This document shows positions 1 through 58,110 of a stretch of 58,110 bases of DNA, piece after piece. Every line of letters starts with the position of its first letter. Position 1 is the first letter of the stretch. The stretch spans positions 1 through 58,110 of the forward strand of contig SKTU01000001.1 in the NCBI GenBank assembly GCA_007122455.1, read 5' to 3'. The position numbers and the translations under genes are program-made. Origin of the DNA: Haloarculaceae archaeon. Lineage in GTDB: Archaea; Halobacteriota; Halobacteria; Halobacteriales; Haloarculaceae. The notes under the pieces were generated by a model, which saw only the letters and a list, made by a program, of their open reading frames with translations, had not been told where the DNA came from and made no database searches.

Positions 1-543
1 CTCTTCGGCGAACTCGTACAGTCGAGCCGAACGGACGCGCTGTTCGACCGTTTGAGCGCCCCGGTCGATCTCGTCGGCGTTATCGAACGGTCCGCGAACG
101 ACCTCGTTCACGTCGTCTGCGAGCTGCTCGGAGATGTCGGCGTCCCCCTCGTCGAGCATCGCGCGCTCTTCGTCGTGCTCGAGGTGACCGTCGCCGGCGA
201 GCCAGCCGAGTACGCGGCCCTCCGAAGCCGACCCGTACTGACCGAACTCGCCTTTGCGGTTCTGGATGTGGACGGTGTCTCCCGCCTGAAGATCGCCGGC
301 TTCGACCCAGCCGTCGTCGGTCATCACGCGGTGGTCGGCCGTCAGTCGGAGCTCGTATCCCTCTTCGGTCGACAGCGTGTAGACGTCCTTCTCTCCGGTC
401 CTGTAGACGCTGCTGGCCTCCTTGAGTCGGTCTTCGCTGAGCCGTCCGTCGACGACGACGTCGCGTGCGACGCCCTGATCGTACAGCTCCTTTGCGGAAC
501 GCAGCCCGCTTTCGGTGCTGATGAGCGTATCGCCGGTGACGCA
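1..543 (-). other. Intein (N-terminal part) inside the ribonucleotide reductase, with LAGLIDADG endonuclease start
   Basis: The extein reads ATNP and is followed by CVTGDTLISTESG, a classic intein block A with Cys1. Block B follows as LTADHRVMTDDGW, then EAGDLQAGDTV. A LAGLIDADG block, VLGWLAGDGHLEHD, marks the start of a homing endonuclease domain. At least 181 intein residues are visible; the C-terminal splice junction (His-Asn, then the extein Cys) is outside the window. In this family the extein is expected to resume with CGEQPL, so the +1 splicing nucleophile would be the reductase's own radical cysteine. Confidence 0.92.
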
Positions 544-1842
544 CGGGTTCGTCGCCAGAATTCGGTGATCGGGGTGTTCGTCGACGTCGAAGGAGTGCTC
601 CTTGTTCACCCGCTCCAGATAGATCACGCCGGGTTCGCCGTTCTCGTGGGCGCCCTCCACGATCCGGTCCCAGATCTCCCTGGCCGGGATCGAGAGTAGC
701 TCGCCGGGTTCGACGTAGTGACCGAGGTCGTACCGGGAGTACATCTCCTTGGTCTCCTCGGTGGCGACGTGGGGCTCTTCGGTGCGGGGGTTCTCGAAGA
801 CGTACTCCTCGTCGTCGTACAGGGCCTCCATGAACCCGTCGGTGACGCCGACGGAGATGTTGAAGTTCGAGAGATGCCCCTCGACGGCGTTCCGGAGGTG
901 TTCGGGTACCCGCCCGTCGTCGTCGATGAGGTCGCGTGCCTCCTCCAGTGCCTCGGAGAACGTGGTGTAGGTGTAGTCGTCGGGATCGTTGAGCTTCAGC
1001 GTGTGCGCCAGGGAGACGTCCTTGTTCTTGGCGTGGATGAACTCGATGACGTCGGGGTGAGAGACGCGCATGACGCCCATCTGGGCGCCGCGGCGGGTGC
1101 CACCCTGAGCGATCGTCTCGCACATCTGATCGAACGTTCGCATGAACGTGATCGGTCCGGAGGCGATACCGCCGGTCGAGCCCACGGCGTCGCCGTACGG
1201 CCGAAGTCGCCAGAAGGCGTACCCCATGCCGCCACCCGACTGGAAGACCTCCGCAGCTTCCTTCGCGGTCTGGTGGATGTCCGTGAGGTCGTCCTCCGGT
1301 GAGTCGACGAAACAGGCGGAGAGCTGCTGGAGCTCGTCGCCGGCGTTCATCAGTGTCGGCGAGTTCGGAACGAAGGAGAGCTGTTCCATGACCTCCTGGA
1401 ACTCCGCCCGGACGTCCTCTACGTGGGTCCGGATCTCGTTCGGGAGCTCCGGAACGATCGTGTCGTAGGCGAACTTGTTGACGTTGTACACCGACAGCTC
1501 CGTCTCGGCGTCCGAGTCGACGTCGGTGCCGGCGCCGAAGACGTCGGCGGCCAGCGCGTCGCGGCGCGGGTGGTCCGGCTTGAGCTGGTCGGGCGTGACA
1601 GTGACGTCGACGCCGCGCTTTTCGGCTTCGAAGACGGCTTCGGCGAGCGCCACGTTCTTGGCGACCCGTTCGAAGAGCTCCTCCTGGGATTCGATCAGTT
1701 CCCCGTCGGCGTCCTTCCTGAGGTAGCGTGCCGGCAGAATGTTGTGGTAGGCGTTGCCGGTCATTCGGTCTTCGAGGCTCTCCCCGTCGGTTCGCTTTAC
1801 CGGGAGCGTTATCTCGTCCGCGGAGTGGTCTGCATTCGACAT
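1..1842 (-). CDS. nrdJ: Adenosylcobalamin-dependent (class II) ribonucleotide reductase, 5' part, intein-interrupted
   Basis: Reduces ribonucleotides to deoxyribonucleotides in the cytoplasm with a B12-derived radical. Seen: 614 codons run off the left window edge. Residues 1-433 are N-extein, with the reductase signatures NSPTLMNAG, LSACFV (a redox cysteine), GGGMGYAFWRLRP and AQGGTRRGAQMG, and they end in ATNP. Residue 434 is Cys1 of an intein that continues beyond the window, so the rest of the reductase lies outside. The start is ATG at 1842, preceded by GGAG at a suitable distance; a 21-codon ORF overlaps this ATG by one base. Class II is inferred from the family's DEHPDHRILATNPC context and from the absence of a small-subunit gene nearby. 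Confidence 0.93.
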   Translation of the reverse strand, partial: MSNADHSADEITLPVKRTDGESLEDRMTGNAYHNILPARYLRKDADGELIESQEELFERVAKNVALAEAVFEAEKRGVDVTVTPDQLKPDHPRRDALAADVFGAGTDVDSDAETELSVYNVNKFAYDTIVPELPNEIRTHVEDVRAEFQEVMEQLSFVPNSPTLMNAGDELQQLSACFVDSPEDDLTDIHQTAKEAAEVFQSGGGMGYAFWRLRPYGDAVGSTGGIASGPITFMRTFDQMCETIAQGGTRRGAQMGVMRVSHPDVIEFIHAKNKDVSLAHTLKLNDPDDYTYTTFSEALEEARDLIDDDGRVPEHLRNAVEGHLSNFNISVGVTDGFMEALYDDEEYVFENPRTEEPHVATEETKEMYSRYDLGHYVEPGELLSIPAREIWDRIVEGAHENGEPGVIYLERVNKEHSFDVDEHPDHRILATNPCVTGDTLISTESGLRSAKELYDQGVARDVVVDGRLSEDRLKEASSVYRTGEKDVYTLSTEEGYELRLTADHRVMTDDGWVEAGDLQAGDTVHIQNRKGEFGQYGSASEGRVLGWLAGDGHLEHDEERAMLDEGDADISEQLADDVNEVVRGPFDNADEIDRGAQTVEQRVRSARLYEFAEE

Positions 1843-1907
1843 CAGTCCACTCTCCGTGCCGTTGCGGCGGCGTTCGACGTGTGTGTTCGGTTCGTGAGGC
1901 GGTTCAT
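1842..1907 (-). other. Possible 21-codon upstream ORF overlapping the nrdJ start
   Basis: ATG at 1907 opens a 21-codon frame rich in Thr, Arg and Ala whose TGA overlaps the nrdJ ATG (TGATG). A weak AT-rich element (GGTTATTGG on the minus strand, 1947-1955) lies about 45 bases before the upstream ATG, so the transcript could include it. The arrangement permits translational coupling, but nothing about the peptide is recognisable and it may be chance. Confidence 0.25.
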
Positions 1908-2297
1908 ATGATTCATCTATGACGGCGGATTCGTACTGGTGCGTGGCCAATAACCCTTTGGCATCGGGAAATTGTCTTCTGTTCGATATGATACGGCGGA
2001 CACTGGTCGGTATTTCTCGGATTCGCGCGTGCCCAAACGCGCACAGAAGTGTATTGCTCCACCAACGAAGATAAGCCTGGTCAGACCGGAGTGAAACTGT
2101 TTTTAGGGACCACCAAATCACTCGAAGAAACCGATGTTTCCACTGGAAGTAATCGGGGGTTAATCGACCGAAAATTCGGCCATTCTCTCGGCAGATGCAT
2201 CACTGAGCGACGGTCGTCAGCCGTCGCTCTCTCCGTGGAACTACGTCTCCAAACGAACGTATCTTATTTCTTACCTTTGTGGTGGCACGGCGTTCGA
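1843..2297. other. Intergenic region between nrdJ (5' side) and trpG (3' side)
   Basis: About 455 bases without a convincing gene. It should hold the nrdJ promoter on the minus strand (AT-rich around 1947-1955) and the trpG 3' end with a hairpin at 2205-2229. The frame reading rightward from 2049 continues antisense through trpG and is not believed. A short plus-strand ORF from ATG 2131 begins MFPLEVIGG and stops at once; no family is recognised. Confidence 0.6.
2205..2229 (-). terminator. Hairpin downstream of trpG, possible 3'-end structure
   Basis: A perfect 9-bp stem (GAGCGACGG with CCGTCGCTC) around a 7-base loop lies about 70 bases past the trpG stop. No U-run follows closely, so it may be an RNA-stabilising or 3'-processing structure rather than an intrinsic terminator. 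Confidence 0.35.
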
Positions 2298-2885
2298 TCA
2301 CCGACTGTCGACCAGTTCGAGGAAGTTCTCGATGACGTCGTGGCCGACGCCGGTCAGTACGGATTCGGGATGGAACTGCACGCATTCGATCGGGTAGTCG
2401 ACGTGACGGATTCCCATAACGAGCTCGTCGCCCTCGTGATCGGTCGTGGCGGTCACGTCGAAGACGTCCGGTACCTCCGTCGCGATCAGCGAGTGGTATC
2501 GTCCGGCCTGGAATCCCTGCTCGAGTCCGTCGAAGACGCCCTCACCGTCGTGGTCGATCGGGAACGCCTTTCCGTGGATCGGTTCCGGTGCCCGCCCGAC
2601 GCGTCCCCCGTACTCGTACACTGCGGCTTCGAGTCCCAGACAGACGCCGAGGGTCGGCACGTCCGGCGAGAGCTCCCGAAGGACGTCGGTGGTGACGCCC
2701 ACGTCGCGCTCGTTCTTCGGGTGTCCCGGTCCCGGAGAGATGACGATGGCGTCGGGATCTGCCCCCTGGATCGCCGACAGTGAAGCGGTGTTCCGTACCA
2801 CCTCCGTTTCGACGTGCTGGCTCACGTACTCGACGAGGTTGTACGTGAAAGAGTCGAAGTTGTCGACGAAGAGCACTCTCGTCAT
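2298..2885 (-). CDS. trpG: Anthranilate synthase component II, glutamine amidotransferase
   Basis: Supplies ammonia from glutamine to TrpE for anthranilate synthesis, the first step of tryptophan formation. Seen: 195 residues, the usual size for a stand-alone class I amidotransferase. It begins MTRVLFVDNFDSFTYN and has the nucleophile loop GVCLGLEA (Cys) and the HPES motif carrying the catalytic His and Glu. Its ATG overlaps the trpE stop by four bases (ATGA), the last junction of a trpDFEG operon. A related p-aminobenzoate role cannot be excluded from the protein alone, but the trp context argues strongly for TrpG. Confidence 0.95.
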   Translation of the reverse strand: MTRVLFVDNFDSFTYNLVEYVSQHVETEVVRNTASLSAIQGADPDAIVISPGPGHPKNERDVGVTTDVLRELSPDVPTLGVCLGLEAAVYEYGGRVGRAPEPIHGKAFPIDHDGEGVFDGLEQGFQAGRYHSLIATEVPDVFDVTATTDHEGDELVMGIRHVDYPIECVQFHPESVLTGVGHDVIENFLELVDSR

Positions 2886-4465
2886 CGATTCACCTCCGTG
2901 AGTGGCCCTTCGATCCGATCCAGCGCCGCCAGTACGCCGTCCATCTTCTTTTCGGTCTCCTCGTACTCCCGTTCGGGATCGGAGTCGGCGACGAGTCCCG
3001 CCCCGGCCTGGACGGTGATCCGGTCCGTTCCGTCGACGCCCAGCCCCCGCTCGATCGTCGCGGTTCGGATGACGATCGCGAAGTCGGCGTCGCCGGTCCA
3101 GGAGTAGTAGCCGACGCCGCCGCCGTAGACGCCGCGTGGGGATCGCTCGAGCTCGTCGATGATCTCCATGGCGCGAATCTTCGGTGCTCCCGAGAGCGTT
3201 CCGGCCGGGAACGCCGCGCGCGTCGCGTCGAACGCGTCACTGTCCGACCGCAGCTGTCCGGTGACGGTTGACTCGATGTGCTGGACGTGACTGTACTTGA
3301 GGACGTTCATGAACTCCTCGACGCGAACGCTCCCCGGCTCGCTCACGCGGCGGACGTCGTTTCGCGCCAGATCGACGAGCATCGTGTGCTCGGCCCGCTC
3401 TTTTCCGTCGGCGAGCATCTCTCCGGCCAGCCGCCGGTCCTCGACGGGGCTGGTCCCGCGGTCGCAGGTTCCCGCGATCGGGTTCGACATCACCTCGTCG
3501 CCGCGGACCGAGATGAGCGTCTCCGGGCTCGCTCCGACGACTGCGAGGTCGCCGTAGTCGAGGACGTACATGTACGGCGAGGGATTGATCTCCCGAAGCG
3601 CCCCGTAGAGACCCAGCGTATCGATCTCGCCGTCGATCTCCCGGGTCCGTGAGATCACTCCCTGATAGATGTCGCCATCGAGGACGTGCTCCTTCGCCCG
3701 TCTGACCGCGTCCTCGTATGCCGGCTGTGGATCGGCCCGCCGCTCGTGCGGGACGAACCCGCCGGTCGAAAGCGGATCGGCGTCCTTGAGCAGTGCCGAA
3801 ACGCGGTTCGCCTCCGCCCGCATTTCGTCGTAGATCGCACCGGGATCGTCGTCCTCGCGGACGATCGGCGTGAAGACGAGTGAGACGGTTCCAGCGGCGT
3901 CGTCGAAGACGACCGTCTTCGTGGTGAGGACGAACTGGGCGTCGGGGAACCGCGAGTCGGGACGCTCGACGCCGACCTCATCCAGCCAGAGGTCGTACAC
4001 CGCGTCGTAGGCAAGAAAGCCGACGAGACCACCGTTGAGCTGCTGACGATCGCTCTCCGGGAAGTTCCGCAGGTCGACGTCGGGAAGCACTGCCCGGAGC
4101 GAGTCGACCGTGTCGCCACCGTTCGGCTCCAACAGTCCCTCGTAGCGCGCCTCGAGCGTCTCGACGGTCGTCTCTCCGTTCCCCTCGACCGTGACGACCG
4201 CGGACGGATCGTAGCCGACGAAGGAGTATCTGGCGTGTCTGTCCGCACCGGTTCCGGCGGTGAACGCGCCGTCAGGGTCGCTCGAGGCGACCTTCTCGGC
4301 GCTCTCGAGGAGGAACGTGTATTCGGCGGCCTCGGCATCGGTCGTCCGTCCGGACAGCGCGGCGTAGGCGTCCAGCGGCTCGGTTTCGACGTCCAGTTGG
4401 GCCACGGCCCGAACGACCGCCGGCCCGTCCGACGCGAGGGTGACGAACGCGTCGCGATCGATCAC
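2882..4465 (-). CDS. trpE: Anthranilate synthase component I
   Basis: Converts chorismate plus ammonia into anthranilate, in complex with TrpG. Seen: 527 residues of the chorismate-binding enzyme fold, with family motifs in the C-terminal half: SPYMYVLD, GASPETLI, NPIAGT, DLARNDVRRV, AFPAGTLSGAPK, GGGVGYYSW and VQAGAG. The start is GTG at 4465 in a GTGA overlap with the trpF stop. The length matches archaeal and bacterial TrpE. The N-terminal region is less conserved and should carry the tryptophan feedback site, but those residues were not assigned here. Confidence 0.95.
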   Translation of the reverse strand: MIDRDAFVTLASDGPAVVRAVAQLDVETEPLDAYAALSGRTTDAEAAEYTFLLESAEKVASSDPDGAFTAGTGADRHARYSFVGYDPSAVVTVEGNGETTVETLEARYEGLLEPNGGDTVDSLRAVLPDVDLRNFPESDRQQLNGGLVGFLAYDAVYDLWLDEVGVERPDSRFPDAQFVLTTKTVVFDDAAGTVSLVFTPIVREDDDPGAIYDEMRAEANRVSALLKDADPLSTGGFVPHERRADPQPAYEDAVRRAKEHVLDGDIYQGVISRTREIDGEIDTLGLYGALREINPSPYMYVLDYGDLAVVGASPETLISVRGDEVMSNPIAGTCDRGTSPVEDRRLAGEMLADGKERAEHTMLVDLARNDVRRVSEPGSVRVEEFMNVLKYSHVQHIESTVTGQLRSDSDAFDATRAAFPAGTLSGAPKIRAMEIIDELERSPRGVYGGGVGYYSWTGDADFAIVIRTATIERGLGVDGTDRITVQAGAGLVADSDPEREYEETEKKMDGVLAALDRIEGPLTEVNR

Positions 4466-5088
4466 GGGCGACCCCCCGCCGCACGGACGAACGCGGAGAC
4501 GGCCTCGTGGTCCTTCCGCCCGGGATCGGATTCGACGCCGCTGGCGACGTCGACCGCGAACGGTTCGACCACCGCGACCGCGTCGGCGACGTTCTCCGGG
4601 GTCAGTCCGCCCGCCAGCACGACCGGCGTCGTGAGCGCGTCGACGGCCGCCCGCGTTCGCTCCCAGTCGGTCGTTTCGCCGGTGCCGCCGGCACCCGCTT
4701 CGTCGAGGGAATCGACGAGCAGCGCGTCGGCGACCGACTCGTAGCGGCTCGCCGCCTCGGCTTCGACCGCGGGGAGGACGGCCGCGCGCACCGACTCCGA
4801 GAGCGTCGACAGCTCTTCGACAGTCAGGGTGCCGTGGATCTGTACGGCGTCCGGGTCGATCCGTTCGACGAGCTCAATCGCCTCCGCGACCGTCTTCGGC
4901 ATCGTCACGAGTACCGTCGTCACGAACGGCGGTGTGGCGGCAGCGAGCGTCTCGGCCCGCTGCGGTGTGATCTCTCGGGGCGTGTCGACGTCGACGTCGA
5001 CGGTCAGACCGATCGCGTCTGCACCGGCCGCGACCACCGCGCGGAGATCATCCGTCGTCGTGATGCCGCAGATCTTCACCCGCGTCAT
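4462..5088 (-). CDS. trpF: Phosphoribosylanthranilate isomerase
   Basis: Isomerises N-(5-phosphoribosyl)anthranilate to the carboxyphenylamino-deoxyribulose phosphate, third step of tryptophan synthesis. Seen: 208 residues, TIM-barrel size, starting MTRVKICGIT (the family N-terminus with its catalytic Cys). Later come VQIHG, LAGGLTPENV and VDVASGVES (phosphate-binding end of the barrel and a catalytic Asp). The ATG at 5088 overlaps the trpD stop (ATGA), and the 3' end overlaps the trpE start, so all four cistrons are tightly coupled. Confidence 0.95.
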   Translation of the reverse strand: MTRVKICGITTTDDLRAVVAAGADAIGLTVDVDVDTPREITPQRAETLAAATPPFVTTVLVTMPKTVAEAIELVERIDPDAVQIHGTLTVEELSTLSESVRAAVLPAVEAEAASRYESVADALLVDSLDEAGAGGTGETTDWERTRAAVDALTTPVVLAGGLTPENVADAVAVVEPFAVDVASGVESDPGRKDHEAVSAFVRAAGGRP

Positions 5089-6086
5089 GGCTCGAACTCG
5101 CGGAGCGATTCGAGCTGTTCGGTCGCGGCGCCAGAGTCGATCGACTCTCGAGCGGCTTCGACGCCCGACCGGAGATCGTCGACCGCTCCGCCGACGTAGA
5201 TCGCCGCTCCCGCGTTCGCGAGAACGATCTCCCGCTTCGCTCCCGTTGTCTCTCCCGAAAGTATTCCGCGCATGTCCGCGGCGTTTTCCGTCGGCGTGCC
5301 GCCCGCCACGTCGCCGAGATCGTACTCGGAGACGCCGAGGTCGCCCGGCGTCACCGTGTAGTCGGTGACTGCGTCGCCGTCGACTTCGGCAACCGTCGAC
5401 GGTCCGTGGACGCCGATCTCGTCGAGCCCCGAGCCGTGAACGACGAGCGCTCGGTCGACGTCCATGCGTGCGAGCGCCCGCGCGAGAACCGGAACGAGTT
5501 CGGGGTCGTAGACGCCGACGACCTGTCCGTCCGCGCCGGCGGGATTCGTCAGCGGTCCGAGGACGTTGAAGATCGTCCGCATTCCGAGTTCCTTTCGCGG
5601 CCCGATGACGGCCTTCATCGCCGGGTGGAAGACCGGTGCAAGCATGAACCCCATCCCGGTCTCCTCGATACAGCGCTCGACGGCCGGTGGTTCGGCGTCG
5701 ATCCGAACGCCGATCTCCTCGAGAACATCGGCGCTTCCGGAGGACGAGGAGACGGAGTAGTTCCCGTGTTTCGCGACCGGAATCCCGGCCCCGGCGACGA
5801 CGAACGCGCTCGTCGTCGAGACGTTGATCGTGTCGTGGCCGTCGCCGCCGGTGCCGCAGGTGTCGACGAGCGGTTCACGGTCGGGAGCGATCGTCCGCGC
5901 GGCCTCACGCATCCCCTGGGCGAACCCGGCGATCTCGGCCTCCGTCTCGCCCTTCGCCCGGAGCGCCGCCAGCAGCGCGCCGATCTGTGCCTCCGTTGCT
6001 CCCTCGAACACTCGCTCGGCCGCCGCTTCGGCGTCGGCTTCCGAGAGGTCCTCGCCGTCCGTCACGCGTCGAATGAACTCCTGCAT
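5085..6086 (-). CDS. trpD: Anthranilate phosphoribosyltransferase
   Basis: Joins anthranilate to PRPP. Seen: 333 residues from ATG 6086 (MQEFIRRVTDGEDL). Motifs include the PRPP-binding loop DTCGTGGDGHDTINVSTT, then KHGNYSVSSSSGSADVLE and NVLGPLTNP, all typical of TrpD. The frame stays open upstream to a TTG at 6125, but the ATG fits the family N-terminus and the promoter spacing. This is the first gene of the half-operon; the other haloarchaeal half, trpCBA, is not in the window. The upstream repeats resemble a tryptophan repressor site. Confidence 0.95.
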   Translation of the reverse strand: MQEFIRRVTDGEDLSEADAEAAAERVFEGATEAQIGALLAALRAKGETEAEIAGFAQGMREAARTIAPDREPLVDTCGTGGDGHDTINVSTTSAFVVAGAGIPVAKHGNYSVSSSSGSADVLEEIGVRIDAEPPAVERCIEETGMGFMLAPVFHPAMKAVIGPRKELGMRTIFNVLGPLTNPAGADGQVVGVYDPELVPVLARALARMDVDRALVVHGSGLDEIGVHGPSTVAEVDGDAVTDYTVTPGDLGVSEYDLGDVAGGTPTENAADMRGILSGETTGAKREIVLANAGAAIYVGGAVDDLRSGVEAARESIDSGAATEQLESLREFEP

Positions 6087-6118
6087 AATGAACACCAATG
6101 ATCGATATTGCGTTATGA

Positions 6119-6145
6119 TGTACAAATACGTACAATAGCTTAAGC
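6119..6145 (-). promoter_or_regulatory. trpD promoter: TATA-like box and two TRP-box-like repeats
   Basis: On the minus strand an 8-bp GCTTAAGC (6138-6145) serves as a TATA-like box. Just after it come two TGTAC(A/G) hexamers, at 6129-6134 and 6119-6124, ten bases apart start to start, lying between the box and the expected transcription start near 6114. TGTACA is the known operator of the archaeal TrpY repressor in Methanothermobacter. Using the same rule here is an inference; no trpY homologue lies in the window. Confidence 0.5.
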
Positions 6146-6245
6146 CTGTCGGGGTCTTGGTCGGCGATCGATCCGGTCGCGGGGTCGGAATCCGAAACCT
6201 TCAACTACCTCTCCGGGTTACCACGGAATGTAGACGAACGCCGGA

Positions 6246-6320
6246 GGGTTCGTGGTCTAGACTGGTTATGACACCTCCTTGACATGGAGGAGGCCGGCGG
6301 TTCAAATCCGCCCGAACCCA
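6246..6320 (+). tRNA. tRNA-Val (anticodon GAC)
   Basis: Acceptor GGGTTCG (6246-6252) pairs with CGAACCC (6313-6319) and is followed by discriminator A. The anticodon arm is CCTCC-TTGACAT-GGAGG, giving anticodon GAC behind the conserved U33. The T arm is GGCGG-TTCAAAT-CCGCC. It is 75 bases long with no encoded CCA and no visible intron. It borders the glycan island that begins downstream. Confidence 0.96.
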
Positions 6321-6876
6321 CTCTCTTATACGAGTTTTCGACTGACTAGCCTGATCGATTCACGGACAGCCGTTATGATCACGTGTCGTGGTCGGCGTCA
6401 GCGCGTTCGATTCCGATGCTGGCGGAACAGCTACCGGTCCCACGAATACTCTACGGGTACTGATAGGGATTCTCGTAGGAGTTCATAGCTTTCCGAAGCG
6501 GAAACGAGATATGCCGCCGACGGACGGGTTCAAAAGCTTCGGCCGGCTACGATAATCCCTATGAGCAGTCGATCTGTAATAGCCTGCTTGACGAACTCGA
6601 GGAGTACGACACCGGTGTCGCCGAGCACGAAGAGGATCCACGCCTGCGCTTTCTGGCCGGTAAAGGCGCGTACAAGGGGAAGAAACAGCGGGATTCTGAA
6701 GAGGGCGATGAGTGACGATTTCCACGTCGACCCCCGCTCGTCTCACTCTTGAAAGGCGTATCGGTCAGTCTCGGTCTCGTCGAACACGCCGACACAACCA
6801 GCGGTGAGGAACGATCGACGGCACTGCTGTAGCACCTGCGACGAGTTGCGCGGACGGCTACCGGCCGAACCAGTGC
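6321..6876. other. Gene-poor stretch between tRNA-Val and the glycan island
   Basis: About 556 bases with no complete gene. It contains an acidic coding-like fragment (about 6536-6715, listed separately). A short minus-strand tail coding GVFDETETDRYAFQE and stopping near 6743 also looks protein-like. The rest shows no recognised signal. Such debris next to a tRNA fits past integration or deletion events. Confidence 0.5.
6536..6715 (+). pseudogene. Coding-like remnant of an acidic protein, no start codon
   Basis: The frame ending at the TGA 6713-6715 reads YDNPYEQSICNSLLDELEEY and, further on, RLRFLAGKGAYKGKK. Its composition and codon choice look like a genuine haloarchaeal protein C-terminus. 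There is no ATG or GTG in a sensible place upstream and a TAG precedes the frame near 6475. It may be a truncated gene; no family is recognised. Confidence 0.3.
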
Positions 6877-8199
6877 TCACCGATACCCGAGCGCTTCGAG
6901 TTGCCCGCGTACGAGCCGACCAGTGGTCGCTCGGTGCTCCGCGTCCGTCCACTCGAACGCCTCCCGGAGTTCCTCGATCGTACGCGCAGACAACGTCCCG
7001 AACCGCTCCCCGACGGCATCCGGTTGGACGGTCGCGCCGAGAACCACGTCATCGGCCTGCGATTCGATGACCTTGTCGGTTCCGTGGTAGGCCGCCTTTC
7101 GCTCCACCCCATATCGTGGCGCCTCGCACACGACGATTCGGTCCGCGGGTATCGTGTCACGCCACGATCGACCGGGCACGTCCGTTCGGTCGCCCTCGAA
7201 GGCGAGATCGAGGAGTGTCGCCGGGATGTCCCGCAAACTTGGCGTCCCGCCCCGGAGCTGAATGTCCCCAGACGGCCCGGATACGGCGACCGGGACACGG
7301 GCGACCGCATCCAGCGGCGTCCCCCCGTGACCGACCCCGTAGTTCGGCCGGGAATCAGTCATCCCCCGGTCAACTTCGACCTGTTCCCAGTGCGCCTCGC
7401 CGTGATCGCCGGTGACGAACACCAACGTGTCGTCCGTGAGTTGCGGGAGGTGGCTTTCCAGCTGTTCGGCGACGTAGGTTACGGCCGCCCGATACAGTGC
7501 CATCCGCTGGGAGCGATAGTATTGGCATTCGTCGCTCCCGTCCCAGTCGTCGGTGTATTCCTGAATGTGCGACAGGTTTGGGAGGGTGGTATCCACCCCC
7601 GCCGCCTCGACGTATTCATCTGGCGGATTCAGCGGGGCGTGCAGATCACCGAGATGGAGGTACGCGAAGGTCTGATCCCGATCCGTACGCCACTCTCGGT
7701 ATGCCTCGAGCACCCGCTCGGCGCGAACATCCGGAAAGACGTCGTGGCGCTGGTACCACCCTTTGACCGCTAGTAACGGCATGAGGAAGGCGAGGCCGGT
7801 GTACGTGTCGTAGCCGGCGCGTTCGAAGGCAGTAGGAAGGACCGGATCCGTCGCCTGTTCGGGCATCGCGTACTCGTTATCATCGGTCGTCGTCCGTGCA
7901 ACGGCACCGTGCTCGTGGGGGTACAGGCCGGTGTGGATCGACGTGATCGAGGGAAAAGTCCATGTTGAGGGAGCCACCGCAGCGGTCCAGTCCAGTCCGA
8001 TCTCGGGTGGGCAGTCGAGTCTGAGGGCGTCGATCACGACGAGGAGGACGTGTCGGGTGTTCAGCCCAGACGGCCGGATAGTGGTAATCGGCTCGTGGCC
8101 CCGATCAGCCCGGAGTCCGAGGTAGCGCAGGTACAAGGGGTTGATGCGCGCTTTGAGACCGCGGGGGACCAACCAGTTGATCGCGTCAGGGACTGACAT
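6877..8199 (-). CDS. Sulfatase/alkaline-phosphatase superfamily hydrolase or phospho/sulfo-transferase
   Basis: Seen: 440 residues from ATG 8199 (MSVPDAINWLV). It carries the metal-binding LLVVIDALRLD (Asp57), the nucleophile segment APSTWTFPSITSIHTGLYPHEHG (Thr79 where sulfatases carry Cys or Ser) and FVTGDHGEAHWE (metal Asp and His). Thr is the nucleophile of phosphodiesterase and phosphotransferase members, so acting on phosphate groups of a surface glycan is at least as likely as sulfate removal. No signal peptide is seen. It sits after a glycosyltransferase and a small ORF on the same strand, inside the glycan island. The frame is open to a GTG at 8241, but ATG 8199 is preferred. Confidence 0.8.
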   Translation of the reverse strand: MSVPDAINWLVPRGLKARINPLYLRYLGLRADRGHEPITTIRPSGLNTRHVLLVVIDALRLDCPPEIGLDWTAAVAPSTWTFPSITSIHTGLYPHEHGAVARTTTDDNEYAMPEQATDPVLPTAFERAGYDTYTGLAFLMPLLAVKGWYQRHDVFPDVRAERVLEAYREWRTDRDQTFAYLHLGDLHAPLNPPDEYVEAAGVDTTLPNLSHIQEYTDDWDGSDECQYYRSQRMALYRAAVTYVAEQLESHLPQLTDDTLVFVTGDHGEAHWEQVEVDRGMTDSRPNYGVGHGGTPLDAVARVPVAVSGPSGDIQLRGGTPSLRDIPATLLDLAFEGDRTDVPGRSWRDTIPADRIVVCEAPRYGVERKAAYHGTDKVIESQADDVVLGATVQPDAVGERFGTLSARTIEELREAFEWTDAEHRATTGRLVRGQLEALGYR

Positions 8200-8201
8200 G
8201 G

Positions 8202-8441
8202 TTACAGGTGGGGGCTCCGTGGTTCGAGGGCGATGGGCCACTGGCGTACGGAGACGTTCGCCAGTTCATCGGTGGACGAGCGGCGAGCACGCCCTGTGAC
8301 CGTCAATCGGACAGTGGGGGACCACTCAACGAACCGCGCGCGGTGGACAACATCGCTGGCCGATTCCCGGGGGTCACCGCGGAGTATCGGTGCCAGCTTC
8401 TCGAGCCCCTCGTCGAACGGCCACGAGTCCCCACGGTTCAT
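8202..8441 (-). CDS. Small unknown protein between glycosyltransferase and sulfatase-like gene
   Basis: A 79-residue frame from ATG 8441 (MNRGDSWPFDEGLEKLAPIL) ends two bases before the sulfatase-like ATG, so it could be a coupled cistron. An upstream in-frame ATG exists at 8465. The N-terminal half is acidic and protein-like; the C-terminal half is Arg/Ser-rich. No domain is recognised. It may instead be the decayed end of a larger gene, so existence is uncertain. Confidence 0.4.
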   Translation of the reverse strand: MNRGDSWPFDEGLEKLAPILRGDPRESASDVVHRARFVEWSPTVRLTVTGRARRSSTDELANVSVRQWPIALEPRSPHL

Positions 8442-8493
8442 CACTATGGTAGTTATCAATAGCAATCAAATAGGTTTCGGCCTTCGTCGGCGT

Positions 8494-9633
8494 TCATCGG
8501 TGTTTCCGGGCTAGGGTGATCGTGGCCGCCGCCACACGATCCCAGGTGTGACGCGTCCCAATTCGCCGGCACGCCATCGGGTCGAACTTGTCTGGTGTCG
8601 TCACGAGCTCGTGCATGGCCTCGGCGACCGCCATCGGCTCTTCGGGGTCGACAGAACACCCAGTCCCTTGTTCGAGGAGCTCCGCCGCACCGCACTGCGA
8701 GGGCGTCGAAATCACGACGGGCGTCCCACAGGCCCACGCCTCGAGGATCACGTTACCGAATGGTTCATACTGGGCAGGATGGACCAGTCCCGTGGCCTCC
8801 CGGTAGAGCTCAACGAGTTCGTCGTGCCCGACCTGACCGACGAAATCGATCGGGAGGGTCGCCTCGAGCTCCGCGGTGTCGAGCGCGTCGATCGATCCAG
8901 CGACGGTCAACGTGACGTCTGACGACGGTGCAAGCCCTCGGAGGGCATCGAGGACTGTGTCGATGCCCTTGCGCTCCTGGTCGCCCCCCACGAACAGCAA
9001 CTTCGTCGTTGTATCCGATTCATCACCTGGCGAAAACCGCTCGGCGTCGACCCCGTTGTAGATCACCCGGATGTCGCTTAATTCGACCCCATCATGCTCG
9101 AGACACGTCCGCTTCGTGAGCTCGCTGTTCGCGATGGTGAGATCGGCGCTCCGGATCGCTTGCCGTTCGAGGCGCCGTTCCGCCCGCCAGATCGTCGCGT
9201 TCGCCACCGAAAAGGCCAGATCGTCAAACGGCCGGGGCAGGCCGATTCGGGGCAGGTTCGCCGGTTTCTCGGTCAGGTTGTAGTGTACTTTCTGGACGGT
9301 TACCCCGTCAAACGGGATTGCGTCGAAGTCGATGTACTCGTGGGAGTGGATGAGGTCAATGGTCTCCAGCTCGGTAGAGGATTCGAGCCAACTGATCGCC
9401 TTCCGGGCGAACCAGAGACGGGGCGCCACGGTCCGCCGATACGAAATGGTCGAAACTTCTACGTTCGACAGCGGCGGTGGCGAGGCGTCCTGGCTGTGTT
9501 GGGCCGACTCGCCTGTGAGGACGTGGACGTCGTGGCCAGCATCGACGAGAGCGTCGGCGAGATGGTAGGCGTGATAGCCCACACCCCCGAGGACGTTGGG
9601 CGGAAATTCCTGTGTGATCAATAGGACATTCAT
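8494..9633 (-). CDS. Glycosyltransferase, GT-B fold (GT4-like)
   Basis: Transfers a sugar from a nucleotide donor to a glycan acceptor on the cytoplasmic side. Seen: 379 residues from ATG 9633. The N-terminal Rossmann domain opens MNVLLITQEFPPNVLGGVGYHAYHL, a typical glycogen-synthase-like acceptor-side loop. The C-terminal domain has NGVDAERFSPG, LLFVGGDQERKGIDTVLDAL and the donor-binding EPFGNVILEAWACGTPVV. The frame extends to 9750, but the ATG at 9633 matches the family start and has an AT-rich box about 27 bases before it. It shares a divergent promoter region with the glycosyltransferase at 9790. The sugar is unknown. Confidence 0.9.
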   Translation of the reverse strand: MNVLLITQEFPPNVLGGVGYHAYHLADALVDAGHDVHVLTGESAQHSQDASPPPLSNVEVSTISYRRTVAPRLWFARKAISWLESSTELETIDLIHSHEYIDFDAIPFDGVTVQKVHYNLTEKPANLPRIGLPRPFDDLAFSVANATIWRAERRLERQAIRSADLTIANSELTKRTCLEHDGVELSDIRVIYNGVDAERFSPGDESDTTTKLLFVGGDQERKGIDTVLDALRGLAPSSDVTLTVAGSIDALDTAELEATLPIDFVGQVGHDELVELYREATGLVHPAQYEPFGNVILEAWACGTPVVISTPSQCGAAELLEQGTGCSVDPEEPMAVAEAMHELVTTPDKFDPMACRRIGTRHTWDRVAAATITLARKHR

Positions 9634-9789
9634 ATTAGGCCATAGACCTACACTACATAGTATGTGGGGAAGCCGAGCGGAGATGCCGCGTGGATACGGT
9701 CGGCGGATCGCATGGAACCGAGCTCCTGCCGCTGGGGGGTCCGGAAACACGGGTATGGACGACCGGAATCATCGTCCCGTGGAGACGTG
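9634..9789. promoter_or_regulatory. Divergent promoter region of two glycosyltransferase genes
   Basis: It contains the inverted repeat ACATA-G-TATGT near 9654-9664, sitting where the TATA box of the leftward gene would lie (about 27 bases before ATG 9633). A box for the rightward gene is less clear. Use as an operator is only a suggestion. Confidence 0.3.
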
Positions 9790-10800
9790 ATGGCCCGACG
9801 CGCGTTGGTCGTTGCCCCAACACCCTACTACATCGAGAAAGGATCGACGTTGCGGGTCCACGCCATGGTCCAGCGCCTCCGCCGACAGGGCTACCTCGTC
9901 GATGTCGTTTGTTACGATCGGGGGACCGATCCGGAATTGGATGGGGTATCGATCAGTCGGGCGGGGATCCGGTCGTTCACGTCGACCGATGCCGGTCCCG
10001 CCCTCACCGACCTCCTTAACGATGTGTTCGTCTCTATCCGCGTCTTTCGACAGGTGTTGACACGCAACTATGACATCCTTCAGGGCGAGGATGTCGAAGG
10101 GATCACTATCGCGTTAGCGGCTTCGATATGCACGGACGCCGAGACGATCTATGACCTTCACAACCCGTTGACCGAAAGCCTGGACCTCCACGGCATCCCG
10201 ATCCCCCACCGTCTCTCGCGGGCGGTTGAGGGGGCCCTGTACCGCCGCGTTGACACGATCCTCGCGAACTGGGGGATGTGGGCCGACGCGATTCGTTCCG
10301 AGTATGATGTTGAGCGGGTCGAGGTGGTTCACGACCAGATACCGGCAGAGATGTCGGAGATCGACCTCCCGACGGATCGGTATCTCACGTACGTCGGCAA
10401 TTTCGAACCATACCAGGGAGTCGATTTACTGGTGGAAGCGTTCGAAGCGGTCGCGGCCGGAACGGATGTGGATCTCGTCCTGGTCGGCGACCCGAGCGTC
10501 GAGATCCGCGACCTCGTGGCTGGATCGCCCGTCGCCGACCGGATCCATCTCCTCGGTCGCCAACCGATTCCGACCGCCAATTTCGTCATCGCGAACGCCG
10601 TTGCCAGCGTTATTCCCCGACGACACGGCACCCAGCCAAGCACCAAGCTGCTCCATTACGCCATGCACGATCCGCCGATTATCGCCACTGACCTCAGGTG
10701 TAACCAGGAGCTCGAGCGACTCGGACACGAGGTCTACTGGGCGGCGCCGACAGCGGGGGGGATTGCAACCTGCATCGAGGAGGTGGCCAACCATGGTTGA
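9790..10800 (+). CDS. Glycosyltransferase, GT-B fold
   Basis: Seen: 336 residues from ATG 9790. The N-terminus is MARRALVVAPTPYYIEKGSTLRV; the C-terminal donor domain has YVGNFEPYQGVDLLVEAFEAV, LVLVGDP, LLGRQP and HGTQPSTKLLHYAMHDPPII. This last stretch replaces the usual E-x7-E motif with a Lys/Tyr version, seen in several surface-glycan GT4-like enzymes. The ORF is open back to 9664 but those residues look non-coding. Its last eight bases overlap the next glycosyltransferase, so the two are probably translated together. Sugar and linkage cannot be told. Confidence 0.85.
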   Translation: MARRALVVAPTPYYIEKGSTLRVHAMVQRLRRQGYLVDVVCYDRGTDPELDGVSISRAGIRSFTSTDAGPALTDLLNDVFVSIRVFRQVLTRNYDILQGEDVEGITIALAASICTDAETIYDLHNPLTESLDLHGIPIPHRLSRAVEGALYRRVDTILANWGMWADAIRSEYDVERVEVVHDQIPAEMSEIDLPTDRYLTYVGNFEPYQGVDLLVEAFEAVAAGTDVDLVLVGDPSVEIRDLVAGSPVADRIHLLGRQPIPTANFVIANAVASVIPRRHGTQPSTKLLHYAMHDPPIIATDLRCNQELERLGHEVYWAAPTAGGIATCIEEVANHG

Positions 10801-11878
10801 TCGCGAGCCGCACCCGCGTGTGCTGTACCTGACGACCCGCGACGTCGCGACCAAGCGTACCGGGGCGGACAACCGTGCGGGCTACCTCTACGAGGGACTC
10901 AGACGGTCGATCTCTGTCGATCTCATCTACTTCGATCGCAGCGAGGAGGACCAGACACATGACAGGGGGACGGCCGTGCCGTATCCTCGGAGCGAACTCC
11001 TCGCAATCCTCTCGATCCGGTTTCTTCTCACCGTGATCAGGGCGGTCAGAAGCGAGGAATACGATGCCGTCGTGGTTTCGGGGATCGGCGCGGTGACGTA
11101 CGGGTTGGTGGCGTCACTGCTCGCTCGAGCGTCCTTCGTGTTCGACGATCATAACGTGGAAGTTCATCTCGCACGGGGCGACTCCATCCCCCGGTACCTG
11201 GTGGTGTACGTCCTCGAACGGAGCGCCTGTGCCCTCGCGGCACTCGTCGTCGTCCCCACTGCGGAAACCCGAACCGCCCTCACCGGGTGGGCCCGGGGAC
11301 AGATCCAAATCGTAACGAATGGCTACGACGCGGAAACGTTCACGCCGGACAGCGACGTGGTCTCGGATGCGACACCTCGGTTGTTTTACTTCGGAAACTA
11401 CCGGTACGAGCCCAACGTAGAGGCGGTAGAGTACATCGCCACGCAGCTTTGCCCGCGGCTCGACAGCGCTGGCGTCGACGCCCAGATCGGGGTTGCGGGC
11501 GCTGGCGTCGAGGAACTCCCTCGTTCACATCGTGAGTCCGAGCGAATCCAGATCCTCGGGTTCGTCGACGATTTGCCCGCGACGATCCGTGCAGCGGAAC
11601 TCGTCATCGTACCGCTTCAGACCGGCAGCGGGTCCCGACTCAAGATCATCGAATCGCTCGCGTGCGGAACGCCTGTCGTTTCCACCCCCATTGGTGCGGA
11701 GGGATGGCCGACTGACTGGAAGAACCTTACCGTCGTAGAGCTCGATGAATTCGCGGAACGCACGATCGAACTCCTCGACGAGGCGACCTTCGAGCGGAGC
11801 GAACTCGATGAGTATGCGAGGTACTCCTGGCAGGCCCAAGCGGAACGGTTCGCGGCAAGCGTCCGATCGACGATCTGA
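10793..11878 (+). CDS. Glycosyltransferase, GT-B fold (GT4-like)
   Basis: Seen: 361 residues from ATG 10793 (MVDREPHPRVLYLTTRDV). Motifs: TGADNRAGYLYEGL in the acceptor domain, FVFDDHNVEVH, IVTNGYDAETFTPD, LFYFGNYRYEPNVEAVEYI, ILGFVDDL and the donor site GSGSRLKIIESLACGTPVVSTPIGAEG. The start codon lies inside the end of the preceding transferase (8-base overlap). Two consecutive transferases in one transcript suggest sequential additions to one lipid-linked glycan; this is inference. Confidence 0.9.
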   Translation: MVDREPHPRVLYLTTRDVATKRTGADNRAGYLYEGLRRSISVDLIYFDRSEEDQTHDRGTAVPYPRSELLAILSIRFLLTVIRAVRSEEYDAVVVSGIGAVTYGLVASLLARASFVFDDHNVEVHLARGDSIPRYLVVYVLERSACALAALVVVPTAETRTALTGWARGQIQIVTNGYDAETFTPDSDVVSDATPRLFYFGNYRYEPNVEAVEYIATQLCPRLDSAGVDAQIGVAGAGVEELPRSHRESERIQILGFVDDLPATIRAAELVIVPLQTGSGSRLKIIESLACGTPVVSTPIGAEGWPTDWKNLTVVELDEFAERTIELLDEATFERSELDEYARYSWQAQAERFAASVRSTI

Positions 11879-12015
11879 GCCCCGCGGGCATCCTCGGTGG
11901 ATGGAACGTCGATCACGAACGCTCACGGTCTCACAGTTCTCGACTGGTTCGATCGCAGTGATTGATCGGAGGAGAGGGACATATGTAGTAGGCACGCGAT
12001 CGCAGAATTCGTTGG

Positions 12016-12963
12016 TCAGACTTTGTAGCCCAGATCACGAAGTCGCTGGTCGACGTCGACCTGCGGTGTCGTGTCGGTCGGCTCCTCGGCCGTGATGGTC
12101 CGCCGTGAAGAGTACGGACACACATGCCAGGGGACCGTAACGAGTTCGTCGGTGTACAGCCCAGGAATATGCCCGTAATACCGGACGGGGATCGGCGTGG
12201 CCCGCTCGCCGAGCATCTCGCCGTGATCGGCGGAAATCACCGTCTTTCCCTCGAACACTTCGAGCAACCGGTCCACTTCCTCGAGGACAGCGTCGAGCGT
12301 CTCCGCGTAGGCCTGCTTGAGAATGTCGTCGTCGACCTCGATCGCGCCGCGGCGAATTCGCTCGTAGAAGCCCATTTCCAGTTGTGATTCGATGGACGGG
12401 AGGTGACGTTCCGCCGTGGGGCCGAACAACGGATGGTGCGGTGGTGCGTAATGGACGAGCAGGCGCTTGTTCGGATATTCGTCGGCGGCGCTAATGGCCG
12501 ACTCCGTCGTCGCGTACATCTGGTCGACGTGCAACCGCTCTTCAGGCTCGTTATGGACGTCGTAGTAGGCGAAAACGCTCGCACCGATCTTCTCTCTGAG
12601 CTTCATGTACCACGGATTCGCCGAGACGTAGACCACGTCGTGGAGTGACCGGTCGCTGAAGTTGGCACGAATGAACTCTGAGGTAGAGGATGCTCGCGAG
12701 ATGCGCGAGGAGGTGGAACCGTCTCGCGTCTCGGCAGCCCGCGCGAAAAAATCCGACCGACAGGCGTCGAGCAGGATTAGGTTGTCCCAGTCGGCTGAAA
12801 AGATATCGATGCCTCGACGATTGTACGACCAGCGACCGAACCTTCGGTGGTAGATCAAGGACGGCCCGTAGAACCCTGCGAGTGAGAGCACGGAGCGCAA
12901 TCCCTCCTCGGCGTAGTACTTTCTGGCTCGGTCGACGATGGAAGTGCCGTTGGGATGGGTCAT
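12016..12963 (-). CDS. Sulfatase-like hydrolase/transferase, second copy in the island
   Basis: Seen: 315 residues. It has NLILLDACRSDFF (metal Asp66), a candidate Thr nucleophile in ASSTSEFIRANF (Thr94), HYAPPHHPLFG, and VISADHGEMLGE near the end (metal Asp/His). Shorter than the 440-residue paralogue and only distantly alike. GAGGAG lies one base before an in-frame ATG at 12969 but seven bases before ATG 12963, so the latter is chosen. It follows the GT-C gene by about 20 bases, suggesting that it modifies the sugar this transferase handles or transfers a phospho-group. No signal peptide is seen. Confidence 0.78.
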   Translation of the reverse strand: MTHPNGTSIVDRARKYYAEEGLRSVLSLAGFYGPSLIYHRRFGRWSYNRRGIDIFSADWDNLILLDACRSDFFARAAETRDGSTSSRISRASSTSEFIRANFSDRSLHDVVYVSANPWYMKLREKIGASVFAYYDVHNEPEERLHVDQMYATTESAISAADEYPNKRLLVHYAPPHHPLFGPTAERHLPSIESQLEMGFYERIRRGAIEVDDDILKQAYAETLDAVLEEVDRLLEVFEGKTVISADHGEMLGERATPIPVRYYGHIPGLYTDELVTVPWHVCPYSSRRTITAEEPTDTTPQVDVDQRLRDLGYKV

Positions 12964-12985
12964 GGTCATACTCCTCACATGCCGG

Positions 12986-14776
12986 TCATATAGCCGTCGG
13001 AGTCGCGTTGGGTACGGTCGCGAGATCGGCACGATCGCAGCTCGCCTCGTGCTCCCAAGAGTAGACGCGCATTCCTGTAGCGTCGACATCGTGATTCGTG
13101 AGAGTATCGAGCACGTCCCGAGCCTCTGGACCGATGCGCTGCCAGACGATGCGATCGACAACGATCCACCCCCGCTCGTGGCAGCCGATGGCGCTTTCGA
13201 GCCGGGAGGCATTCTCGATCGGGACGGCCCCCGAATACACCTCGTAACGACCGTCGATCGTCCAGGTGCGATCGGCGCTGGTCAGGTTGTGAACCATCCA
13301 ATAGTCGACGTGCCCGTGGTAGTATACGGCTGGTGCCGTCCAGCCTGCGACGATGACGTCATCCGGTTCGGAAAGTTCATCCACATACGCGTACGCGCCT
13401 TTGAAATCCGGTTGTGGTGCGTTCGGACCGAGCTCATACTCCGCCTGCGGTACGACTGTGAGGTTCGCTGAAACGAGCAGCAAGACGACGAGGATCGGCA
13501 CGACCGTCGCCACGAAATTCGTTGCCGTCGACCAGGGGAGTCGGGTCATCGAAGCTCCTGTAGCGCTCTCTCGGACGGGCTCGATCACGTCAAGGAGTCG
13601 ATCGGTCAGAAAGGACCCCACGAAGCCGACATAGATCGCGGCGATGGGAACGGCGAAGTAGAGATACCGCCCGGCGAAGAGGTAGGTGTTGTATGCGAGT
13701 ACCCAGAGGGGCGGGAGGAGGGCGAGCGCGAGCAACAGGCCGAGCTTGGGGCGCCGGAAACTCAGACCCATCCCCACGAGCGCAAGCAAGGAGAGGGCGG
13801 GGAATTCCGCGCGTACCCAGGACCGGTACCGGTTGACGTGGACGATGTCGGTCGCGAGGGCGGTTTGCGCGGCGGTGAGCGGCCCGGTGGCGAGGAGTTC
13901 AAGGACGACCGCGCCCACAACTGTTCCGCCGACGATCAGCGCCGTCAGTGGGGATCGGATTCCGTGGGTGGTCCACGCCTGAACGAGGAGGTACGTTCCC
14001 GCGACGGGAATGAGAATGAGGCCGATGGGATGCGTGAGGGCCCCCACGGCCGTCCCAGCGACGACGAGGCTGACCGAGGGTGGATCGATAGGGCCTGTCC
14101 GATCCATCCGCGCGAGCCCGAGGAGCGCCAGCGCGTAACACAGCTGGAGTTGCTGGTACATCCTTGCCTGGCGACCCCAGGCGATTTCCCACGTGAGAAA
14201 GGTGACGAGGATCGCGGCGAGGAGGCCGACTCGTCGGTCACCGACTTCGCGACCGAGCCAGTAGGTGACCAAAATCGTGGCAACTCCTTGCACCACCGAC
14301 GGCAGACGGGCGGCCCACTCGGAGACGCCGAAGAGGACCATCGAGGCGGCGACGATGAGGGTGTGAGGGAGGCCGCGGCGGTATTCGACACCGGAGGGGA
14401 ATCCCGGTGTGCCGCGTTCGAGAAGCCCGAGTGCCGCCGTCGTCGTGATGGCCTCATCAAACCAGAAGCTGGGGGAGCCGAGGGCATAGAGCCGGAGAAG
14501 CGCACCGACGAGTAACAGCCCACCGAGGCACAACCCGACCTGTGTACGTGATATGAGGGTTCGTTCAGTTCCGTCTGACGCGGGCGCGCGATACTGCCAC
14601 AGAAACAATCCCAGGAAGGTTGCAGCGAGCAGGACTGCGAACGCGTCGAGGTCGAGAGGCCAGTTTACGCCGAGGAATACCTGTCCGATGAGTAGGAAGA
14701 TAAAAAAGACCAACAAAGAGGCTGAGACGTCACTTGCGAGCGGGATGTACCCCGGAGTATCACGTTGAGATGACAT
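12986..14776 (-). CDS. Multi-pass GT-C glycosyltransferase (GT39/ArnT-like)
   Basis: An integral membrane transferase expected to move a sugar from a dolichyl-phosphate donor onto a glycan or protein outside the membrane. Seen: 596 residues with about a dozen hydrophobic segments. The first extracellular loop holds the GT-C acid motif FWFDEA (Asp107-Glu108), and WGRQARMYQQLQLCYALAL follows, the family's conserved Arg-x-Tyr region. A soluble tail of roughly 110 residues follows the last membrane span. The ATG at 14776 has an AT-rich box centred about 26 bases upstream, fitting a leaderless mRNA. The sulfatase-like gene follows in the same transcript. Confidence 0.88.
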   Translation of the reverse strand: MSSQRDTPGYIPLASDVSASLLVFFIFLLIGQVFLGVNWPLDLDAFAVLLAATFLGLFLWQYRAPASDGTERTLISRTQVGLCLGGLLLVGALLRLYALGSPSFWFDEAITTTAALGLLERGTPGFPSGVEYRRGLPHTLIVAASMVLFGVSEWAARLPSVVQGVATILVTYWLGREVGDRRVGLLAAILVTFLTWEIAWGRQARMYQQLQLCYALALLGLARMDRTGPIDPPSVSLVVAGTAVGALTHPIGLILIPVAGTYLLVQAWTTHGIRSPLTALIVGGTVVGAVVLELLATGPLTAAQTALATDIVHVNRYRSWVRAEFPALSLLALVGMGLSFRRPKLGLLLALALLPPLWVLAYNTYLFAGRYLYFAVPIAAIYVGFVGSFLTDRLLDVIEPVRESATGASMTRLPWSTATNFVATVVPILVVLLLVSANLTVVPQAEYELGPNAPQPDFKGAYAYVDELSEPDDVIVAGWTAPAVYYHGHVDYWMVHNLTSADRTWTIDGRYEVYSGAVPIENASRLESAIGCHERGWIVVDRIVWQRIGPEARDVLDTLTNHDVDATGMRVYSWEHEASCDRADLATVPNATPTAI

Positions 14777-15014
14777 CTATGTGCTGGTTAATCCTTGGAT
14801 AATTTTGCAGTACGAGCTGAGGAAAGTGTCGGAGTGAATCGCCATTAATCATGGTTGTTTGACGAAATCTTTATTTCATATGAACTTGATATCAATTAAT
14901 ATGCTATCAAGTATAAATTTATTTCAGCATAACCTGACACTAAGTGTGGTGGTAGCAGTTACCTCCATCGAACACGACGTCGAAACCGCCACCATGTTCG
15001 AGGAGGAGTGAACG
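14777..15014. promoter_or_regulatory. Divergent AT-rich promoter region with an inverted repeat
   Basis: Separates the leftward GT-C gene from the rightward secreted-protein gene. It is strikingly AT-rich around 14860-14940. The inverted repeat ACTTGATA (14884-14891) and TATCAAGT (14905-14912) has a 13-base spacer, and TATAAATTTA follows at 14913-14922 as a likely TATA box for the rightward operon. A GAGGAG ribosome-binding site precedes ATG 15015. The repeat could be an operator. Confidence 0.45.
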
Positions 15015-16043
15015 ATGCGCCGTAGCATCCCAACGATCGGCATCACCCTGATCATCGTTTTGCTCCTCGTGGTCCTCACACAGCCCACCAGCGCTGTGCT
15101 GACCACGGTCAGCGGCCCGGATGAAATCGACCGCGGTGAGGAAGCCGCCTTCAGTACGACCGTTGAGATCCGGGAGGACGAACGGATCCCGGTCGAAGGG
15201 TTCAACGTAACCCTTACCCCGGCTGAGAGTACCGGGACCGTGGTCGTCACCTTCACCACGGACGGCGATGTCGACGAGGTTCACGTCACCGGTGACGCGG
15301 ACGAATACATCGACATCGACGCCCTCACAGCCTCGATCGTGCTCGCTGACGTCCAGCGCACGGCCGACTTCGGCTACGGGTACCTGTCGGGCACGGACGA
15401 GCGAACGACCGATGACCATAGTTTCGGATACGGATACGGGTATGGTTACGGCTATGACGCTAACACCGATGGGACGTTCACCTTCGACGTGCAGTTCGAT
15501 TCTGCTGCCCTCGCTCCCGGTGACTACACCCTCCAGGTAAACGTAAACTCCGGTGCTAACGTGTTTGCCTCGAACGAGTTTACATTCAGCGTGCTTCCGG
15601 ACGTCGTGGATGGTACTCTCGAGGTCACCCCCGAGACGCTCAATCTCGCCTCCCAGGGCCAGTGGGTGACTGGCTACATCACCCTAGATGATGCCGATGT
15701 GGCCGACATCGAACTCGGCTCCGTCGAACTGAACGGCGTTGCTGCCATCGACGACCCGCGCTACGGGTTCGTCAGGAATCCCGTCGTCGAACGGGATGGT
15801 GAGGAGGTCTTCATGGCTAGGTTCCCGCGTGACGAGGTCAGCGACACCGTGGAGCCCGGCGACGCTGTGACGATGACTGTCAACGGCACCGTCGACGGGG
15901 TCACGTTCACGGCGACGGACACCATCCGGGTGATCGACCGTGGCGGCGCCTCGGGCGATAACCGTGGTGGCGGGTTCAGTGACGATCGGGACCGTGGCCA
16001 GGGGAATCCCCACCATGATGATCCACACCGAGGGCCCCGATGA
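15015..16043 (+). CDS. Secreted protein with Gly-Tyr repeat and Ig-like beta regions
   Basis: Seen: 342 residues. A Sec signal peptide (basic start, hydrophobic core 8-21, TSA at 25-27) leads into an acidic beta-rich exported protein. Around residues 115-147 there are aromatic-glycine runs: DFGYGYL, then FGYGYGYGYGYD. The later part contains beta-sandwich-like stretches (GTLEVTPETLNL, GDAVTMTVNGTV) and ends in a Gly/Arg/Asp/His-rich tail. No membrane anchor or lipobox is seen, so it is probably released or held to the surface by its glycans or tail. It heads an operon with a GT2 and a GT-C enzyme, so it may be their target. Molecular function unknown. Confidence 0.8.
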   Translation: MRRSIPTIGITLIIVLLLVVLTQPTSAVLTTVSGPDEIDRGEEAAFSTTVEIREDERIPVEGFNVTLTPAESTGTVVVTFTTDGDVDEVHVTGDADEYIDIDALTASIVLADVQRTADFGYGYLSGTDERTTDDHSFGYGYGYGYGYDANTDGTFTFDVQFDSAALAPGDYTLQVNVNSGANVFASNEFTFSVLPDVVDGTLEVTPETLNLASQGQWVTGYITLDDADVADIELGSVELNGVAAIDDPRYGFVRNPVVERDGEEVFMARFPRDEVSDTVEPGDAVTMTVNGTVDGVTFTATDTIRVIDRGGASGDNRGGGFSDDRDRGQGNPHHDDPHRGPR

Positions 16044-16098
16044 TGCGCGTTGAGCCTGCCGTGATCGGCACCCATCACCGACAGGTGAGTGGGTACTG

Positions 16099-17112
16099 AT
16101 GGAGCTCTCGGTCGTCCTCCCGGTGTACAACGAGGCAGGAAACCTCGAGCCGCTGTACAGCGAACTCGTCGATGTTCTAGAGACCTACTTCGATCGGTGG
16201 GAGGTGATCTTCGTCGACGACGGATCGACGGACGGTAGTCGGGAGCAGTTGACGCGCTTGGAAAGCGACGACGAGCGCGTCTGTGTCATCCAGTTCACGA
16301 CCAATTTCGGCCAGAGCGCCGCCCTCGACGCCGGCATGAAGCGGGCGCGAGGTGACGTGGTCGTGACGATGGACGCCGACGGACAAAACGATCCCGCGGA
16401 CATCCCACGGCTCGTCGAAACTCTCGAGACGGAGGGGTATGATTGCGTGGTTGGGTGGCGGAAGGACCGCGTGGATCCCCTCGGCAAGCGCGTCGCCTCC
16501 CGGTTCGCGGGGCTGATTCGGCGGCTCTTCCTCCGGACCGATCTCCACGATTACGGCTGTACGCTTAAGGCGTTCACCAACGAGACGGCCAACGCTATCG
16601 ACATCCGGGGAGAGATGCACCGCTACGTCCCTCCGATCCTCACCTGGCGAGGGTACGTCGTGGGCGAGATTGAGGTCAACCACCGGACACGCTGGCATGG
16701 CCAGACCAAGTACGGGTGGGATCGGCTGCCAAAGGGATTCATGGACATGCTCAACGTCTGGTTCTGGCAGAAGTACTCTGGGCGACCCATCCACGTCTTC
16801 GGTGGTCTCGGCATCCTCGCCGGGACCCTCGGCGGGGCGGGGGGTCTCTACTCGGTGTACCTCAAGGCCTTCGAGAACGTGAGCCTCTCGGACACCGCCT
16901 TGCCGCTCTTCTCGGTGTTCATGGTCCTGTTGGGGATCCAGTTCTTCATTTCCGGTATTCTCGCGGATATCAGCATCCGGAATTACTTCCAGCTCCAGGA
17001 CTCGCCCGATTACCGGATCCGGACAGAGCGGGCGCCCAAACCAGTGGACGGGGGCAGCCCGGAGCGGATGCGATCGACCGAGGAGCGTCCAGCAGTCGCT
17101 TCCGATCAATGA
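16099..17112 (+). CDS. GT2 glycosyltransferase with C-terminal membrane helices (dolichyl-phosphate sugar synthase-like)
   Basis: Makes a lipid-phosphate sugar or flips activated sugar into the membrane pathway, by family. Seen: 337 residues. GT2 domain: LSVVLPVYNEAGNLEPLY, FVDDGSTDGS (Asp40-Asp41), NFGQSAALDAGM, VTMDADGQNDP (metal-binding DAD), GWRKDR and NHRTRWHGQTKYG. Two hydrophobic segments (about 234-256 and 272-297) follow, as in DPM1/GtrB-type enzymes. The stop overlaps the next gene's start (ATGA). A partner GT-C gene directly behind it is the natural user of its product. Confidence 0.9.
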   Translation: MELSVVLPVYNEAGNLEPLYSELVDVLETYFDRWEVIFVDDGSTDGSREQLTRLESDDERVCVIQFTTNFGQSAALDAGMKRARGDVVVTMDADGQNDPADIPRLVETLETEGYDCVVGWRKDRVDPLGKRVASRFAGLIRRLFLRTDLHDYGCTLKAFTNETANAIDIRGEMHRYVPPILTWRGYVVGEIEVNHRTRWHGQTKYGWDRLPKGFMDMLNVWFWQKYSGRPIHVFGGLGILAGTLGGAGGLYSVYLKAFENVSLSDTALPLFSVFMVLLGIQFFISGILADISIRNYFQLQDSPDYRIRTERAPKPVDGGSPERMRSTEERPAVASDQ

Positions 17113-19244
17113 GCCCGCGCCAGCTCCCGCTCGTGGACCGAGCCCGCAGCCTCTCGATCGTTTCGACCTTCGTCCGATCGACTGGACTCCGTGGCCTCGC
17201 GAAAGGGTACCTGGTGAGCTTGTTGAAATGGATGGACGTGTATCGCGTCTCGCTCGCTGCCATCTTGCTCGTGGGATTCTTCCTGCGCGTCTGGCAGCTC
17301 GGTTCTGCCCCCTTCTGGGTAGACGAGGCGTTCACTGTGTGGGCGGCCGAGAACTTCGTCCGCGGGCAGGGATTCTCCGACGTGGTTGGTCCGGAATCAC
17401 CCTACCGACGTGCGTGGTTGACCACCACGCTACCGATTTCGGCGCTCTTTGCGCTCTTCGGGTCAAGTGAGTTCGTCGCCCGGATGCCGTCAGCCGTCCT
17501 AGGGACTGCAACAATCGTCGTCGTGTATCTCATTGGATCGCAATACCACCGCCACGTCGGGATCGTCGCCGCGATCTTGGTCGCGCTCGACCCGTTCATG
17601 ATCGTTTGGGCTCGCGAAGCCCGCATGTACGCTCATCTGCAACTCTTCTATGTTCTGGCGATCTACCTTCTTTCGCGCTGGCACGTCCAGCACGACCTGC
17701 AACTGCGGTCGAGGTATGCCGTCGGCTTGGTTGTCATTGTTGGGCTGGGAAGTCTAACCCACCGGGCGTTCCTCGCCTTCGGTGCCGTGTTCCTTGCCTT
17801 TATGTGTCTCCTGGTGATTAGCCACGATCCGCGCAAGAAGTTCCGGTCGTCCAGCATCGACGAAGTGGCAGTACGGGCTCTCGCCTACGGATTCTGCGGC
17901 GTTCTGGTGGCCGTAGGATTTGTTGCTGTGAACGGCGTCCCAGGGGTCCTTTCAGCGCCAGCGCCGGGGCAGTGGCCGGAGCGCGGCTACGATTATTACT
18001 GGGTGTTCTTCGTCGACAACTATTCCATCCTTTGGGTGTTGGCGGTCGCCGGAATGGTGTACTTACTGCTCGGCGATGATCGAGATCATCTGTTGGTGTA
18101 CGCCGTCATCATCCCCTTTATCGTCGCCTCGCTCACTGCAACGAAGGCGCCACGTTACGTCTACCACCTGGTCCCGTTGCTCTTCCTCATTGCCATCATC
18201 CCGCTCGCCCACCTCGTCGACAACCTGTTCGCTCAGTCCTCCCAATCGATCAACTGGGGGCGTCGGTTCGATGCACGTCGAACGGGGATCACCATCGTCC
18301 TTATCTTCGTATTAGCCGTGACACCGCCAGCGGCGGCTCTCGAGGCCACACAGGTCGGAGACGACAACCCCTTCCACCCCGGTCATTCGGATTTCGAGGA
18401 GGCCAGCGCGTTCATTGCGGCGCACGACGATGGCACAGGAATCGTCATGTCAACTCGTCCAGAGGTGTCGCTGTGGTACCTAAACGAGACCGACTATTTC
18501 TTCCGACAACACGGAGTCAAATACGCGGAACAGCGTGGGGAGAACCTCGTACACACCCGCACGGGCACGGTTGTGGTGACCGATCCATCCGTTGTTCGAG
18601 AGGCGATGGATGAGCAGCGGCCGATCTGGCTGCTCGCTGGGCAACGCTTCAATCAGGGCTTCACATCGAACGAAATGCGTTCGTACGTACGCCAGAATTT
18701 CGTCGAGATTTCCAACGAATCCTGGCATAATATGGCGATCTACTACTGGAGTCCGTACATCGACACCCGCACATTCAGTGTCGTGGAAGACATGGGTGAG
18801 ACCACTGACAACGCGTTCGTCTACGAGGACGGTGATAACCAGGTCCTTGCGCTCGGGCGAACAGTCGATACCCCTGCCCATTTCGGCGAACAAGGAGAGC
18901 AAGCCACCGGTTCGGCAACGATGGAAGTCGCCATCCGGGCTGACGAGCCTATCCTGATCGAGTCTCGGACGTTTGGAAACGACGATGGTCAACGTTTCGT
19001 GAACGTGAGCGTGTCCACTGACGGGGAGGAGTGGCAGCTCATTCACCGGAACGCCGACGACCAATGGGCGGTCAAGCAGTCGGAGCTTCCTGCGGACTTC
19101 ACGGACGACGACCGTCTCTATATCCGCGTACACGGCGGCACTGAGGGCGGCAGCAGCCACGGTGGGCTCGTTGATTACGTCAGAGTTGCCACGACTGAGG
19201 AGTGGGAGCGGGAATACCTTGAGGTAGAAGATCCCCACAGGTAA
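17109..19244 (+). CDS. Multi-pass GT-C glycosyltransferase with large extracytoplasmic C-terminal domain
   Basis: Seen: 711 residues from ATG 17109, in a 4-base overlap with the GT2 stop. Membrane segments begin near residue 47; the GT-C motif FWVDEA (Asp72-Glu73) lies in the first outer loop and WAREARMYAHLQLFYVLAIY follows. After the last span (about residue 415) comes a soluble region of nearly 300 residues. Its end (about 590-700) looks like a jelly-roll carbohydrate-binding domain (SATMEVAIRADEPILIESRT, VNVSVSTDGEEWQLI, RLYIRVHGG). Likely transfers the sugar delivered by the preceding GT2 enzyme onto an exported acceptor. It is longer than the 596-residue GT-C paralogue because of this domain. 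Confidence 0.88.
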   Translation: MSPRQLPLVDRARSLSIVSTFVRSTGLRGLAKGYLVSLLKWMDVYRVSLAAILLVGFFLRVWQLGSAPFWVDEAFTVWAAENFVRGQGFSDVVGPESPYRRAWLTTTLPISALFALFGSSEFVARMPSAVLGTATIVVVYLIGSQYHRHVGIVAAILVALDPFMIVWAREARMYAHLQLFYVLAIYLLSRWHVQHDLQLRSRYAVGLVVIVGLGSLTHRAFLAFGAVFLAFMCLLVISHDPRKKFRSSSIDEVAVRALAYGFCGVLVAVGFVAVNGVPGVLSAPAPGQWPERGYDYYWVFFVDNYSILWVLAVAGMVYLLLGDDRDHLLVYAVIIPFIVASLTATKAPRYVYHLVPLLFLIAIIPLAHLVDNLFAQSSQSINWGRRFDARRTGITIVLIFVLAVTPPAAALEATQVGDDNPFHPGHSDFEEASAFIAAHDDGTGIVMSTRPEVSLWYLNETDYFFRQHGVKYAEQRGENLVHTRTGTVVVTDPSVVREAMDEQRPIWLLAGQRFNQGFTSNEMRSYVRQNFVEISNESWHNMAIYYWSPYIDTRTFSVVEDMGETTDNAFVYEDGDNQVLALGRTVDTPAHFGEQGEQATGSATMEVAIRADEPILIESRTFGNDDGQRFVNVSVSTDGEEWQLIHRNADDQWAVKQSELPADFTDDDRLYIRVHGGTEGGSSHGGLVDYVRVATTEEWEREYLEVEDPHR

Positions 19245-19294
19245 TCGTGAGATATCGACACCTATTCCGCACCCACGGTAAATCGCATCCGATA

Positions 19295-19935
19295 CGCGTA
19301 TCAACCGTTTTCAGGAGGTCGATCGGACGCTCTCGGAGCGAGTGAGTTCGACGATCAGGTTGCGCTCCTTGAAGAGCACCTCGACATGCAGGCGCGGTAC
19401 GGCCCCAACATCGTCCGTGAACCAACGGAAGCATCCAAGGGGAACGCAGACGATACGGGATCGCCTTGCTTTCAGCGGATGACTACCCAATCGAGGACTC
19501 CCAATACTATCTGTTCGAAGATCGAGTACGGAGAGTAATCATCAGAGGCCTGTTGGTAATCCACATCGACGTCTGTGGGCAGATACTCGCGTGCTTAAAC
19601 GCATCTCGCCCTCACCCTCGATCAGCGTCGGCGACAGGCGACGGCCTTGCTCGAAATCGCTGATCGTCATCCCCCCGCAAGTACTAGTCGGAGATCTCAA
19701 CACCATGCCCGACGAGGGGGCGATCGACCACGTCCGGGAACAGTATCACATGACGTCGCCGCAATCGGAGGATGGCGACACCGAAACGTTCCCGTCGACC
19801 GATCTGGAACGTCGCATCGACTACGCGTTCGTGACTCCAGATGTTCGCATCTAGGAGGCTTTCGTCGATCCCACGGATACGCCGGATCACTGCCCCATCA
19901 AAACGATCATCGAGTTGTCCGGAACGGGACCGTAA
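19295..19935 (+). pseudogene. Decayed endonuclease/exonuclease/phosphatase (EEP) family gene
   Basis: Family motifs appear in order but in shifting frames: FQEVDRT (Mg-binding Glu motif, about 19309), QVALLEEHLDMQARYG (about 19356), RYGIALLSADDYPIEDSQYY (about 19452), THLALTLDQRRRQATALLEI (about 19599), VLVGDLNTMPDEGA (from about 19683), RRIDYAFVTPD and DTPDHCPI. The last frame change falls at the C6 run 19671-19676. A TAG at 19852-19854 interrupts the tail before the Asp-His motif. With several shifts and a stop it cannot make a working enzyme. The N-terminus is missing. Confidence 0.8.
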
Positions 19936-19953
19936 CCCAAGTGCATGGCCGTA

Positions 19954-21465
19954 TTAGCCGACGTACTGAATCAGCCGGATGCACCGCGGTCGAATCGAGT
20001 CGGGGAGGCGCTCTGCAAGCCCGATCAATTCGGCGGGGTCCACGGCTCTGAGGCGCAAGCCGAGGACGGTGTAGACGACGAACCCGACCGGGGGGACGAC
20101 AACCAACGAGACGAGGCTCGGCCCTGTCGCCATGGCTAGCCCCCCAATCACCACAGCGCTCACCGACACCGTGCTGCCGACCCGAAATAACCGAAGGTCA
20201 GCAACAGGATTATAGCCGATCGAACGGGCAGCGACGACGTGGAAGCCGAGCATGGATGCGTAGCCGATACTCGTCGCGACCGCAGCGCCAGCCATCCCGT
20301 AAGGCGGGATAAGCACCAGGTTCAACCCGAGATTGAGAAGGGCCGCGGCCGCGGTGGCGAGGATCAGCGGTTGCAGCATCCCCGCTCCCTGCCCGATGGC
20401 GAAGATTGGTCGGGCGATCGCGAACCCGAGCGCTCCCGGGAGGAGTAGCCAGAGCGGGAGAACAGCGGGGGTGAACTCGTCCCCAAAGTAGAGCCCGACG
20501 AACGGCTCGGCCAGGGCAGCGATCCCGGTGGCGACGAGCACGGTGAAAAACAGGGTATACCTGGCGACTCGCGCAGCGATCTCGGAGATTCTGGCTGTTT
20601 CTTCCTTCGCCCAGAGTTCCGAGGCGGAGTGAAGGAGAACCATCTGAAGGGCGAACGGGACGAACCAGAGGAACTCCGCGACGATGAGGGCGGCTTTGTA
20701 CAGGCCGGTCGCCTCGCTTCCGACAAACCACTGTAGGAGGATGATGTCGACGTGATAGAGCGATGCGGTGAGCAGGATAAGCATGACGCTGTGGGCGTTG
20801 AATGTGAGGAGTTCGCGTCGCGGAACATGCACTCGTTTTGGACGGAACGCTGCACGTATGTCGTAATGAAACGAGAGGAGGTACGTGCCGACCACGAGGA
20901 CGATTGCCCCGGCGATGAGGTGACCGGCAACAACGCCGCTGACGTCATAGCCGACGTATGCGAGGCTAATTCCGAAGATACCGAACAGCAGCTTTTGCAG
21001 GGCCCAGAGCGGCTCGGACAGGTGTTCGAGGCCTTTTCCCATCAGGGAGCTCCGGACGATATTCTCTCCCTGGCGAACGACGATGACACCCGCGAGCAGG
21101 TACAGATAGGGGACAAAGACGGGACCGAGCAACGATTCAGTCACTCCCGCGAGATTCGCGGCGACGAAACCCAGCGCCGCGATGCCAGCGAGGATCGTCC
21201 CTGTCTGTACGTAGAATCCGTACACGGCGTCGGCCCATCCGGCCCGATCTCGATCCTCTGCGACGAACTTCCGGAGCCCATCGGTGATCCCCGCGTTGAC
21301 GAGGATCATCGAGACGCCGAGGATCGAGAGGATGAAGGCGTAGTCACCGTAGTTGGCGGTCCCGAGGACGCGGACGAGGATTGGGGTGATCGCGATCCCA
21401 AGGAGGAGCCTGACGAGATTGGAGGAAAAGATCGAGAGAAATCCGCGGATGGGATCGGTGCGCAT
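19954..21465 (-). CDS. Polysaccharide/oligosaccharide flippase (Wzx-like, MOP superfamily)
   Basis: Moves lipid-linked glycans across the cytoplasmic membrane. Seen: 503 residues, about 12-14 hydrophobic helices in the paired arrangement of Wzx proteins. N-terminal family features: FSSNLVRLLLGIAITPILVRVLGTANYGDYAF and GITDGLRKFVAE. The start is ATG 21465 (MRTDPIRGF); the frame continues to a TTG at 21477. It lies at the right end of the island beside the epimerase gene, so it is the natural exporter of the island's glycan. Substrate unknown. Confidence 0.88.
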   Translation of the reverse strand: MRTDPIRGFLSIFSSNLVRLLLGIAITPILVRVLGTANYGDYAFILSILGVSMILVNAGITDGLRKFVAEDRDRAGWADAVYGFYVQTGTILAGIAALGFVAANLAGVTESLLGPVFVPYLYLLAGVIVVRQGENIVRSSLMGKGLEHLSEPLWALQKLLFGIFGISLAYVGYDVSGVVAGHLIAGAIVLVVGTYLLSFHYDIRAAFRPKRVHVPRRELLTFNAHSVMLILLTASLYHVDIILLQWFVGSEATGLYKAALIVAEFLWFVPFALQMVLLHSASELWAKEETARISEIAARVARYTLFFTVLVATGIAALAEPFVGLYFGDEFTPAVLPLWLLLPGALGFAIARPIFAIGQGAGMLQPLILATAAAALLNLGLNLVLIPPYGMAGAAVATSIGYASMLGFHVVAARSIGYNPVADLRLFRVGSTVSVSAVVIGGLAMATGPSLVSLVVVPPVGFVVYTVLGLRLRAVDPAELIGLAERLPDSIRPRCIRLIQYVG

Positions 21466-21683
21466 GGGAAGGTACAATTACGCGACGGGGCTCGACAGAG
21501 CCATTGCTTCTCGCCCGATCACGGATAGTCACCGTGGGACCGACAGCTGCTTATTGGTTGTGATCGATCACCGTTGCTGTTGGTTACGCAACATTCAATC
21601 TCGACCGCTTAGCACTGGGCAAACCACGAACGATGACCGTCGATTCTGGAAATGTTTTTCCCGTCGGCCTGCGGTCAATAACC

Positions 21684-22601
21684 ATGGATGGACGACGCGT
21701 ACTGGTCACCGGTGGCGCCGGGTTCATTGGCTCGAACCTCGCCAACCACCTCGCCGAACGAAACGACGTCATCGTCGTCGATAACTGCTACCTCGGAACG
21801 CCCGATAACCTCGATCCGGCCGTCGATTTTCGCGAGGAATCAGTCCTCTCGGACGACCTCCCGACCGACGTTGACTGTGTGTTCCACCTGGCGGCACTCT
21901 CGTCCTATGCGATGCACGAAAATCACCCGACGCGCGGGGCTCGGGTCAACGTCGAGGGATTCGTCAACGTCGTCGAGCACGCCCTGACCGACGGATGTGA
22001 CACCGTCGTCTATGCGTCGACCTCGTCCATCTACGGCAGCCGCACGGAACCGTCCCCCGAGGACCTCCCGGTCGCGGTGAATACGGGGTATGAGGCCTCG
22101 AAGCTCGCCCGTGAACGGTATGGTGAGTACTTTTCTAACCATCACGGCATGGCGATGGCGGGATTGCGCTTTTTCTCCGTTTACCAGGGGTATGGTGGGG
22201 CCGAGGAACACAAGGGGACCTACGCCAACGTGATCGCGCAATTCGCCGACGACATCGCCAATGGGTGTCAGCCCGAGCTGTACGGTGACGGCACGCAGAC
22301 CCGTGATTTTACCCACGTGGACGACATCGTTCGCGGCATCGAGCTGGCCGCCGACAATCGGCTGGATGGCATCTACAACCTTGGCACCGGCGAGGCGTAC
22401 TCGTTCAATACCGTCGTCGACGCCATCAACGAGGAGTTGGGTACCGATGTCGAGCCCGCGTACGTTGACAACCCGATTCCTGCCGAGGTCTACGTACACG
22501 ACACGTGTGCGGATAGCTCCAAGATACAGGCCGAGACCGCCTGGGAGCCCGAGGTCACCTTCGAGGAGGGAATCCGACGCGTGTGTCGCCAATATCAGTA
22601 G
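21684..22601 (+). CDS. NAD-dependent sugar epimerase/dehydratase (GalE-like extended SDR)
   Basis: Interconverts nucleotide sugars (4-epimerase or related) to feed glycan synthesis. Seen: 305 residues from ATG 21684. It has VLVTGGAGFIGSNL (NAD-binding GxxGxxG), FHLAALSS, YASTSSIYG and the catalytic YEASK pair (Tyr-x3-Lys), then RFFSVYQGYGG, RDFTHVDDIV and YNLGTGEAYSF. The frame opens upstream at 21633, but the ATG at 21684 matches the family N-terminus. The exact substrate (UDP-glucose, UDP-GlcNAc or GDP/dTDP sugars) cannot be read from sequence alone. Confidence 0.9.
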   Translation: MDGRRVLVTGGAGFIGSNLANHLAERNDVIVVDNCYLGTPDNLDPAVDFREESVLSDDLPTDVDCVFHLAALSSYAMHENHPTRGARVNVEGFVNVVEHALTDGCDTVVYASTSSIYGSRTEPSPEDLPVAVNTGYEASKLARERYGEYFSNHHGMAMAGLRFFSVYQGYGGAEEHKGTYANVIAQFADDIANGCQPELYGDGTQTRDFTHVDDIVRGIELAADNRLDGIYNLGTGEAYSFNTVVDAINEELGTDVEPAYVDNPIPAEVYVHDTCADSSKIQAETAWEPEVTFEEGIRRVCRQYQ

Positions 22602-22858
22602 GGCGTGTCTTAACCTGTTTCCCTCGAAGCGTTCCTCAACGGGCCACGTTCACCGGAACACGATTGTCGATTCGGCGTGACGTGGTCGAATCCCCCGAAC
22701 CAATACTTCTGCCGCACACGAACTCCCGAGCGACGAATCCGTCCACGGAAGATCCGACTCCGAGCCACCGGGCACAGCGAGCGTTCCAGATTCTCACTTC
22801 TGAGTCCTCGTAGCGGTTTCCTTCGAGCGTCGCGTCTTCGACCGACTCGAATCAGCGC
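22602..22858. other. Right-edge intergenic stretch of the glycan island with tRNA-end-like sequence
   Basis: No convincing gene. At 22686-22701 the sequence TCGAATCCCCCGAACC resembles the last part of tRNA-Val (6302-6318, TCAAATCCGCCCGAACC) with one substitution and one gap plus a neighbour change. It could be an attachment-site remnant or chance. A minus-strand frame stretch (FESVEDATLEGNRYEDSEVR, near 22848) has no start codon. Confidence 0.3.
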
Positions 22859-24604
22859 TCAGATCTCGTGAATCCGTTCGCCGCGATCGAGCCGTTCGGC
22901 GATTCGGAACGTCTGCTCGCCGGCGCGTCGGGTCGGCGTGTGCGCCGAGAGATATCGCACGGTCGCGACGAGGTGAACCCGTGCTCGTTCCTCGTCGACC
23001 GCCGAGTCGTACTGGTTGAACGCCGCTTCGACGTTCTGTCGGGGGTGGAAACCGGCGTCCTCCCGGAGAAGCGCTTCCCCGAGACTACGCTTCAGTTGTG
23101 CGACGTCGCCGTCAGCTGCCAGATACTCAGCCGTCAGTCGACCGGCCCGGTCGACCTCCTCGTCGGACTCGACTTCGAAGCAGGTCAGTAGCTCCTCGAG
23201 GATCGAATCCGGATCACCGTCGCCGTCCGGTTCGGGGAGGGCGATCGGCGGGACGTTGAGGAATCGATCGAGGTAGACGTTCATCGCCGCGTCGAAGACG
23301 CCGCGGTAGAGTTCCATCGCGTCGGTTCGCCGGCTGAGGCTGAAAACCGCGTTCGCGTAGCTGTACGTGTGATGGACGGTGTTCCAGTCGCCGAACTCGT
23401 TGCTCGTGCCGAACTGTGCGATCCGACGACCGGCCGCGTACGCGACGGTCCGGGCGAGTTCCTCGACGGTCCCTCCGTTCGAGATCGCGGTCGTCAGGGC
23501 GTCGACGATCTCGTGGGGATCGTCCCCAAGCAGGACGTCGAGGTGGTCGTCCGGCTCCTCCCAGGGACCGTCCGCATCCTCGATTAGTTCGGGGAGTTCG
23601 TCCGCGGCGTCGAAGCACAGTCGCGCCACGTCGATCGGCTGTCGCCACGAGGAGCGTTCCTCTGCCCGATCCGCCGAGGCGAGCCCTGACACGAGCGTCG
23701 GAAGCACGCTGTCGGCGTGTTCCCATCCGACGTGATCGAGCGTCTCGAACGCCTTGTTGACGAAGTCGACGGCGTGACCGTTGTCGAGGTAGAGATGATC
23801 CGTCGCGGCGGCGACGAGCATCTCCGCGACGGCCGACTCGTCGAGATCGGCCGCGATTGCGGCCCGGAGGACGCGCTCGGCACCGTCGGAGTCGCGCACT
23901 TCGACGTTGTTTCGGAACCACGCCTCGAGTCGGTCCGCGGCGACCGTGTCGGCGGCGAGCGGCTCCTGGACGAAGAACGGCGGTTCGCCGGCGCAGTCGT
24001 CGGCGACTTCGGTGAGCCCGATGTAGAGTGCCCGGGGGCGATCCTCCGAGCGGAGCTCTCCGAGGAGGTTCGCCATCACGCCGAGGGTCGTCAGCCCGCT
24101 TCCCCAGCCGCCCTCGCGATACTGCGTGCCGAAGTCGATCCCGATTCGGACCGGAACCGTGTACGGAACATCCGCCCGCTTCAGTCCGATAACCGACTTG
24201 GCGACGACGAGATCGAGATTTTCCTGTAACCCGTGGGTGAGCCGCTCCCGCCAGTGTTCCTCCGGGGGTTTGTCCCGTCCGGGGTTCGGATCGACGTAGA
24301 CGTCGTCGTCCCGAAGTTCGATGGGGTAGGTTCGAACGTCGTCGGCGAAGGGGTCGAACGTGTCCCCACACGAGATCTCGAAGCGCGCGTGGTGCCACGG
24401 ACAGGTGAGGATCCCGTCGTCGACCGATCCGTCCGTCAGTGGAAAGCCCATGTGCGGACAGCGGTTGTCGGTGGCGTAGAACTCGCCCTCGTGGTGGAAC
24501 ACTCCGATGGTGCGGCCGTCGACGCGGACGGTCTTCGGGGCGGCCGCCCGTATCTCTTCGGCCGATCCGATCCGGACGTACTGGTCGCTTTGCTCGGTGG
24601 ACAT
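22859..24604 (-). CDS. Rieske-type [2Fe-2S] protein fused to a long helical domain of unknown function
   Basis: Seen: 581 residues. Residues 1-105 are a Rieske ferredoxin domain with CPHMGFPL (Cys49, His51) and CPWHHARF (Cys68, His71), all four cluster ligands present. The remaining ~470 residues are predicted mostly helical, cytoplasmic and rich in conserved-looking His/Asp patches (DNGHAVDFVNKAFETLDHVGW, WNTVHHTYSYANAV). No membrane helix or mononuclear-iron oxygenase 2-His-1-carboxylate motif of the usual kind was identified. It may be an oxidoreductase whose electron entry is fused to its catalytic part; that is inference. It is a single-gene unit before the kinase gene. Confidence 0.8.
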   Translation of the reverse strand: MSTEQSDQYVRIGSAEEIRAAAPKTVRVDGRTIGVFHHEGEFYATDNRCPHMGFPLTDGSVDDGILTCPWHHARFEISCGDTFDPFADDVRTYPIELRDDDVYVDPNPGRDKPPEEHWRERLTHGLQENLDLVVAKSVIGLKRADVPYTVPVRIGIDFGTQYREGGWGSGLTTLGVMANLLGELRSEDRPRALYIGLTEVADDCAGEPPFFVQEPLAADTVAADRLEAWFRNNVEVRDSDGAERVLRAAIAADLDESAVAEMLVAAATDHLYLDNGHAVDFVNKAFETLDHVGWEHADSVLPTLVSGLASADRAEERSSWRQPIDVARLCFDAADELPELIEDADGPWEEPDDHLDVLLGDDPHEIVDALTTAISNGGTVEELARTVAYAAGRRIAQFGTSNEFGDWNTVHHTYSYANAVFSLSRRTDAMELYRGVFDAAMNVYLDRFLNVPPIALPEPDGDGDPDSILEELLTCFEVESDEEVDRAGRLTAEYLAADGDVAQLKRSLGEALLREDAGFHPRQNVEAAFNQYDSAVDEERARVHLVATVRYLSAHTPTRRAGEQTFRIAERLDRGERIHEI

Positions 24605-24725
24605 GGCTGGAGCTATCTATTCGCTGGCAACCGAGTTGACTCTTGCCCGGGGCGGTCCGGACCGCCAACGGCCGAACGCCGAGACTCCGTTTCGGTCGAC
24701 TCCCCGCGAGAGAACGCGGGGAACG

Positions 24726-25739
24726 TCATCCGTCCCGGTCCGGGGGAAGTTCCATCTCGACGCGGGTGCCGCGGTCGGTGTCCTCGAAGCGCACTGTTCC
24801 ACCGGTGGCGTCGACGACCCAGTTAACTAACCACAGGGAGATCCCGGTGCCGTGTTCGAGCGGCAGTTCCTCACCGCTTTCCACCGCGGCGATCTCCTGT
24901 TCGGGGATTCCGGGTCCGTTGTCTTCGACCGAGAGGGTGACCGCTCCGTTCGATTCGACGTACACGCCGACCCGGGGATCGGCGGCGTCGTTGTACATCG
25001 CGGCGTTTTCGACGAGTCGCTCGATCGCCGTCGGTAGTCCTTCGACGGCTCGAATGCGGCACCGTTTCGGTGTGTTCACCTCTACAGTAACGGCGGGAAA
25101 ACGTTCGCGAACCGTGGCGGCGGTGTCGTCGACGACTCGCGAAAGGTCGTACGATTTCACGACGTCGTCTCGATCGATGAGAGTACTGATCTTCCGAGCC
25201 GTCTCGCTGATCCGCCTGATTCCGTCGCTCGTTTCCACGATGGTCCGCCCCATCTCGGCGTACGGCTCCTCTAGCTCCGTCGCGATCTTGACGCCGTACC
25301 CTCTGATGACGGTGAGATCGTTGCGGATGTTGTGCCGGAGGACGCGGGTGAGGATCTGACGGAGGTGATGTAACTTCCGCTCGCGCTCCTTCCGTCCACT
25401 GATATCTTCGATGGTACCGAAATTGTAGGTTCGATCCTGAATCTCTCGACGGGTCGTCGTGACCGAGACTGGAACGCTCCTCCCGTCGAGTTCGTGGGTG
25501 GTCTCCGCTACCCGTGTATCTCCGGTACTGAACGATTGCCAGTAGTCGCGGAATCGGCCACTCTCGAACTCCGGATTGATCTCCCAGATCGCCATCCCTT
25601 CGAGCGTCTCCCGGTCCGTACCGAGGACGTCCGCGTACGCCTCGTTGACGTACTCGTAGCGCCCGTCGGAGCCGTAGACCGCGACCCCGACGCCGACGGT
25701 CTCGACGATTCGCTCGAAGAACGTCTCCCGTTCGATCAT
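24726..25739 (-). CDS. PAS-domain sensor histidine kinase
   Basis: A cytoplasmic two-component sensor. Seen: 337 residues. A PAS domain occupies about 5-115 (GVAVYGSDGRYEYVNEAYADVLG, NFGTIEDISGRKERE). The haloarchaeal H-box RVLRHNIRNDLTVI has the phosphoacceptor His136. The ATPase domain has LVENAAMYND (N box), VEDNGPGIPEQE (G1) and GTGISLWLVNWVV (G2). No membrane segment is seen, so the signal is internal (ligand, redox or light via PAS, not determinable). No response regulator gene is adjacent, common in haloarchaea. Confidence 0.92.
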   Translation of the reverse strand: MIERETFFERIVETVGVGVAVYGSDGRYEYVNEAYADVLGTDRETLEGMAIWEINPEFESGRFRDYWQSFSTGDTRVAETTHELDGRSVPVSVTTTRREIQDRTYNFGTIEDISGRKERERKLHHLRQILTRVLRHNIRNDLTVIRGYGVKIATELEEPYAEMGRTIVETSDGIRRISETARKISTLIDRDDVVKSYDLSRVVDDTAATVRERFPAVTVEVNTPKRCRIRAVEGLPTAIERLVENAAMYNDAADPRVGVYVESNGAVTLSVEDNGPGIPEQEIAAVESGEELPLEHGTGISLWLVNWVVDATGGTVRFEDTDRGTRVEMELPPDRDG

Positions 25740-25811
25740 AGGTGTCTGGTAGCAATGAACAGTAGCCGACGGTATATGTCGACTACGGATCGCGAACGAT
25801 CGTCAGCCGGT

Positions 25812-26663
25812 TCACTCCGTCGACGGCTCGACTCCGGCCGCTCGCGCCCGCTGGAGGATCCCGCGAGCACGCTGGATCACCGGCTCGTCGATCATCTCCC
25901 CGTCGACCTGGAAGACGCCCGCGTCGGTCTCGTCGGCCGCGTCGACGATCCGCCGGGCCCACGCGATCGACTCCTCGTCCGGCGTGAACGCGTCGTTGAT
26001 GACCGGTATCTGCGCCGGATGGATAGCGGATTTGCCGTCGAACCCCATTCGACGGGCTTCCTTCGCGACGGCGGCCAGTCCGTCGAGGTCGTCGATGTCG
26101 GTGTAGACGGTGTCGGAGACCCGGACGCCGGCCGCCGATCCGGCGACGACGATCCGTCCACGGGCGTACTGCAGTTCTCGCTCGTCGTCGGTCGGCTCCA
26201 TGCCGACGTCCGTTCGGAGGTCTTCGGCACCGAGACCGATCGCGTCGACGACGTCGGCTTCGGCGATCCGGTCGACGTCCCGAAGCGCTGTCGCCGTCTC
26301 GATCGAGACGCTGACGTCGACGTCGAGGCCCGCGTCGGCGATCAGCTCCGCGAGCCGATCGATCGTCGTCAGCTCGATCTTCGGAACGACGAGGATGTCG
26401 AGATCGAGGTCGGCGTCCGATAGCGCCGCCACGTCGGTCGGTCCTTCCCGGACGATCGGATTGATCCGGACGGCGATCTCGGTTCCCTCGCGATCGATCT
26501 CCGGGAGCACCCTGACGAGCGTCTCCCGTGCGGTATCCTTCGCGTCGAGCGCGATCGAATCCTCCAGATCGTAGTTCACGACGTCGGCGTCGGTCGCGAC
26601 CGCCTTCCGCATCATCTCGGGATTCTCGCTGGGACAGAACAGCGAGGAGCGGCGAGCGCCCAT
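25812..26663 (-). CDS. CitE-like acyl-CoA lyase (HpcH/HpaI aldolase family)
   Basis: Family members cleave or form hydroxyacyl-CoA thioesters such as malyl-, methylmalyl- or citramalyl-CoA. Seen: 283 residues, full family length. N-terminal RRSSLFCPSENPEMMRKA, metal/substrate motif VVNYDLEDSI, VRINP, VVPKIE, VSIETATAL (Mg-binding Glu) and GFDGKSAIHPAQIPVINDAF near the end. It begins four bases after the ADP-forming synthetase, surely one operon. Haloarchaeal CitE homologues serve the methylaspartate cycle, but the substrate of this copy is undetermined. Confidence 0.88.
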   Translation of the reverse strand: MGARRSSLFCPSENPEMMRKAVATDADVVNYDLEDSIALDAKDTARETLVRVLPEIDREGTEIAVRINPIVREGPTDVAALSDADLDLDILVVPKIELTTIDRLAELIADAGLDVDVSVSIETATALRDVDRIAEADVVDAIGLGAEDLRTDVGMEPTDDERELQYARGRIVVAGSAAGVRVSDTVYTDIDDLDGLAAVAKEARRMGFDGKSAIHPAQIPVINDAFTPDEESIAWARRIVDAADETDAGVFQVDGEMIDEPVIQRARGILQRARAAGVEPSTE

Positions 26664-26667
26664 CCCG

Positions 26668-28764
26668 TCACCCCGACCCCTGGACGAGCGCGTCGACTGC
26701 GACCGCCGACTCGCGACCGACGACGACCGGATTCAGTTCCAGCTCCGCGAGCCCCTCGACTTCGACCGCCAGTCGGCCGACGTCGACGATCAGCTCGACC
26801 AGGGCGTCGGTCGCGAGCGGCGGACGGCTACGGTAGCCCGCGAGCCGTTCCTCGAGACCGATTTCGGCAAGCACCTCTCGGACCTCCGTCGCTGTCACCG
26901 GAGGGACGAGGACGCCCCGATCGTCGATCAACTCGACGAACTCGCCGCCGTGACCGACCGTCAGCACGGGTCCGAAGACGTCGTCGACCGTCACGCCGAC
27001 CAGCACCTCGACTCCCTCGTCGACGTTCAACTGCGGCTGGACGAGCACGCCGTTTATTTCCGCTTCCGACGCGTGGGAGCGAGCGTTGTCGACGATCGCG
27101 CCGTAAGCGTCGGCGGCAGCCGCGCCGGAGTCGATCCCCGTCATCACCGCGTCGGCGTCCGTCCGGTGGGGAATCGCCGGCGAGTCGACTTTCATGACGA
27201 CGCGATCGTGACGATCGACGGCGTCGGCGGCGTCGGCCGTCGAGTCGACGAGTTCGGAGTCGACGAGTTCGATCCCGTATCCCGACAGCAGCGTCTCGGC
27301 ACTCTCCCACGGGAGAACGCCCTCCTCGATCGTCGGCCCGGAGTCGGCAGCCACTGCCGCACGAGGGGGTCGATCGGCGAGCGCCTCGCGTCTCGCCTTC
27401 ACGTCGACGAGCGACGCCAGCGCGTCCATACCGCGGGCCGGATCTCGGTAGACCGGCAGCCGCTCGCGGAGGCGATCCAGCGGCTGCTCGCCCGCTCCGT
27501 CTGGCTCTCCTCTCCCCGTCCACACCACGACCACGGGGACGTCTGTCGCCTCGTCGACGGCGCGAATCTGCGATTCGACCTCGGCGGCGCGATCGCCGAC
27601 GGCAGTCAGTCCCAGTCCGAGGACGTAGGCGTCGAAGCCGTCCTCGGAGAGTTGATCGACGACCTCGGGGAGGACGTCGACGCCCTGGCCGCGGATGTCG
27701 AGCGGGTTCGAGAGCGAGTCGAACGTGAGTAGTCCGTCCATCTCGAGCAGCGCCGCTTCGGTGTCGTCGCTCAGCGATGGCAGTTCGAGTCCGCGATCGA
27801 CGGCCATGTCGGCCAGCAGACAGCCCAGCCCGCCGCTCGTCGAGACGACGCCGATATCAGTCGAGGCGGGCGGCTCGTAGCTGGCGTGAGCCGTTGCACG
27901 CCACAGGAGATCCGGAAGGTCCTCGACGCGCTCGACGCCCGCCTGCCGGAAGGCGGCGTTCCAGGCGTCGTCGCTTCCGGTCAGCGACCCCGTGTGCGAC
28001 ATCGTCGCCGCTTCGACGACGCTCGATCGTCCAACCTTCACTGCCAGTACGGCCGTCCCGTTCCGGACAGCGCGCTCGGCGACGCGCATGAACCGGCGCG
28101 GCTCCTCCAGTCCCTCTATGTACGCACAGATCACCTCCACGTCAGGGTCGGCGGCCATGTACTCTACGTAGTCGGACGTCGTGAGGTCGGCCTCGTTTCC
28201 CGTCGAGACCACGTGTGCGAAGTCGATGTCCTCGTCCATGCCGCGCTCGAGAAAGGTCGTGATCGCGAGCGCGCCCGACTGGCTGACGAGGCCGATGCCG
28301 CCCGGCTCGGGTTTCCGCGTGCAGACGCTCGCGATCACGGCGTCGGATCCCGGCGTGACGATCCCGAGGCAGTTCGGCCCGCAGACGGCGATTTCCCGTT
28401 CGTCGGCGACCGCGGCGAGTTCCGCTTCCAGTTCGGCACCCTCGTCGTCGGCCTCGCCGAACCCCGCCGTCAGCACGAGTGCCGCACCGACGCCGTGGTC
28501 GGCGGCCGCGGCGACGACGTCGACGACGGCGCCCCGCGGAACTGCGACGACCGCGAGATCGACCGGCTCAGGGACCGCCTCGATCCCGTCGTAGCAGGGG
28601 CGGTTCCAGGCGCGCTCGCGGGACGGGTTCACGAGATAGAGTTCGCCGCCGTAGTCGTACTCGAGGAGATTCTCGACGATACCGGCTGCATACCAGGAAT
28701 CCGGACTGGCGCCGACGACGGCGATGGAGTCCGGCGCCAACAGTGGATCCAGATCGCGTACCAT
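26668..28764 (-). CDS. ADP-forming acyl-CoA synthetase, fused alpha-beta type
   Basis: Interconverts acyl-CoA, ADP and phosphate with free acid, CoA and ATP. Seen: 698 residues. CoA-binding domain (1-130: SIAVVGASPDSWYAAG, YLVNPSR, GPNCLGI), ligase domain (about 150-290: GIGLVSQSGALA, GNEADLTTSDYVEY) and the phospho-histidine motif SHTGSLTG. A flavodoxin-like domain follows to about 450. From about 480 comes an ATP-grasp domain (ETLLSGYGIELVDSE, VMKVDSP, GVLVQPQ, ELELNPVVV). All parts are complete. Adjacent to a CitE-like lyase, so its acid is perhaps a product or precursor of that lyase. Confidence 0.9.
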   Translation of the reverse strand: MVRDLDPLLAPDSIAVVGASPDSWYAAGIVENLLEYDYGGELYLVNPSRERAWNRPCYDGIEAVPEPVDLAVVAVPRGAVVDVVAAAADHGVGAALVLTAGFGEADDEGAELEAELAAVADEREIAVCGPNCLGIVTPGSDAVIASVCTRKPEPGGIGLVSQSGALAITTFLERGMDEDIDFAHVVSTGNEADLTTSDYVEYMAADPDVEVICAYIEGLEEPRRFMRVAERAVRNGTAVLAVKVGRSSVVEAATMSHTGSLTGSDDAWNAAFRQAGVERVEDLPDLLWRATAHASYEPPASTDIGVVSTSGGLGCLLADMAVDRGLELPSLSDDTEAALLEMDGLLTFDSLSNPLDIRGQGVDVLPEVVDQLSEDGFDAYVLGLGLTAVGDRAAEVESQIRAVDEATDVPVVVVWTGRGEPDGAGEQPLDRLRERLPVYRDPARGMDALASLVDVKARREALADRPPRAAVAADSGPTIEEGVLPWESAETLLSGYGIELVDSELVDSTADAADAVDRHDRVVMKVDSPAIPHRTDADAVMTGIDSGAAAADAYGAIVDNARSHASEAEINGVLVQPQLNVDEGVEVLVGVTVDDVFGPVLTVGHGGEFVELIDDRGVLVPPVTATEVREVLAEIGLEERLAGYRSRPPLATDALVELIVDVGRLAVEVEGLAELELNPVVVGRESAVAVDALVQGSG

Positions 28765-28943
28765 GACGCGTGGTTTCGAGTGTCAGTATTAGTAGTTTCG
28801 CGACTGTGTCGGTCGGTCTCACGTGTCTTCGTTACGAGTTCACGTGAATGACATTCACACGATTGGACGCGAAAGGAAGGGGTTCAAACCGGTTATGGGG
28901 ATCGTCGCCGATCGCTCGATCCTGTCGAACACCGAGCTGAACG

Positions 28944-28971
28944 TTATATGCTCGGCCGTCCACTCACGATC
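28944..28971 (+). promoter_or_regulatory. TATA-like box for a leaderless cupin transcript
   Basis: TTATAT (28944-28949) is centred about 26 bases before ATG 28972 with no ribosome-binding site between, fitting a leaderless haloarchaeal promoter. Confidence 0.55.
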
Positions 28972-29352
28972 ATGAGCCAAGAGCACGCTCAACCGGTGAT
29001 CAAGCGAGCCGAAGACGTCCGCGCCGAAGCGCTCTCGGAGGCGGACGGCGCCCGGAAGGCGGTCATCCTCGACGAGTCGGACGGCGCTCCGAACTTCCGA
29101 ATGCGCCGTTACACGCTCGAACCGGGTGCGGAAGTCCCGAAGCACACGAACGCTGTCGAACACGAGGTCCACACGGTCGCCGGCGAGTACGTCGTCGGTC
29201 TCGAGGACACCGAACACCGGATCACCGAGGGCGACTCGCTTTTGATCCCCGCGGGCATTGTCCACTGGTTCCGCAACGACAGCGACTCCGAGAGCGCGTT
29301 CATCTGCATGGTTCCGAACGGCGACGCCGGAATCGACCTGATCGAGGAGTAA
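28972..29352 (+). CDS. Small cupin-domain protein
   Basis: Seen: 126 residues from ATG 28972 (MSQEHAQPVIKRAEDV). A single cupin barrel with metal motif 1, PKHTNAVEHEVHTVAGEY (His, His/Glu, His), and motif 2, GDSLLIPAGIVHWFRN (His). Cupins of this size include dioxygenases, isomerases and sugar-binding regulators; none can be chosen. The upstream TATA-like spacing indicates leaderless transcription, so the ATG at 28972 is preferred over an earlier in-frame ATG at 28948. The 3' end converges on the oxidase gene with only 13 bases between. Confidence 0.9.
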   Translation: MSQEHAQPVIKRAEDVRAEALSEADGARKAVILDESDGAPNFRMRRYTLEPGAEVPKHTNAVEHEVHTVAGEYVVGLEDTEHRITEGDSLLIPAGIVHWFRNDSDSESAFICMVPNGDAGIDLIEE

Positions 29353-29365
29353 TCTTCCGCTCCGC

Positions 29366-30496
29366 TCAGAGCGCGAACGCCGTTCGATCCAGCGTCGGCG
29401 TCTCGTCCGTCGTCAGCTCCGCGAGCAGTTCGCCGATGGCGCTCGAGGCGTGGAACCCCGACCCGGAGAAACCACCGGTGAAGGTGACGTTGTCGTGGTC
29501 TGGGTGGCGGTCGACGACGAACTGCTCGTCGGGCGTCATCGTGATGATGCAGGCGGTCATTCGCGTCGTCGGTCCGGCACCATCGGGGAAATACCGCTCG
29601 GCGAATCCGCGGAGTACCTCCTCCTCTCCAGCCGTCGTCTCGCGGGACATCTCGTCCGGGTCGATCACCTCCCGGACTCTCGGACGGTTGCCGAACTTGA
29701 ATCCCGGAACGCGGTGGATCGGCGCTCCGTAGTAGTACCCCTCCTCGACGTCGACGCTGAACGTCGGGAACCGTTCCGGCTCGAACAGCTCCGGCCGTTC
29801 GGGCTGGAGCCACGCCATCACCCGACGCTCGGGGACGGCGACGGCCTCGAGCTCGTCGACGAAGTTGGCCGCCCACGCGCCGACGGTGATGACGAGCTCG
29901 TCGCCTTCGTAGGCGCCCTTCTCGGTCCGAACGCGGACCCCGTCGTCGTCGGCCTGCCAGTCGACGACCCGCTCGTGACCCCGGACGTCGGCGCCGTGTC
30001 GCGCCGCCTGTCGGACGTGCGTCGAGATCGAAAGCTCCGGATCGAGAAAGCCGCTGTCCGGCTGAAAGAGCACTTCGTGGTCCTCGGGGAGGTCGTACCC
30101 CGGCCACCGCTCGTTGGTCTCTGAACCGGTGAGTTCTTCGTAGGGGAGGTCGTTCGCCTCGAGCCCCTCGATGGCGTCGCTCGACCGGCCGAGATGTCCG
30201 TCCCCTCCGGCGGGCCAGCCGCGCACGTGTCCGGTGCGGTGATAGAGCGTCTCGCCGGATTCGCTCTCCAGCTCTTCCCAGAGTTCGTAGGCGCGCTTGG
30301 CGACGCGCACGTACTCGCCGCCGCGGGCCTTCGTCAGCGAGTGGAGCCGCGTGATGCCGTGAGAGGACCCCATCGTGTGAGGGATTCCGTAGCGTTCGAG
30401 TGCGAGGACGTCGAGCCCGCGCTTCGAGAGGTGGTACGCCGCAGCCGAACCGATCGCGCCGGCGCCGAGCACGATCGCGTCGTACTGATCGCTCAT
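29366..30496 (-). CDS. Monomeric sarcosine oxidase/N-methyl-tryptophan-oxidase-like FAD enzyme
   Basis: A flavin amine oxidase, by family oxidising N-methylated amino acids. Seen: 376 residues from ATG 30496. FAD-binding DAIVLGAGAIGSAAAYHLSKRG at the start, GSSHGITRLHS, and near the end TACIITMTPDEQFVVD and GGFSGSGFHASSAIGE. The Cys before TPDE is at the position of the covalent-FAD cysteine of Bacillus sarcosine oxidase, so covalent flavin is likely. A second in-frame ATG 21 bases upstream exists, but MSDQYD fits family starts better. Substrate not determinable. Confidence 0.87.
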   Translation of the reverse strand: MSDQYDAIVLGAGAIGSAAAYHLSKRGLDVLALERYGIPHTMGSSHGITRLHSLTKARGGEYVRVAKRAYELWEELESESGETLYHRTGHVRGWPAGGDGHLGRSSDAIEGLEANDLPYEELTGSETNERWPGYDLPEDHEVLFQPDSGFLDPELSISTHVRQAARHGADVRGHERVVDWQADDDGVRVRTEKGAYEGDELVITVGAWAANFVDELEAVAVPERRVMAWLQPERPELFEPERFPTFSVDVEEGYYYGAPIHRVPGFKFGNRPRVREVIDPDEMSRETTAGEEEVLRGFAERYFPDGAGPTTRMTACIITMTPDEQFVVDRHPDHDNVTFTGGFSGSGFHASSAIGELLAELTTDETPTLDRTAFAL

Positions 30497-30543
30497 CCCG
30501 TTAACGCGGGCCCCCATCACACTTGATCCTTCTGTCGGGATCG

Positions 30544-31347
30544 TCAGGCCTCGGGGTTTCGGCCGACGATCGTAAACGATCGATGGGGGAGTTCGAGCGG
30601 CTCCTCCGGGAACTCCTTCGCGAGGAGCTCGGCGAGGCGGTCGTCGAACGCTCGAACCTCCTCGGGGGGTAACGAGCCGCCGACGCCGGCACTCGCCCGG
30701 ATCCGTCCCCGCCACGCTTCGTGGCTGTACTCGACGGTGGTTTCGAAGGAGAACGACTCGATCCCCTCGAACCCCGCCGCGGCGAGGTCGTCGGCCCACT
30801 TCGGGTAGAAGCCGGTCCCACCCCCGCCGGGCCAGTCGGGGCTCCACTCGAGGATAAGCGTCTCGGTGGCAGCGATCGCGTTCCCCGCCCGCGGGAGCCA
30901 ATCGAAGTGCGTGAGTGCGACCGTTCCGCCGGGGTGGAGAACCCGCCGGGCCTCCGCCGCGGCGCGCTCCCTGTCGAACCAGTGCCAGCACTGCCCGGCG
31001 GTGACGGCGTCGAACGTGTCGGCGGGGAACGGGAGCGATTCGGTTTCGCCGCGAACGTATCCGACGGACTCCCCTGCGACGCGGGCTTCCGCCAGCAACG
31101 CCCGGTCGACGTCGAGGCCGACGACCGCACAGCCGCGGTCGGCGAACTCGTTGGCGAGGAACCCCGTTCCGGTTCCGACGTCGAGCAGCCGCTGTTCCGG
31201 CGTTCCGACACCGAACGCCGCGAGGCGACGGAACAGCTCCGCGGGGTACGATGCCCGGTAGGTGGTGTAGTCGTCTGCGGCGTTGCCGAACTGGACGGTT
31301 TCCCCGTACGACGCGTTCAGCTCCGTCTCCGTGTCGTCGCCTGCCAT
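30544..31347 (-). CDS. Class I SAM-dependent methyltransferase
   Basis: Seen: 267 residues with the SAM-binding Rossmann motifs RLLDVGTGTGFLANEFADRG, VVGLDVD, LPFPADTFDAVTAGQCWHWFD and RRVLHPGGTVALTHFDW. The N-terminal GNAADDYTTYRASYP is common in Trans-aconitate/UbiE-like methyltransferases. Substrate unknown. Transcribed toward the oxidase gene with 47 bases between, possibly in one transcript. Confidence 0.87.
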   Translation of the reverse strand: MAGDDTETELNASYGETVQFGNAADDYTTYRASYPAELFRRLAAFGVGTPEQRLLDVGTGTGFLANEFADRGCAVVGLDVDRALLAEARVAGESVGYVRGETESLPFPADTFDAVTAGQCWHWFDRERAAAEARRVLHPGGTVALTHFDWLPRAGNAIAATETLILEWSPDWPGGGGTGFYPKWADDLAAAGFEGIESFSFETTVEYSHEAWRGRIRASAGVGGSLPPEEVRAFDDRLAELLAKEFPEEPLELPHRSFTIVGRNPEA

Positions 31348-31386
31348 ACCGAGATCACGGCGGCAGTCGACGTAACTGGTCGGGGT

Positions 31387-32163
31387 TCAGGCGGGTTTCG
31401 AGACGAGGTAGAGAAACGCGGTGAGACTGAACAGCGTCTCGCCGGCGTCGTCCCGGTCGCGGAGGTCGTCGCCCCACGCTTCGGCGTCGTCGGCGTCGCC
31501 GTGTTCGGCGGCGTACGAGCGAATGATCGCCCGCATGTAGCCCGCGAAACTGTCCTGTAGTTCGGTCTCGACGACGGTGAACGGCTCGATCCGCTCGACG
31601 TCGAGGCCGGCGTTCCGAAGCGGTTTCCGGAGCGTAGATCCGAGATGCGGGCGGGCGCAGTGGCCGGCCCACGTCGCCGCGACTCGGTTCGAGCGCGCTC
31701 GGTCGGTTACGTTCCAGACCAGCGACTCCCAGTCGGTCGCATAGATGGCCGCCCGGCCGCCGGGACGGAGCACTCGCCGCAGTTCGGACAGTGCCTCGTC
31801 GAGCTCGGTGAGATACTCGTACACCTGTACGGACGTTGCCGCGTCGAACGATGCGTCCTCGAGCGGTAGATCGGTCGCGTCGCCGTGAGCGAGTGTCACG
31901 CGCTCGTCGTCACACCGCCGTTCGGCGAGTTCGAGCATCGGCTGGCTCGCGTCGATCGCGTGGACGCGTCCGGCGTCGCCGACGGTTTCGACCAGCTCTG
32001 CCGGTTCGAAACCGGGGCCACAGCCGATCGAGAGCACCGATTCGCCGGGGTTGGGGTCGAGCTGTCGTCGGACGAACGCCCGTCGGCGCTCGGCCGCCTC
32101 GGTCGTGTACAGCGCCTCGACGCCCTCGGCTTCCGTCTCGTCGAACCCCGCGTTGTCGCCCAT
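31387..32163 (-). CDS. Class I SAM-dependent methyltransferase (type 11)
   Basis: Seen: 258 residues from ATG 32163. Motifs: SVLSIGCGPGFEPAELVETVG, VHAIDASQPMLELA, LAHGDATDLPLEDASFDAATSVQVYEYL, LRRVLRPGGRAAIYATDW. The frame extends to 32280, but the ATG at 32163 has an AT-rich element centred about 27 bases upstream. Shares a short divergent promoter region with the PPOX protein. Substrate not recognisable. Confidence 0.87.
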   Translation of the reverse strand: MGDNAGFDETEAEGVEALYTTEAAERRRAFVRRQLDPNPGESVLSIGCGPGFEPAELVETVGDAGRVHAIDASQPMLELAERRCDDERVTLAHGDATDLPLEDASFDAATSVQVYEYLTELDEALSELRRVLRPGGRAAIYATDWESLVWNVTDRARSNRVAATWAGHCARPHLGSTLRKPLRNAGLDVERIEPFTVVETELQDSFAGYMRAIIRSYAAEHGDADDAEAWGDDLRDRDDAGETLFSLTAFLYLVSKPA

Positions 32164-32245
32164 GGAACGGACTCGCCCGACTCGAAGTAAATGCTTTGCG
32201 CTCGGTCGGGCACACAGTTTTGGTTCCGCCGACCGACGCGAGCGT
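32164..32245. promoter_or_regulatory. Compact divergent leaderless promoters
   Basis: A TATA-like AGTAAATG (32186-32193) for the leftward gene and CAGTTTTGG (32215-32223) for the rightward gene are each centred about 27 bases from the corresponding ATG. Confidence 0.45.
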
Positions 32246-32656
32246 ATGGCGACGCCACCGGATCGGGCGGTCGATCTCATCGAGGGGCGACCGCTCGTCG
32301 CCTACGTCGCGGTCGCGACCCCCGATGGCGAGCCGTCGGTTCGTCCGCGGTGGTACGCCTACCACCGCGGCAACGTGGAGTTCTTCGCCGGCGGACGGCT
32401 ACTGGAGACGATCAGGGAGAACGCCCGCGTCGCCATGACGATACCCGTCGACGTCGAGGGGTACGGCGACTGGCACATCTCTGTTCGCGGCGAGGCGACG
32501 GTCGTCGAGGATCCCGATCTGATCGAGGCTGCCGCAGCGCGGCTCTACCCGACCTACGTCGACGACGCGTGGAGCGTCGAGCGAGAAGCGTTTCCGCCGG
32601 CAAACGACGACGCGCTCGTCGTCGTCGACGCCCGGATTCGTGGCGTGGCCGCGTGA
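32246..32656 (+). CDS. Pyridoxamine-phosphate-oxidase-like (PPOX) flavoprotein
   Basis: Seen: 136 residues from ATG 32246, a split beta-barrel FMN-binding protein: LVAYVAVATPDGEPSVRPRWYAYH, VEFFAGGRLLETIRENARVAMTI and DWHISVRGEATVVED. Such small haloarchaeal PPOX proteins bind FMN or F420-like cofactors; the reaction is not known. The long frame starting at 32051 overlaps the divergent methyltransferase and is not used. Confidence 0.85.
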   Translation: MATPPDRAVDLIEGRPLVAYVAVATPDGEPSVRPRWYAYHRGNVEFFAGGRLLETIRENARVAMTIPVDVEGYGDWHISVRGEATVVEDPDLIEAAAARLYPTYVDDAWSVEREAFPPANDDALVVVDARIRGVAA

Positions 32657-32660
32657 GCGG

Positions 32661-33359
32661 CTACGCCTCTTCGACGGTGTCCAGTCCGGTTTCGGTGATT
32701 CGGAATCGGACCGTCTCGCCGGCCGCCTTCGACCGGTGTTTCTCCAGCGTCGCGCGGCGGTTTCCCGCACGGAATCGCTCGATCCGGACGACAGCTCCCG
32801 ACCAGTGCGTGAGCGTGTGACCACCGAGCGGTCGCGGTCGCGAGTTCTCGGAGTCGGGGTCGGCGTACACCTGGTTCGTGATGACCACCGCGAGGTCGTG
32901 CCGCCGTGCCAGCGAAAGGAGATGCGTGACCTGTCGAGTGACGCTTCTGAGCGCGTCGCCGCCGTCGTCGCCGTCGCGCTCGAGCCTGTAGAAGCCGGTC
33001 GCGCTGTCGAGGACGATGAGATCGACCTGCCCGGCGAGTTCGGCGGCGTCCTGTACGGCTTCTCGCTGGGATTCGAAGTCGAGGGCGTCGCTGATGATCA
33101 CTCTGGCGGCGAGGTCCTCGACCGACTCGTCGTCGGCGCGGGCCGTGGCGAGTTGCTCGAACCGATCGACAGAGAGACCTTCGGTGTCGATGTACAGCGC
33201 CGATCCGCCACCCGCAGCGACGTCGATCGCCCCCGAGAGTGCGATGTTCGTCTTCCCCGCTGCGGGCGGGCCGTACAGCTGGGTCACTGCGCCGCGTTCG
33301 AAGCCGCCGCCGAGCAGCTCGTCGACGCCGTCACAACCGGTCGAGATCGGATCGCTCAC
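32661..33359 (-). CDS. radB: DNA repair/recombination protein RadB
   Basis: An archaeal RadA/Rad51 paralogue that modulates recombination. Seen: 232 residues with GTG start at 33359. It has the RadB start ISTGCDGVDELLGGGFERG, Walker A GPPAAGKT, DTEGLSVDRFEQ, Walker B-like LIVLDSATG, and later TNQVYAD and the GGHTLTHWSGAVVRIER region. It lacks the N-terminal helix-hairpin-helix domain of RadA, as expected for RadB. A TATA-like element (33383-33388) sits about 27 bases before the GTG, suggesting a leaderless mRNA. Confidence 0.93.
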   Translation of the reverse strand: MSDPISTGCDGVDELLGGGFERGAVTQLYGPPAAGKTNIALSGAIDVAAGGGSALYIDTEGLSVDRFEQLATARADDESVEDLAARVIISDALDFESQREAVQDAAELAGQVDLIVLDSATGFYRLERDGDDGGDALRSVTRQVTHLLSLARRHDLAVVITNQVYADPDSENSRPRPLGGHTLTHWSGAVVRIERFRAGNRRATLEKHRSKAAGETVRFRITETGLDTVEEA

Positions 33360-33439
33360 GGCCGACGGTTCGCCGCGTTCCGTTAAAAGCTCCCCGTCGT
33401 GCCCTCGTCTTTAAGCGTCCGCGTCGCCGAGAGGTCGGC

Positions 33440-34171
33440 GTGATCGTCGTCGCGACGGAGGACTTCGAGCTCTACCACGGCGTCGTCGGCGAGCTACGTG
33501 ACCGGGACGTCCGGTTCACGACGATCGAACCGGGTGACCCGCTTCCGGAGGACGCAGCGGTCGCCATCGTCGGTCCCGAGGACGAACGTCCGGCGATACC
33601 GACGGTTCGCGCCGACCCGGCCGAGCCGCGGCGCGTCGTCGACGAGGCGATCGCCCGTCTCCGCGGCGACGGCGGTCGAACGGTCGTGGGGATCGATCCC
33701 GGCGATCGCCCCGGCGTCGCAGTGCTCTCCGGGACGACGATCGTCGCCGCGTTTCAGGTGCCCGCCGACCGCGTTGCCGAGGTCGTCGCCGACGAGATCG
33801 CCGATGCGGTGAATCCGCTCGTCAGGATCGGCGACGGCGCCCGAATTCGCGGGTCGAAGATCGTCGATCAACTGGAAGGCGTCCCGGTCGAACTGGTCGA
33901 CGAGACTGGAACGACGCCGTATCTCGGCGAGGGTGCCCGTGGGATGGGGGACGTTCTCGCAGCGGTCAACATCGCGCTCATTCCCGGTGAGCGGATCGCC
34001 GAGCGGGAGATCGAACCCACCGCGGGGGAGATACAGCTCATCAAGAACCGATCGCGACGGGAGAGCGACGACGACCGGACGCTCACAGCTGCGCTGGCCC
34101 GACAGGTTGCGGTCGGGGAGCTATCGATGGAGGAGGCGCTGGAGCGACACCGTCGCGATCACTCCCGATAG
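33440..34171 (+). CDS. Conserved archaeal protein, predicted RNase H-like fold
   Basis: Seen: 243 residues from GTG 33440, with GAGAGG a few bases upstream and a TATA-like box about 27 bases upstream (33410-33415). The core VVGIDPGDRPGVAVLSG resembles the first strand of RNase H/RuvC-fold proteins (Asp-x-Gly), followed by VRIGDGARIRGSKIVDQL, VELVDETGTTPYL and ARGMGDVLAAVNIALIPGE. The N-terminal 80 residues look like a separate small alpha/beta domain. A nuclease role is a guess. It diverges from radB, and its last 13 bases overlap the 3' end of larC. Confidence 0.8.
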   Translation: MIVVATEDFELYHGVVGELRDRDVRFTTIEPGDPLPEDAAVAIVGPEDERPAIPTVRADPAEPRRVVDEAIARLRGDGGRTVVGIDPGDRPGVAVLSGTTIVAAFQVPADRVAEVVADEIADAVNPLVRIGDGARIRGSKIVDQLEGVPVELVDETGTTPYLGEGARGMGDVLAAVNIALIPGERIAEREIEPTAGEIQLIKNRSRRESDDDRTLTAALARQVAVGELSMEEALERHRRDHSR

Positions 34172-35358
34172 GCGGCCTCCGCACGGCGCCGGATCTCCCG
34201 AACCGGGAGGCCGGTCGCTTCGGCGATCGCCGCGGCCTCGTCGTACTCAGCGCTGACGTCGTACACCGCTCCTGCGTCGTCGCGAGCGATCTTCACGGTC
34301 AGTTCGCGTCTTGCGCCGTCGACCTCTATCGGGACCGTCTCGAACGTGCGCTCGGCGATCCAGCGGTGGCCGGCTGGCGTTTCTCGAACGCCGAGGGTTC
34401 CCGTCTCCTCGGCCAGCCGCTTTGCGACGCGCTCCGCGTCCGCCGGCTTGACGATCACCTTTATCAGGTGGCCGGGCCGGGATTTTTTCATCGTCGCCGG
34501 GAGAACCGTGACGTCCCGCGCGCCGGCGTCCTTCAGGGTCCGCTGTAGATCCCCGAGCGTTTCGGGCGTCGCGTCGTCGACGTTCGTCTCGAGGACGCGG
34601 ATCTCGTCGCGGACGAGACCGCCCTCGCGGTCGCCGACGATCCCACGGAGGACGTTCGGACGATCCTCGAACGATTTCGAGCCGGCACCGAACCCCGACG
34701 TCTCGACGTGTAGCGGCGGCAGCGAGTCGACGCCGTCGGCGAACTCCGCCAGTATCGACGCCCCGGTCGGGGTCAGAAGCTCCGTATCGATCGGTCCGCC
34801 GCGAAGCTGCCACGACGCCGTCTCGGCGAGATACGTCACCGCCGGCGTCGGAACCGGATACGTCCCGTGACTCATCGACACCTCGCCGCCGCCGGCCGAT
34901 ACGGGGGTCGTGACGATACGATCGACCGACAGCTCCTCGACGAGCAGCGCCGCCCCGACGATGTCGGCGATCGCGTCGTCGGCGCCGACCTCGTGGAAGT
35001 GCGTCTCCGCTATGTCGGTTCCGTGGACCTTCGATTCGGCGTTTCCGAGCCGCCGGAACGTGGCGATCGCCGCCTCTTCGACCGGCTCTTCGAGATCCAT
35101 CCCGGTGACGATATCCCGGCACTCGGCGTACGTTCGGTGCGGGCCGTGCCCCTCGGCGTGCGTGTGGCCGTCGTCGGTGACGACGTCGACGGTCGTCGCG
35201 GCGATCCCGTTTTTCGTCGTTTCGCCGATCCGGTAGCTGACGTCGATCGCGGATTCGACGGGAGCGAGTACGTCTGCATCGGCACCGACCGACAGCAGTG
35301 CGGCGAGGATCATGTCCCCGCTGGCGCCGGTCCGACCGTCGAGGGCGAGCGTTCGCAT
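34159..35358 (-). CDS. larC: LarC, nickel-pincer cofactor biosynthesis (nickel insertion) protein
   Basis: Inserts nickel into the pincer cofactor of LarA-type racemases, by family. Seen: 399 residues from ATG 35358. It starts [18 protein letters not shown] (LarC signature DxxxGxSGDM-like), then [36 protein letters not shown] and, in the C-terminal half, [14 protein letters not shown] and [21 protein letters not shown]. Both halves are in one frame, so no programmed frameshift as in Lactobacillus larC is needed. LarA, LarB and LarE genes are not in the window. Frame upstream of 35358 is not used. Confidence 0.92.
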
Positions 35359-35398
35359 ATTCGATCTGAGGTCGGCGCCGCGAAAAAGGGTACGGGGT

Positions 35399-35489
35399 CG
35401 AAACCCGTCTGAACGGCCGACGAGCCGAAACCCGTCTGAACGTCCGACGCTCGGACGACACACGCATGCGTGTGAGCAAAAAGCATATC
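35399..35489 (+). promoter_or_regulatory. cdc48 upstream element: tandem 24-bp repeat, 16-bp palindrome and TATA-like box
   Basis: Two copies of a 24-base unit (35399-35422 and 35426-35449, period 27, one mismatch at the eighteenth base) are followed by a perfect 16-bp palindrome, CACACGCATGCGTGTG (35459-35474), and a TATA-like GCATATC (35483-35489) about 33 bases before the ATG. This looks like an operator for the AAA ATPase gene; the bound factor is unknown. Confidence 0.5.
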
Positions 35490-35518
35490 TCCGGCGCGAC
35501 CCCATCTACGGTATCGAA

Positions 35519-37744
35519 ATGAACGAGGTTCAGCTAGAGGTGGCGAAAGCCTACCCGAACGACTCGGGCAGGGGCATCGCACGCCTGGACCCGGACACGC
35601 TGTTGCATCTAAAGCTGTCACCGGGTGATATAATCGAGATCGAGGGGGCCGACTCGACCGCCGCGAAGGTGTGGCGGGCCGATCGGCAGGACTGGAACAC
35701 CGATACGGTTCGGATCGACGGGTTCACGAGACAGAACGCCGACGTCGGGATCGGAGAGCGGGTGACGATCCGGAAGGCCGACGCGACGAAAGCCGATCGA
35801 CTCGTGTTGGCGCCGCCGGAGGAGGCCTCCGTCCAGTTCGGCTCGGACGCCGCCGGGATGGTGAAACGACAGATCCTCAAGCGACCGGTCGTTGAGCGGG
35901 ATATCGTCCCCGTCATGTCGTCGACGAACCACCCCTTCATGCGCTCGCCGGGGCAAGCGATCCCGCTCATCGCCGTCGAGACCGAGCCTGACGGCGTCTG
36001 TCTCATCACCGAAGACACCGACGTCGAACTGCGGGAGGAGCCGATCTCCGGCTTCGAGAAGACCGGTGGCGGGATCACCTACGAGGACATCGGTGGGCTC
36101 CAAAACGAGATCCAGCGCGTCCGGGAGATGGTCGAACTCCCGATGAAACACCCTCAGATCTTCAAGAAACTCGGCATCGAGCCGCCACAGGGAGTGCTCC
36201 TACACGGTCCGCCGGGAACCGGGAAGACGCTGCTCGCGAAGGCCGTCGCCAACGAGACGTCGGCGTCGTTCTTCTCCATCGCCGGCCCGGAGATCATCTC
36301 GAAGTATTACGGCGAATCCGAACAGCAGCTCCGGGAGATATTCGAGGACGCGGGCGAGGAGTCGCCGGCGATCATCTTCATCGACGAACTCGACTCGATC
36401 GCCCCCAAACGCGAGGACGTCACCGGGGAGGTCGAACGACGGGTCGTCGCACAGCTGCTCACGATGATGGACGGCCTCGAATCCCGGGGTCAGGTCATTG
36501 TCATCGCCGCGACCAACCGGGTCGACAGCGTCGATCCCGCCCTCCGCCGACCGGGGCGATTCGATCGGGAAATCGAGATCGGCGTCCCCGACGAAGTGGG
36601 GCGCAAGGAGATCCTCCAGATCCACACCCGCGGTATGCCGCTCGCCGACGACGTCGACCTCGATCACATGGCCGACGAGACGCACGGGTTCGTCGGTGCC
36701 GACATCGAATCACTGACCAAGGAGGCGGCGATGAAGGCGTTGCGTCGCTACCTCCCCGAGATCGACCTCGACGAGGAGGACATCCCGCCGTCGCTCATCG
36801 ATCGGATGATCATCAAGCGGAACGACTTCCGTGGGGCGCTCAACGAGGTCGATCCCTCCGCGATGCGGGAGGTTCTCGTCGAGCTGCCGAAGGTGACGTG
36901 GGACGACGTCGGCGGCCTCACCGACGCGAAGGGCCAGGTCAAAGAGTCCGTCGAGTGGCCGCTGAACACGCCGGAGAAGTTCGAACGGATGGGCATCGAA
37001 CCACCCGCCGGCGTGCTTCTGTACGGGCCGCCGGGAACTGGAAAGACGCTGATGGCGAAGGCCGTCGCCAACGAGACGAACGCGAACTTCATCTCGGTTC
37101 GCGGACCGCAGTTGCTGTCGAAGTGGGTCGGCGAGAGCGAGAAGGCGATCCGACAGACGTTCCGGAAGGCCCGGCAGGTCTCGCCGACGGTCATCTTCTT
37201 CGACGAACTCGACTCGCTCGCACCGGGACGCGGTAGCGACACCGGGTCGAACGTCTCCGAGCGGGTCGTCAACCAGCTCTTGACCGAGATGGACGGGCTG
37301 GAGGAGATGGGCGACGTGATGGTCATCGGTGCGACCAACCGACCGGACATGATCGATCCGGCTCTCATCCGGAGCGGACGGTTCGATCGGCTCGTGATGA
37401 TCGGCGAGCCGGACGTCGAGGGCCGCGAACAGATCCTCCGGATCCACACCGACGCGACGCCGCTGTCGGCGGACGTGAGCCTTCGGGAACTCGCCGAGAT
37501 CACCGACGGGTACGTCGGCTCCGATCTGGAGTCGATCGCCCGCGAGGCGGCCATCCAGGCACTCCGGGAGGACGACGACGCGGATACCGTCGAGATGCGG
37601 CACTTCCGGGCCGCTCTGGAGAGCGTTCGTCCGACGATCACCGACGACATCCGGGAGTACTACGAGGAGATCGCAGACGAGTTCCGCGGCGGTCGCGGTC
37701 CCGAGACGGGTCGTCGTCAGGGCGGCCGGATCGGGTTCCAGTAG
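35519..37744 (+). CDS. CDC48/p97-type AAA ATPase (two ATPase domains)
   Basis: A hexameric unfoldase that feeds proteins to the proteasome or remodels complexes in the cytosol. Seen: 741 residues. N-domain (1-190: [23 protein letters not shown], double-psi barrel). D1 has Walker [14 protein letters not shown], Walker [15 protein letters not shown] and [14 protein letters not shown]2 has [48 protein letters not shown]. Both domains keep the ATPase and arginine-finger motifs. A short charged C-tail ([12 protein letters not shown]) ends it. ATG 35519 has a TATA-like element 33 bases upstream. Confidence 0.96.
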
Positions 37745-37785
37745 CGCCACCTCCTCCCGGAATCCTTCCTGATTGTTCGTTATTC

Positions 37786-37815
37786 TTAAATAGGCTCGCT
37801 CGGATACTCCGGTGA
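37786..37815 (+). promoter_or_regulatory. Promoter and ribosome-binding site of the Liv-type transporter operon
   Basis: TTAAATA (37786-37792) is a haloarchaeal TATA-like box; GGTGA at 37811-37815 lies seven bases before ATG 37823, which decides this start over the GTG at 37817. Confidence 0.55.
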
Positions 37816-37822
37816 AGTGTCC

Positions 37823-39115
37823 ATGATAGAGAATGACAAACGTTGGACAGGTGCGGCCGTCAGCCGACGAACGATGCTGCAGGCGACTGGTGTCGGCGTT
37901 GCGACCGGTCTCGCCGGTTGCCTCGGTGACGACGACGACGATACGCTCACGATAGGACATCTGGCGCCGCTCGCACTCGACATGGGGCGAGGTTCCGAGC
38001 GATCGGCCGAACTGGCGATCGAGGAGGTCAACGACGACGGCGGGATCCTCGATCGGGAGGTCGAACTGATAAGCGAGGACGACGAGGGGCTCCCGGGAAC
38101 GGCTCAGACGGAAGCCGAGCGGTTGATCGACCGGGAGGACGCGGATTTCCTCGTCGGGACGTTCACCAGCGAATCGACCCAGGGGATCATGAACCTGGTC
38201 GGCGACGCCGACATCCCGTTTTTCATCAGCGGATCGGCGGACCCGAGAACGATGCAGGACCACCACGGCGAGGATTACGATCGCTACAGGAACATCTTCC
38301 GATCCGGTCCGGTCAACTCCGACTATCAGGCCGAGTTCCTCGCCGATTACATGGAGTTTCTCAGCGACGAACACGGCTGGACCCAGATCGCACATATCCC
38401 CGAGGAGGCGGCCTGGACTGCCTCGTTCAGCGAACTCGTTCCGGGCTTTCTCGAGGAGCGCGGTCTCGACGTCGTGATGGACATCCGCCTCTCGCGGGAC
38501 ACCGACGACTTCGTACCGGTTCTCGACGAGGTCGAGGACGCCGGTGCGGAAGTACTCCTCAAGGAATTCGCCCACATCCCGGGACCGGGGATGCTCTCGG
38601 CGTGGCGCGAAAACGAGTATCCGTTCGCTCAAGAGGGGATCAACGTCGCGTCGATGTCGCCGCAGTTCTGGGACGACACCGACGGCGGCTGTCAGTACGA
38701 AACGACGTCGGAGTCGGGCGGTGCCGGAAAGGCCGAGATCACCGACAAAAGCGTTTCGTTGGGCGAAGCGTACCAGGACCGGTTCGCCGACGAGGGGCGA
38801 CCGACACTCCCGATGTATATGGGGTACAACACGTACGACGCCGTCCACCTCTACAAGGACGTCGTCGAGCGGGCCGGAACCGCCGACTTCGAGAACGATC
38901 TCGACGACATCGTCGACGCGGCGCTGGACAGCGACTTCACCGGCGCGGCCGGACAGATCCAGTTCCATGGTCCGGATCACGAGTACCCACACGACGTTCA
39001 GGCCGGTGTCGATCTGGTGCCGTTTCCGGTCACGCAGTGGCAAGCCGGCGAGAAGGAGGCTGTCTACCCCGCCCAGTACGCATCCGCCGACCACGTCGTC
39101 CCGGACTGGATGTAA
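37823..39115 (+). CDS. Branched-chain amino acid/amide ABC transporter substrate-binding lipoprotein
   Basis: Binds the ligand outside the cell for the importer encoded downstream. Seen: 430 residues. A Tat signal (SRRTMLQATG, Arg15-Arg16) and a lipobox LAGC (Cys33) followed by an acidic Asp spacer are typical of haloarchaeal lipoproteins. The mature part has the LivJ-type fold: LTIGHLAPLALDMGRGSERSAELAIEEVND, TAQTEAERLIDREDADFLVG, MYMGYNTYDAVHLY. No other candidate for solute specificity is visible, so branched-chain amino acid, amide or urea are all possible. Confidence 0.92.
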   Translation: MIENDKRWTGAAVSRRTMLQATGVGVATGLAGCLGDDDDDTLTIGHLAPLALDMGRGSERSAELAIEEVNDDGGILDREVELISEDDEGLPGTAQTEAERLIDREDADFLVGTFTSESTQGIMNLVGDADIPFFISGSADPRTMQDHHGEDYDRYRNIFRSGPVNSDYQAEFLADYMEFLSDEHGWTQIAHIPEEAAWTASFSELVPGFLEERGLDVVMDIRLSRDTDDFVPVLDEVEDAGAEVLLKEFAHIPGPGMLSAWRENEYPFAQEGINVASMSPQFWDDTDGGCQYETTSESGGAGKAEITDKSVSLGEAYQDRFADEGRPTLPMYMGYNTYDAVHLYKDVVERAGTADFENDLDDIVDAALDSDFTGAAGQIQFHGPDHEYPHDVQAGVDLVPFPVTQWQAGEKEAVYPAQYASADHVVPDWM

Positions 39116-39179
39116 TCTGTGGCCGGATCTCGGAGCTATCCATGTACGCTAACGTTCACACTGTCGGGAGGGAATCGCC

Positions 39180-40082
39180 TTGGTAGCAAGTGGCCTCGCA
39201 TCGTTCCTCGTCACCGGCGCGATGATCAGCGCGCTGTACGCGCTGATCGCGATCGGTTTCACGATGATCTTCGGCGTCGGCGGCGTGTTGAACCTCGCCC
39301 ACGGAGCGCTGTTCATGGTCGGTGCCTACGCGTTCCTCGTCGTCAACGCGGGGCTTCGAGAGATACCCGCGATCGGTGCCGCGACGCCGTGGGTCGCATT
39401 CGTCGTCGGCGTGATTGCGGCCGCGGCCGCGTCGTATCTCCTGTATCTCGGCGTCGTCAGATACATCGAGGAGGACGTCATCGCGACGTTCCTCGTGACG
39501 CTTCTGGCCGCGCTGGTGCTCCAGTGGGCCATCACCGGCGTCTTTTCGGCGAACCCGCGAAGCCTCGCAGCCATCGTCGGCGGGAGTATCAATCTCGGAC
39601 AGGTCGGCATACCGACGCGGGTTCGATACATGGAGATCCTCGGGTTCGTCATCTCGTGGATCGCCATCGCACTCCTCTGGTTCTACGTCACGCGGACCGA
39701 CTCGGGACGGTCGATACTGGCGACCTCGATGAGCGAGAAGGGCGCCAAACTCACCGGCGTCGATCTTCCCAGCGTGAAGGCCAAGACGTGGCTCATCGGT
39801 GGTGCGCTCGCGGGAATCGCGGGCGTCTTCCTCGGGAACTTACAGGAGACGAGTCCGGTCATGTGGCTCGACCCGCTGGCGCTGGCGTTCATCATCGTCG
39901 TGATCGGCGGCGTCGGTTCGATCAAGGGATCGATCGTCGCCGCCTACCTGATCGGCTATCTAGAGACGCTGACCGTCATCGCTCTCGGGTTTCAGTACCG
40001 AGGGATCTTCGCGCTGTTGCTCGTGATGATCGTCATACTGGTTCGCCCGGAAGGGCTCTACGGGAGGGAGTTCGTTGAGTGA
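39180..40082 (+). CDS. livH: ABC transporter permease, LivH type
   Basis: One of two membrane subunits of the importer. Seen: 300 residues with eight or so hydrophobic helices. The family N-terminus is FLVTGAMISALYALIAIGFTMIFGVGGVLNLAHG; the coupling-region KLTGVDLPSVKAKTWLIGGALAGIAGV and IGGVGSIKGSIVAAYLIGYLETL follow. The start is TTG at 39180, supported by GGGAGG eight bases upstream and the lack of another start nearby. Eight bases overlap the next permease gene. Confidence 0.9.
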   Translation: MVASGLASFLVTGAMISALYALIAIGFTMIFGVGGVLNLAHGALFMVGAYAFLVVNAGLREIPAIGAATPWVAFVVGVIAAAAASYLLYLGVVRYIEEDVIATFLVTLLAALVLQWAITGVFSANPRSLAAIVGGSINLGQVGIPTRVRYMEILGFVISWIAIALLWFYVTRTDSGRSILATSMSEKGAKLTGVDLPSVKAKTWLIGGALAGIAGVFLGNLQETSPVMWLDPLALAFIIVVIGGVGSIKGSIVAAYLIGYLETLTVIALGFQYRGIFALLLVMIVILVRPEGLYGREFVE

Positions 40083-41184
40083 CGCTGCCGGCGGCGCCGA
40101 CCGCGCCGTCTCGTTCGTAGAGCACCACTTCGGTGCGGTCACGCGCATTCAGCTCGGGTTACTCCTCGTGATCGTTCTCGCGCTGCTCTCGGCGCCGGTG
40201 TGGGGCGGAAACCTCCTTTTCGTCCTCGCACTCGGGAGCATCTGGGCCATCCTCGCGATGGGGTGGGACATCATAAGCGGTCACACGGGCTACATCAGCT
40301 TCGGCCATTCGGCGCTCTCGGGCGGCGGTGCGTACGCGGTCGCCCTTGCGTTGACGTACGTGAGTGCCGACATTCCGTTCGTCGTCACCCTCGGTCTCTC
40401 CGTTCTGGCGGCGTTCACGATCGGGATGCTGTTCGCGCTCCCGTCGCTTCGGCTCAAGGGACCGTACTTCTCTTTGATGACGCTTCTGGCCGTGTTGATC
40501 CTCTACCGATTGGCGTACCCGTTCAACCAGTACACCGGCGGCGAGTTGGGACTCCGAGTCCCCCGATTCAGCGACGTCGCATTCGTCTCCGGGCTCGCGT
40601 CCGCGTCGGTCGTCCGCTACTACATCGCCCTGCTGACGATGATGGCGATCGCAGTCGGGTTGCTGTACGTCAGCCGATCGAACGTCGGCATGGTGTTCGT
40701 CGCAATTCGCGACAACGAGCGCGCCGTCGAAGCGGCCGGTCTCGACACGACGAAGTTCAAGCTGTGGGCGTTCACTCTCAGTTCGATTCCGATGGGGATC
40801 GGCGGTGCCTACCTCGGTCATTTTTACGGCAACGTCGATCCGAGCACCGTGCTCCTGATCGATCGCAGCATCGAGATGATCGTCATGTCCGCCATCGGCG
40901 GCATGGGGTCGATCCTCGGTCCGATCTTCGGCGCGATGCTTTTCGTCTTCCTCCGCGACGAGTTCCTCCTGCACACGATCGATCTCAGCTCGACCCAGCG
41001 GTGGGTCGCGCTGTGGTTCATCGCGGGCGTACTGCTACTGTACGCCCGCGATGGCATCTTCCGGCGGTTCTGGCACTGGATCGGCCAGTTCGAGGACCTC
41101 CGGGGGCTCGGCTCGGGAGCAGTCGAGTGGCTCCGCAACGTTCCGACACGAATCGGTTCGACCGTTCGGGGTGGTCGATCGTGA
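40075..41184 (+). CDS. livM: ABC transporter permease, LivM type
   Basis: Second membrane subunit. Seen: 369 residues. Family motif WDIISGHTGYISFGHSALSGGGAYAVAL and the coupling stretch VAIRDNERAVEAAGLDTTKFKLWAFTLSSIPMGIGGAYLG are both present. TTG start at 40075, with GGGAGGGAG just upstream, overlapping the livH stop by eight bases. A hydrophilic tail of about 40 residues follows the last helix. The stop overlaps the ATPase start (GTGA). Confidence 0.9.
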   Translation: MSDAAGGADRAVSFVEHHFGAVTRIQLGLLLVIVLALLSAPVWGGNLLFVLALGSIWAILAMGWDIISGHTGYISFGHSALSGGGAYAVALALTYVSADIPFVVTLGLSVLAAFTIGMLFALPSLRLKGPYFSLMTLLAVLILYRLAYPFNQYTGGELGLRVPRFSDVAFVSGLASASVVRYYIALLTMMAIAVGLLYVSRSNVGMVFVAIRDNERAVEAAGLDTTKFKLWAFTLSSIPMGIGGAYLGHFYGNVDPSTVLLIDRSIEMIVMSAIGGMGSILGPIFGAMLFVFLRDEFLLHTIDLSSTQRWVALWFIAGVLLLYARDGIFRRFWHWIGQFEDLRGLGSGAVEWLRNVPTRIGSTVRGGRS

Positions 41185-41909
41185 GTATGCTCTCCATCGA
41201 GGCACTGACGAAGCGGTTCGGCGGTCTCACCGCCGTCGACGAGCTCTCCTTCGACGTCGACGAAGGCGAGATCCTCGGTCTCATCGGTCCGAACGGCTCG
41301 GGAAAGAGCACGGTGTTCAACTGCATCATGAGCGTCTACGATCCGACCGCCGGCGAGATTCGGTTCGACGGCGACGACGTCACTCACTGGGACACCCACG
41401 ACATCGTCAACCGCGGACTGGCTCGCGTCTCCCAGCACTCGAACCCGGTCGAGGAGTTCACCGTCGGGCGAAACATCAAGCTGTTCACGCTGCCGAACCG
41501 CATCACCGCGTTCACCGGTGGTGCGACCGACGAGGAGGTACGTGCGATCGCGGCACGCGTCGGACTCGAGGCTCACGTCGATGAACAGCCCGGCTCGCTT
41601 CCCCACGCGGCGGTTCGGCGGCTCGAGATCGCCAAGGCGCTGGCGACCGAACCGAAACTGCTGTTGATCGACGAGCCGTTCGCGGGGATGAACCAGGCCG
41701 AGATCCGCGAGGTGTCGGAGCTGATCACGACGCTCCGCGAGGAGGGAATCACGATGATCGTCGTCGACCACAACATGAAGGGATTGATGACGCTCGTCGA
41801 CCGCGTCGTCGTGTTGACGAACGGTCGGAAGCTCGCGGCGGGATCCCCGGAGGAGATCGCCGACAACAAAGACGTTCAGGAGGCCTACCTGGCCGGGGAG
41901 GGGTTCTGA
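41181..41909 (+). CDS. livG: ABC transporter ATP-binding protein, LivG type, with degenerate signature motif
   Basis: Powers the importer together with the next gene. Seen: 242 residues. Walker A GPNGSGKST (36-44) and Walker B LLLIDEPFAG (160-169) are intact. The ABC signature, usually LS(Y/G)GQ in LivG, reads LPHAAVRRLEIA (140-151), with the Ser, Gly and Gln replaced. The start is GTG 41181 in a GTGA overlap and six bases after GGGGTGG; a downstream ATG at 41187 is the alternative. One of two composite ATP sites may be hydrolytically poor. Confidence 0.9.
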   Translation: MSMLSIEALTKRFGGLTAVDELSFDVDEGEILGLIGPNGSGKSTVFNCIMSVYDPTAGEIRFDGDDVTHWDTHDIVNRGLARVSQHSNPVEEFTVGRNIKLFTLPNRITAFTGGATDEEVRAIAARVGLEAHVDEQPGSLPHAAVRRLEIAKALATEPKLLLIDEPFAGMNQAEIREVSELITTLREEGITMIVVDHNMKGLMTLVDRVVVLTNGRKLAAGSPEEIADNKDVQEAYLAGEGF

Positions 41910-42619
41910 TGTCACTGCTCGAAGTCGAGGACCTCCACGTCTACTACGAGAAGGCAGAGGCGCTGAAGGGTATCGATCTCCGCGTCGAGGCGGGAGAGAT
42001 CGTGAGCGTTATCGGCCCGAACGGAGCCGGCAAGACGACGATGCTCGACGCGATCTCCGGACTCAAGGAGTACGAGGGGCGCATCCAGTTCGACGGGCGA
42101 AACGTCGACGAGATGGACGCCCGTGAACTCGTCGCGGCGGGCGTCGTTCACTGTACCGAGGGTCGGGATCTCTTCCCGTATTTCACCGTCCATCAGAACC
42201 TCCTCATGGGGGCGCAGCTCCGGGAGGACGAGGCGGGTGTCGAATCCGATCTCGACATGGTGTACGAGCTGTTCCCGCGGCTCGACGAGCGGCGAACGCA
42301 GGAGGCTCACACGATGTCCGGCGGCGAACAGCAGATGCTCGCCATCGGACGTGCGCTGATGAGTGATCCGAAGCTGCTCATGCTCGACGAGCCGACGCTC
42401 GGGCTCGCACCGATCATCATCGAGGACATCAGCGAGATCCTCGAGGAACTCAGCGAGCAAGGACTGACCGTGTTGCTCGCCGAACAGAACTCCACGTTCG
42501 CGATGAGACACGCGGAGCGACTCTACCTCCTCGAGACGGGCAACGTCGAACTGGAAGGGAGCCCAGAGGAGTTCAGAACGAACGACTACATCCGGGACGC
42601 CTACATGGGCATCACGTGA
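41909..42619 (+). CDS. livF: ABC transporter ATP-binding protein, LivF type
   Basis: Second ATPase of the importer. Seen: 236 residues with canonical motifs: Walker A GPNGAGKTT, Q-loop and signature MSGGEQQMLAIGRAL, Walker B LLMLDEPTLGLAP, and AEQNSTFAM near the switch His position. The ATG overlaps the livG TGA by one base. Together, the five genes make a complete Liv-type importer with one conserved and one degenerate ATPase. Confidence 0.93.
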   Translation: MSLLEVEDLHVYYEKAEALKGIDLRVEAGEIVSVIGPNGAGKTTMLDAISGLKEYEGRIQFDGRNVDEMDARELVAAGVVHCTEGRDLFPYFTVHQNLLMGAQLREDEAGVESDLDMVYELFPRLDERRTQEAHTMSGGEQQMLAIGRALMSDPKLLMLDEPTLGLAPIIIEDISEILEELSEQGLTVLLAEQNSTFAMRHAERLYLLETGNVELEGSPEEFRTNDYIRDAYMGIT

Positions 42620-42638
42620 TCGAGCTGTCGAGCGTCAG

Positions 42639-43319
42639 TCAGTAGATCAGCTCGTCGTCGTTTTCGACCATGTACAGCGTTCGTGCGGCGATGTTCACCG
42701 CGTGGTCGCCGACCCGTTCGAGGTCGCGAATCGTCAGCAACACTCGCGAGACCTCCTGCATGAGCACCTCGATCTCGGCTTCCGACCCCCGGTCGTCGAA
42801 CTCCGTGTCGATGAGTTCCCGGACGACGCGCCCCGAGGCGTCCTCGCACATCGAGTCGATCGTGTCGTCGCGGTCGTTGATCTCGAAGCAGGCCTCGACG
42901 TCCTCCTGGGCGTACGCTTCCATCGCGTCGCCGACCATCTCGATGACGGCGTCGCCGATCCCCTGGACGTCGACGTCGGGGTAGACGTCACGGCCGGCCT
43001 GTAGCGTGTAATCCCCGAGGTTCGTCGCGAGATCGCCGATCCGCTCGAGGTCGGTGATGATCTTGAACGACGCGGCGATGAACCGGAGGTCGCCGGCGAC
43101 CGGTTGCTGGAGCGCCAGCAGGTCGATACACTGCTTTTCGAGGTCGAGATACAGCTCGTTGACTTCGTCGTCACCTTTGATGACGTCCCACGCGAGCGAT
43201 TCGTCCTTCGTCTCGAGTGCGTTCAGCCCGATCCGAAGCCGGTCGAGAACGACCTCGCTCATGTAGAGGACGTTCTCGCGGAGATCGGCGAGCTGTTCCT
43301 GAAATCCCTTCCGTGCCAT
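42639..43319 (-). CDS. phoU: PhoU phosphate uptake regulator
   Basis: Links phosphate transporter activity to signalling, by family. Seen: 226 residues made of two similar three-helix PhoU repeats. Each has the metal-binding D/E-x2-R-x2-D pattern (ITDLERIGDLATNLGDY; IRDLERVGDHAVNIAARTLY). Last gene of the pst cluster, 63 bases after pstB. Confidence 0.94.
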   Translation of the reverse strand: MARKGFQEQLADLRENVLYMSEVVLDRLRIGLNALETKDESLAWDVIKGDDEVNELYLDLEKQCIDLLALQQPVAGDLRFIAASFKIITDLERIGDLATNLGDYTLQAGRDVYPDVDVQGIGDAVIEMVGDAMEAYAQEDVEACFEINDRDDTIDSMCEDASGRVVRELIDTEFDDRGSEAEIEVLMQEVSRVLLTIRDLERVGDHAVNIAARTLYMVENDDELIY

Positions 43320-43382
43320 TGCTGTCCGTATTCGGTATTCGGCTATAGGTGTTGGGCTCCGTGCAACGTCTGTCCGACAGTA

Positions 43383-44222
43383 CTATCCGAACTTGCCGGT
43401 GATGTAGTCCTCGACCCTGTCGCTCTCCGGGTTGGCGAAGACGGTCGCGGTGTCGCCGAACTCGACGAGTTCGCCGCCGGTGAGGAAGACGGCGGTCTTG
43501 TCGGAGATGCGGGCCGCCTGTTGCATGTTGTGGGTGACGATGACGACGGTGTAGTCGCGTGCGAGGTCGTCGATGAGATCCTCGATCTTCGATGTCGCGA
43601 CGGGGTCCAGCGCCGACGCCGGCTCGTCCATCAGCACGACCTCGGGATCCGGTGCGATCGCGCGGGCGATGCAGAGTCGCTGCTGTTGGCCACCGGAGAG
43701 TTCGAGCCCCGATTCGTCGAGCTGGTCTTTCACCTCGTCCCACAGCGCTGCACTGCGGAGCGCTTCCTCGACGCGGGCGTCGATGTCGCCGTCGTACCCC
43801 TGTATGTTCAGTCCGTAGGCGACGTTGTCGTAGACGCTCTTCGGAAACGGGTTGGGCTTTTGAAACACCATTCCGACCTTTCGGCGGAGTGCGACGGGGT
43901 CGACGTCGTCGTCGTAGACGTTCTTCCCCCGGAGTCTGACTGCCCCCTCGACGCGGGCGGTGTCGATGAGGTCGTTCATCCGGTTGATACACCGGAGGAA
44001 CGTGGATTTCCCGCAGCCCGACGGCCCGATGAGTGCGGTCACTTGCTGTTCGGGGATCTCCATCGAGATGTCGTGTAACGCCTGCGTCTCGCCGTACCAG
44101 ACGTTGACGTCCTCGGCTTCGATGATCGTCCGTCCGGTGCCGGAGTTCGTCGTCGCCGTCTCGAGTCCGGCGGTCGGTCGCTGATCGACGAGCGAGTCGT
44201 CGGTTGTGTCTTCGTAGCTCAT
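43383..44222 (-). CDS. pstB: Phosphate ABC transporter ATP-binding protein
   Basis: Seen: 279 residues. Walker [10 protein letters not shown], the Q-loop region [20 protein letters not shown], signature [15 protein letters not shown], Walker [14 protein letters not shown] and the switch [13 protein letters not shown]. These are hallmark PstB features. The N-terminal 40 residues are variable and acidic. The ATG overlaps the pstA stop by one base. Confidence 0.96.
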
Positions 44223-45124
44223 TATCGGGTGTCGTACCTGTTTCGGATCGCGATCGCGGTGGCGTTCATGAGGAGCAGGACGGTGAGGAGCACGACGCTA
44301 CCGGCGGCGGCGACGTGCTGAAACTCCGCCTGTGGGAGTCGCGCCCAGTCGAATATCTGCATCGGCATCGCGCTGAACGGGCCGGTGAGCGAGTACGGTG
44401 GCCTGAACATGGAGGTCGCTGCACCGACCATCAGGATCGGTGCCGTTTCGCCGATCGCTCTCGACAGCGAGAGGATCGTCCCGGTCATGATCCCCGGCAA
44501 CGCCGACGGGAGGACGACGTCACGGGTCACCTCCCACTTCGTCGCGCCGACGCCGTAGGCGGCTCGTCGCTGGGAGTCCGGGACCGCCCGAATCGCCTCC
44601 TGGGCGGCGACGATGACGATCGGGAGGATCAGAAGCGTCAGCGTCAGCGAGCCGGCCAGTAAACTCGAGCCCAACCCCGCCGCCCGGACGAAGATCGCGA
44701 GTCCGAGCAGGCCGTAGACGATCGACGGCACGCCGGCGAGGTTGGCGATGTTCGCCTCGATGAACCTGGTGAGTCGGTTGTCTGCCGCGTACTCCTCGAG
44801 GTAGATCGCCGCGCCGACGCCGAGGAACACCGTGAACACCGCGGTCAGGACGATCAGGAATATCGAGCCGACGAGCGCCGGATAGATGCCGGCACCGCGG
44901 CCGCCGGGGAGGTAGTTCTCGGCGAACCGGGACGGTGGATAGGTGAGAAACTCCCAGGAGAGCCACCCCCACGACTCGTAGATCACGTCAGCGAGCAACA
45001 GCGCCAGGGCGACGACCCCGACGAGTGTCGAGAGGAAACAGACGCCGACGAAGATTCGGCCGTAGAGCCGCTTTCGAGCGAGGCTTCCGTTGGCGTCCAG
45101 CCCGTCGAACTCCTCGGTGGCCAT
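44222..45124 (-). CDS. pstA: Phosphate ABC transporter permease PstA
   Basis: Seen: 300 residues with six main hydrophobic segments; [37 protein letters not shown] and [50 protein letters not shown] (the ATPase-coupling loop) identify the Pst permease family. The stop is TAA overlapping the pstB start; the start overlaps the pstC stop. Confidence 0.94.
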
Positions 45125-46032
45125 CAGTCGTACACCTCCCGATATCGGCCGCGGATGTACTGGCTCAACAGGTTCATCGCGAGCGTCATCACGAACAGCG
45201 TCAGGCCGACGGCGAACAGCGACTGGTAGCCGATCGAGCCGACCGAGACGTCACCGGTGCCGACCTCCACCATGTAGGCGGTCATCGTCTGGATTTCCTC
45301 GAGCGGGTTGAACGTGATGTTCGGCTGCATGCCGGCCGCGAGCGTGACGGCCATCGTCTCGCCGATCGCCCTGGAGATCGCGAGCACGTAGGAGGCGAGA
45401 ATCCCCGAAACGGCGGCCGGGAGAACGATCCTCGTCGACACTTCGAACTTCGTCGCGCCGAGTCCGTAGCCGGCGTTCCGAAGGTCGTCGGGGACGGCGC
45501 TCATCGCGTCCTCGGACAGCGACGACACCATCGGAATGATCATGACTCCGACGACGATTGCCCCGGAGAGCGCGTTGAACGTCCCCGTCTCCGGAAAGAC
45601 TCGCTGGATCTGTGGTGTGATGAACGAGATCGCGAAGAAGCCGTAGACGATCGTGGGGATCCCGGCGAGGATCTCCAGCGTCGGCTTCAGCACCCGCCGG
45701 AGTCGCCTGTTCGCGTACTCGCTGAGGTAGATCGCGGTCAGCGTGCCGACCGGGAGCGCGACGAGCGCGCTCCCGACGACGATCAGCATCGTTCCCCAGA
45801 GGAGCGGGAGGATCCCGTAGCTCCGCGGGCGGATGATCGGCGACCACTCGGTACTCGTGAAGAACTCCACGATCGACACCTCGCGGAAGAAGGGAATAGA
45901 TCCCGTAATGAGCACGAGAACGATCCCGAACGTCGTGAGAACGGTGACGAGCGCGCAAGCGAGGAAGACGACACGGGCGATCGCCGTTCCGCGATCCGAC
46001 ACCTCACCGTACGTTATGTCGGCGCCGCTCAT
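45124..46032 (-). CDS. pstC: Phosphate ABC transporter permease PstC
   Basis: Seen: 302 residues, six transmembrane segments. [39 protein letters not shown] and the coupling loop [51 protein letters not shown] are PstC-like. The ATG is overlapped by the pstS stop (four bases), giving a tight pstSCAB order. Confidence 0.94.
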
Positions 46033-47066
46033 TCACTCGCCTCCTCGATCGCTCGCTCCAACTCCTGTCGACTCTCCACGACGACCTCGTCGGATGCGGC
46101 GTAGTAGCCGACCTTTCGGGCGGCCCACTGTGTCCACGTCAGCGTCTCGTCGGGGGCGGCGATCTCCGCCTCGACGGCGCTGGCGTGGGTCGTTTCGTCG
46201 ATCTCCTCGAAGTAGAAGCGGGCGAACCGCCGCATCACCTCCCTGTCCAGTTCAGCCGTCGAGAGATAGACGTACATCGACCGCGTCAGCGGCCGGTACT
46301 CCAGGCTCTCGATCGTGTCTCGCGTCGGAGTAACGCAGCCGTCCCCGTTGTCGACCGCGATCAGTTTCAGGTCGTCCTCGTTCTCGTAGTAGTAGCCCGC
46401 GCCGCCGAATCCCATCGCGTACCGGTTGCCGCGGACCCCGCGAACGATGACGTTCGTGTCGGAGCTGGCCGAGTAGTCGTTGCGGATGTTGCCCGTCTCG
46501 CCGTTGATCGCTTCGGTGAAATAGTCGAACGTTCCCGAGGCCGAGTCGCGCCCGTAGAGGGAGATCTCCTCGTCGGGCCACTCGTCGCGGACGTCGCGCC
46601 ACGTTTCGACGTCCGACCCCGAGCGCCAGATCGCGTTCAGTTCCTCGACTGTCAGGCAGTCACACCAGTCGTTGCGTGGATGTGCGTAGATCGCGAGGCC
46701 GTCGAGCAGCGCCTCCAGCTCGATGTATCCGACGCCGTTTCGGCTGCACGCCTCGATTTCGGAGTCGTGGATCGCACGGCTGGCGTTCTGGATGTCTGTC
46801 TCACCGGCACAGAACCGCTGAAAGCCGGCACCCGTTCCCGAGCCACGAACCGGGATCTGAACGCGGTTGTTTCGCCAGAGGAACTCCTCGGCGACGGCGG
46901 CACCGTGCGGTAGCACGGTATTGCTTCCGTCCATGACGATTTCGCCCTCGAGTCCGCTGTCCTCGCCGCGGACGAAACACCCGGAAAACGACGCCGACAC
47001 CGCGACCCCGGCCGCAAGGAAGCCACGACGCGTTGTGCTCGGTACCCGTTCGGGCCCCTCACTCAT
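46029..47066 (-). CDS. pstS: Phosphate-binding lipoprotein PstS
   Basis: Captures phosphate outside the cell. Seen: 345 residues. A Tat signal ([21 protein letters not shown]) with lipobox Cys30 anchors it. The binding fold shows [48 protein letters not shown], the NDW-CD-L region and [18 protein letters not shown]. Six Cys residues in the mature part, for example DWCDCL, are unusually many for a haloarchaeal protein. First gene of pstSCAB-phoU. Confidence 0.93.
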
Positions 47067-47285
47067 TACTCGTAGGAGATATTGGGAGACGTAAGTACTC
47101 CACTATGTGTACTATATAGGTCTATATTCTTCCCCGTACTGTCGGCATCGAATCGAGCTCTACTCCGACGAGTAGGCTCTCTCTATCGAACGAAAACGAT
47201 CCGATACTAACTCTATTTGGTGCGTGGTATCGAGGAACACTATATTCGTGGACACGATTATATATTTCCAACCGTTACGCCCCGT
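47067..47285. promoter_or_regulatory. Divergent promoters of the pst operon and the AbrB-PhoU regulator
   Basis: Very AT-rich for this genome. The rightward gene has ATTATATATTT (47257-47267), about 24 bases before ATG 47286: leaderless. The leftward operon has CTATATAG-like sequence near 47112-47119, about 50 bases before pstS, giving a short leader. AbrB-domain binding here for phosphate control is plausible but not shown. Confidence 0.5.
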
Positions 47286-48281
47286 ATGGAGACGCGCAAG
47301 GTGCAGGTCACCGGCGGTTCGACGTACACCGTTTCGCTCCCGAAGGGATGGGCGACGGAGAACGGGGTCGGTGGCGGAAGCGTCGTCGAGTTCTACCCCG
47401 AGGACGATTCGCTCATCCTCTCCCCGCGTCGAGAGGAGGAGAAGGTGGAGGGAACGCTCGACATCACCGGGCTCGAGGGGGACGAACTGACTCGAGCGGT
47501 CGTGACGATGTACGTCAGCGGCTTCGACATCATCACGCTGGAGACGGCACGTGTCGACGCCGCAAAGCGCCGCACGATTCGCGAAGCGACGCAGGGTCTC
47601 GTCGGCCTCGAGGTGATCGGAGAGACGTCCGAGCGCGTCCAGTTGCAGGATCTCCTCGACTCCTCGGAGCTGTCGATGCACAACGCCATCACCCGAATGC
47701 GTCTCGTCGCGACGACGATGCTGGCCGACGCCGTGACCGCGCTACTGGAGGACGACGACGATCTGGCGGCGGACGTCGTCCAGCGCGACGACGACGTCGA
47801 CCGACTGTGGTCGATGGTTTCGCGCGTCTTCCGATCGGTACTCCGGGATCCCGGCGCCGCGGCGACGGTCGGCCTCGATCGGGAGACCTGCTTCGACTAC
47901 CACTCCAGCGCCAGACAGCTCGAGCGGATCGGCGATCACGCCGCGAAGATCGCGACCCACGCCCAGACGCTCTCGGCCCCCCCGGACGACGCCGCCGATG
48001 CGATCGTGGCACTCCACGAGGAGGCGACCGAGATCGTCGACCAGGCGATGAACGCCCTCCTCGAGAACGACCCCGAGCAGGCGACGGAGCTGGCCAACGA
48101 CGCTCGCGAGCGCGTCACGGAGATCGACGCGCTGGCTCGACAGGTCGACGATCGGATCCACGAACTCGAACCGCAGGCGGTCCAGCTGCTCGGTCTCGTC
48201 GTCGATTCGCTCTCCCGGAGCGCCGACTACGGCGGCAACATCGCCGAAACGGCGCTACAGAAGGCTGCACCGAGTCCCTGA
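47286..48281 (+). CDS. AbrB/SpoVT-domain plus PhoU-domain regulator of phosphate uptake
   Basis: Seen: 331 residues. An N-terminal swapped-hairpin DNA-binding domain (1-45: METRKVQVTGGSTYTVSLPKGW, VVEFYPEDDSLIL) is followed by two PhoU-like helical regions with ARQLERIGDHAAKIATHA. Divergent from pstSCAB-phoU, so it likely binds and regulates the shared promoter region. The longer frame opens at 47217, but ATG 47286 lies at leaderless distance from the TATA box. Confidence 0.9.
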   Translation: METRKVQVTGGSTYTVSLPKGWATENGVGGGSVVEFYPEDDSLILSPRREEEKVEGTLDITGLEGDELTRAVVTMYVSGFDIITLETARVDAAKRRTIREATQGLVGLEVIGETSERVQLQDLLDSSELSMHNAITRMRLVATTMLADAVTALLEDDDDLAADVVQRDDDVDRLWSMVSRVFRSVLRDPGAAATVGLDRETCFDYHSSARQLERIGDHAAKIATHAQTLSAPPDDAADAIVALHEEATEIVDQAMNALLENDPEQATELANDARERVTEIDALARQVDDRIHELEPQAVQLLGLVVDSLSRSADYGGNIAETALQKAAPSP

Positions 48282-48334
48282 GGACCGTTCGCCGTCCCAG
48301 CCGCTTTTACTCGTCGGGAACTACTCTCTCAACC

Positions 48335-49006
48335 ATGGTCACGGAAGTTCGCGACGGCGTCTTTTGGCTCGGTCTCACCGGCGTCAACGCGTATCTGGTC
48401 GACGGCGACGGACTGACGCTCGTCGACGCCGGAACGCCGTTCGACGCCGGTGCCGTCGAGAGCGGGATCGAGACAGCCGGCTTCGAGATGGCTGATCTGG
48501 AGCGTCTGCTCGTCACTCACTACGACGTCGACCACGTCGGCTCGATAACGAAACTTCCCACAGACGCGCCGGTGTACGTCGGTCGCGGCGACGCCGCGTT
48601 CCTCACCGGTGCCCGTGCACCTCTCGTTTCGGGACACAAATCGCTCACTCAGCGGCTGCTTCGACCGTTCGTTCCGCGGGTCGACGCGGACCGAGTTCGG
48701 TCGGTCGACGACGGCGACGGGATCGCCGGATTCGAAGCGTACCACACGCCAGGACACACGCCGGGCCACACCGTCTACGTTCACGAGGGTCGCGACGCGG
48801 CGTTTCTCGGCGACCTGGTCGTCGAACGAGACGGCGTCTTCGATCCGTCCCCGTGGCTGCTGTCGTACGACACGGATCTCGTCGCCGAGAGCATCCGAAC
48901 GTTCGTCGAGCGCACCCCGTCGTTCGAAGCGGCCGGGGTCGGACACGGCGCTCCAGTCGCCACTGGCGGGTTCGAACGATTACGGCGGTGTGCGACGAAT
49001 CTGTAG
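48335..49006 (+). CDS. Metallo-beta-lactamase-fold hydrolase
   Basis: Seen: 223 residues from ATG 48335. Motifs: GVNAYLVDGDGLTLVDAG, THYDVDHVGSI (the metal-binding H-x-D-x-D-H variant of HxHxDH), YHTPGHTPGHTVYV and LGDLVV; GVGHGAPVATGG near the end supplies the final His. Glyoxalase II-like or other small thioester/lactone hydrolase, unspecific. CTTTTAC at about 48303-48309 is about 29 bases upstream, consistent with a leaderless mRNA. Confidence 0.88.
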   Translation: MVTEVRDGVFWLGLTGVNAYLVDGDGLTLVDAGTPFDAGAVESGIETAGFEMADLERLLVTHYDVDHVGSITKLPTDAPVYVGRGDAAFLTGARAPLVSGHKSLTQRLLRPFVPRVDADRVRSVDDGDGIAGFEAYHTPGHTPGHTVYVHEGRDAAFLGDLVVERDGVFDPSPWLLSYDTDLVAESIRTFVERTPSFEAAGVGHGAPVATGGFERLRRCATNL

Positions 49007-49009
49007 CGC

Positions 49010-49330
49010 TCAGAGCAGCTCTTCGGCCACTGTTTCCGGATCGAGAAGCTCCGGGTCGACGATGTGCCCCGCCTGACCCTTTATGAACTCCGGCACCGAG
49101 TCGCGGGTGTAGACGACGACCCGCAACTCGGGGTTGATGTCCTTGGCAACGGCGATAGAGGTCGCCAGCCCGGCGTCGGTCACCACGAGGAGATCGGCGT
49201 CGGCGATGCCGGCGTCCTCCAGGGCGGGCCGGTTGGCCGTCCCCTCGGCGTAGCTCACGTCGCCCCCACGACCGGCCAGCGCCGCCCCGAGCCCGTCGGG
49301 ATCGCTGCCCGCGACGACGATCTTACTCAT
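49010..49330 (-). CDS. Small Rossmann-like (TrkA-N-like) protein
   Basis: Seen: 106 residues. It opens [20 protein letters not shown] (a partial nucleotide-binding glycine loop) and has [45 protein letters not shown], like one lobe of TrkA/RCK nucleotide-binding proteins. It overlaps the GMP synthase gene by eight bases in the same operon, suggesting a regulatory role in nucleotide metabolism; unproven. Confidence 0.78.
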
Positions 49331-50240
49331 ATTCGATCGTCGCGGGCGGTTTGTGGGTGACGTCGTAGACGACGCGGGCCACGTTGTCGTTCTCGCCGGT
49401 GATTCGCGACTGGATCCGCTGGAGCGTCTCCCAGTCGAGTTCCTGTGCGCGGGCCGTCATGCCGTCGCGGCTCTCGACGGAGCGGACCGAGACGATCCAG
49501 CCGTGCACTCGGTTGTCCCCCTTTACGCCGGTCCCCTTGCCGATGACGGCCGCGAACGCCTGCCACGGCTCGTACGACTCCAGCTCCGTCTCGACGACGT
49601 GACACGCCTCCCGGGCGACGTCGACCTTCTCCTTGGTCACCTCGCCGATCACGCGGACGGCGAGGCCAGGGCCGGGGAACGGCATCCGTTCGGCGATGAT
49701 CGACTGCAGGCCGAGTTCGCGAGCCACCTCCCGGACCTCGTCCTTGTAGAGGTCCCGAACCGGCTCGACGATCTCGTCGAAATCGATCCGCTCGGGAAGG
49801 CCGCCGACGTTGTGGTGGGATTTGATTCCGCCTTCGCTCTCGATCCGGTCGGGGTAGATCGTCCCCTGAACGAGTACGTCGGCGTCGGCGTCGCGCGCCT
49901 CCCGCTCGAACTCGCGGATGAACTGTTCGCCGATCACCGAGCGCTTCTCCTCGGGATCGGTGACGCCGGAGAGCGCTCCGAGGAATCGCTCTTCGGCGTG
50001 CACGATCCGGAGACCGTCCATGAACGCGAACGTCTCCTCGATCTCCTCGGTTTCGCCCTTCCGCATCAGCCCAGTGTCGACGTAGACCGCAGTCAACTGG
50101 TCGCCGATCGCCCGATGCGTCAGCGCCGCGGCGACCGAGGAGTCGACGCCGCCGGAGAGTCCGATCACCGCGTTTCGGTCGCCGACGGTCTCCTCGATCT
50201 CCGAGATCGCGTCCTCGATGAACGGTTCGGCGTCGACCAT
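49323..50240 (-). CDS. guaAB: GMP synthase, ATP-pyrophosphatase subunit (subunit B)
   Basis: Aminates XMP to GMP with ammonia from a separate amidotransferase subunit. Seen: 305 residues. PP-loop [10 protein letters not shown] near residue 30; [10 protein letters not shown] and the C-terminal dimer domain ([44 protein letters not shown]) identify it. No amidotransferase domain is fused, so this is the archaeal two-subunit form; the glutaminase gene is outside the window. The start overlaps the pyrG stop by one base. Confidence 0.95.
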
Positions 50241-51883
50241 CAGGCGGTCACCTCCTCTTCGATCTCTGCGTTCTCGAGGATCGTCTCGACCAGTTCGACG
50301 AACGGCGGCGACGCCCGCCCCGGTCGCGAGCGGAACTCGGGATGGAACTGCGTCCCGAAGAAGAACGGGTGGCCGGGGAGTTCGAGGATTTCCATCCGAT
50401 TTCCGGCCCGTCCCGAGAAGACGAGTCCCTCCGATTCGAGGGCGTCGATGTACTCGGGATTGACCTCGTATCTGTGGCGGTGTCGCTCGGTACAGCTGTC
50501 GGCGCCGTAGACGTCGTGGGCGAGCGTTCCGGCGTCGATGCCTGTTTCGTGAGCACCGAGTCGCATCGTTCCACCCATATCATCGATCTCGTACTGTTCG
50601 GGGAGGATGTCGATCACCGGGTGTGGGGTGTCTTCCCCCATCTCCGTCGAGTTGGCGCCGGCGAAGCCACAGACGTTGCGCGCGAACTCGACGACCGCCA
50701 TCTGGAAGCCGAGACAGAGACCGAGGAACGGGACCTCGTTCTCGCGGGCGTATCTGACCGCCTCGATCTTCCCCTCCGTCCCCCGCGCACCGAAGCCGCC
50801 GGGAACGATGATCCCGTCGGCACGCTCGAGCCGGTCGGCGTGGGCGTCGTCCATCTCGTCGGCGTCGACCCACAGGACGTTGACGTCCGTTCGCGTCTCG
50901 AAGCCGGCGTGCTTCAGCGACTCGTGGATCGAGAGGTAGGCGTCCTCCAGGGCGTACTTCCCGACGAGTGCGATGTCGATCTCCCCGGTCGTCTCGCGGG
51001 TGACGATCTTCCGCCACTCGTTGTTCCGCTCGGCGGTGGGAAGCGAGTCGCTGGCGAGATCGAGTCGGTTCATCACGTAGTCGCCGAGTCCCTCCTCCTC
51101 GACCATCAGCGGCACGTGGTAGATGTCCTCGACGTCGGGGTTCGAAAAGACGGCGTCGACGGGAACGTCGCAGAAGAGGGCGATCTTCTCCTTCGTCTCC
51201 GGATCGAGCTCCTCGTCACACCGGCCGACGAGGATGTCGGGCTGAAGACCGATCGAGCGGAGCTCCTTGACGGAGTGCTGTGTCGGCTTCGTCTTCTGTT
51301 CACCGTTTTTCGAATACGGAACGAGGGTGACGTGTGCGAAGATGAGGTCCTCGCTGTCCTCCTCGTGAGAGAACTGTCTGAGCGCCTCCAGATACGGCAT
51401 CCCTTCGATGTCGCCGACCGTGCCGCCGACCTCGACGATGCAGACGTCGTGGCCCGCCGCGGCCTCGCGGATCCGCCGCTTGATGTCGTCGGTGATGTGC
51501 GGGATGATCTGGACGGTGTCGCCGAGATAGTCGCCGGCTCGCTCCTTCTCGATGACGTGTCTGTACGTCTTCCCGGTCGTCACGTTGTGATCGAACGTCA
51601 TGTCGATGTCGAGGAACCGCTCGTAGTTCCCCAGATCGAGGTCGACCTCGCCCCCGTCCTTCAGCACGTACACCTCCCCGTGCTGGTAGGGGTTCATCGT
51701 CCCCGCGTCGACGTTGAGGTATGGGTCGATCTTGACGGCCGTTACGTCGAAGCCGGCGTTCGCGAGCAGTCGCCCGGTGCTCGCTGCGGTGATTCCTTTA
51801 CCAAGTCCGGACATCACGCCGCCGGTAACGAAGATAAACTTGTTCCCGAGGGAGGGATCGTAGTCCGTAAGCTCCGTCGGCAT
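50240..51883 (-). CDS. pyrG: CTP synthase
   Basis: Makes CTP from UTP, ATP and glutamine. Seen: 547 residues, usual length. Synthetase domain: [21 protein letters not shown] (P-loop-like), [35 protein letters not shown]. Amidotransferase domain: [27 protein letters not shown] (Cys nucleophile) and QFHPEF (His, Glu). Start chosen at ATG 51883 (MPTELTDYD); ATG 51892 is nine bases upstream in frame. Adjacent to GMP synthase, a sensible nucleotide pair. Confidence 0.96.
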
Positions 51884-51962
51884 ACTGACCATCCGCGAAC
51901 CGCGGTGAAAACGATTTCGGAGTGATCGAACGCCGTGCGGTCTGCTCACGGCACGCGCCCGA

Positions 51963-52583
51963 TCAGTCAGTCTCGAGCGGACCGCGATCGGTCGTGATGA
52001 GGACCCAAACCCACCGATATCGCCGATCGACGCAGAGGAGCGTCAGGTTCCAGTGGGGCTCGCCGAAGAACGAACACCAGCCGCGTCGCGTCCGGTGCAG
52101 CGTCACCTCCCGGTAGCGATCCTCGACGACGAGATCCCGGAACTGCTCGGCGAGGCGTTTCGCCGCCGCGGCGCCGTTTCGCTCCTCGACGACGTCGTCG
52201 TAGCTGACCGAGCCGCCGTGGACGAGCTGTTCGGCGAGGATCCCGTCGAGACGGAGCGAGGATTCGACGGTGAGATCGGAGACGTCCCCGTCGATTTCTT
52301 CGATCTCCAGCTCGGCGGCGAGCGTCGACGATCCGAGGAGCCGCGCGAAGAAGTCGACGTCCCCGAGGCTGTTTCGCGCTGCGAACCAGTCGATGACCGG
52401 CGAGTCGGGGATCTGCAGACAGCAGCAGCGCGCGTCCCCGTTCGGTCGGGTCGCGGACATCGCCTCGAGGAACTCCTCGTACCGCGCGGAGTCGACGGCG
52501 ACCGGCTCGAACGAGACGTCCTCCCACGCCGCCTCGACGGCATCCCCCGACGGTCGTTCCGCTCCCCAGTCGATCTCGAGCAT
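51963..52583 (-). CDS. Uncharacterised haloarchaeal protein with a Cys-Cys-Cys motif
   Basis: Seen: 206 residues, soluble and acidic ([14 protein letters not shown]). A run of three cysteines lies in [20 protein letters not shown], and an aromatic-rich end reads [33 protein letters not shown]. No domain is recognised. Cys clustering is rare in this genome's proteins and could signal metal or redox binding. It stands between the hydrolase and pyrG genes, with a 79-base gap before pyrG. Confidence 0.75.
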
Positions 52584-52622
52584 ACCGGGAGATCGACGGG
52601 ACGGCGTAAAACGCCTCGGTCG

Positions 52623-53210
52623 TCAACCGAGCGCGTCTTCGAGAAACGCCGCGACGATTCGACCGGCCTCGGTGGTCCGTCCCACGAAGAAGTGGTCGGC
52701 TGGGAGTTCCTCGATCGTCGCACCTCGCTTCCGGGCAGCCTCGAGAGCCGGCTCCCAGTCGGCGGTCGTGTCCCGCGAACCGTAGACGAGCTGGAGGGGA
52801 CAGTCGAGCTCGCCGATCGCGGACACACCGTCGAGCTCGTCGGTCAGTCTGGCGACCGGTGCCAGCGCCGACACGGCCACTGGATCGTCGCGAGCCGACG
52901 CGAGCAGGGCGATGCAGCCACCGAAGCTGTAACCGAACATCGCGACGCGGTCGGCGCCGTACCGGTCCCGTGCCCACGAGAGCGCTGCGCGTGCGTCGGC
53001 GAGTTCGCCGTAGCCGTCGTCCCACGGGCCGTAGTCGAACCGGAAGCAGGCGGCGTCGACGGCGTCGCTGACTGCGCGCAGGCGGCTGTCGGTTCGATCC
53101 CCGCCCATTCGCGGATGGGGCGGACACGCGACGACGCAGGCGTCCGCGGTGGGCTCGTCGAGGGTCCCACGGACGTCCCGGTCAGTCGGAACGACGATCG
53201 ATTCGCTCAT
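52623..53210 (-). CDS. Alpha/beta hydrolase (dienelactone-hydrolase-like)
   Basis: Seen: 195 residues from ATG 53210. The elbow GYSFGG carries the nucleophile Ser; VYGSRDTTADWE has the acid Asp; LPADHFFVG has the catalytic His. A typical small serine hydrolase. The frame opens at 53273, but residues upstream of 53210 are low-complexity. Substrate unknown. Confidence 0.85.
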   Translation of the reverse strand: MSESIVVPTDRDVRGTLDEPTADACVVACPPHPRMGGDRTDSRLRAVSDAVDAACFRFDYGPWDDGYGELADARAALSWARDRYGADRVAMFGYSFGGCIALLASARDDPVAVSALAPVARLTDELDGVSAIGELDCPLQLVYGSRDTTADWEPALEAARKRGATIEELPADHFFVGRTTEAGRIVAAFLEDALG

Positions 53211-53260
53211 GGCGCGGCTTCGAGCGGTGCCGCCTTGAGCCTTCGGCGATTGGAGGCGTG

Positions 53261-53267
53261 TTTTAAG
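53261..53267 (+). promoter_or_regulatory. TATA-like box for the PspA-like gene
   Basis: TTTTAAG centred about 28 bases before ATG 53292 without a ribosome-binding site: leaderless-type promoter. Confidence 0.5.
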
Positions 53268-53291
53268 GGTCACGACCCCGAACGCCCCCGT

Positions 53292-54101
53292 ATGGGAATC
53301 CTCGCTCGGGCATCGTACGTCATCCGATCGAAAATCAACGCCGTCCTCAACCGCGCGGAGGACCCCTCCGAAACGCTCGACTACTCCTACGAGCGCATGC
53401 GTGACGAGCTACAGGACGTAAAAAAGGGAATTGCCGATCTGACGACTCAGAAGAAGCGGCTCGAAATCCAGAAACGGCGCCTCGAGGAGAACGTCGAAAA
53501 GCACAACGAACAGGCTCGCGAGGCCGTCCGACAGGATCGAGAGGATCTCGCCCGGCGAGCCCTCGAGAAGAAAAAGCAGAAGATGGGACAGATCGAGGAG
53601 CTCGAAACCCAGATCACCGATCTCGACCGCACGCAGGACGACCTCGTCGAAAAGAAGAACGAACTCCAGAGCCGAATCGAGGAGTTCCGCACCGAAAAGG
53701 AGACGATGAAGGCCCGCTACGAGGCCGCGGAGGCGTCCGCCCGCGTCTCGGAGGCGATGACCGGCGCCGGCGACGAGATGCAGAGCGTCTCCAGATCGAT
53801 CGAGCGCGCCCGGGAGCGCACCGAAGACATGGAGGCGCGCGCCGAGGCGATGGACGAACTCCAGGAGTCGGGGGCCTTCGAGGACGTGCTTTCGGAGGGC
53901 GACTCTATCGACCGGGAGCTCGAGGAAGTCCGCAGGGAGGGCGAGGTCGAGGCGGAGCTGGAGACGCTACGGTCGGAAACCGGCGACGGTAACGACGCCG
54001 AGGCCGACATCGACGTCGACGCCGACGCGGTCGAGGAGCCGTCGGCCGATCCGGAGATCGAATCGGAGCTCGAAGAGCTCAAGCGAGACGAAGAGGAGTA
54101 G
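53292..54101 (+). CDS. PspA/Vipp1-family coiled-coil protein (ESCRT-III superfamily)
   Basis: A membrane-associated scaffold thought to protect or remodel the cytoplasmic membrane under stress. Seen: 269 residues. An N-terminal amphipathic start (MGILARASYVIRSKINAVLNRAEDPSETLDYSYERMRDEL) precedes a long charged coiled coil (about 40-170) and an acidic unstructured tail. This is the PspA/Vipp1 layout, with a longer acidic tail than bacterial PspA. The next gene on the same strand is an SPFH protein, a potential partner. Confidence 0.88.
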   Translation: MGILARASYVIRSKINAVLNRAEDPSETLDYSYERMRDELQDVKKGIADLTTQKKRLEIQKRRLEENVEKHNEQAREAVRQDREDLARRALEKKKQKMGQIEELETQITDLDRTQDDLVEKKNELQSRIEEFRTEKETMKARYEAAEASARVSEAMTGAGDEMQSVSRSIERARERTEDMEARAEAMDELQESGAFEDVLSEGDSIDRELEEVRREGEVEAELETLRSETGDGNDAEADIDVDADAVEEPSADPEIESELEELKRDEEE

Positions 54102-54128
54102 CGCGGCCGTCGAAACGAGACCGTCTGC

Positions 54129-54134
54129 TTTTTT
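54129..54134 (+). terminator. T-run after the PspA-like gene
   Basis: A TTTTTT run lies about 28 bases past the stop codon; T-runs terminate haloarchaeal transcripts. No strong hairpin was noted. Confidence 0.35.
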
Positions 54135-54326
54135 CGTACCTCTTCGGTTCCCCGGACGTTCCTTCAACCCTATATCAGTGTGGCGAATTCGTCCAACGTC
54201 CGTCAACATGGATGTGAAACCGATCTGGCGGGGAGGATCGACCGTGTAACTCGGTTAATAAAAAATCCGATGAGTGTGAAAATATGGCCTCTTGATTGCT
54301 GGGGGCTGCTTACTGAACGTAGAGCC
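54135..54326 (+). other. AT-rich leader region before the SPFH gene
   Basis: Lower GC than its surroundings. TATATCAG (54171-54178) and TTAATAAAAAAT (54254-54265) are candidate TATA-like boxes. The in-frame ATG at 54270 is too close to the second box, so ATG 54327 with a leader of about 40 bases is favoured. Confidence 0.4.
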
Positions 54327-55454
54327 ATGTACGATCCGGTCCTGTTACAGATTTCCACTTTTGGAATCACGATCATTGGCGCAGTGGTACTGCTACTGGC
54401 GGTGGTGACGGTCTGGCAGATGGTGCGGTTCGTCGACGCCTACGAGAAGCAGGCGCTCACCGTCTTTGGCGAGTACCAGCGCCTCCTCGAACCGGGCCTC
54501 AACATCATCCCGCCGTTCGTCTCGCGGACGTACGCCTTCGACATGCGTACCCAGACGATGGACGTGCCTCGGCAGGAGGCGATTACGCGGGACAACTCAC
54601 CCGTGACGGCGGATGCCGTCGTCTATCTCAGGGTGATGGACGCGAAGAGGGCGTTCCTCGAAGTCGAGGAGTACAAAACGGCAGTCTCGAATCTCGCCCA
54701 GACGACGCTGCGGGCGGTGCTGGGCGACATGGAGCTTGACGATACACTCAACAAGCGGCAGGAGATCAACGCTCGGATCCGCGAGGAGCTCGACGAGCCC
54801 ACCGACGAATGGGGAATCCGCGTCGAGTCGGTGGAGGTTCGGGAGGTCAACCCCTCCAAGGATGTCCAGCAGGCGATGGAACAGCAAACCGGTGCCGAGC
54901 GGAGACGCCGCGCGACGATTCTCGAAGCGCAGGGAGAACGCCGAAGTGCGGTCGAGAAGGCTGAGGGGGACAAGCAGTCCAACATCATCCGCGCGCAGGG
55001 TGAAAAGCAGAGCCAGATCCTCGAGGCGCAAGGAGACGCTATCTCGACGGTGTTACGGGCCAAATCCGCCGAGTCGATGGGCGAGCGCGCCGTCATCGAC
55101 AAGGGGATGGATACACTCGAGGCCATCGGAAAGGGAGAATCGACGACGTTCGTCATGCCTCAGGAGCTGACGTCGCTGTTGTCGCGGTACGGAAAGCAGT
55201 TGACTGGCAGCGACGTGGCCTCCAACGGGAGGCAGTTAGAGAGCCTGGAGTTCGACGCGGAGAGCCGTGAGCTCCTCGGGTTGGACGATATCAAGGAGAT
55301 TCTTGGAGAGATCGACAGAGCTGCCGAAGTCGACATCGAGGAAATGGAACAGCAGGCCGAGGCCGTCAAGATCGGCGACGTCGACATCGAGAGTGCTGAC
55401 GACGTCGACGACGGCGGAGAAGTCGGATCGGAGTCGCAACCGGATCAGGAGTAG
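54327..55454 (+). CDS. SPFH/stomatin-prohibitin (band 7) membrane protein
   Basis: Forms membrane scaffolds that organise protein or lipid domains. Seen: 375 residues. One N-terminal transmembrane helix (about 11-35) and then the SPFH domain: VFGEYQRLLEPGLNIIPPFVSRTYAFDMRTQTMDVPRQEAITRDN and DDTLNKRQEINARIREELDE. A coiled-coil with EAQGERR/RAQGEKQ/EAQGD repeats follows, as in bacterial QmcA/stomatins, and an acidic C-tail. No NfeD gene is adjacent, although stomatin operons usually have one. Neighbouring PspA suggests a membrane-integrity pair. Confidence 0.9.
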   Translation: MYDPVLLQISTFGITIIGAVVLLLAVVTVWQMVRFVDAYEKQALTVFGEYQRLLEPGLNIIPPFVSRTYAFDMRTQTMDVPRQEAITRDNSPVTADAVVYLRVMDAKRAFLEVEEYKTAVSNLAQTTLRAVLGDMELDDTLNKRQEINARIREELDEPTDEWGIRVESVEVREVNPSKDVQQAMEQQTGAERRRRATILEAQGERRSAVEKAEGDKQSNIIRAQGEKQSQILEAQGDAISTVLRAKSAESMGERAVIDKGMDTLEAIGKGESTTFVMPQELTSLLSRYGKQLTGSDVASNGRQLESLEFDAESRELLGLDDIKEILGEIDRAAEVDIEEMEQQAEAVKIGDVDIESADDVDDGGEVGSESQPDQE

Positions 55455-55487
55455 GCGACAGCTCCAGCGATTCGAACTCCGAGACGT

Positions 55488-55862
55488 TCACTCGAACCGC
55501 TCGCGCCACGGATCGGGGACGGGGATCGCCTCGCCGGTTCCGAGATCCGTCACGACGTGGACGGTCGTCGCTTCGGCTATCGGGCCCTCGTCCGTGCGGA
55601 GTTCGATCGACGTCGTGAAGCTCGTCGTTCCGACGTCCGTTACCGAGACGGCGGCGGTGAATCGATCACCGGCGATCAACTCCCCGCGAAAGTCGATTTC
55701 CAGGCGGACGATTGGGGTTCCGTAGTCGTCGACGTCACCGTCGGTCGCTTCCGAGAGAAACCGCTCGCGAGCTTCGGCAACGTAGGCTGGATAGACCGTG
55801 TTGTCCGCGTGCCCGCCGTCGATATCGAGCGAGCCGACGACGAGCACGTACTCCCGCGTCAC
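55488..55862 (-). CDS. 4-hydroxybenzoyl-CoA-thioesterase-like (hotdog) protein
   Basis: Seen: 124 residues. Hotdog features: [20 protein letters not shown] (the Asp-x3-Y helix of acyl-CoA thioesterases), [32 protein letters not shown] and [19 protein letters not shown]. The start is GTG 55862 in a GTGA overlap with the thrS stop, so it is coupled to thrS. The acyl group is unknown. Confidence 0.85.
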
Positions 55863-57784
55863 TCGAGGAAATCCGGTTCGACGTGCTTTTCGTCGACCTC
55901 GCGTTCGAGGTGATCCCGGAACGTCTCGACGTCGACGTCCTTGCGCTCCGCTTCGAACCGGTCCCGGACCGAGACGGTGCCGGCCTCCTCCTCGTTGTCG
56001 CCGACGACGAGCATGTACGGGACGCGGTCGTCGTGGGCCTGCTGGATCTTCCGGCCGACCGTCCACGAGCGATCCTCGATCTCGACGCGGAAATCGCCGA
56101 GATAGCGATTCTGGAGCTGTTTGGCGTAGGGGATGTTGTCGTCCGACACCGGGAGGATGCGCACCTGTTCGGGCGCCAGCCACGTCGGAAAGTTCCCGTC
56201 AAAATGCTCGACGAGCACCATGAAGAACCGCTCGTAGCTGCCGTAGAGTGCGCGGTGGATCATCACCGGTCGGTGCTCCTCGTTGTCCTCGCCCGTGTAG
56301 GAGAGCTCGAACCGCTCCGGCATATTGAAATCGAGCTGAACCGTCGGGCCGTCCCAGCTTCGTCCGAGGGCGTCCTCGAACGCGAAGTCGATCTTCGGTC
56401 CGTAGAAGGCGCCGTCTCCCTCCTCGATCTCGTACTCCATGTCGGCGTCCTCGAGCACGTCCCGGAGCTGGGATTCGGCCTGCTCCCATATCTCGTCGGA
56501 CCCGACAGACTTCTCCGGCCGGGTCGCCAGGGCGACCTCGAAGTCGAGATCGAACGTCTCCAGCACCTCGGAGATCTGTTCCATGATGACCGTCACTTCC
56601 TCCTCGATCCGCTCGGGGCGGACGAAGAGGTGGCCGTCGTCGATGGTGAACGCCCACACGCGCGAGAGACCGGAGAGTTCGCCGCGCTGTTCCTTCCGGT
56701 AGACCTTCCCGTTCTCGGCGTACCGGACCGGGAGGTCCCTGTAGGACCAGTTGCCCTGATCGAAGATCGTCGCGTGCCCCGGACAGTTCATCGGCTTGAG
56801 CCCGTACTCCTCGTCGTTGACGTCGAGCAGGAACATGTCGTCGACGTAGTTGTCGTAGTGGCCGCTCTTCTTCCACAGCTCCGTCCGGAACAGGTGCGGC
56901 GTCTCGACGAAGTCGTACCCCTGCTCGTCGTTGAGTCCGTCGACGAACGCCTCCAGCTCCCGGAGTACCGTCTTCCCGTTGGGGTGATACAGCGGGAGTC
57001 CGGGGCCGGTCACGTCGGGGATCGAGAAGAGATCCAGCTCCCGGCCCAGCTTTCGGTGGTCCCGCTCCTTGGCCTGCTCGCGGCGCTCGAGGAACGTCGC
57101 CAGTTCGTCGTCGCTCCCGAATGCGGTTCCGTAGACGCGCGTGAGCGTGTCGTTGTCCTCGTCGCCGCGCCAGTAGGCCGCGGCGATGTTCAGCAGCTTC
57201 ACCGCACCGATCTCCCCGGTCGACTCGACGTGCGGTCCCTGACAGAGATCCTGCCAGCCGTCCTGCACGTAGAAGGAAACCGGATCCTCGCCGGCGGCCT
57301 CGGTCTCGAGGATGTCCAGCTTGTACGGGTTGTCGGCGTATATCTCGAGGGCCTCCTCGCGGGAGCGTTCGACGCGTTCGATTTCGTAATCGGCGTCGAT
57401 GATCTCGATCATCCGTGCTTCGATCGCTTCTAAGTCGTCGGCGTCGAGTTCGACGCCAGTTACGTCGTAGTAGAATCCCTCGTCGGTCGGCGGGCCGATC
57501 GCGAGTTTGGCGTCCGGGTGCCGCTCCTGCAGCGCCTGCGCGAAGACGTGCGCCGCCGAGTGTCTGAGTACCCGGAGATACTCTTCCGACTGCTCCGTGA
57601 CGATCACGACCTCGCAGTCGTCGACGAGCTGTTCGTCCCTGTCGACCAGTTCGCCGTCGACGACGCCTGCAACCGTGTCCGAACCGAGACCGGGTCCGAT
57701 CTCGTAGGCCACGTCCTCGACCGTCGACCCCCGATCGATCTCGAGTTCGGAGCCGTCGGGTAGCGTAACGACGATATCGCTCAT
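55859..57784 (-). CDS. thrS: Threonyl-tRNA synthetase
   Basis: Charges tRNA-Thr. Seen: 641 residues from ATG 57784. TGS domain (1-60: [22 protein letters not shown]), editing domain with [14 protein letters not shown] (bacterial-type N2 HxxxH), catalytic class II core with [38 protein letters not shown] and [38 protein letters not shown], and an anticodon-binding end. The Cys/His/His zinc residues are present. Full length. The bacterial-type editing domain is unlike that of most archaea and is as expected for haloarchaea. Confidence 0.96.
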
Positions 57785-57840
57785 ACGAATCAAAAGCCGA
57801 GGCCGCGGGATAAGTGTTAAGAGACGGTGGGATCGAACGG

Positions 57841-58110
57841 CTACAGTCGATCGCTCGAGCGCAGCGGTCCGTCCAGACACTCGTCGAGTTCCGCTTCCAG
57901 TTTGAACCGCTGTACCTTCCGCGTGCCGCTGCGCGGGAGTTCCTCGAGGAAGAACACCCGTCGCGGATGAGCGTAGCTCGCGACGTGATCGAGGGAGAAC
58001 TCCCGGAGTTCCCGCTCGGTGAGCTCCGCGTTCGGCTCCGGAACGACGAACGCCACCGGCGCCTCGCCCTTCGTTTCGTGTGGTGCGCCGACGACGGCCG
58101 CGGCCCGAAC
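57841..58110 (-). CDS. C-terminal part of an AMP-forming acyl-CoA ligase/synthetase
   Basis: Seen: the last 89 residues only; the gene continues past the right edge. [64 protein letters not shown] is the C-terminal lid domain of ANL enzymes, with the catalytic Lys in SGTRKVQR. Substrate type cannot be told. Confidence 0.85.

Follow-up and report, generated by a model that had tools for sequence, protein, structure and literature searches.

A secreted, putatively Ig-like protein beside a GT2 and a GT-C glycosyltransferase in a lower-GC glycan island of a haloarchaeon

Three consecutive genes of a Haloarculaceae archaeon encode two glycosyltransferases of a known kind (GT2 and GT-C) and a secreted protein (SEC), whose family is uncharacterised and found repeatedly beside sugar-coat genes. 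We lean, at slightly better than even confidence, towards the reading that GT2, a flippase and GT-C decorate an outer polymer and that SEC is a coat protein. The window, i.e. the whole stretch of DNA analyzed here, comprises 58,110 nt (assembly GCA_007122455.1, contig SKTU01000001.1, positions 1-58,110 of the forward strand). An earlier interpretation of these genes from the letters of the sequence, in the following called the original prediction, is partly supported.

Gene organization and genomic surroundings

SEC (15015..16043, 342 aa), GT2 (16099..17112, 337 aa) and GT-C (17109..19244, 711 aa) are three open reading frames on the + strand spanning 15015-19244. A self-written codon-usage gene caller returned the identical three genes with 17109 as start of GT-C, and the proposed three-gene group was thus confirmed by both the ORF list and the gene caller. 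The gap between SEC and GT2 is 55 bases, and the GT2 stop and the GT-C start share 4 bases (ATGA), which suggests that translation of GT2 and GT-C is coupled. An AT-rich stretch (14860..14940, + strand, 26% GC), with TATAAATTTAT at 14912-14922 read from the sequence 5' of SEC, is a candidate archaeal promoter region, and judged from this layout the trio is probably transcribed as one unit.

The trio lies within a lower-GC glycan island, as the GC content over 6100-22700 is 61.0% versus 65.6% and 65.0% outside. It is flanked by GT4 genes, an NAD-dependent sugar epimerase/dehydratase (EPIM, 21633..22601, + strand) and a sulfatase/phosphodiesterase-fold protein (6877..8199, - strand). A second PMT_2 GT-C (GTC2, 12986..14776, - strand) is divergent from the trio, and a Wzx/MATE-type flippase gene (FLIP, 19954..21465, - strand; PF13440 64.6 bits, cut-off 23) is located on the opposite strand to GT-C in convergent orientation, 710 bases apart. 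The island-flank genes trpD (5085-6086) and Rieske (22859-24604) were used for an empty-site test in the four same-genus genomes that carry both on long contigs (G288, G435, G436 and G352). The two genes are not adjacent in any of them and therefore no empty site was demonstrated. Around trpD of eight relatives a single glycan-type homologue of the window genes was found, a GT2 in L229 (1e-88), which was not counted as an orthologue.

The two transferases, the flippase and related systems

GT2 matched PF00535 with 126.6 bits (cut-off 23.3), and its closest solved relatives are ArnC (2.6e-37) and GtrB (5.3e-28), with dolichol-phosphate mannose synthase also at the head of the list. Profile and structure-database matches place it among the ArnC/GtrB/DPM-type polyprenyl-phosphate glycosyltransferases, and the predicted lipid-phosphate-sugar type of the enzyme holds on this basis. 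The scores remained below the cut-offs of the ArnC equivalog NF007986 (147.1 of 529 bits) and of AglJ TIGR04182 (59.7 of 325 bits). Hydropathy gives one membrane segment at 262-280, and the alignments to ArnC and GtrB extend to residue 307-309.

GT-C is a PMT_2 (ArnT/PMT-like) membrane transferase (PF13231, 50.6 bits, cut-off 26.1) with ten membrane segments according to hydropathy. The pair Asp72-Glu73, which follows the first membrane segment, and the RxARMY motif (169-174) are invariant in all six aligned homologues, and we take the acidic pair to be catalytic. GT-C stays under the cut-offs of Agl23 TIGR03663 (41.2 of 126.25 bits) and of archaeo_STT3, the AglB/STT3 profile (E 0.32, 9.2 of 450 bits); GTC2 is also below the latter (28.5 of 450 bits). 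The AglB of this genome is encoded by a separate gene, which lies on another contig of the fragmented assembly (G000:C125, 845.3 bits on archaeo_STT3), in agreement with the idea of a device distinct from AglB.

The outer part of GT-C is predicted at low confidence to end in a jelly-roll tail (residues 562-711; 18792..19241, + strand) resembling carbohydrate-binding modules (CBMs). The model has a mean pLDDT of 60, with tail blocks from 37 to 81 and the values of 72-81 at model residues 211-250. Its structural matches include CBM4, 6, 16, 35 and 61; this low-confidence model gave Z 9.1 with CBM16 (rmsd 3.0-3.1 over 113-114 residues), and Cry-toxin jelly-rolls scored as high as the CBMs (Z 9.4-9.7). 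A Pfam search of the tail found no CBM family and only Adhesin_Dr below the cut-off (E 0.0073). A PMT_2 transferase with a carbohydrate-binding-like outer tail is what profile and structural matches indicate, and the "lectin-like tail" of the original prediction stands as a low-confidence jelly-roll and fails as a CBM family sequence match. As a homologous tail with 23% identity is present in Halosimplex pelagicum, we regard the tail as a real domain. It is scarce (2 of 146 genomes of the family), and both matches of the profile search are rows of the tail model itself.

The search with GT-C matched 71 of 146 genomes, of which four matches at E < 1e-119 and a tail-bearing copy in G419 were followed; the remaining ones are mostly weak GT-C paralogues. 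Plasmids yielded two weak partial matches covering 15% and 21% of GT-C. A FLIP orthologue is located immediately 5' of the tail-less GT-C orthologue in all four loci (L076-L079). GT2 and a PMT_2-type GT-C occur together in six of the seven haloarchaeal loci defined by a GT2 match at E < 1e-130, among the matches listed (the window, L112, L114, L115, L075 and L223, not L113). The GT-Cs of L075 and L223 show a distant likeness to GTC2 (7e-12 and 9e-19), and that of L223 is below the PMT_2 cut-off (24.2 of 26.1). A comparison of 10 loci with the window genes, drawn from 80 of 142 relatives, revealed a GTC2 relative (3e-124) immediately 5' of the GT2 orthologue in L112.

Among solved structures the window GT2 is nearest in sequence to ArnC, which makes the pair comparable to ArnC-ArnT, with the difference of the low equivalog score given above. 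ArnT belongs to the same broad PMT-like class as GT-C, and the acceptor of ArnC-ArnT is lipid A, which is not known from archaea. Parts of a multi-component transmembrane glycosylation system are present in the window, namely the pair of synthase and GT-C and a MATE/Wzx-type flippase. This resembles bacterial extracytoplasmic glycosylation as outlined for Citrobacter youngae, CsbB-GtcA-YfhO and Gtr, which combine a polyprenyl-phosphate-sugar synthase, a MATE/GtrA-type flippase and a GT-C. The pentofuranose system of C. youngae (GT136 ORF12) is described with a polyprenyl-phosphoribose synthase, a MATE flippase and a GT-C with CBM (PMC11127046). In contrast to the bacterial systems, the group in the window is archaeal, begins with a secreted, putatively Ig-like partner and has a GT-C of the PMT_2 type whose tail is rare and its own. 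A search of the assembly, which is 87% complete, gave no GtrA flippase (PF04138). For some GT-Cs, the outer CBM is thought or has been shown to bind the acceptor (PMC11127046 and PMC8035078); acceptor binding by such a tail has a published precedent.

Within the haloarchaea, there is a likeness by role description to AglD, AglR and AglS of Haloferax volcanii, a DolP-sugar synthase, a flippase-type protein and an outer transferase (PMC3871713). These three matching roles, and the presence of AglB in the genome, would fit a system in which GT2, FLIP and GT-C cap the AglB-linked N-glycan of the S-layer and other proteins, with SEC as an unrelated passenger. By analogy with AglS the acceptor could be the AglB-linked glycan. 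The AglD-AglR-AglS system differs in working on that N-glycan, and neither a secreted partner nor a CBM tail is described in the available account (PMC3871713). Moreover, AglB lies on another contig, within a broken assembly, and the trio is surrounded by GT4s, the epimerase and the sulfatase/phosphodiesterase-fold gene. Among the 13 other SEC loci, five contain close relatives of EPIM (E < 1e-144) and nine contain homologues of the sulfatase/phosphodiesterase-fold protein (E 7e-41 to 1e-82). This recurrence with SEC suggests a separate glycan, and we consider capping of the N-glycan rather unlikely. A further haloarchaeal parallel is AepG of Haloarcula hispanica, a GtrB/DPM-like GT2 which makes DolP-GlcA for exopolysaccharide (PMC9943897). 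Compared by description, it matches GT2 as a GtrB/DPM-like enzyme for a DolP-sugar and differs in that the available text describes no GT-C partner and does not contain the term GT-C.

SEC and its family

ORF list, gene caller, hydropathy, structure model and family HMM together describe SEC as a signal segment, an all-beta N-domain with a (GY)5 loop, a second all-beta domain and a disordered Gly/Asp/Arg/His tail. Residues 4-22, the signal segment, are the sole hydrophobic segment, and the codons of the GYGYGYGYGY run (15426..15455, + strand) lie in a loop predicted to be disordered. The C-terminal domain was found again in other secreted proteins. The predicted fold is of low confidence (mean pLDDT 56). 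The two top structural matches of this model are RbmA, with Z 8.2 at an rmsd of 18.8 over 184 residues and Z 8.1 at an rmsd of 3.1 over 101 residues of one domain, and ICAM-1, cohesin-FnIII and antibody chains are almost equal (Z 7.9-7.7). Vibrio RbmA is described as a secreted tandem FnIII matrix protein that binds exopolysaccharide (PMC5605196). SEC is likewise secreted, but it has a Gly-Tyr loop and no sequence similarity to RbmA, as its search against PDB sequences gave no match at E up to 1, RbmA included.

Using a family HMM for the N-domain with the Gly-Tyr loop, we identified 14 clear members among 391 genomes. Only the one in G143 is new; the other 13 had gone into the alignment behind the HMM and are bound to match it. 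The search matched 30 genomes, 16 of which (E 1.8e-5 to 9.7e-4) were excluded from the family, and a weak SEC-like match in the Diapherotrites locus L116 (E 4.4e-6) was not counted. Three marginal matches of a further search (E 0.0018-0.0072) were also left out. SEC was found in none of the 11 other same-genus genomes searched, and no match was found in plasmids. The Gly-Tyr run is not family-wide, as the clear member in L223 has no GYG and that in L075 only one. A DNA-level pattern for (GY)4 occurred in 16 of 381 genomes, in seven through SEC genes; inspection by eye of 10 loci in the other nine revealed no signal-peptide protein among the readings. As the reversed control pattern matched 17 genomes by our own count, the pattern alone is uninformative and was dismissed as a signature.

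Each of the 14 SEC genes has a glycan-type neighbor: nine adjoin a Wzx-type flippase, four a GT2 and one a DUF2079-PA14 membrane protein. For this reason SEC is more likely a sugar-coat protein than a glycosylation substrate. The original prediction had envisaged a dedicated protein-glycosylation device, with GT-C glycosylating SEC and the tail holding it. SEC comes first among the three genes, has a signal segment, 11.4% Thr and two N-X-S/T sequons, and the PMT/PMT_2 Pfam families are named after protein mannosyltransferase. However, in 9 of the 14 SEC loci a flippase is adjacent with other glycan genes, and this GT2 and GT-C are missing; conversely, no SEC was found within about 20 kb in L076-L079, the loci of the tail-less GT-C orthologues. 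The sequon FAPNG-T/S, common to seven of the 14 members, is lacking in the SEC of the window. An N-glycoprotein of conserved design was also rejected, as the sequons vary and four of the 14 N-domains have none. We therefore give SEC only a small chance of being the target. The exact trio is not conserved either: searches of other genomes gave partial versions only, which is half of what the original prediction itself had named as speaking against it.

It is also conceivable that the trio came together by chance in a mosaic glycan island shaped by horizontal shuffling, and that SEC is functionally unlinked to GT2 and GT-C. The lower GC content of the island, the failure to find SEC in the same-genus genomes searched and the disagreement between the SEC and GT2 trees, which differ with moderate support in the partners grouped with the window, would all be in line with this. 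Nevertheless, SEC lies beside an orthologous GT2 in three genomes from two families and in two arrangements (the window, L075 and L223), and the glycan-type genes next to SEC in 14 of 14 loci likewise argue against chance, so that we attach very little weight to this explanation.

A putative system for decorating a surface polymer

For the favored reading, decoration of an outer polymer with SEC as coat protein, we infer the direction of flow and the roles as follows. GT2 would use a nucleotide sugar to load dolichol or polyprenyl phosphate with a sugar at the inner membrane face, and the Wzx/MATE-type flippase, probably that at 19954-21465, would turn the lipid-phosphate-sugar outward. GT-C would then transfer the sugar to a surface polysaccharide outside the cell, with the jelly-roll tail possibly holding the acceptor polymer; a polymer is the more likely putative acceptor compared to a protein. 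SEC may leave the cell along with the glycan and act as a matrix or coat protein whose two Ig-like domains bind or organize the polysaccharide, and the Gly-Tyr loop might serve as self-association or contact element.

A bolder and on the whole improbable extension is that SEC is the founding member of a family of glycan-matrix scaffolds in haloarchaea, in which the Gly-Tyr loop self-assembles, the Ig-like domains grip the polysaccharide, each scaffold is encoded in its cluster and, in the genome studied here, the GT-C tail docks on scaffold-bound polymer. GYGYGYG peptides are described to form amyloid-like fibrils in vitro (PMC10510724). If true, the members would be encoded beside the export or transfer genes of their own cluster, glycan and scaffold would be made together, and the family would correspond in archaea to biofilm scaffolds of the RbmA type.

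Little is known about how haloarchaea assemble exopolysaccharide, and for H. hispanica the AepG paper states that the pathway remains unknown (PMC9943897). With its GT-C carrying a CBM-like putative acceptor domain, the locus is a candidate archaeal system for extracytoplasmic polymer glycosylation that can be put to the test. The SEC family provides a genetic marker for haloarchaeal surface-polysaccharide clusters and its members are perhaps their matrix proteins.

Gene structure and enzymes of the trio

The open reading frames of the secreted protein SEC (15015-16043, 342 aa), the ArnC/GtrB-like glycosyltransferase GT2 (16099-17112, 337 aa) and the PMT_2-type membrane glycosyltransferase GT-C (17109-19244, 711 aa) follow one another on the plus strand. 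The GT-C frame is listed from 16716 because it is open upstream, and its start is likely the ATG at 17109, which overlaps the TGA of GT2. The trio lies inside a stretch of lower GC content (61.0% across 6100-22700; 65.6% before and 65.0% after), which also contains a sulfatase/phosphodiesterase-fold protein (6877-8199), three GT4 glycosyltransferases (8494-9633, 9790-10800 and 10793-11878), a second PMT_2 GT-C (GTC2, 12986-14776), the Wzx-type flippase FLIP (19954-21465) and the sugar epimerase/dehydratase EPIM (21633-22601). Downstream of GTC2, the product of 12016-12969 resembles an alkaline-phosphatase fold by eye and has no significant Pfam match; the Diapherotrites locus L116 has a relative (2.7e-37) close to its GT2. 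Farther out, the translation of 1-1950 reads by eye as ribonucleotide reductase-like, broken by an intein-like sequence (CVTGDTLISTESG), and 22859-24604 encodes a 581-aa protein with an N-terminal Rieske domain followed by about 480 residues without significant Pfam match, which is present in 9 of 20 same-genus genomes including its own (other copies 52-56% identity).

GT2 matches PF00535 with 126.6 bits, and its best relatives among solved structures are ArnC (2.6e-37), GtrB (5.3e-28) and dolichol-phosphate mannose synthase (6.3e-18). Its scores against the models named for ArnC and AglJ stay below the curated cut-offs, so that no sugar can be assigned to it. GT-C has ten membrane segments by hydropathy and matches PMT_2 with 50.6 bits (cut-off 26.1) and TIGR03663 with 41.2 bits, short of the cut-off of 126.25. 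An acidic pair after the first segment is catalytic in PMT-type enzymes; in GT-C, D72-E73 at that place and the motif RxARMY (169-174) are invariant in an alignment of six homologues. Judged from its sequence, GT-C does not belong with the AglB-type oligosaccharyltransferases (TIGR04154, E 0.32); GTC2 matches this model weakly (28.5 of 450 bits) and the AglB of the same genome, on contig C125, reaches 845.3 bits. The draft assembly (2.93 Mb, 149 contigs, 87% complete) holds PMT_2 matches at three places, two of them within the window, and a GtrA-family flippase was not found in it by a search that matched 7 of 14 control genomes.

A scan of named genomes with the GT2 alignment gave 80 loci out of 142 relatives, and ten of the 80 (L112-L119, L121 and L124) were compared with the window genes. 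Among these ten, the window, L075 and L223, seven haloarchaeal loci carry a GT2 matching at E < 1e-130, and six of the seven carry a PMT_2-type GT-C on the same stretch. In the window GT-C is directly downstream of GT2; in L112, a contig of 3.6 kb and too short to look for SEC, a GTC2 relative (3e-124) is directly upstream. The GT-C lies near GT2 in L114, L115, L075 and L223 (the last at 24.2 of 26.1 bits), and none was found on the L113 stretch. Locus L116 (5343-6836) combines a GT2 of 54% identity with epimerases, GT4-like genes and a secreted protein that weakly resembles SEC (E 4.4e-6); glycan genes may have passed between haloarchaea and a different archaeal lineage.

The outer tail of GT-C

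Past the last membrane segment, GT-C continues with an alpha/beta domain common to tail-less homologues and then a tail of about 150 residues (562-711), which was otherwise seen in Halosimplex pelagicum R2 alone (23% identity over 155 columns). When the tail was searched with a two-row model, 2 of 146 family genomes matched, both being rows of that model, and among 391 class genomes the window alone plus three marginal matches. The structure, predicted from a four-sequence alignment of which two cover the tail, has a mean pLDDT of 60 and folds the tail into a nine-strand beta-sandwich (37 to 81 by block, 72-81 at model residues 211-250). Foldseek matches include CBM4, CBM6, CBM35 and CBM61, a module that binds hyaluronan and the sugar-binding Fbs1, as well as further jelly-rolls, some of them toxin components; in VIA-align CBM16 (Z 9.1, rmsd 3.0-3.1 over 113-114 residues) is tied with Cry-toxin jelly-rolls (Z 9.4-9.7). 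No CBM family in Pfam matched the tail sequence. The predicted model likely represents a jelly-roll, a fold class that does not settle the ligand.

The secreted protein and its neighbours

SEC has a single signal segment, two domains predicted as all-beta, a (GY)5 loop within a predicted-disordered stretch (block pLDDT 24-35) and a low-confidence tail. Its N-domain defines a family: at E 1e-3, a model from 13 aligned sequences matched 30 of 391 class genomes, 14 of them clearly (E 2e-79 to 8e-27; 13 are alignment rows), and the 16 weak matches were left out. The same model found SEC in none of 11 other same-genus genomes. Alternating Gly-Tyr (two or more residues, run length 3 or longer) occurs in 12 of the 14 members, and L223 is without GYG. 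In SEC, the C-terminal beta domain lacks a Pfam match above cut-off; the domain matches other secreted haloarchaeal proteins (L065-L068, 556 to 1408 aa by gene caller), in whose surroundings 14 window queries found no glycan genes. The single-sequence model of SEC (mean pLDDT 56) is most similar to Vibrio RbmA (Z 8.2, rmsd 18.8 over 184 residues; Z 8.1, rmsd 3.1 over 101), and since ICAM-1, a cohesin-FnIII pair and antibody chains follow closely (Z 7.9-7.7), this likeness is only a hint. GYGYGYG peptides form amyloid-like fibrils in vitro (PMC10510724), so it is conceivable that the Gly-Tyr loop may self-associate.

All 14 SEC genes adjoin a flippase, a GT2 or a DUF2079-PA14 membrane protein, and we regard an assembly of unrelated genes as the least probable explanation of the trio. 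In nine loci (L060-L064, L069-L071 and L074) a Wzx-type flippase is the next gene after SEC, followed by relatives of two proteins: a GT2-GT4 fusion (identified by Pfam scan in L061) and a sulfatase-fold protein with homology to window 6877-8199. This flippase family, with a Polysacc_synt match in one of four members scanned (L064), matches the window FLIP family in a profile comparison (probability 97.3%). A phosphodiesterase-fold protein is present as well in several of the nine clusters, as is a large membrane protein, and the epimerase and a regulator of the HVO_A0261/FilR1 type (Pfam-scanned in L061) head the cluster in L060, L061, L069 and L070. A GT2 adjoins SEC in the window, L073, L075 and L223; in L075 (4e-149) and L223 (1e-142) it is orthologous to the window GT2 and divergently placed. 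On the same strand, a FLIP orthologue (3e-139 to 2e-149) precedes each of the four tail-less orthologues closest to GT-C (41-43% identity), and SEC was not found in these loci of about 20 kb each. The original prediction had proposed SEC as a candidate glycosylation target of the trio, a role that we consider unlikely.

The L072 SEC (17269-18046), which pairs with the window SEC in the tree (support 89/86) and stops at the contig end, directly follows the DUF2079 membrane protein of 15287-17113, which also has a PA14 domain (57.2 bits, cut-off 24) and is itself preceded by EPIM and a GT2. We take DUF2079 to be a member of the GT-C clan, and this protein represents a second design of SEC-adjoining membrane protein with a sugar-binding-like domain. 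Among the membrane proteins scanned in the SEC clusters, L069 aside, CBM_4_9 is over cut-off in L061 (26.0 of 25.9) and below it in L060, L062 and L063, while L064 and L074 gave no CBM; in L070 the gene runs off the end of the locus. Membrane proteins that may bind carbohydrate through an outer domain recur near SEC, which is only a suggestive parallel to the GT-C tail.

Polymer decoration as a proposed role of the trio

One published system attaches a sugar to an already completed polymer on the outer side of the membrane, using a polyprenyl-phosphoribose synthase, a MATE flippase and a GT-C that bears a CBM (PMC11127046), and where GT-Cs have outer carbohydrate-binding domains, these are proposed to hold the polymer that serves as acceptor (PMC8035078). 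A GtrB-like GT2 of Haloarcula produces DolP-GlcA for exopolysaccharide (PMC9943897), and AglD, AglR and AglS of Haloferax do a comparable job on the N-glycan (PMC3871713). The window holds parts corresponding to these systems. Extension of the N-glycan by the trio enzymes, for which the Haloferax enzymes and the AglB of this genome offer a setting, appears rather doubtful to us, and we lean towards decoration of a polymer, with SEC as a putative coat or scaffold protein. Among the papers listed from the open-licence literature, no title or abstract beginning describes SEC or the trio arrangement, and of those listed for GYGYGYG none is archaeal by title. The enzymes of the trio belong to known kinds; the variant part is that they are combined with an outer tail of their own and a secreted partner that recurs.
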